A program made the position numbers and the translations under genes. Positions 1-21,646 of a stretch of DNA of 21,646 bases are shown here, piece by piece (position 1 is the stretch's first letter; each line of letters opens with the position of its first letter). The notes under the pieces are model-generated. The model saw only the letters and a program-made list of their open reading frames with translations. It was not told the DNA's origin and searched no databases. Location of the stretch: NCBI GenBank assembly GCA_903834675.1, contig CAILKC010000572.1, positions 1-21,646 on the forward strand, read 5' to 3'. This stretch comes from an uncultured Victivallales bacterium (GTDB lineage: Bacteria; Verrucomicrobiota; Lentisphaeria; Oligosphaerales; JAFGRS01).

Positions 1-147
1 CAGGGCAACGCCCTGGGTACCCGTCCACAGCGAAGATTGAGCCCTGAAGGGGCGGACCATGCGACCTCGGTGGGAAGGTAGGGTAGATGGCTCGCCCCTA
101 CAGGGCTCAAACCCATAACCATTCTATTCCCAGGGCGTTGCCCTGGG
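1..147. repeat. REP-like nested inverted repeat
   Basis: Two pairs of arms are nested head to head. CAGGGCAACGCCCTGGG (1-17) is repeated inverted as CCCAGGGCGTTGCCCTG (129-145), and each arm is itself a small hairpin. Inside, AGCCCTGAAGGGGCGGACCAT (40-60) pairs with 87-107 at all but three positions. The whole can fold into one long stem with a loop near 61-86. From family knowledge, such GC-rich repeats next to genes are typical of REP/BIME sequences spread by RAYT-type Y1 transposases in planctomycete-, verrucomicrobia- and lentisphaera-like genomes. The repeat probably starts before the window. A short open frame across 87-317 is an effect of this repeat and is not called as a gene. Confidence 0.75.
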
Positions 148-310
148 CTGGGATGGCAACGCGCCTTCAGCGCTTCAGACGGACTCTCTTATTGCACAGG
201 TCGAAAAAATGCCCGCGCCGCCGTCCACAAACCACTTTACCTGGTTCATCCAGGCACGACTCCGATACCGATTGCGACCCCGCCCCCGATTTTTTCACAG
301 CTTCTGAGGC
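148..310. other. Upstream region of the glycosidase operon, no gene
   Basis: This stretch follows the inverted repeat. It holds a run of short CCGAT/CGATT-like units (about 258-295: ACTCCGATACCGATTGCG, then CCCCGCCCCCGATTTTTTC) of the kind that often trails REP-like repeats. No convincing sigma-70 promoter is seen. The short T-run at 290-295 has no clear stem in front of it. The promoter for the operon that starts at 311 must lie here or outside the window. Confidence 0.4.
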
Positions 311-2278
311 ATGGTAGATGAAGAGGCAGCCAGGATGAACTCAAGCTGGTCAGGAGAGGCTCTGCGCGTCGACTGGCAGGAGTTGAACGGGGCCTGCCAC
401 GTCTGCGGCGTCTCCATCGAGGATACGGTCATCAGTCGGCACGCCTGGCAGGTCACCCAGCGTTACCTGGTGGCGGGCGAACCGGCGTGGCAGGCCGTCT
501 CGTGGAAGCTGCATGCGGCAACCAAGCAGCAGCTCGTTTTTGCCGCGCCGCTTGCCTCGGTGCAGGGGGTGGCCGTCGAGTTACGGTTGCGCTTCGGCCA
601 CGCAGCGCGCCAGGCTGCGGGCCTGTCATTCCGGGGGTTGTCTGTCGAGTTGAGCACGAGCGCTGACGTGCCCTTGCCGGGCGAGGTGCGCCTCGTCCTT
701 CCCCTCGAGTTGAGCGGCTGGCTCGGTTGTGTGCAGGACCTTTACACGGCCAGCAAAGCCGACCTGATCGGCCCCGCTTGGAAGGGGTTTCACCACGGCA
801 ATTGGCAGGGGCAGCGCTCCCCGTTGGAGTTTGCTGCGAGCGCTGCGGCCGTCTTTTGGGGCCGTCTGGGGAGCGTCAGTCAGTCCTTCGCTTCGGCGGC
901 CAGATTCGACCCGGAACGCGGCCCCCTGTTCACCTACACGTTTGGATTTTCGAGCGTCTGCCGTTGGGAAAGCCCCGACCTGGCCCTCCTGCTTGCCGCT
1001 CGCGGCGGCGCGGCTGACCCACGCGATCTCTGGGCCCACCTGTTCGTCGACGAGAGCGAGCGTTTCCGCCGGGACGCCGGGGTCGTCAGAGAGGAGGTTC
1101 TGCCCATGGCGAACATCCCCATCGACGGCGGTACGCCCGGCTGTGCGCCGCGGGAGACGCTGCGGATACAGGGGACGTTCGATGAGTATGGCCCGGCCGC
1201 TTTGGCGCACTGCCAGCAACTGAACTGCCGCCGACTGCTGGTCGGCAGTCCATGGATCAGCCAGCGCACCGAAGGCCTATCCTTCAAGGCGCTGCCGTCG
1301 ATCACCTACGACTCGCGTTGCGGCACCCTGGATGTCGAGGTCTCGCCACGCTACGGCGGTCGCGCGGCCTTCCGGCGCTTCTGCGACCAGGCTCACGCGG
1401 CGGGCGTAGAGGTCTACTGCTGGTACCCGGCCTTTCATCTCTCGAACTTCTCGGCCTACCTCACCCAACACCCCGACTGGGTACTGCGCAAGGCCGACGG
1501 GTCGGCCTTCACCCACGTGTACTTCCACATCTCCGCCATCTCGGCCCGTCTCGAGGTCCAGGAGCATTTCCTGCGGCGTCTGGCTGAGCTGCGGGAAGAA
1601 TGCAGGTTCGACGGTCTCTGGCTCGACTCCTTCAACGGCATGCCCTTCATGTCCATGGACTTCTACCGCCGACAGGGGGTGGATCAGACGAGCGAAGCCA
1701 TTGACATGATTCGGCGACTGCAGGAGCTGGGGATCCACGTGATCAACGAGGGGTTCTCGCCCTTCGGAGCGCGTGGGGACGGGGAGACTTCCTTCTTCAT
1801 CGGCCAGGAGGACATGGCCGTGGAGACCAGCTTGTTCACGTATTTCTCGAGCAACCCGCGGGTTCTTGACGGGGATACCTATTTCCGCTTTCTGGCGCAC
1901 AAAGCGCCGCTCACGCTGGCCGCCGAGCACGTGCCTGCGCACCGCCGTGCCGAACTGGCACGCCTGAACGGCGCGTTCACCCAGGTAGTGGCGCTGATGC
2001 AGTACCGCCAGCACCTGGCGGCTGATCAGGGCGTGGTCTGGTTGAGCGCGGGCGTCGTGCGGGTCGTCTTTGCCTACCGCCACGGCGCTCTTCGTCTTTC
2101 CCATGCTGCGGGGGTTCAGGATCTCATCGCCGACCGGGTTGCGTCCCGGGAGGGCGATGCGACGGTTCTGGAGGCTGGCCACATCTACCGGGTCGATCTT
2201 GCCGACGCCGGCGGCGACCGCGGCAACGTGACCTCCCGCCGGAGCGGTTTGGCAACCTTAGGCACGTGTCGACGGTAA
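311..2278 (+). CDS. Putative TIM-barrel glycoside hydrolase, alpha-galactosidase-like (GH36-like fold), cytosolic
   Basis: The 655-residue protein has no signal peptide. Roughly residues 1-280 look like a beta-sandwich, rich in short beta-type segments with Gly and aromatics. Residues about 285-560 look like a (beta/alpha)8 barrel. The best landmarks are VEVYCWYPAFHLS near residue 365, DGLWLDSF at 434-441 with Asp439 as candidate nucleophile, and VINEGFSPFG with Glu480. The 'D-G-x-W-x-D' strand and the hydrophobic 'V-x-Y-W' strand resemble clan GH-D (GH27/GH36) and related barrels, where Asp acts as nucleophile. The family is not firmly identified. The stop codon lies 17 bases before the Met296-type start of the next gene, so the two form an operon, and this enzyme may finish the oligosaccharides released by the secreted partner. 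The start at 311 is preceded by a weak CTGAGG; an in-frame ATG at 335 is equally possible. Confidence 0.7.
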   Translation: MVDEEAARMNSSWSGEALRVDWQELNGACHVCGVSIEDTVISRHAWQVTQRYLVAGEPAWQAVSWKLHAATKQQLVFAAPLASVQGVAVELRLRFGHAARQAAGLSFRGLSVELSTSADVPLPGEVRLVLPLELSGWLGCVQDLYTASKADLIGPAWKGFHHGNWQGQRSPLEFAASAAAVFWGRLGSVSQSFASAARFDPERGPLFTYTFGFSSVCRWESPDLALLLAARGGAADPRDLWAHLFVDESERFRRDAGVVREEVLPMANIPIDGGTPGCAPRETLRIQGTFDEYGPAALAHCQQLNCRRLLVGSPWISQRTEGLSFKALPSITYDSRCGTLDVEVSPRYGGRAAFRRFCDQAHAAGVEVYCWYPAFHLSNFSAYLTQHPDWVLRKADGSAFTHVYFHISAISARLEVQEHFLRRLAELREECRFDGLWLDSFNGMPFMSMDFYRRQGVDQTSEAIDMIRRLQELGIHVINEGFSPFGARGDGETSFFIGQEDMAVETSLFTYFSSNPRVLDGDTYFRFLAHKAPLTLAAEHVPAHRRAELARLNGAFTQVVALMQYRQHLAADQGVVWLSAGVVRVVFAYRHGALRLSHAAGVQDLIADRVASREGDATVLEAGHIYRVDLADAGGDRGNVTSRRSGLATLGTCRR

Positions 2279-2295
2279 GTCATTGGGGAGCGCTT

Positions 2296-5211
2296 ATGAG
2301 AGCTTGCGAAGTCCGGGTCGTGGCGGCGGTATTGGCGCTGTGTACCACCGCTACCGTTCTGGGACAGGAGGGGGGAAGCGCCGGGCTCGGCACGCTGGTT
2401 CTGGGCGATTGTCGGCTGGACCTCCGTACAGACGGTGGCTTCAGCCTGCGTCGGGGCGAGCGGGTGTTGATTCGCAATGCCCGACTGACGGTGGCAGGCG
2501 AGAACTGGCGCGGCAGCGCGGATCAGAGTTCCATGAAAGCTGCCGAGGGTTTTCCGCGACGCGAGGGCGCGGCCTACGTCTGCCGGGGTACGGTGGTCGA
2601 ACCCGTGGCCCGGGTGACCTGGGCGATCGAGCAGCGCCTCGAACCGGTGGCCGGCGGCGGCGTACGGCTGGTCTACAGCGCCACGCCGGAGCGCGACTGC
2701 GCGGTCTCGGAGGTGTGCGTGTTCCTCGATCTGCCGGTCGCGGAATGGTCAGGCAAGCCGATTCTGCTCTGGCCATCGGCGGAGGGTGTCTTCCCGGCGC
2801 AGGCGCCGGCGGCCCGGCATTTCCTCAACGGCGCAGCTCGCCGGGTCGCCTTGGGTGCTGTCGGCCCGGAGCGGCTCGGTCTTGCCTTCGACAGCCCGAC
2901 GCTCTGCACCGTCCAGGATGCCCGCGAGTTCGGCTCGGACTATTACCAGCTCTACCCCCGGCTCTTTCTCGGCCGCGACGTCCGTGCCAACACAACCTAC
3001 CGGCTTGGGATCACCCTCCTGCCGGGCGACAACACGCCCCTCGCCCTGCCGCTCCTCACCCTCGAGAGCCGCGGCGAGCCAGGCCTCTCAGGGGTCACGG
3101 CGGAGCCCGCTTCCGTGCCGCAGTACAGTCGCTACGAAATCTCCTTCCAGGCATCCGGCGCCTGGAGCAACCCGTACGATCCGGCCCAGGTGGCCATAGA
3201 CGCCGTATTCCACACCCCGGACCAGCGTGAGTTGGTCATGCCGGCCTTCTTCTTTCAGGACTATGATCGCGCGGATCTCTCTGGAGCTGAGATTCTCGTA
3301 CCTAAGGGGAACGCAGGCTGGAAGGTACGCTTTGCTCCGACCACGCCGGGGCTCTACCGCTGGTCACTGCGCCTGACCAATCGGGGCCGCACCGTGACTT
3401 CGCCCGAAGGCAGCTTCACCTGCGTCGCGGCGCCAGAACAACATGGTTACCTGCGCGTGTCGCCGACCAACCCGTACTACCTGGAGTTTGACGACGGCAC
3501 TCCGTTCTTCGGTATTGGCATGAACATCGCCACCCTGGACGGCGGCATGCTGGCTTCGGCGGAGCGCTGGTACACGCATTTTGCCGAGGCTGGGGGCAAC
3601 TTGGTGCGCTCCTGGTGGTGCGCCTCCGGCACCGACCTCGAGAGCGCGGTCTCCAACCGGCCGGATCAAGGCCTCGGCCGCTACCATCAGGACGACGCCT
3701 GGCGCCTGGATTATCTCGTCACCCTGTCCGAGCGTCTCGGCATTCGCCTGATGTGCTGCCTCGAGACCCAGCAAGCTCTGCGCCGTTACGCCTGGTGGGG
3801 CCGCTTCTCCTACAACCGCGCCAACGGCGGCCCGCTGCAAGCCCCGGCGGAGTTCTTCACGGACGCGACCGCCCGGCAGCTTTTCCGCGACCGTCTGCGC
3901 TACATCGTGGCCCGCTGGGGCTACTCGACGGCGGTGTACGCCTGGCAGTTCTGGAACGAGGTCAGCGCCTGCGACGACTTTCAGCCGCAACCCGTGGCCG
4001 ATTGGCACCGCGAGATGGCGGTCTACCTACGCGGGATTGACCCGGCCCGCCATCTCATCCACAGCAACTTCGGCAATCTGGACGGCTACCGGGAGGTGGA
4101 CGGTCTGCCCGAGATGGAGGTCATCTCCACCAACATCTACTCGCGGCGCGACATGGCTCAGACTGGCCTGTGGGGCACTCGCTATATGACGGCACGCTAC
4201 CGTAAGCCATTCCTGCTCACGGAGTACGGCGTTGGTCACCACGGTGGCTGGATAGCTGAGGACCCCACCGGCATCATCGTCCATAACGGCCTCTGGGGGC
4301 CGTTGCTGAGTGGCAGCGCCGGCACTGGCATGCCCTGGGGCTGGGGCGGCTGGATCGACACCCAGAATATGTACCACTACTGGAAGCCCGTGGCCGAGAT
4401 CGTGGCCGGCGTCCCGTTCTCCAAGCAGAGCTGGCGACCGCTGCAGGTGGAACGCTTCCGATACCGCGAGAACGGCCGCCTGCCGTACTATGCTGACGTG
4501 TTTGTCGAGGGCTGGCCGCGTAACTACAGCTTCACTCTCTGTCCGCCGGTACGGCCCGCGGTGTTCGAGGTCACCGCTGAAGGTGAACTGCCGGCGGAGG
4601 AGAGTCTTACGGCGGTGCTCCGGGGTGGTGAGCGCCAGACCCTGGCAGCGACCTTCCCGGTGGACGGCACGTTTGTGGTACACGTGCCCGAGATCTCGGA
4701 GTCGGGGGAGCCGGTGCTGCGCGTCGAGGTGGATGGGACCCAGGCGCTATCCCAGCCGCTGCCGCGGGGTGACGGCAAGCCGTGGGAGTACTGGGCCTCG
4801 TTCCCGGTTCCGGTCGCCGCGGGTGCCCGCCAGATCACCGTGGCCAACGCTGGCAGCGGGGCCCTGTGGACGGCCTATGAGATGCGGAACTACCGCCGCC
4901 GGGAGGGGCCCGACCTGGATGTCGAGGGCATGCTTTGCGACACCCACATCCTGCTTTGGCTGCGGAATCCGCAGTTCATCTGGCTCTGCCAGCGCGAAGG
5001 GCGCACGCTCACGGCCCAGCCTGAGGGCCTGCTCACGCTCAGCGGGATCGCCGCTGGCGTCTATGCCATCACCTGGATCGAAACCACGACGGGCGAGCAC
5101 CTGGACGGAACCTCAACTGTGTCCGCCGTCGACGGTCACCTGACGCTGCCGACGCCGCCAGTGACCCGCAGCGCCGTGGCCAAACTCGTGCGTAACCCGC
5201 CTCGGCCGTAG
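2296..5211 (+). CDS. Secreted glycoside hydrolase with DUF5060 and clan A (GH5-like) TIM barrel
   Basis: The 971-residue protein starts at ATG 2296, seven bases after a GGGGAG ribosome-binding site. A longer GTG frame from 2266 lacks such a site and would spoil the signal peptide. Residues 1-24 form a Sec signal (hydrophobic VVAAVLALCTTATVLGQ). Residues about 25-270 are a beta-rich N-terminal domain. Residues about 272-380 match DUF5060 in style (FQASGAWSNPYDP, GLYRWSLRLTNRG), a module that precedes glycosidase barrels. A clan A barrel follows (about 385-730), with WQFWNEV (Glu555, acid/base) and LLTEYGVG (Glu643, nucleophile). The last 240 residues are beta-sandwich-like. From family knowledge such proteins attack plant or algal beta-glycans outside the cytoplasm; the substrate cannot be told. 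No lipobox Cys or anchoring helix was seen, so it is periplasmic or secreted. Confidence 0.82.
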   Translation: MRACEVRVVAAVLALCTTATVLGQEGGSAGLGTLVLGDCRLDLRTDGGFSLRRGERVLIRNARLTVAGENWRGSADQSSMKAAEGFPRREGAAYVCRGTVVEPVARVTWAIEQRLEPVAGGGVRLVYSATPERDCAVSEVCVFLDLPVAEWSGKPILLWPSAEGVFPAQAPAARHFLNGAARRVALGAVGPERLGLAFDSPTLCTVQDAREFGSDYYQLYPRLFLGRDVRANTTYRLGITLLPGDNTPLALPLLTLESRGEPGLSGVTAEPASVPQYSRYEISFQASGAWSNPYDPAQVAIDAVFHTPDQRELVMPAFFFQDYDRADLSGAEILVPKGNAGWKVRFAPTTPGLYRWSLRLTNRGRTVTSPEGSFTCVAAPEQHGYLRVSPTNPYYLEFDDGTPFFGIGMNIATLDGGMLASAERWYTHFAEAGGNLVRSWWCASGTDLESAVSNRPDQGLGRYHQDDAWRLDYLVTLSERLGIRLMCCLETQQALRRYAWWGRFSYNRANGGPLQAPAEFFTDATARQLFRDRLRYIVARWGYSTAVYAWQFWNEVSACDDFQPQPVADWHREMAVYLRGIDPARHLIHSNFGNLDGYREVDGLPEMEVISTNIYSRRDMAQTGLWGTRYMTARYRKPFLLTEYGVGHHGGWIAEDPTGIIVHNGLWGPLLSGSAGTGMPWGWGGWIDTQNMYHYWKPVAEIVAGVPFSKQSWRPLQVERFRYRENGRLPYYADVFVEGWPRNYSFTLCPPVRPAVFEVTAEGELPAEESLTAVLRGGERQTLAATFPVDGTFVVHVPEISESGEPVLRVEVDGTQALSQPLPRGDGKPWEYWASFPVPVAAGARQITVANAGSGALWTAYEMRNYRRREGPDLDVEGMLCDTHILLWLRNPQFIWLCQREGRTLTAQPEGLLTLSGIAAGVYAITWIETTTGEHLDGTSTVSAVDGHLTLPTPPVTRSAVAKLVRNPPRP

Positions 5212-5225
5212 TCTTCTCGCCCCGT

Positions 5226-5235
5226 TTTCGCGAAA
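5226..5235. other. TTTCGCGAAA palindrome at the operon/element junction
   Basis: A perfect 10-base palindrome lies in the gap between the secreted hydrolase and the integrase. It could belong to the left attachment site of the integrated element, but no matching copy was found beyond the right end, so this is only a position of interest. Confidence 0.25.
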
Positions 5236-5263
5236 CCTGTGATTAGCTACAGATACAAGAGAA

Positions 5264-5352
5264 TGTACCCCCGTTGAGCTTGCTATCTGCAGCTTGTACC
5301 CTCATATTCCGTGGATGGTTTGGCAAGTTTGGGCAAGGTGAACGGGGGTGCA
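5264..5352. promoter_or_regulatory. Inverted repeat framing the integrase promoter region
   Basis: TGTACCCCCGTT at 5264-5275 is repeated inverted as AACGGGGGTGCA at 5341-5352 (11 of 12 positions), 65 bases apart and ending just before the integrase ATG. Between the arms, TTGCTA (5280-5285), a 17-base spacer and CATATT (5303-5308) form a weak sigma-70-like promoter. The right arm includes the G-rich ribosome-binding site of the integrase, so pairing of the arms in mRNA, or binding of integrase or excisionase to them, could control integrase expression. They may also be arm-type integrase sites. The repeat is seen directly; the role is inference. Confidence 0.4.
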
Positions 5353-5354
5353 GG

Positions 5355-6704
5355 ATGACAACCGAAGCGAAGCGGGGAAGGCCGGTCAAGGGCAGAGTGT
5401 TCAAGCGCGGGCGCGCCTACTACCTGCGCTTCCGTGTGGCGGGGAAGGAGCGCACACTACGGCTGGTGAACCCCGCGACGCAGACGAACGTCACGGAGGA
5501 GCGGATGGCCTGGCGGGTGGCGGAGACTATCCTCGCGCCGTACAAGGCACGGGAGATGGTCACCCTCCGCCAGAAAGCTGCGGAGGCCCTGCGAACGGCC
5601 GAGGACGGTGTGGTCGAAGCGGAGCGCATGGCGGCGAAGGCGCTCCGGCGCAAGGTACTCCTCAGTGACCTGCTGGAGCGTTTCCCGCCGCAGACCACGG
5701 AGCCCAGTCGGGCCGGCGCCCGGGTGCGGCCGCTGAGTGATGCGACGCGGCGCGCTCACGGGTCAGCCTGGAAGGTGTTCAACACCTTCATGGCGACGCA
5801 GTATCCCCTGGTGAAGTTCGCTGAGGACGTGACGCCAGACCATGCCAGGGCCTTCACCGACTACGTTCTCAACACTCGGGGGCACGCTCGCGCCAGTTTG
5901 AACAACATGCTGGGCAAGCTGGCGCTGACCTTCCGGCGGGCAAAGGTCGCAGATCCGTTCGCCGAGGTGCCCAGGTACGCCACTGCCAACGAGCACGAGA
6001 GCCGCGTGCCGCTGAGTGTTGAAGAGCTGCGGCGTGTGTGCGGGAGCGCGGCAGGCGAACTGCGGACGCTGTTGGCCGTCGGGGTGTTCACCGGGCTGCG
6101 GCTGGGCGACTGCTGTACCCTGACGTGGAGCGACCATATCCGGCTTGAGGACAACCGCCTGATCCGGCGCACGGCCAAGCGCGGAAACACGGTTGCATTC
6201 CCGCTACACCCGGCACTGCGGGCCATCCTGGAGGAGATCCCCACTGCAGCCCGCCATGGCTACGTTATGCCCGACCTGGCCGCCAAGTACTCCAAGGGTG
6301 CCAGCGACGTGTCAGGACTGGTGACCAAGCATTTCCGTACTTGCGGTCTTGAGACGGTGAGGCCGGCCGGGAGCGCACTGGCGCCGCGCTGCCGGGGAGT
6401 CAGCGTCCGCGGATTTCACGCGCTGCGGCACACGTTTATCACCTTGTGCGCCCAGGCCGGCGTGCCACAGGGCGCCATCGCCGAGTGGATAGGCCATACC
6501 GAGGCCGTGTCGCGCCTGTATGCCCACTGGGGGGACCGCGATACGGATGAGCGCATCCTGCGGGCACTGCCGACGCTGAGCACAGCTAAGGCGCTGCCTG
6601 CAGGCGGCGAGCCGGAACGCGACGAACTGGCTGCGCTGGTAAGGTCAGCCGACATCGAGACGGTCCGAGACGTACTGTCCCGGCTGAAGGGGGGCAGACG
6701 GTGA
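5355..6704 (+). CDS. int: Tyrosine recombinase / integrase
   Basis: This 449-residue site-specific recombinase would integrate and excise the element. The start ATG at 5355 follows GGGGGTGCAGG; a longer TTG frame from 5274 lacks a ribosome-binding site. The basic N-terminus (KRGRPVKGRVFKRGRAYYLRF) looks like an arm-binding domain, residues about 130-220 like the SAM-like core-binding domain, and 225-410 are the catalytic domain. The full catalytic set is present: Arg249 (TGLRLGD), Lys275 (RTAKRGNT), His355 and Arg358 (HALRHTF), His381 (WIGHT) and nucleophile Tyr389 (SRLYAHW). It sits at the left edge of a run of co-directional replication genes, as integrases do in satellites and prophages. 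Its stop overlaps the GTG start of the next gene (GTGA), so the two are translationally coupled. Confidence 0.93.
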   Translation: MTTEAKRGRPVKGRVFKRGRAYYLRFRVAGKERTLRLVNPATQTNVTEERMAWRVAETILAPYKAREMVTLRQKAAEALRTAEDGVVEAERMAAKALRRKVLLSDLLERFPPQTTEPSRAGARVRPLSDATRRAHGSAWKVFNTFMATQYPLVKFAEDVTPDHARAFTDYVLNTRGHARASLNNMLGKLALTFRRAKVADPFAEVPRYATANEHESRVPLSVEELRRVCGSAAGELRTLLAVGVFTGLRLGDCCTLTWSDHIRLEDNRLIRRTAKRGNTVAFPLHPALRAILEEIPTAARHGYVMPDLAAKYSKGASDVSGLVTKHFRTCGLETVRPAGSALAPRCRGVSVRGFHALRHTFITLCAQAGVPQGAIAEWIGHTEAVSRLYAHWGDRDTDERILRALPTLSTAKALPAGGEPERDELAALVRSADIETVRDVLSRLKGGRR

Positions 6705-7465
6705 ACGACTTCCGCTACATGACCGACGAGAACTGGGATTACCTTCTGGAGCACGTGAACGAGATCCGGGGCAGGAGGACGAAGGAGGCTCTCAAGGAAG
6801 GGAGCTCCATAGCCTACCGCTGGCAGATCGACGACCAGCTCTGCAGATACGGCTCCGCTACGCGCCGCCGGTCCAAGCTCGCCACGCCTGGTCCACGCCG
6901 CAGGAAGCTCGAACGCCTGCGTCAGGACTTGGCTGAGGTGTTGCAGGACCCGGTTGCCCTCGCAGACCTGAACGAAGCCGCATTTCTGCTGAGTGTATGG
7001 GAAGGGCACCCGCCACCACGCGGGCCAGTGTCGCCCACCATGCGCTGCATGGTCTGCCGCAGCGACGACGCCACCGTGTCGCCGCAGTTGTGGATTGACC
7101 AGTCGAACCCCCTCGGAGCAGACCAGCGCCCGGTCGCTTGGGGACACGCGATGGCCCGCTGCCTTCAGGACGCGCTCGAATGGCTGGTCGCCAAGGAGGT
7201 ACCCCGTAATCCCGAGCCCGACGCAGCCATAGCCCATCTGCTCACGTGGATGGCGGTCATCTACAAGACCATGAGCATGAGGGATGCGGCAGCCACGTCG
7301 GATGGCCCGTTCTCCGAGTTCCTCTCGCGGATCGCACGCGCCTGCCCGGACCTCAATCTCCTGGGCCATCTGACGCCATACCGGCTGAAGAAGACCGTCG
7401 CGGAATGGAAGAAGAGCACAGCGCGGAGTAAGCGGAAACCACGGCCTGCGGCGCGTCAGCCGTGA
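6701..7465 (+). CDS. Hypothetical protein of the mobile element, coupled to integrase
   Basis: The 254-residue protein starts at GTG 6701, inside the integrase stop (GTGA) and after AAGGGGGGCAG. I do not recognise the family. The N-terminal 90 residues are charged and helical with a basic patch (RRRSKL, GPRRRKLERLRQ). A CMVC pair near residue 115 might bind metal but has no clear partner Cys pair. A helical region of about residues 150-235 follows (ALEWLVAKEVP, AIAHLLTWMAVIYK), and the C-terminus is very basic (KKSTARSKRKPRPAARQ), which suggests nucleic-acid binding. The coupling to the integrase suggests a role in recombination, copy control or directionality, but nothing in the sequence proves it. 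Confidence 0.65.
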   Translation: MNDFRYMTDENWDYLLEHVNEIRGRRTKEALKEGSSIAYRWQIDDQLCRYGSATRRRSKLATPGPRRRKLERLRQDLAEVLQDPVALADLNEAAFLLSVWEGHPPPRGPVSPTMRCMVCRSDDATVSPQLWIDQSNPLGADQRPVAWGHAMARCLQDALEWLVAKEVPRNPEPDAAIAHLLTWMAVIYKTMSMRDAAATSDGPFSEFLSRIARACPDLNLLGHLTPYRLKKTVAEWKKSTARSKRKPRPAARQP

Positions 7466-7500
7466 TGCGTGCCTGATATGGCGGTTAGTGCCCCCTTTTT

Positions 7501-7532
7501 GCGCGACTTGTGAACCATATTTCAGGTCGCGC
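7501..7532. promoter_or_regulatory. Inverted repeat, candidate operator before the excisionase-like gene
   Basis: GCGCGACTTGTGAA (7501-7514) and TTCAGGTCGCGC (7521-7532) form an interrupted dyad around CCATAT. No T-run follows, so a terminator is unlikely, and the position some 70 bases before a DNA-binding protein gene fits an operator or excisionase site. A second small dyad, CAGGCA-N6-TGCCTG, lies at 7557-7574. The repeats are seen directly; their role is inferred. Confidence 0.45.
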
Positions 7533-7603
7533 ATGTGCCTTACTGTGAATCGGTAACAGGCAAGATAGTGCCTGCAGTCCCAGTCACAGGAAGGCATAGT
7601 AGT

Positions 7604-7909
7604 ATGAAGCTGCGGTCGATCCCTCCGAACACCCTCGCTGCCGTTGCGGCCCTGATTGGGCCGTACGCGCCGGACGCCTCGCCGTCCGCCATCATAGAGG
7701 CCCTGAAGGCGCACGGCGCCGACACCTCCGCCGACCCTACCGCCCGCAAGTGGCTCTCTTTCAGGGAGGCGGGCAAGGTGGTGGGCAAGAGCGAATGGTC
7801 CATGCGCCGGATGGCCATCGCGGGCTCGATTTCCGCCCGCAAGATAGGCGGAGTCTGGCGCATCCCTGTCAGCGCCCTCGATGCCCTGAGCCAGGCGGAC
7901 GCCGAGTAG
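7604..7909 (+). CDS. Excisionase / AlpA-like helix-turn-helix protein
   Basis: The start is taken at ATG 7604, nine bases after AGGAAGG; the open frame extends to 7535 but without a ribosome-binding site. The protein has 101 residues. The last 50 (KWLSFREAGKVVGKSEWSMRR, then ISARKIGGVWRIPVSALDAL) are a MerR/excisionase-type winged helix (HTH_17 style): a turn-helix that reads 'structure the row, choose the column', followed by the R-K-x-G-x-x-W-R-I-P wing. The first half is Pro/Ala-rich and helical. In mobile elements this type of protein acts as recombination directionality factor or as early activator. It sits after an intergenic dyad that may be its own operator. It also has an Ala/Asp-rich end 11 bases before the next ATG. 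Confidence 0.75.
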   Translation: MKLRSIPPNTLAAVAALIGPYAPDASPSAIIEALKAHGADTSADPTARKWLSFREAGKVVGKSEWSMRRMAIAGSISARKIGGVWRIPVSALDALSQADAE

Positions 7910-7919
7910 GGGGCCGACG

Positions 7920-8813
7920 ATGCCGGACGTCAGAACGGAACGGTCGCCGGCCCAGGGGCACGGCGGCGATGGAGACGCGGGCACTGCCCACGATGCTGCT
8001 CTTGCCATGCATGGTGGGCGTGGTGGTGCCGGCGGGGCGTGGATCGCCCTTGCCAAGTCTGACTGGCGCCGCATCTGCGATGGAGTACCCGAGCGGGCTG
8101 GCGGGCTCCTGCTGGTGTGGACAGAACTGTTGATTCTCGCCAATGAGCAAGGCACGCTGTCGCCTGCACTCACCCGCGCAAGGCTGGCAGAACGCCTGCC
8201 CAGCAGGGGGAAGCGCTACCTGGCGTACTGCCTGGCCGATCTGCGCGAGCTTGGCCTGCTCACCTATGACGCGCCCTTGCGGGGCATGAACGGCCGGGCT
8301 GGTCCGACCGTCTACCACCTGAAGCCCGCGGCTGATCCAGTGTGCAACCCAATGCACACAGTGCACGGCGACGACCGCCCTCCCATTGCACAGCTCTCCA
8401 GAGTACAACAGGGAAACAAGAAGACCCCCCTCCCCCGGGCAACGCCGGGTGAGGCCTTCCTCCCTTTCGGTCCAGACGCATCCATGGGCCACCTGGAACG
8501 GCGGGTACCAAACGCCACCCGAAAGGCTGCCCGCGTCGACGCCAACAGCGCAACTATGCAGCGCATAGGCGCATGGTTCCGCCGGAAGCCTGCGACGCTC
8601 TGGTCACTGCAGGAGGCGGAGGCTCTGGAGTCGCTCGGAGTGATCGACGACGACGACCTGGTCGCGCTGGAGCGGTTCTACACCGCGGAGATCCCGGAGA
8701 ACGGGTTCCGCCGGCGCGAAGTGATCACGCTGCTGAACAACTGGAACGGCGAAGTCGACAAGGCTCGGCGCTGGGAGTCCGAAAGCGCTCGGCAGGAGCG
8801 CAACATCGTATGA
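7920..8813 (+). CDS. Winged-helix replication-initiator-like protein
   Basis: The 297-residue protein starts at ATG 7920 after a G-rich site (TAGGGGGCC). Residues 1-40 are Gly/Ala-rich and disordered. Residues about 40-135 (WIALAKSDWRRICDGV, LLLVWTELLILANEQG, RARLAERL, RYLAYCLADLRELGLLTY) look like a winged helix typical of phage and plasmid replication initiators or replisome organisers. A linker follows, and the C-terminal 80 residues are acidic and helical (LWSLQEAEALESLGVIDDDD, EVITLLNNWNGEVDKARRWE). The stop overlaps the ATG of the primase-helicase gene (ATGA), a common arrangement for initiator plus helicase pairs. The family assignment is by shape and context only. Confidence 0.6.
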   Translation: MPDVRTERSPAQGHGGDGDAGTAHDAALAMHGGRGGAGGAWIALAKSDWRRICDGVPERAGGLLLVWTELLILANEQGTLSPALTRARLAERLPSRGKRYLAYCLADLRELGLLTYDAPLRGMNGRAGPTVYHLKPAADPVCNPMHTVHGDDRPPIAQLSRVQQGNKKTPLPRATPGEAFLPFGPDASMGHLERRVPNATRKAARVDANSATMQRIGAWFRRKPATLWSLQEAEALESLGVIDDDDLVALERFYTAEIPENGFRRREVITLLNNWNGEVDKARRWESESARQERNIV

Positions 8814-10498
8814 GCAGCAGGACCTATGCAGACTACGGCATCGAGGTACCGGCGCATGGCGCAGGCGAGTGCCGCACGACCTGCCCCAAGTGCTCAGCCG
8901 GCAGAACCAAGTCGGGCGAGAAGTGTCTCGCCGTGAACCTCGACAAGCGGACGTGGTTCTGCCATCACTGCGGCGAGACAGGCGGGCTACCCGCAGAAAC
9001 GCACGCGGTGGATCCACACCGGCCCCGTGAACACGCAGCGAGTGTTGCCCAGGTCAAGCCCCGTCCCCTGTCCCAGGCAGCCCTGGCCTGGCTCGGGACG
9101 CGCGGCATATCGCAGGCGACTGCTGAGGCTGCTGGCGTTACCTCTGCCGACACCTACTTCCGGGACCTCGGCACGACTGAGGCGGTCGCGTTCGTGTACA
9201 CCAGCAACGGCGTTGCGGTCGGCGCCAAGTACCGCTCCGTCGCCGGCAAGGCCTTCAGCCAGAACCATGGCGGCTGCAAGAGTGCGTACCTGCACGACCT
9301 GGCCGCCGGGTGTGGCCAGGTCGTCATCACCGAAGGCGAGATCGACGCGCTCAGCGTCATGGAGTGCGACGTTCAGGGCGCCGTGAGCTGTCCTGAGGGC
9401 GCCCCGCCGGTCAACGCGAGAGCCGATGGGAAGCTGGAGTTCCTTGACGTCTCAGCCGACGTGTTCAAGGGCGCCGGCCGGATCATCCTCGCCATGGACA
9501 ACGACGAGCCGGGCATCCGCTGGCGTGACGCCATAGCCGAGCGCCTTGGGCCGGATCGCTGCTTCACTGTGGCCTGGCCGGCGGGATGCAAGGACGCGAA
9601 CGACGTCCTGGTCAAGCATGGCCGTGATGCCCTCCTCGCAGCCCTGCGCGATGCCAGGCCCTACCCTTGCCCCGGCCTGCACGAGCCCGACGAGTACGCC
9701 GCAGCTCTGCTGGCCCGACATGCCTCGCCGGCCAGGACGGGATACCCGACCGGATGGAAGAACCTGGATGCCTATCTGCGCATAGAGCCCGGCACCATGC
9801 ACATCGTGACCGGGATCCCCAGTTCCGGGAAGTCAGAATGGCTGGACGGGTTGGCGTTGAATACCGCCTCTCTGCATGGCTGGCGGTGGGCCATCTTCTC
9901 CCCCGAGAACTACCCGGTCGACCGGCACCTTGCCAAGCTCGTGGAGAAGCGCGTGGGCAGGCCATTCAGGGACATCCCTGCGAGCGAGGTGATGACCGCG
10001 TTGGCATGGGTACAGGAGCACTTCGTCTTCTTCAGCGAGGATGACCGGGGCATATCGGTTGAGCGGCTGGCCGGGCTGCTGAAGGCTGCCGTTGCCCGCT
10101 ATGGCATTCGCGGGGCCATCATCGACCCGTGGAACGAGATCGAGCACAGTCGTCCGCAGTACGTCAACGAGTCGGAGTACATAGGCTCGGCCCTGACGCT
10201 GCTGCGCAACCTCGCCAGGCGTGAAGGCTTCGCGCTGTTCATTGCGGCGCACCCGACGAAGATGGAACGCCAGGTCAGTGGCGACTACGGCGTCCCCACT
10301 CCCTACGACATCTCCGGCTCAGCCAACTGGCGCAACAAGGCCGACGTGTGCATCGCTGTGTGGCGGCCTTTGGCGAAGCCCGAACCGTGGGCGGATATCC
10401 ACATTCAGAAGGTCCGTTTCCGGGACGTGGGGCAGCTCGGCAAGTGCCGCCTGTACTGGCGCAAGGCGACAGGGTGTTTCGGCGACGCGGCGGAGTAG
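8810..10498 (+). CDS. Primase-helicase, T7 gp4/Twinkle-like (zinc finger, Toprim, RecA-like helicase)
   Basis: The start is ATG 8810, overlapping the previous stop; an upstream extension of the frame is not coding. The 562-residue protein has a zinc finger (CPKC 25-28 with CHHC 51-54), as in DNA primases, then a Toprim domain with VVITEGEIDAL (Glu175, Glu177, Asp179) and ILAMDNDEPG (Asp230, Asp232). The helicase half has Walker A GIPSSGKS (335-342), a Walker B-like stretch GAIIDPWNEIE and a sensor-like FIAAHPTK. The order and spacing match T7 gp4-type fused primase-helicases, which unwind and prime DNA during replication of phages and plasmids. The element can therefore probably replicate after excision. 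No DNA polymerase gene is present, so polymerase must come from the host or a helper. Confidence 0.87.
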   Translation: MSSRTYADYGIEVPAHGAGECRTTCPKCSAGRTKSGEKCLAVNLDKRTWFCHHCGETGGLPAETHAVDPHRPREHAASVAQVKPRPLSQAALAWLGTRGISQATAEAAGVTSADTYFRDLGTTEAVAFVYTSNGVAVGAKYRSVAGKAFSQNHGGCKSAYLHDLAAGCGQVVITEGEIDALSVMECDVQGAVSCPEGAPPVNARADGKLEFLDVSADVFKGAGRIILAMDNDEPGIRWRDAIAERLGPDRCFTVAWPAGCKDANDVLVKHGRDALLAALRDARPYPCPGLHEPDEYAAALLARHASPARTGYPTGWKNLDAYLRIEPGTMHIVTGIPSSGKSEWLDGLALNTASLHGWRWAIFSPENYPVDRHLAKLVEKRVGRPFRDIPASEVMTALAWVQEHFVFFSEDDRGISVERLAGLLKAAVARYGIRGAIIDPWNEIEHSRPQYVNESEYIGSALTLLRNLARREGFALFIAAHPTKMERQVSGDYGVPTPYDISGSANWRNKADVCIAVWRPLAKPEPWADIHIQKVRFRDVGQLGKCRLYWRKATGCFGDAAE

Positions 10499-10614
10499 GC
10501 AACATGGGGATCGACTACCTCGAAGGAAGGAGGGAAGGTGCATGATCATGTAGGCATCGGCATAGGATCGATACGGATCGGAACGTGAAACTGAGGCTAA
10601 CTGGAGGACTGAAC
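10499..10614 (+). other. Intergenic stretch with a possible 13-codon leader
   Basis: A short frame runs from ATG 10504 to TGA at 10543-10545 (MGIDYLEGRREGA), after GGAGTAGGC. At its end GGAAGGAGGGAAGG stands before ATGATCATGTAG, a three-codon frame behind a very strong ribosome-binding motif. Near-repeats of GGATCG(A/G) follow at 10565-10581. Either could be a leader that sets translation of the ParB-like gene, or chance. There is no stem with a T-run. Confidence 0.3.
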
Positions 10615-12063
10615 ATGAGTACGACGAACACCGCACCGGAAGCTGTGACCGCGGCAGCCAACACGGGCAGCGCCCTGCCGGCAGACAGGGCTGCAGGAGA
10701 TGAAGGGGCGTTCCCGAGTGCCCCCAGCGCTGACGCCGAGGCCCAGGCCCGCGAGCGCTTGCGCGAATGGGATGCCAAGCGACTGGTCGCGGCAGGCATC
10801 GCGCAGTACGAGGCCGGAGGGATCGCCGGCACGATCACCAGGTTCCTGGAGCCGAGCACGAACCCGCACCTTCGGCCCATCCTTGGAGAGACGGTACTCA
10901 GGGGCCTCCGTGCGCACGCACAACGGCCCGGCCTCGAGGATCTCATCGGCATCGTCAAGGCCATTCTGGGCGATGGCGACAAAGCGATGGAAGGCGCCCT
11001 CGCAGCGCCAGTCATGAAGCGGCCCCAGGGCCGGGGGCAGCAGAGCTCACACCCAGGGAGTGATGGCCACAGCGGCGCCCATACTACGTCGATCGAGCTG
11101 GACCAGATCATCTTCAACCCGCAACTGCAGCCACGCCAGAAGCAGGATGATGAGACTGTTCTGGAGTACGCCGACGCCATGGAAACCGGTGCTGAGTTCC
11201 CGCCGGTGATCGTCTTCCGCGACATTAACAGCGGAAGACTCGCCCTTGCCGATGGAGCCCACCGGGTGGCGGCGGCCCGTCGGGCCGGTTTCACCGCGAT
11301 CCGGGCTGAGGTGCGTAACGGGACGATGTGGGATGCGCTGCGCCATGCGCTGGGCTCGAACTCCGCTCACGGCCTGCGGCGCACCCGGGCCGACGTCGCC
11401 AAGGCCATCCGCTTGGCATACGACAACCGGTCGTTCCTCAGCCTGCCGGATGTCCCCAGCGCGCGGCTGATCGCTGATTTGGTGGGCTGCAGCGACAAGA
11501 CCGCGCAAGGTGAACTGCGGAGATTCCGCAGTTGGAAGACGGCGACGATCCGCACAGGCGCAGACGGGAAGGCGCGCTCCGTGCCGCAACCCAAGCCGAT
11601 CAAAGCCAAGGAGCCGCCGCCTGCTTCACAGGCACCACCGACCGAACCGGCTGCCCCGCCGCCATCCGCGCCGTCAGCAACTCCACAGCGCATTGCGCCG
11701 CAGGATCATAGGCAGCATGATGTACCTCCACCGCCCGACACCGCGGCGATCCCTGCGGCATCCGCCTCGGTGCTTCGCGTGCAGCAACCGGAACGCCAGA
11801 CCGCAAACCCAGGTGAGGATCTCTCGGGCGTGGTCCTCGGGACCCATGTCGATGAACGGGCCGGCCCTGACGGGGCGGACGATCCTGCTGCGGAGGACAT
11901 CCTGCGCCTGGTGGTGCAGGAGCTGGGCCGCGATGCGAGCGCTCCGGCGGGCAGGTGCGCCAGCGCCATCTGCGAGAAGATCCGCCTGTGCTATCCGGCC
12001 TTCTTCCGGCGCGCGCATGGCTTCTTCGCCCACGCGGCACTTCAGTTCAGTCCTGGTGTGTGA
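10615..12063 (+). CDS. ParB-domain protein with long Pro-rich tail
   Basis: The start is ATG 10615, eight bases after CTGGAGG; a GTG 30 bases upstream has no such site. The protein has 482 residues. Residues 1-155 are an Ala-rich, partly helical region that I do not recognise. Residues about 158-250 are a ParB/sulfiredoxin-fold nuclease-like domain (IELDQIIFNPQLQPRQ, then LADGAHRVAAARRAG at about 211-225, the ParB 'G-x-H-R-x-x-A' box). A helix-turn-helix follows (ADVAKAIRLAY, ARLIADLVGCSDKTAQGELR). A disordered Pro/Ala linker (about 325-400) leads to an acidic, helical end. ParB-domain proteins act in partition (CTP switch) or as DNA-modifying or regulatory proteins in mobile elements. No ParA gene is nearby, so a partition role is not proven. 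Confidence 0.78.
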   Translation: MSTTNTAPEAVTAAANTGSALPADRAAGDEGAFPSAPSADAEAQARERLREWDAKRLVAAGIAQYEAGGIAGTITRFLEPSTNPHLRPILGETVLRGLRAHAQRPGLEDLIGIVKAILGDGDKAMEGALAAPVMKRPQGRGQQSSHPGSDGHSGAHTTSIELDQIIFNPQLQPRQKQDDETVLEYADAMETGAEFPPVIVFRDINSGRLALADGAHRVAAARRAGFTAIRAEVRNGTMWDALRHALGSNSAHGLRRTRADVAKAIRLAYDNRSFLSLPDVPSARLIADLVGCSDKTAQGELRRFRSWKTATIRTGADGKARSVPQPKPIKAKEPPPASQAPPTEPAAPPPSAPSATPQRIAPQDHRQHDVPPPPDTAAIPAASASVLRVQQPERQTANPGEDLSGVVLGTHVDERAGPDGADDPAAEDILRLVVQELGRDASAPAGRCASAICEKIRLCYPAFFRRAHGFFAHAALQFSPGV

Positions 12064-12083
12064 CCGCTGATTTGCAGTCACGC

Positions 12084-12120
12084 AACAGCCCCCGGGGACC
12101 TCGACCGGGGGCTGTTCGTT
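12084..12120 (+). terminator. Rho-independent terminator after the mobile-element operon
   Basis: AACAGCCCCCGG (12084-12095) and CCGGGGGCTGTT (12105-12116) form a perfect 12-base stem with a nine-base loop, followed by a weak T-rich tail (CGTTTC). It lies 20 bases after the ParB-like gene stop and closes the + strand run that starts with the integrase. Confidence 0.8.
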
Positions 12121-12495
12121 TCTACACTGCCGCACGCCACGCCGCCCCCCTCCGCGGATGCGGGCCCGCACCGCCGGATCCCAAGGCTTCACCAGGGCGG
12201 CAGCCAGTCTCCCATGCCACGGCGGCCTCAGCTCTCTTGCGACCGTGCCCATTTCGGACTCCCGCATTCGGACTAATCGGGCGACACCGCATCCCATCCG
12301 GGGCCTGCCGCGGCCCTGCATCACCGCGCCGCGACCGCCACGCCGGCAGCCCGCGCCGGGTGGCGACCTGCGGCAACCGGGGGTTTTCCGACCATGGCGA
12401 CCGACCGGCGATCGGCGGCGACCGGCGGTCCTCCACGCATGGCGACCAACATCGCGTCGGGCCTCGATGCGGCGCCAACCAGGCACTAGGAGGCT
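12121..12495. other. Gene-free stretch with four GGCGACC motifs
   Basis: All frames here translate into Arg/Pro/Ala-rich sequence without ribosome-binding sites, so I see no gene. GGCGACC occurs at 12362, 12396, 12417 and 12441, the second and fourth copies within CATGGCGACC. Such short repeats downstream of a ParB-domain gene could be partition or iteron-like sites, but in DNA this GC-rich they may also be chance. Confidence 0.35.
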
Positions 12496-12600
12496 CCATT
12501 GGCAGTAGTCCGCCGGCCTTGACTACGCCTATGCTGCTGCCTTAAAGGCAGTAGGTCAGCGGCAGATCTACTGCCATTGGTGCCACTATTGGCGCCAATG
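12496..12600. repeat. Cluster of short direct and inverted repeats, possible origin or attachment region
   Basis: CCATTGGCAGTAG (12496-12508) is repeated inverted as CTACTGCCATTGG (12568-12580) with one mismatch. GGCAGTAG recurs directly at 12547-12554. GGCAGATCTACTGCC (12561-12575) is a near-palindrome with 5-base arms around ATCTA. ATTGGTGCCA (12576-12585) and ATTGGCGCCA (12588-12597) are near-direct repeats, the second inside the palindrome ATTGGCGCCAAT. This stretch is less GC-rich than its surroundings. The density of repeats beside a replication and integration module suggests an origin, a recombinase site or a right attachment site. No copy of any part was found near the integrase. Confidence 0.5.
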
Positions 12601-12955
12601 ACAGGCTCCTGGATGCCTGCCGAAGGCACCGGCTGACCACGGCGCCGGCAGGCGGATCAGGGGTGGGCCACGGGCTCGATATGCGCGCCCGGACCGTTCC
12701 TGATTCCGGCGGCCGGGTCGCGCGCGGGCCTGGTGCCCGGCGCGAAGGCCACGGCCTTGATTCGGGCGCCGAAGGCGGCGGTTCTCCTGACCGCCAGGCC
12801 CCCCTCTGCCGTGCCTGACGGCGAGACGAAAGTGGGCGTAACCGAGGGCTCTGGCAGCAGTCCGGTATCGATCTGGGGGTCTGCCGCATGGTTGGGGTCG
12901 CGTCGGGATCGCGTCCCGCCTGGACTCGCCGTTGCGTCGGCGGCGCTGTTAGCGT
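12601..12955. other. Gene-free stretch before the insertion sequence
   Basis: The sequence is GC-rich and translates into Ala/Arg/Pro/Gly-rich peptides on both strands. The longest + frame (from 12733) lacks a ribosome-binding site and family resemblance. I see no gene, RNA or strong hairpin here. Confidence 0.4.
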
Positions 12956-12965
12956 GTGGATAACC

Positions 12966-12984
12966 CCACGGCCTCTGGCCGTGG
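12966..12984. repeat. Left-end hairpin of the IS200-type element
   Basis: CCACGGCCTCTGGCCGTGG folds into a stem CCACGGCC/GGCCGTGG with a three-base loop. It is identical to the copy at 13623-13641. Confidence 0.8.
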
Positions 12985-13035
12985 ACCCTCAGAGGTTCGG
13001 ACCGGTGCTTGGTGGTTGAGGCGCAAGGGGAAAGG

Positions 13036-13086
13036 CATAGGTTCTTCCGTTGGTGAACCCCGCTGGTAACGGAGGAAGAACCTATG
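13036..13086 (+). promoter_or_regulatory. RNA hairpin over the transposase ribosome-binding site and start codon
   Basis: CATAGGTTCTTCCGTT (13036-13051) pairs with AACGGAGGAAGAACCTATG (13068-13086). The second arm holds the GGAGGAAG ribosome-binding site and the ATG itself, with one GGA unit bulged out. From IS200 work in Salmonella, such a leader stem-loop blocks translation and keeps transposition rare. The loop contains GGTGAACCCCGCTGG, which also has an inverted copy after the gene. Confidence 0.75.
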
Positions 13087-13515
13087 CACGAATGGCAAAG
13101 TCTATCCCATGTGAGGTGGGACTGCAAGTACCACGTGGTGTGGATCCCGAAGTACCGGCACAAGGTGCTGTACGGGAAGCTGCGGACGCACGTGGGCCGG
13201 CTGATCCGCGAACTGTGCCGGCAGCACGGAGTGGAACTGCTCGAAGGGCATGCGATGAGCGACCACGTGCACACGGTGCTGAGCATCCCGCCGAAGTTCA
13301 GCGTGGCGCGCGTCGTCGGGTTCGTGAAGGGCAAGAGCGCCGTGCGGATACACCGGGAGTTGCTGCACGAGCGGCGCATGACCGGGCTGCACTTCTGGGC
13401 TGCGGGGTACAGCGTGAGCACCGTAGGCATGGACGAGGAGGCGATACGCAAGTATGTCCGCGAGCAGGAGCAGGATGACCGGAACCTGGACCAGTTGGAG
13501 CTGGGCCTGAAATAG
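13084..13515 (+). CDS. tnpA: IS200-type Y1 (HUH) transposase TnpA
   Basis: The 143-residue protein has the usual length of this family. It is a single-strand DNA transposase with an HUH metal site and a single catalytic tyrosine. His61-Val62-His63 (SDHVHTVLSIPP) is the HUH motif, and Tyr124 with Gln128 (IRKYVREQEQ) is the nucleophile and the +4 Gln of the active-site helix. The N-terminal strand YHVVWIPKYRHKVLYG is also typical. The start ATG at 13084 follows GGAGGAAG. All key residues are present, so the element looks active or only recently inactive. It moves by peel-and-paste on single strands, usually at replication forks. Confidence 0.93.
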   Translation: MHEWQSLSHVRWDCKYHVVWIPKYRHKVLYGKLRTHVGRLIRELCRQHGVELLEGHAMSDHVHTVLSIPPKFSVARVVGFVKGKSAVRIHRELLHERRMTGLHFWAAGYSVSTVGMDEEAIRKYVREQEQDDRNLDQLELGLK

Positions 13516-13537
13516 GCTGCAGCCCAACGCAACAACC

Positions 13538-13610
13538 CCAGCGGGGTTCACCCTACGAGACCACCCCCTTCAAGGGGTTACCTAACGTGAAACGCCCCCC
13601 TCAGGGGGGC
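13538..13610. repeat. Right-end repeats and GC hairpins of the IS200-type element
   Basis: CCAGCGGGGTTCACC (13538-13552) is the exact inverse of 13051-13065 in the leader. CCCCTT-C-AAGGGG (13565-13577) and GCCCCCC-TCA-GGGGGGC (13594-13610) are two compact hairpins. The second could stop transcription although no T-run follows. Pairing of the first repeat with the leader loop could circularise or stabilise the transposase mRNA. Confidence 0.6.
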
Positions 13611-13622
13611 CGGCTACCCAAG

Positions 13623-13641
13623 CCACGGCCTCTGGCCGTGG
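13623..13641. repeat. Right-end hairpin of the IS200-type element
   Basis: This is an identical copy, in the same orientation, of the left-end palindrome at 12966-12984, so it marks the right subterminal transposase binding site. Confidence 0.8.
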
Positions 13642-13866
13642 TCGGTGACGCGCCTGTCCCCCACGATCATGCGGCAATCGGGCTCGCCCCGGGCGGTCCA
13701 GCCGGATGGCGGAGGCGGCGACCCGTCGTCGGCGGCGGGACGGCTGCCGGCGGGGTGGCGGTGGTCTCGGGCGAGGGGGTAGGGAGGGTAGGGGGGCTAT
13801 GGGCCGCGCCGAAAGGACCCGCCTTCTCATACTGCTCCAGCGCGGAAATGCGCTGCAGATTCGTCC

Positions 13867-13893
13867 AAAAAAAAATGCGGCCAGCCAACTGGC
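13867..13893 (-). terminator. Rho-independent terminator of the sigma-54 regulator gene
   Basis: Read on the - strand, GCCAG-TTGG-CTGGC (13893 down to 13880) is followed by CGCA and nine T residues (13875 down to 13867). It lies 16 bases after the stop codon of the regulator. The 13646-13866 stretch beyond it shows no gene. Confidence 0.8.
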
Positions 13894-13909
13894 AGCGGTT
13901 TCCAGACGA

Positions 13910-15265
13910 TCACGCCTGGCTACGGGATGTTAGCGTCGGGATCGCCATGGCCTTGAGTTTGCGGTAGAGGGTACTTTCGTTTATGCCCAGTTCGCGGGCT
14001 GCGGCGCGACGGTTGCCGCCCTGGCGGCGCAGTGCATCCTCGATCAGAGCGGCCTCCATCTGCTGCAGCGACAGCACCTGCCGGAAGGGGCTCGCAATCC
14101 CCGCGTCCGGCAGGCGTAGTTCCGGCGGCAGATGGCGCATCTCGATCAGGCCGCCCGGGCAGAGCACGAAGGCGTGCTCGACGATGTTCTCCAGTTCACG
14201 GATATTGCCGGGAAAGTCGTACTGCAGCAGGCGCGCGCGCACCTCGTCGGTCACGCCGGCAAGGTCGCGTCCCTGCAGACGGTTTAGTTTGGACACGAAG
14301 TGGTCCACCAGCAGCGGGATGTCCTCCCGGCGGTCGCGCAGCGCCGGCAGGTCGATACGGATGACGTGGATGCGGTAGAAGAGGTCGTCGCGGAAGGCGC
14401 CCTTGCGCACCAGACGGGCCAAGTCCTTGTTGCTGGCCGCGATCACACGGACGTCGGCCGCCACACTCTCGACCGCGCCGAGGGGTTCGAAGCAGCGTTC
14501 CTGCAGCACGCGCAGCAGTCGCACCTGCATGGCGGGCGAGACGTCGCCGATCTCATCCAGGAAGAGCGTGCCGCCCTTGGCCAGGGCAAAGCGTCCCGGC
14601 TTGTCTTTACGGGCCCCAGTGAAAGCCCCGGCGCAGTAGCCGAACAACTCCGACTCGAGCAGCGTGTCCGGCAGCGCCCCGCAGTTGATGGCGACAAACG
14701 GCTTACGGGCGCGGTGGGACAGGTTGTGGATGGCCCGCGCCACCAGTTCCTTCCCGGTGCCGCTGGCTCCCTGCACCAGGACCGTGCTGTCACTCTCGGC
14801 GATCTGCGGCAGGATGCGGAAGACGTCCCGCATGGTGGCACTGCGCCCGACGATGTCCGCGAAGGTGTAACTCGCCTCCAGTTCCTTGCGCAGTTCCTCC
14901 ACCTGGGTCAGGTCCCGAAACGTCTCCACACCGCCGATGACCTTGCCCTTGGCGTCACGCAGAATGGCCGTCGAGATCCGGATCGGCACTCGCCGGCCGT
15001 CGGCGTCGACGACGTAGACCGGTAGGTTCACCGCAGGATGGCCCGTGGCCAAGGTCGAACGCAGGGCGCAGGCTGTCTCGCAGATGCTGGCCCGCAGCAC
15101 CTCGCAGCAGGGCCTGCCGAGGGCCTCATCACGCCGCACCCCGACGATCCGCTCGGCCGCCCGGTTGAAGGACGTGATCCTCCACTCCAGATCGACCGTG
15201 AAGACACCCTCGTTGATGGAGTCGAGGATCACCTGTCGGTGGTCGCTGTCGTCGGTGCGGGCCAT
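13910..15265 (-). CDS. Sigma-54-dependent activator with Cys-containing PAS sensor (PAS-AAA+-Fis)
   Basis: The 451-residue bacterial enhancer-binding protein has three parts. A PAS domain (about 9-120) reads ILDSINEGVFTVDLEWRITS and FNRAAERIVG, with four Cys (53, 54, 62, 66) in CCEVLRASICETAC. An AAA+ domain (about 135-370) has Walker A GASGTGKE (166-173), the sigma-54 contact loop GAFTGA (213-218) and Walker B LFLDEIGD (234-241). A Fis-type helix-turn-helix stands at the end (NRRAAARELGINESTLYRKL). The Cys set suggests redox, metal or Fe-S sensing. There is no receiver domain, so it is a one-component sensor. It is divergent from the NifX/MinD cluster, whose first gene has a -24/-12 promoter, so it almost certainly controls that cluster, as DVU2106 does for the orp operons of Desulfovibrio vulgaris. 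Confidence 0.92.
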   Translation of the reverse strand: MARTDDSDHRQVILDSINEGVFTVDLEWRITSFNRAAERIVGVRRDEALGRPCCEVLRASICETACALRSTLATGHPAVNLPVYVVDADGRRVPIRISTAILRDAKGKVIGGVETFRDLTQVEELRKELEASYTFADIVGRSATMRDVFRILPQIAESDSTVLVQGASGTGKELVARAIHNLSHRARKPFVAINCGALPDTLLESELFGYCAGAFTGARKDKPGRFALAKGGTLFLDEIGDVSPAMQVRLLRVLQERCFEPLGAVESVAADVRVIAASNKDLARLVRKGAFRDDLFYRIHVIRIDLPALRDRREDIPLLVDHFVSKLNRLQGRDLAGVTDEVRARLLQYDFPGNIRELENIVEHAFVLCPGGLIEMRHLPPELRLPDAGIASPFRQVLSLQQMEAALIEDALRRQGGNRRAAARELGINESTLYRKLKAMAIPTLTSRSQA

Positions 15266-15323
15266 GTGCCTGATCCTGCCTGCAGACGGTTAGCCGAGAA
15301 CTTGCAGTCTGCCATATAACAAA

Positions 15324-15352
15324 GCATGTGATCATGCATAATGCAAGACATG
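15324..15352. promoter_or_regulatory. Palindromes in the divergent intergenic region, candidate activator site
   Basis: GCATG-TGAT-CATGC (15324-15337) and the overlapping TGCAT-A-ATGCA (15335-15345) lie about 100 bases before the -24/-12 promoter, with another CATGC at 15349-15353. This is the usual distance for an enhancer site of a sigma-54 activator. The region is AT-rich compared with its surroundings. The dyads are seen; the assignment is inferred. Confidence 0.5.
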
Positions 15353-15437
15353 CGGGAATCGGCAGAAGTCCATGTGTTGAGCCGGTAGTAACTGTTTTAC
15401 AGCATATTAAGATCAATCCGTTGGGCTTATAGAGGGA

Positions 15438-15453
15438 TTGGCCTTGTACCTGC
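15438..15453 (+). promoter_or_regulatory. Sigma-54 (-24/-12) promoter of the NifX/MinD cluster
   Basis: TTGGCCTTGTACCTGC has the invariant GG and GC with the required 10 bases between them, against the consensus TTGGCAC-N5-TTGC. GC at 15452-15453 predicts transcription start near 15465, only about four bases before the ATG at 15469. No Shine-Dalgarno motif precedes that ATG, so the first message may be leaderless. Confidence 0.75.
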
Positions 15454-15468
15454 TTATATCCTCCTGTA

Positions 15469-16335
15469 ATGCGAATCGCTATCGCCAACTGGAATGATCG
15501 GGTGTCGCCGGTGCTGGACTCGGCCGCGAGCCTGACGTTGATCGAGCGTAGTGCTACGGGTGAGACCGGCCGGCAGGTGGTTCGCCTGGACGGCACAGGG
15601 GTGTGGAGCCAGGCCCGCCAGATCGGTGCGCTCGGTCTCGATGTGCTTATCTGCGGCGCCGTATCGAAACCGCTGTATGAGCTGCTGGCGGCCGACGGCT
15701 TCGAGATCGTGGCGTTTGTGGCGGGAGAGGTGGAGCACGTCCTGGCGGAGTTCCTCCGCGGCGAGTTGCCTGAGCGTGCACTCGCTCTGCCCGGGTGCCG
15801 CTGCCGTTGGCGCGGCAAGACAGGTCGCGGCCCACAGGCCAGTGGACGGCACGGGCGCAGGAGTTCGCCAGCGCGAACCGTATCTGCAAAGATGGCCGCG
15901 TCGACACCGGCGGCAGCCAGGAACGACACGCTCACGCCGCCGGAACCGGTACACGCAAAGCAAGGAGATCCCATCATGGTCGTCGTGAGTGCCCGCGGTG
16001 AATCTGTAGACGCGGCGGTCGACAGCCGTTTCGGGCGGGCGGCGTTCTTCCTCGCCGTGGACGTGCAGAGCGGTGCGGCCCGCGCCTACAGCAACACGCC
16101 GAACCTGGAGGCCGCGCAGGGCGCGGGCATCCAGGCGGCGGAGACCGTCGCTCGCCTGGAGCCCGAGGCGGTGTTGACCGGCAACGTCGGTCCCAAGGCG
16201 TTCCGGGTCCTGCAGGCGGCGGGCATTCGTGTCTACCGCTGTGAGCAGGGCACGGTGGCGGAGGCGGTAGCCCGTTTCCGCGCCGGTGACCTCGTGGAAC
16301 TGTCCGGTGCCACGGTCGAAGGACATGCAATCTGA
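15469..16335 (+). CDS. Double NifX/ORP-like protein (two dinitrogenase Fe-Mo cofactor-type domains), possible two-gene fusion
   Basis: The frame has 288 residues. Residues 1-110 (MRIAIANWNDRVSPVLDSA to EFLRGELPERALALPGC) are a NifX/NifB-C fold domain of the ORP/DVU2107 type, whose relatives often end with a PGC and an Arg/Gly-rich tail. Residues 110-169 are a low-complexity linker (GRGPQASGRHGRR, TPAAARND). Residues 170-288 are a second, full-length NifX domain (DSRFGRAAFFLAVD, SNTPNLEAAQGAGIQAAE, VLTGNVGPKAFRVLQAAGI). A good ribosome-binding site, AAGGAG (15962-15967), stands nine bases before Met170 (ATG 15976), so the second domain may also be made alone. Such proteins bind Mo, Cu or Fe-S clusters. 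The start at 15469 fits the family N-terminus but has no ribosome-binding site. Confidence 0.82.
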   Translation: MRIAIANWNDRVSPVLDSAASLTLIERSATGETGRQVVRLDGTGVWSQARQIGALGLDVLICGAVSKPLYELLAADGFEIVAFVAGEVEHVLAEFLRGELPERALALPGCRCRWRGKTGRGPQASGRHGRRSSPARTVSAKMAASTPAAARNDTLTPPEPVHAKQGDPIMVVVSARGESVDAAVDSRFGRAAFFLAVDVQSGAARAYSNTPNLEAAQGAGIQAAETVARLEPEAVLTGNVGPKAFRVLQAAGIRVYRCEQGTVAEAVARFRAGDLVELSGATVEGHAI

Positions 16336-16358
16336 ACGCAAACCAGGAGACAACGAAC

Positions 16359-16556
16359 ATGCCACAAGGTGATGGAACGGGGCCCAAGGGCCAGGGATCA
16401 GGGAGCGGACGCGGTCGCGGTCCTTGCGGCGGCGGGCAGCGCAAGGGGCCGGCGGCAGGAGCCGGAAAAGGACAAGGCGGGAAGGGAAACGGTGCGGGCC
16501 GTGGTGGTCGAGGCAAGGGCCGCGGTCAGGGGCGTGGCCCGGCAAAGAGTGGTTGA
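16359..16556 (+). CDS. Small Gly/Arg/Lys-rich MPxGDGTGP protein (DUF5320-like) 1
   Basis: This 65-residue protein starts with MPQGDGTGPKGQG, the signature of DUF5320-like proteins found beside NifX and MinD genes in anaerobes. The rest is Gly, Arg and Lys (GRGRGPCGGGQ, then Gly-Lys and Gly-Arg repeats) with one Cys and no hydrophobic core, so it is probably disordered and basic. The start follows CAGGAGACAACGAAC. It is the first of three tandem relatives that share the N-terminal motif. Its role is unknown; a metal or partner-protein tether is a guess. Confidence 0.75.
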   Translation: MPQGDGTGPKGQGSGSGRGRGPCGGGQRKGPAAGAGKGQGGKGNGAGRGGRGKGRGQGRGPAKSG

Positions 16557-16590
16557 GTCCGAACCGCAACTGGAAAAAGGGGAAACGATC

Positions 16591-16839
16591 ATGCCACTAG
16601 GTGATGGAACCGGGCCTGCCGGGGCTGGGCCCGGCAGCGGGCGTGGCGGCAAGGGCCGCGGTGGTGGCGGCATGGGCCGTGGCGGTGGCGGGCGGGGCCG
16701 CATGGGCGGGCCCCAGGCCGCCGGGCCTGCTGGCCAGTGCGTCTGCCCCAAATGCGGCTTCAAGACGGCGCACACGGCAGGACAGCCCTGCACTGACCAG
16801 ACCTGCCCCAAGTGCGGCACCGCCATGGCGCGCGAGTAG
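16591..16839 (+). CDS. Gly-rich MPxGDGTGP protein 2 with zinc ribbon
   Basis: The start is ATG 16591 after AAAAAGGGGAAACG; the frame is open further upstream, but that part is antisense-like filler over gene 1. The 82-residue protein begins MPLGDGTGPAGAGPGSGRG, runs through Gly/Arg/Met repeats, and ends in a compact zinc-ribbon motif, CVCPKCG near residue 50 and CPKCGTAMARE at the end, with CTDQ between. The four-Cys ribbon could bind zinc or iron. It is the second of three tandem relatives and the only one with a ribbon. Confidence 0.8.
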   Translation: MPLGDGTGPAGAGPGSGRGGKGRGGGGMGRGGGGRGRMGGPQAAGPAGQCVCPKCGFKTAHTAGQPCTDQTCPKCGTAMARE

Positions 16840-16869
16840 GTACCACAACCACAACGGAGGAACCAGATC

Positions 16870-17259
16870 ATGCCAGCGGGAGACGGAACGGGGCCCCGGG
16901 GAATGGGGCAGATGAGCGGACGAGCAGCCGGGTTCTGCGCGGGGTTCGGCCTGCCGGGGTACGAGAACCCGATGCCCGGACGCGGTGTCGGCGCGGGCTG
17001 CGGGCGCGGCGGCGGCTTCGCTGGCCGTGGCGGGCGCGGCGGCGGTGGTGGCAGAGGCTGGCGCAACGTGTTCCACGCCACCGGGCTGCCGGGCTGGGCG
17101 CGCGCGGGGCTGCCGGTTGGCTGTGTGCCGTACAGTGCCGCCCGTGGACCAGAGCAGGAGCTCGCCGTGCTCAAGCAGCAGGCTGACCGCCTTGACAGCG
17201 TCCGTGAGAGCATCCGCCAGCGCCTGCAGGAACTCGAGGCGAAACCCGCGGAGAAGTGA
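16870..17259 (+). CDS. Gly-rich MPxGDGTGP protein 3 with coiled-coil end (DUF5320-like)
   Basis: The 129-residue protein follows GGAGGAACCAGATC. It starts MPAGDGTGPRGMGQMSGRAAGFCAG, the fullest version of the family signature (GDGTGP-x-G-x-G-x-x-S/TGR-x-x-G-x-C). A Gly/Arg stretch follows, then GWRNVFHATGLPGWAR, and a heptad-like C-terminal helix (EQELAVLKQQADRLDSVRES to QRLQELEAK) that can form a coiled coil. The helix suggests oligomers or binding to a partner such as the MinD ATPases. Function is unknown. Its stop is 44 bases before the radical SAM gene. Confidence 0.8.
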   Translation: MPAGDGTGPRGMGQMSGRAAGFCAGFGLPGYENPMPGRGVGAGCGRGGGFAGRGGRGGGGGRGWRNVFHATGLPGWARAGLPVGCVPYSAARGPEQELAVLKQQADRLDSVRESIRQRLQELEAKPAEK

Positions 17260-17303
17260 CGCCGCTGGAGTAACGCGGCGGTGGGGACGGGGAGCGCTCT
17301 GGA

Positions 17304-18302
17304 GTGCCCCCCGTACTTGCTTTCATGACTATGAGCCCTGGCACCCATCACTATCAGTACCTCTTCGGCCCAGTCCCCTCGCGGCGGCTGGGCTGGTCGT
17401 TGGGCGTAGACCTGACGCCGCCGAAGACCTGCAGCCTGGACTGCGTGTTCTGCCAACTCGGCCGAACCACCGTCAAGACGACGGCGCGGCGCGAATACGT
17501 TCCCGTGGCGGGCGTGGTGGCGGAGATCGCAGACTGGCTGCAGGGGGGCGGCACCGCCGACTACATCACCCTGGCCGGCTCGGGCGAGCCGACGCTGCAC
17601 AGCCGCTTCGGCGAGATCATCGAGCAGACTCGGCGGCTGACGACCATTCCTGTCGCCCTGCTGACCAACGGTACGCTCCTGCATCTGCCGGAGGTCCGCC
17701 AGGCTGCCTGCATGGCCGCGGTTGTGAAGGTCACGCTCGCGGCGGCCGATGAGACGTTGTTCGCGCGGATCCACCGGCCGTGCGAGGGCGTCACCCTCGC
17801 GCAAGTGCTCGAGGGTCAGCGCCAATTGCGGGCCGAGTTCACGGGCGGGTTGTGGCTGGAAGTGTTTCTGCTCTGGGGTGTCAACTCGACTCCGGCGGAT
17901 GTACGGCGCCTGGCGGCACTGGCGCGGGAGATCAGGCCGGACCGCGTACACCTGAACACCTGTGTCAGACCACCGGCGGAGGCGTCTGCCGAGGCGGTGC
18001 CGCTCGAACGCCTGGCGGAACTGGCGGCGTTGTTCGAGCCGCGGGCCGAGGTAGTCGCGGAGTTCAGCGCCGCTCTGTCGGCGCATACCCAAGTAACCGA
18101 GGATGCGGTCCTGGCGCTGCTGCGGCGTCGTCCCTGTACCGCACACCAGGTGGCCCAGGCGTTCGGCCTGCACGCCAACGAGGTCTCGAAGTACCTCGGC
18201 AAGCTGGTGCGCACGCACCGGGCTAGCGTCGAACGCCGCCACGGTGAAGCCTACTACGTCGGCGCTGGGCCGCAGGCCGCGGAGGGCGACCCCCATGCTT
18301 GA
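17304..18302 (+). CDS. Radical SAM protein (COG0731-like) with C-terminal winged helix
   Basis: The protein opens YLFGPVPSRRLGWSLGVDL, the hallmark of COG0731-type radical SAM proteins, and has the cluster motif CSLDCVFC (Cys43, 47, 50; CX3CX2C) that binds the SAM-cleaving 4Fe-4S cluster. GSGEPTLH is the SAM-binding glycine motif, and LLTNGTLL and the later barrel strands follow. The last 60 residues (AVLALLRRRPCTAHQVAQAF, KYLGKLVRTH) look like a winged helix. Substrate is unknown; some annotations call this family wybutosine-type, but the context here is metal-cofactor assembly. The start is uncertain: GTG 17304 follows GGGGAG at good distance, while ATG 17325 or 17331 are nearer the conserved region. 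The 3' end overlaps the next gene by eight bases. Confidence 0.85.
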   Translation: MPPVLAFMTMSPGTHHYQYLFGPVPSRRLGWSLGVDLTPPKTCSLDCVFCQLGRTTVKTTARREYVPVAGVVAEIADWLQGGGTADYITLAGSGEPTLHSRFGEIIEQTRRLTTIPVALLTNGTLLHLPEVRQAACMAAVVKVTLAAADETLFARIHRPCEGVTLAQVLEGQRQLRAEFTGGLWLEVFLLWGVNSTPADVRRLAALAREIRPDRVHLNTCVRPPAEASAEAVPLERLAELAALFEPRAEVVAEFSAALSAHTQVTEDAVLALLRRRPCTAHQVAQAFGLHANEVSKYLGKLVRTHRASVERRHGEAYYVGAGPQAAEGDPHA

Positions 18303-18900
18303 TGCGTCGCACTCGGCTCGTCTGAAGGGCATGCAGCACGAGTACCACCCGCGCTGCGCGATCTGTGCCCCGCAGAACCCGGCGGGGTTCGGGCTGGACT
18401 TCCGGCTGCTGGACGGCCACGCGGTGGAAGCGTCCTTCTCGTGTGACGAGCGCTTCCAAGGCTACCGGAACTGGCTCCATGGCGGCGCCATCGCCGCCAT
18501 CCTTGACGGTGCCATGACCAACTGCCTGTTCGCCCGCGGTTTGGTTGCGGTCACGGCAGACCTCAGGGTGCGGTTCCGGCAGCCGTTGCCGACGGGTTCT
18601 GAAGCCACCGTGCGCGCCTGGGTGGAGCGTTCCCTCGGTCCCCTCCACACGTTGGCGGCTGAGATCGTGCAGGGCGGCAGGGTTGCGGCATCCGCGTCGG
18701 GCACCTTCATGGAGTACAGCCCGCAACGCCTGGGCACTCCGGCCCGTGAACCAGGAAACCTGGACCCGGTAGCGATGTCGATGAGACCGCACCTGGTTCC
18801 CACACCTGCCACCGGCGCTGGCCCAGCGCCGGGTCCCGGCGGCGACGTGACAGGCCATGGGTGCAGGCAGGCACCGATGGCAAGGAGGGAGACGCCATGA
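18295..18900 (+). CDS. Hotdog-fold thioesterase-like protein with long tail
   Basis: The start is ATG 18295, overlapping the radical SAM stop by eight bases. Residues about 15-145 are a PaaI/hotdog domain: CAICAPQNPAGFGLDF (Cys21, Cys24), HGGAIAAILDGAM (His62, Asp71; the usual active-site helix), and DLRVRFRQPLPTGSEATV. From family knowledge such proteins cleave or bind acyl-CoA or acyl-thioesters; the CxxC-NP-x-G start occurs in this subgroup. The last 55 residues (from QRLGTPAREP) are Pro/Gly-rich and look like translated intergenic DNA. They include a 17-base GC palindrome (18814-18830). The stop overlaps the next ATG (ATGA). Why a hotdog protein sits in a metal-cluster operon is not clear. 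Confidence 0.8.
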   Translation: MLDASHSARLKGMQHEYHPRCAICAPQNPAGFGLDFRLLDGHAVEASFSCDERFQGYRNWLHGGAIAAILDGAMTNCLFARGLVAVTADLRVRFRQPLPTGSEATVRAWVERSLGPLHTLAAEIVQGGRVAASASGTFMEYSPQRLGTPAREPGNLDPVAMSMRPHLVPTPATGAGPAPGPGGDVTGHGCRQAPMARRETP

Positions 18901-19289
18901 CACAGGCAACGGAACAGACGCATGGATCAGCGGCCCGAGATCCACTCTTTGGCTGGCTCGACCATCCCACTGCAAATGCTGCGCTCATCGGGCTGTGCGG
19001 CGACAAGGTGGAGTTCTACCTGGCCATCCGCGATGGGGTGATTGCGGACGTGCGCTACTACTCGGAAGGCTGCGACCACCTCCGGTCCCGCGCCGCGGCC
19101 GTGGCGCGCCGCGCCAAAGGCAAGGCCATTCTCGACGCGCTGGCCATCAGCCCGCGCGCGATCATCGACGCCGACGAGTGCCTGCCCGAAAAGGGCTGGC
19201 ACTGCGCCATCCTGGCGGTGAGTACGCTGCATCGGGCCATCGCGAGTTACCTACTGGATCGGCAAGCGCTCCAGGAACGGCAGAGTTGA
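18897..19289 (+). CDS. NifU-like (IscU-fold) scaffold protein 1, second Cys replaced
   Basis: The 130-residue protein starts at ATG 18897 after AAGGAGGGAGACGCC, overlapping the previous stop. It matches the NifU N-terminal fold: EFYLAIRDGVIADVRYYSEGC, then ARRAKGKAILDALAIS and HCAILAVSTLHRAIASYL. Cys59 (EGC) and Cys103 (HCA) align with ligands, but the Cys expected seven residues after the Gly of EGC is Arg65 (CDHLRSRAAA instead of CGNTRACGGA in the sister gene). Cys34 and Cys95 remain. This scaffold may therefore hold a different cluster, or act only as a partner for the other copy. It is a tandem paralogue of the next gene and shares long exact DNA stretches with it. Confidence 0.82.
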   Translation: MTQATEQTHGSAARDPLFGWLDHPTANAALIGLCGDKVEFYLAIRDGVIADVRYYSEGCDHLRSRAAAVARRAKGKAILDALAISPRAIIDADECLPEKGWHCAILAVSTLHRAIASYLLDRQALQERQS

Positions 19290-19291
19290 CG

Positions 19292-19810
19292 ATGAACAGC
19301 ACGACTTCCGTCACGACGCGTTTGCTGGCAGCGTTCTGCCGGGTATGCCCGCTGTGCGTTGGCGCACGGTGGTGGCCGCTGAGTCGGTTCGCGAAAGCGA
19401 CGAAGGGGATTGAGAGAGCCTGTCCTGCCTGTAAGGCCTATGCACAGATGAAGGACGCGACGCCCATGGAGAGTTCGCCAAACGATGAGTTCTTTGGGCG
19501 GATGAACGATCCGACCGCGTCGGCCTCCATCAAGGGGCCGTGCGGGGACCAGATGGAGTTCTACCTCGTCATCCGGGATGACGTCATCGAGGATGTGCGC
19601 TACTACACCGAGGGATGCGGTAACACCCGTGCTTGCGGTGGCGCCGTGGCGCGCCGGGCCAAGGGCAGAAACGTCACGGACGCGCTGTCCATCAGTGCCG
19701 GCGAGGTCATCCGCTCCGGCGAGTGCGAACCGGCAGCCCACCGTCATTGCGCCATCCTGGCGGTGAGTACGCTGTACCGGGCCATCGCGGACTATCTCTT
19801 GGCCCCGTGA
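19292..19810 (+). CDS. NifU-like scaffold protein 2 with N-terminal Cys-rich extension
   Basis: The frame starts at ATG 19292, two bases after the previous stop, and has 172 residues. Residues 1-57 form a Cys-rich extension (FCRVCPLCVGARWWP with Cys16, 19, 22; SRFAKATKGIERACPACKAY with Cys44, 47), similar to small 'FCRAY'-type proteins found near such clusters. Residues about 60-172 are a NifU-like fold with all ligand positions: EGCGNTRACGG (Cys109, Cys115) and HCAILAVSTLYRAIADYL (Cys153). An internal ATG at 19468 could start the NifU part alone (weak GAAGGA upstream), so this may be a fusion of two small genes. In the cell it would build or carry an Fe-S cluster for the ATPases that follow. 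Confidence 0.78.
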   Translation: MNSTTSVTTRLLAAFCRVCPLCVGARWWPLSRFAKATKGIERACPACKAYAQMKDATPMESSPNDEFFGRMNDPTASASIKGPCGDQMEFYLVIRDDVIEDVRYYTEGCGNTRACGGAVARRAKGRNVTDALSISAGEVIRSGECEPAAHRHCAILAVSTLYRAIADYLLAP

Positions 19811-19830
19811 CCACCCGAGGGGTATGCACG

Positions 19831-20697
19831 TTGCAGATAAGAATCGCCATCGCCAGCGGAAAGGGGGGGACGGGGAAGACGACGGTTGCCGTCAACCTCG
19901 CCTGGGTCCTTGCCGAGCGCGGCCTGACCGTCCAGTACCTCGACTGCGACGTCGAGGAGCCGAACGGCCATATCTTCCTCAGACCCCAGATCACCGCGAC
20001 CGAGTCGGTGGGGATTCCCGTGCCGGTGGTCGATGAGGGGAAGTGTACCGCCTGCCGCACGTGTGCCGAGGTCTGTCAGTATCACGCTATCGCGGTATTG
20101 AAGAAGCCGCTGGTTTTTCCCGAGCTCTGCCACGGCTGCGGCGGCTGCCTGCTGGCCTGCCCGGCAGGGGCCATCCGAGAGGAGTTGCGGACCATCGGGG
20201 GGGTCGAGACCGGTTCCGCTGGCCGGATCGGCTTCGGGCAAGGGCGTCTCAACGTCGGTGAAGCCATGTCGCCGCCGCTGATCCGCGCCGTGAAACGGCA
20301 GGCGCGAACGGCTGGGGTCGTGCTGCTGGACGCGCCGCCCGGCACCGCCTGCCCGGTCGTGGCGACGGTGCGCGGCGCTGACTATGTACTCCTGGTGACC
20401 GAACCGACGCCGTTCGGGCTGAATGACTTGCAGTTGGCGGTGCAGACGGTGCGACAGCTTGAGGTGCCCTGCGGTGTCCTCGTCAACCGGGCCGGTGCGG
20501 GTGACGGGCGTGTTCGCGCCTACTGCCAAACCGAGAGGATCGCCCTGTTGGGTGAACTCCCCGACGAGCGGCGCGCAGCAGAGGCCTATTCCCGCGGTCT
20601 GTTGCTGGTCCAGGCACTGCCCGAGTGGCGCGGCCGGTTTGAAGCGCTGGGTGATGCCGTGCTCCGTCACGGACAAGAGGCTGCCCTGAAACAATGA
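19831..20697 (+). CDS. MinD/Mrp-type ATPase with ferredoxin insert 1
   Basis: The start is taken at TTG 19831, after CGAGGGG; it gives MQIRIAIASGKGGTGKTT, the normal N-terminus. GTG 19807 (GTGA overlap) is an alternative. The 288-residue protein has the deviant Walker A SGKGGTGKTT (9-18), then DCDVEEPN, and a two-cluster ferredoxin insert with Cys72-75-78-82 and Cys100-103-106-110. After it come LLDAPPGTACPV and LLVTEPTPFGLNDL, the Walker B and switch regions of the MinD family. Relatives stand in pairs in ORP clusters (DVU2103/DVU2104 type) and are thought to load or move Fe-S or Mo/Cu clusters with ATP. The stop overlaps the next ATG (ATGA). Confidence 0.9.
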   Translation: MQIRIAIASGKGGTGKTTVAVNLAWVLAERGLTVQYLDCDVEEPNGHIFLRPQITATESVGIPVPVVDEGKCTACRTCAEVCQYHAIAVLKKPLVFPELCHGCGGCLLACPAGAIREELRTIGGVETGSAGRIGFGQGRLNVGEAMSPPLIRAVKRQARTAGVVLLDAPPGTACPVVATVRGADYVLLVTEPTPFGLNDLQLAVQTVRQLEVPCGVLVNRAGAGDGRVRAYCQTERIALLGELPDERRAAEAYSRGLLLVQALPEWRGRFEALGDAVLRHGQEAALKQ

Positions 20698-21611
20698 ACG
20701 AACTTGTGGTCATCAGTGGCAAAGGCGGCACGGGCAAGACCAGCATTCTGGCGTCGTTTGCCGCGCTGGCTGGGCACGCGGTCCTGGCCGATGGCGATGT
20801 CGATGCCGCGGATCTGCATCTGCTTTTGGCGCCCACGGTCCAGCGTCGCGAGGAGTTTCGCTGCGGTCGTGCGGCGGTCATCCGGCAGACCGACTGTATC
20901 GGCTGCGGTGCCTGCCTGGCGCGCTGCCGCTTCGAGGCCGTGCGGATGGGCAAAGGAGGGGTGGGTGAGGGTAGGTTCACCATTGACCCGACAGCCTGCG
21001 AAGGCTGCGGCGTCTGTGTGAAGGCCTGCCCGGTCGAGGCCATCGACTTCCCCGAGAGGGTCAGCGGCGAGTGGTACGTCTCGGACACGCGCTTCGGGCC
21101 CCTGGTGCACGCCCGACTGAATCCTGGCGGCGAGAACTCCGGCAAGCTGGTCAGCCAGGTCCGTACGGTGGCCCGTGATCTGGCTGCAGAGCGTGGTGCG
21201 GACACCGTGTTGGTCGACGGACCGCCGGGCGTGGGTTGCCCGGTGATCGCAGCCATCAGCGGCGCCGCACAGGTGCTGGTGGTGACCGAACCGACCCTCT
21301 CGGGCCTCCACGATCTGCAGCGCGTCCTGGAGTTGACCCGCCATTTCGGCATCCAGGCCGCCGTTTGTGTGAACAAGTGGGACCTGAACCCGGAGTTGAC
21401 GGAGCAGATCGAGTCCGTCGCCCGGGCGGCGGCCGCGGTCGTTACCGGCAGGGTACGCTATGATCGGGTGGTCACCCAGGCACAGGTCGCCGGGCGCACC
21501 GTCATCGAGATGGGCGCCTCCGCCGTTGGCGACGATATCCGTGATGTATGGAGTGCCCTGCTGTTTGCGCGAGATGCTTCACTCACGGGCACGGGAGGCA
21601 ACCATGGCTGA
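20694..21611 (+). CDS. MinD/Mrp-type ATPase with ferredoxin insert 2
   Basis: This 305-residue paralogue of the previous gene starts at an overlapping ATG. It reads MNELVVISGKGGTGKTSILA, ADGDVDAADLHLLL, then two 4Fe-4S sets, Cys68-71-74-78 (CIGCGACLARC) and Cys102-105-108-112 (CEGCGVCVKAC). VLVDGPPGVGCPV and LVVTEPTLSGLHDL are the Walker B and switch regions, and VNKWDLNP the base-recognition motif. It probably forms a heterodimer with the first ATPase, as the two usually occur together. The end is Gly/Ser/Thr-rich, and its stop lies inside the next gene. Confidence 0.9.
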   Translation: MNELVVISGKGGTGKTSILASFAALAGHAVLADGDVDAADLHLLLAPTVQRREEFRCGRAAVIRQTDCIGCGACLARCRFEAVRMGKGGVGEGRFTIDPTACEGCGVCVKACPVEAIDFPERVSGEWYVSDTRFGPLVHARLNPGGENSGKLVSQVRTVARDLAAERGADTVLVDGPPGVGCPVIAAISGAAQVLVVTEPTLSGLHDLQRVLELTRHFGIQAAVCVNKWDLNPELTEQIESVARAAAAVVTGRVRYDRVVTQAQVAGRTVIEMGASAVGDDIRDVWSALLFARDASLTGTGGNHG

Positions 21612-21646
21612 GCACACCACTATCCGGGTTATCGTGCTGGCCGACA
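21604..21646 (+). CDS. Start of a further cluster gene, truncated by the window
   Basis: ATG 21604 overlaps the stop of the second ATPase by eight bases and gives MAEHTTIRVIVLAD before the window ends. GGGAGGCAACC stands in front as a ribosome-binding site. Fourteen residues are too few for a family; a strand followed by 'VLAD' would suit an MBL-fold hydrolase, which often stands next to such ATPase pairs, or another NifX-type protein. Confidence 0.55.
   Translation, partial: MAEHTTIRVIVLAD

Follow-up and report, generated by a model that had tools for sequence, protein, structure and literature searches.

The window analysed here, a 21,646-nucleotide stretch of DNA from an uncultured Victivallales bacterium, carries a single tight operon with a divergent sigma-54 activator (positions 13910–21611). 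We read it, with a probability of roughly 0.6, as an expanded ORP (orange protein)/MrpORP-type operon of a presumably anaerobic PVC-group host, serving the assembly, carriage and buffering of metal-sulfide clusters. On our best reading it is an ORP-operon variant of wide distribution; several bacterial phyla share the enlarged form. The part more tightly linked to the cluster, overlooked as such in a sequence-only reading of this DNA, is a group of small glycine-rich "GDGTGP" proteins. Every gene named in that reading was located in its place by Pfam and NCBIfam, as was the divergent arrangement of the activator, and the intergenic gaps within the operon range from -8 to +44 nt. Pfam detected no nitrogenase among the ORFs scanned in the window, Rfam and tRNA scans gave no match, no cysteine desulfurase is present in the visible part of the operon, and the NifX protein had no match in a plasmid collection.

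Regulation and core proteins of the operon

The activator (13910–15265, reverse strand) combines PAS, Sigma54_activat (AAA+, GAFTGA) and HTH_8 (Fis-type HTH) domains by Pfam. Its PAS domain displays Cys53, Cys62 and Cys66 (C-x8-C-x3-C), which are identical in 44/44 aligned rows, window included. The protein might sense redox or Fe-S/metal state, driving the operon from a predicted sigma-54 promoter. That -24/-12 element, TGGCCTTGTACCTGCT (15439–15454, forward strand), was judged against the sigma-54 consensus; it has the exact spacing and lies 30 nt before the NifX ATG. As equal scores arise in 4% of 200 mononucleotide-shuffled versions of the preceding 300 bp, the element on its own is modest evidence. 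The nearest relative (L001, a metagenome bin) keeps a -24/-12 site at 31 nt from the start, with different bases inside the element, and the promoter proposed earlier is upheld at the sequence level by its spacing and by this kept position. Of 36 NifX starts (window included), 24 are preceded by an element of this kind with a shuffle fraction of at most 0.05, and 12 lack one by that criterion. Further upstream, a block running from CCATATAAC to GCATGTGATCATGCATAATGCAAGA (15312–15348) is largely kept between the window and L001 and may bind the activator. The 7-mers ATAATGC, TAATGCA and AATGCAA occur in 10, 10 and 11 of the 36 upstream regions, against 1.1–1.2 expected from mononucleotide shuffles. 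Perfect palindromes (at least 6 bp per arm, gap at most 8) were sought as activator sites in the 300 bp upstream and none was found in the window or L001, leaving the conserved block and the enriched 7-mers as the candidates.

The NifX gene (15469–16335, forward strand, like all those that follow) contains two PF02579 (Nitro_FeMo-Co) stretches and is therefore a tandem fusion, in which NifX-A is joined by a cationic linker to NifX-B; the sequence-only reading had recognised a NifX-domain gene here and missed its tandem nature. NifX-A carries Cys62 and a PGC motif at 108–110, and the linker, which extends to about residue 165, has a pI of 11.7, two Cys, 10% Gly and low model confidence. A pI of at least 9 is found for 40 of 43 linkers that follow NifX-A. 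NifX-B is an orange protein: it matches the D. gigas structure 2wfb by profile (E 3e-43), and its model superimposes on that structure with a TM score of 0.92 (by length of 2wfb), an rmsd of 1.0 Å and 42% identity. An internal AAGGAG (15962–15967) and ATG (15976) could provide a separate start for NifX-B. We envisage that the tandem protein would hold a metal-sulfide cluster, bound non-covalently.

Towards the 3' end, two NifU_N-like scaffolds were identified by Pfam (18897–19289 and 19292–19810), the second of which, also examined by alignment, has an N-terminal Cys-rich extension. The ligands Cys, Asp, Cys and Cys are kept in scaffold 2 and its relatives by alignment, and likewise in scaffold 1 by eye (motifs CGD, GC and HC), and both proteins could make [2Fe-2S]/[4Fe-4S] units. 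Such units would be moved with ATP by MrpORP and the two ferredoxin-MinD ATPases of Orp3/Orp4 type (Pfam, alignment) that follow: MinD1 (19807–20697, start GTG 19807 or TTG 19832) and MinD2 (20694–21611). All eight ferredoxin Cys, together with that of PPGxxCP, are kept in 114/114 rows for the first and 112/112 for the second. Each ATPase has two [4Fe-4S] ferredoxin motifs, as do Orp3 and Orp4. The final gene start, MAEHTTIRVIVLAD (21605–21646), is truncated at the window edge and is assigned to an MBL-fold protein from L001, where the equivalent position carries an MBL-fold gene with the similar start MAERVNVRVTVLAD. In L001, MrpORP (NCBIfam NF041136; 539 bits, cut-off 450) lies two genes after MinD2, a place which here falls past the window end.

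Recurrence of the gene set and linkage of the GDGTGP proteins

Recurrence was assessed by taking the NifX protein as the anchor of 80 loci, many of them metagenome bins ended by contig ends, and counting neighbours above 60 bits. In order of frequency these are MinD1-type (63) and MinD2-type (56) ATPases, DUF5320 (48), the activator (45), MrpORP (38), MBL (37), ARMT1-like (35) and zinc-ribbon GDGTGP (23) proteins, NifU (20), hotdog (18) and radical SAM (15). With about 0.2 expected per 80 loci for each of the last three, chance co-location was rejected; they recur with the NifX/ATPase set, and the proposition that they are chance neighbours, which the earlier reading had offered as its own refutation, fails.

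Three GDGTGP genes follow the tandem NifX gene. Protein 1 (16359–16556; 65 aa, 45% Gly, 20% Arg/Lys, pI 12) and protein 3 (16870–17259; 129 aa, 25% Gly, pI 10.2) pass the 27-bit gathering cut-off of DUF5320 (PF17253) with 29.2 and 67.2 bits, respectively. Protein 2 (16591–16839; 82 aa, pI 9.6) has no DUF5320 match in Pfam and is defined by composition and alignment, with six Cys and a C-terminal zinc ribbon. By eye, the C-terminus of protein 3 appears coiled-coil-like. In a sample of 145 genomes from one phylum, all 16 genomes above the DUF5320 cut-off have MinD2, which is present in 20 genomes and lacks DUF5320 in four of them (hypergeometric 6e-18). In 118 genomes of a second phylum, 64 of the 69 with DUF5320 have MinD2, itself found in 73 (3e-17), while five have DUF5320 with no MinD2 match and nine the reverse. 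A NifX-domain gene neighbours DUF5320 in 27 of the 30 loci taken as best matches from this second sample. Moreover, in 4/120 NifX homologues (P0222, P0207, P0224 and P0232) the NifX domain is itself fused to a Gly-rich zinc-ribbon tail related to GDGTGP protein 2 (E 5.6e-26 to 1.7e-20). This holds for the zinc-ribbon type only, since no convincing NifX fusion came from the DUFa and DUFb profiles (best E 0.28 and 0.013).

One DUF5320 member has 2173 homologues. GC bias was ruled out as the source of glycine richness in type-b DUF5320 (glycine versus locus GC, rho 0.00, n=56), and Arg/Lys content rises weakly with GC (rho 0.31, p 0.02). A scan of the loci for other Gly/Arg/Cys-rich ORFs returned five rows, several doubtful. 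Its overlap rule excluded the product of the first ORF in the Salidesulfovibrio MinD operon, a 93-aa Arg/Gly/Cys-rich protein whose gene overlaps MinD1 by 26 nt; there, a CGGC-domain gene after MinD2 encodes another small Cys protein. We found no description of DUF5320 function, or of the enlarged operon, in the literature searched, and the present linkage gives the family a first testable role with named co-expression partners.

Accessory genes and rival explanations

The radical SAM protein (17304–18302; Pfam, alignment, model) has one CX3CX2C cluster site and a C-terminal winged-helix-like part, and is followed by a hotdog (4HBT) thioesterase-like protein (18295–18900; Pfam, alignment). NifB-type maturases are radical SAM proteins with auxiliary cluster ligands, and many have a NifX domain too. 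The sequence-only reading had proposed that the operon, with its own scaffolds and a radical SAM enzyme, may make a metal cofactor that is different or larger. Taken as a dedicated factory with NifB-like logic, this proposal now finds no support, and we regard it as improbable. The window does share a NifX fold, NifU-like scaffolds with all ligands and a radical SAM protein with the NifB/NifX/NafY system; radical SAM genes lie near the cluster in the loci counted above, those that do group together on the tree (5 changes versus 17 in shuffles), and the model's Foldseek matches include NifB. However, those matches span many radical SAM folds and the model is modest (mean pLDDT 74.8, cluster loop below 50). 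In 20 homologues chosen for alignment from 120 listed, only C43, C47 and C50 are invariant, with C278 of the C-terminal helical part kept in at least 90%; the protein therefore has no NifB-like set of auxiliary cluster ligands, and a NifB-like assignment was rejected on Cys content. Pfam finds no fused NifX domain in it, and the window ORFs scanned include no nitrogenase. Neither radical SAM nor hotdog has a match in the whole L001 bin, and the radical SAM protein occurs widely outside the cluster (65/145 genomes), commonly in genomes that lack it. The lack of radical SAM and hotdog in L001 would also suit a mixed neighbourhood, in which a real ORP core is accompanied by radical SAM, hotdog and NifU-like genes that have nothing to do with it: each occurs in a minority of loci, and most radical SAM loci in an unselected sample are solitary. 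We consider this quite unlikely as well, given the excess over chance and the result of reverse anchoring in cluster-bearing genomes, where a core gene above 60 bits lies within about 1.5 kb in 24/30 hotdog, 22/30 NifU and 19/30 radical SAM loci, and in 24/24 hotdog matches with E of at most 1.1e-27. Radical SAM and hotdog are best treated as optional accessories, and the NifU-like genes too as accessory.

Kinship with the Desulfovibrio orp operons, also proposed earlier, is borne out by the ORP domain, the paired ferredoxin-MinD ATPases, the sigma-54 activator and putative promoter, and MrpORP adjoining in L001. The first three and the -24/-12 element are held in common with DVU2103–DVU2109 of D. 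vulgaris Hildenborough, where the genes form two divergent operons, whereas the window has one main operon with the regulator divergent from the whole set. To the gene content of DVU2103–DVU2109 the window adds the three GDGTGP proteins, both NifU-like scaffolds and the radical SAM and hotdog proteins, and its NifX is tandem. The Desulfovibrio ORP complex features a bound Mo-Cu sulfide cluster and includes the small Fe-S protein Orp5 (DVU2105); its MrpORP (Orp9), with counterparts in L001 and the 38 loci noted above, transfers Fe-S to the Orp3-Orp4-Orp8 complex according to excerpts of PMC6345978. For the ORP complex, with its unusual cluster, a putative cell-division role is published (excerpts of PMC3897727, PMC4641369 and PMC6345978), and the window operon might accordingly be a septum-positioning device in which metal clusters are redox switches only. 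The MinD-type ATPases and the polar MrpORP (PMC6345978) fit such a device, but the neighbours (NifU scaffolds, MrpORP, GDGTGP, ARMT1-like, MBL, peroxiredoxin) suggest cluster chemistry, and neither MinC nor MinE is among the ten further ORF families annotated; we hold this reading unlikely. With its own scaffolds and cationic glycine-rich partners, the recurrent larger set tips the likely function away from cell division and towards the assembly and storage of metal sulfide. A somewhat less doubtful alternative, though still a minority view, is that the GDGTGP proteins are disordered RNA- or protein-binding scaffolds in an ordinary Fe-S delivery system. Gly/Arg-rich sequence also fits RNA binding or protein scaffolding, as do the zinc ribbon of protein 2 and the C-terminus of protein 3, while the tight linkage to NifX genes and the NifX fusion seen for one type argue against it. 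This alternative overlaps with the metal-sulfide operon reading, and confidence in the two is not exclusive.

A compositional parallel with IssA

In the metal-sulfide operon reading, the three glycine/arginine-rich proteins may hold iron sulfide, the cationic chains binding anionic metal sulfide outside a folded site, by analogy with the role proposed for the IssA tail. IssA of Pyrococcus furiosus, which a 2017 paper presented as the first biological store of thioferrate, joins a NifX-superfamily domain to a cationic, Cys-bearing Gly/aromatic tail that is proposed to bind thioferrate (excerpts of PMC5524996). The window linker has a pI of the same kind, and the GDGTGP proteins resemble the tail in glycine and charge and, for the protein 3 type, in aromatic content, a likeness of composition rather than of alignment or phylogeny. 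The IssA tail is in cis, whereas the window has a linker, low in glycine and followed by a second NifX domain, plus separate proteins; the MrpORP NifX domain has no cationic IssA tail and is described as distinct from IssA in the cited portion of PMC6345978. Tentatively, and with a low probability, the GDGTGP (DUF5320) proteins could be IssA tails in trans that act jointly with tandem NifX and its cationic linker to wrap metal-sulfide polymers into a regulated storage particle or condensate, found in several phyla, filled by NifU and emptied by ferredoxin-MinD/MrpORP. DUF5320 would then be a metal-sulfide-binding family, and tying ORP to IssA would make the questions about both addressable by one experiment. 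The anionic polymers nucleated and wrapped in such a particle might be thioferrate or thiomolybdate-bridged clusters.

Operon layout, promoter and tandem NifX protein

ORF reading combined with Pfam and NCBIfam scans bore out the sequence-only reading of the operon, in that every gene it had named is present as described. The sigma-54 activator (13910–15265, minus strand) is followed by a tandem NifX gene with two PF02579 stretches (15469–16335), three GDGTGP genes (16359–16556, 16591–16839 and 16870–17259), and genes for a radical SAM protein (17304–18302), a hotdog protein (18295–18900), NifU-like proteins 1 and 2 (18897–19289 and 19292–19810) and the two ferredoxin-MinD ATPases, MinD1 and MinD2 (19807–20697 and 20694–21611). 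Adjacent genes of the operon either overlap by at most 8 nt or are separated by at most 44 nt, and a further gene, starting at 21605, is truncated by the window end. In the nearest relative, a metagenome-bin locus (L001), a gene for MrpORP, the carrier ATPase of the ORP (orange protein) system, scores over the NCBIfam cut-off and lies 3' of an MBL-fold gene; by comparison with this locus, an MBL-fold gene and then MrpORP probably continue the operon beyond the window. The operon core is the already known ORP operon.

A candidate -24/-12 element, TGGCCTTGTACCTGCT, with exact spacing, is found at 15439–15454 and ends 14 nt 5' of the NifX ATG, such that the leader would be very short. Its score is by itself modest, being equalled in 4% of 200 mononucleotide shuffles. 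An element of the same type, with differing inner bases, occupies the equivalent place in L001, and 24 of 36 NifX starts, a set picked by pattern which may miss starts, have an element whose shuffle fraction does not exceed 0.05. A block about 90–130 nt 5' of the element is largely conserved between the window and L001, and words from this block (ATAATGC, TAATGCA and AATGCAA) are enriched across the 36 upstream regions. The PAS domain of the activator contains three cysteines (C-x8-C-x3-C) which are identical in all 44 aligned rows and which we infer to be a candidate cluster or redox sensor.

On the basis of both a profile match to the D. gigas ORP structure 2wfb (E 3e-43) and a predicted structure that superimposes closely upon it (TM 0.92, rmsd 1.0 Å, identity 42%), the second domain of the tandem protein, NifX-B, is assigned as an ORP. 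The association of ORP with Mo-Cu is taken from published work. The 43 NifX homologues of our profile (A1) all keep Cys62, Pro108 and Gly109 of the first domain, NifX-A, and nearly all keep Cys110. The linker C-terminal to this domain is modelled with low confidence and has a pI of at least 9 in 40 of the 43. The relative placement of the two domains is not predicted in the model of the tandem protein (pTM 0.46). An in-frame AAGGAG/ATG at 15962–15978, inside the NifX gene, could provide a separate start for the second domain.

Recurrence of the gene set

For both the radical SAM and the GDGTGP proteins, the best homologues among those named belong to Lentisphaerae bins. The 43-sequence NifX profile was searched against one-per-species genomes and the best 80 loci were retained, although more exist. 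These come from Victivallales, Kiritimatiellae, Verrucomicrobia, many Planctomycetes, Zixibacteria, Desulfobacteraceae, Spirochaetes, Riflebacteria, Nitrospiraceae and others, with two loci each from at least two genomes (G003 and isolate AUK119). At >60 bits, the loci contain NifX (80), MinD1-type (63), MinD2-type (56), DUF5320 (48), activator (45), single NifX (45), MrpORP (38), MBL (37), zinc-ribbon GDGTGP (23), NifU-like (20), hotdog (18), radical SAM (15) and AhpC (9) genes, counts which are lowered by contig ends cutting many of the loci and which rest on profiles built from those same loci. A tandem-level NifX score (>270 bits in a single ORF) is reached in 6 of the 80, and in many others the domains are split over two ORFs. 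An ARMT1-like (DUF89) phosphatase, absent from the window, is a frequent cluster member (35 of 80 loci, e.g. L037:6378-7316), and in Salidesulfovibrio its gene (L250:8663-9604) is divergent from the MinD operon. Ten of the 80 loci (e.g. L078:12903-13628) contain a gene with a TrmO (tRNA methyltransferase O) domain.

The sequence-only reading would have counted the radical SAM, hotdog and NifU-like genes as chance neighbours had no other genome shown them with the NifX/ATPase set; they do recur with it. In the 237 Mb of the 49 genomes that supplied 50 of the 80 loci there are 45, 32 and 47 matches, respectively (two of the NifU-like matches being only to the N-terminal extension). Chance would thus place about 0.2 of each within the 1.15 Mb that the 80 loci span, compared to the 15, 18 and 20 loci observed, albeit with different score limits for the two counts. 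Anchoring in reverse, a core cluster gene (>60 bits, within ~1.5 kb, TrmO and AhpC excluded) lies near 19 of 30 radical SAM, 24 of 30 hotdog and 22 of 30 NifU loci in genomes chosen for having the cluster. The whole bin of L001 yielded no radical SAM at E <= 1e-20 and no hotdog at E <= 1e-10. In an unselected phylum sample, radical SAM is found in 65 of 145 genomes, among them 16 of the 20 MinD2 genomes (p 7e-4), and a core cluster gene is near it in 5 of the 30 loci listed (3 of 28 new ones plus both L081 and L085); four further matches for which there is no locus (G081:C40, G104:C10, G154:C11 and G154:C169) each share a contig with a MinD or DUF5320 match that is no more than about 4 kb away. 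From these counts we can conclude that the radical SAM gene is accessory, and more often solitary than cluster-linked. On a tree of 52 radical SAMs the cluster-linked ones group together (5 changes versus 17 in shuffles), a pattern to which host kinship contributes and in which the linked/unlinked label depends on how the locus was fetched.

The sole invariant cysteines of the radical SAM protein are the three core ones, with C278 near-invariant (20 rows); the model of this protein, modest in quality, resembles many radical SAM folds, including NifB and TYW1. NifU-like protein 2 and its relatives retain the Cys/Asp/Cys/Cys scaffold set (28 rows), and both MinD proteins retain eight ferredoxin cysteines and one PPGxxCP cysteine. 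NifU-like protein 2 also has a Cys-rich N-terminal extension (19292–19455), which looks like a small fused protein because, in genomes G004 and G012, the matching piece sits elsewhere or in a different frame with respect to the NifU part.

GDGTGP proteins and a proposed metal-sulfide system

The three GDGTGP proteins, of which 1 and 3 are DUF5320 (PF17253) and 2 is of zinc-ribbon type, share an N-terminal start resembling MPxGDGTGPxGxGPxTGRG. Across 90 such ORFs from the loci and the window (one ORF may be counted under several types), median post-motif contents for types a, b and zinc-ribbon are 33, 30 and 26% Gly, 13, 11 and 12% Arg+Lys, and 3.6, 12.9 and 1.6% aromatic, with Asp+Glu at ~1.4–1.5%; type-b glycine content is independent of genome GC. 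DUF5320 tracks the cluster. In the first (145-genome) sample, MinD2 is present in 16/16 genomes with DUF5320 over the cut-off, a cluster gene is near all 20 over-cut-off matches (in one case radical SAM alone), and 4 of 20 MinD2 genomes are without DUF5320. In a second phylum, MinD2 is present in 64 of 69 DUF5320 genomes and, among 30 DUF5320 loci fetched, a cluster gene is near 29 and a NifX domain near 27 (>30 bits). In 4 of 120 NifX homologues a single polypeptide combines NifX-A and its cationic linker with a GDGTGP-like tail of zinc-ribbon type. The Salidesulfovibrio MinD operon begins with a 93-aa Arg/Gly/Cys-rich ORF, overlapping MinD1 by 26 nt, which stands where DVU2105 (Orp5) would be by the DVU2105–DVU2103 operon given in PMC4641369; Orp5 is described as homologous to a [2Fe-2S]-binding protein in PMC6345978. 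Small ORFs with Gly-rich, cationic, Cys-containing C-termini also occur near the cluster at L026:9623-9994 (HTH-like) and L008:7369-7695 (3' of MinD2).

We favour, with a probability of roughly 0.6, the view that the enlarged operon encodes an ORP-type metal-sulfide system in which clusters would be made by the NifU-like scaffolds, moved by the MinD pair and MrpORP, held by NifX/ORP, and buffered by the cationic linker and GDGTGP proteins. According to PMC6345978, MrpORP binds Fe-S and hands it to the Orp3-Orp4-Orp8 complex, and its NifX domain carries a [3Fe-4S] cluster without an IssA-type tail. By analogy with IssA, the thioferrate-storing NifX-superfamily protein of Pyrococcus furiosus, the GDGTGP proteins might serve as tails in trans that store metal sulfide, which we regard as rather unlikely. 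Searches of open-licence papers brought up no description of the recurrent enlarged gene set, of a tandem NifX, of the link between DUF5320 and the cluster, or of the NifX fusion.

Flanking DNA

Beside the operon, 5274–13515 is mobile-element-like, with a tyrosine integrase, a primase/helicase (Toprim + DnaB), a ParB-like protein and an IS200-type transposase. In L001 a U32-peptidase-like ORF (identified by eye) adjoins the activator in place of this stretch, and so the element may have inserted beside the operon in the window. Further upstream, 311–5211 holds a pair of large ORFs, of which one carries a DUF5060 domain and the other has a match to glycosyl hydrolase GHL6 that falls short of the Pfam cut-off.
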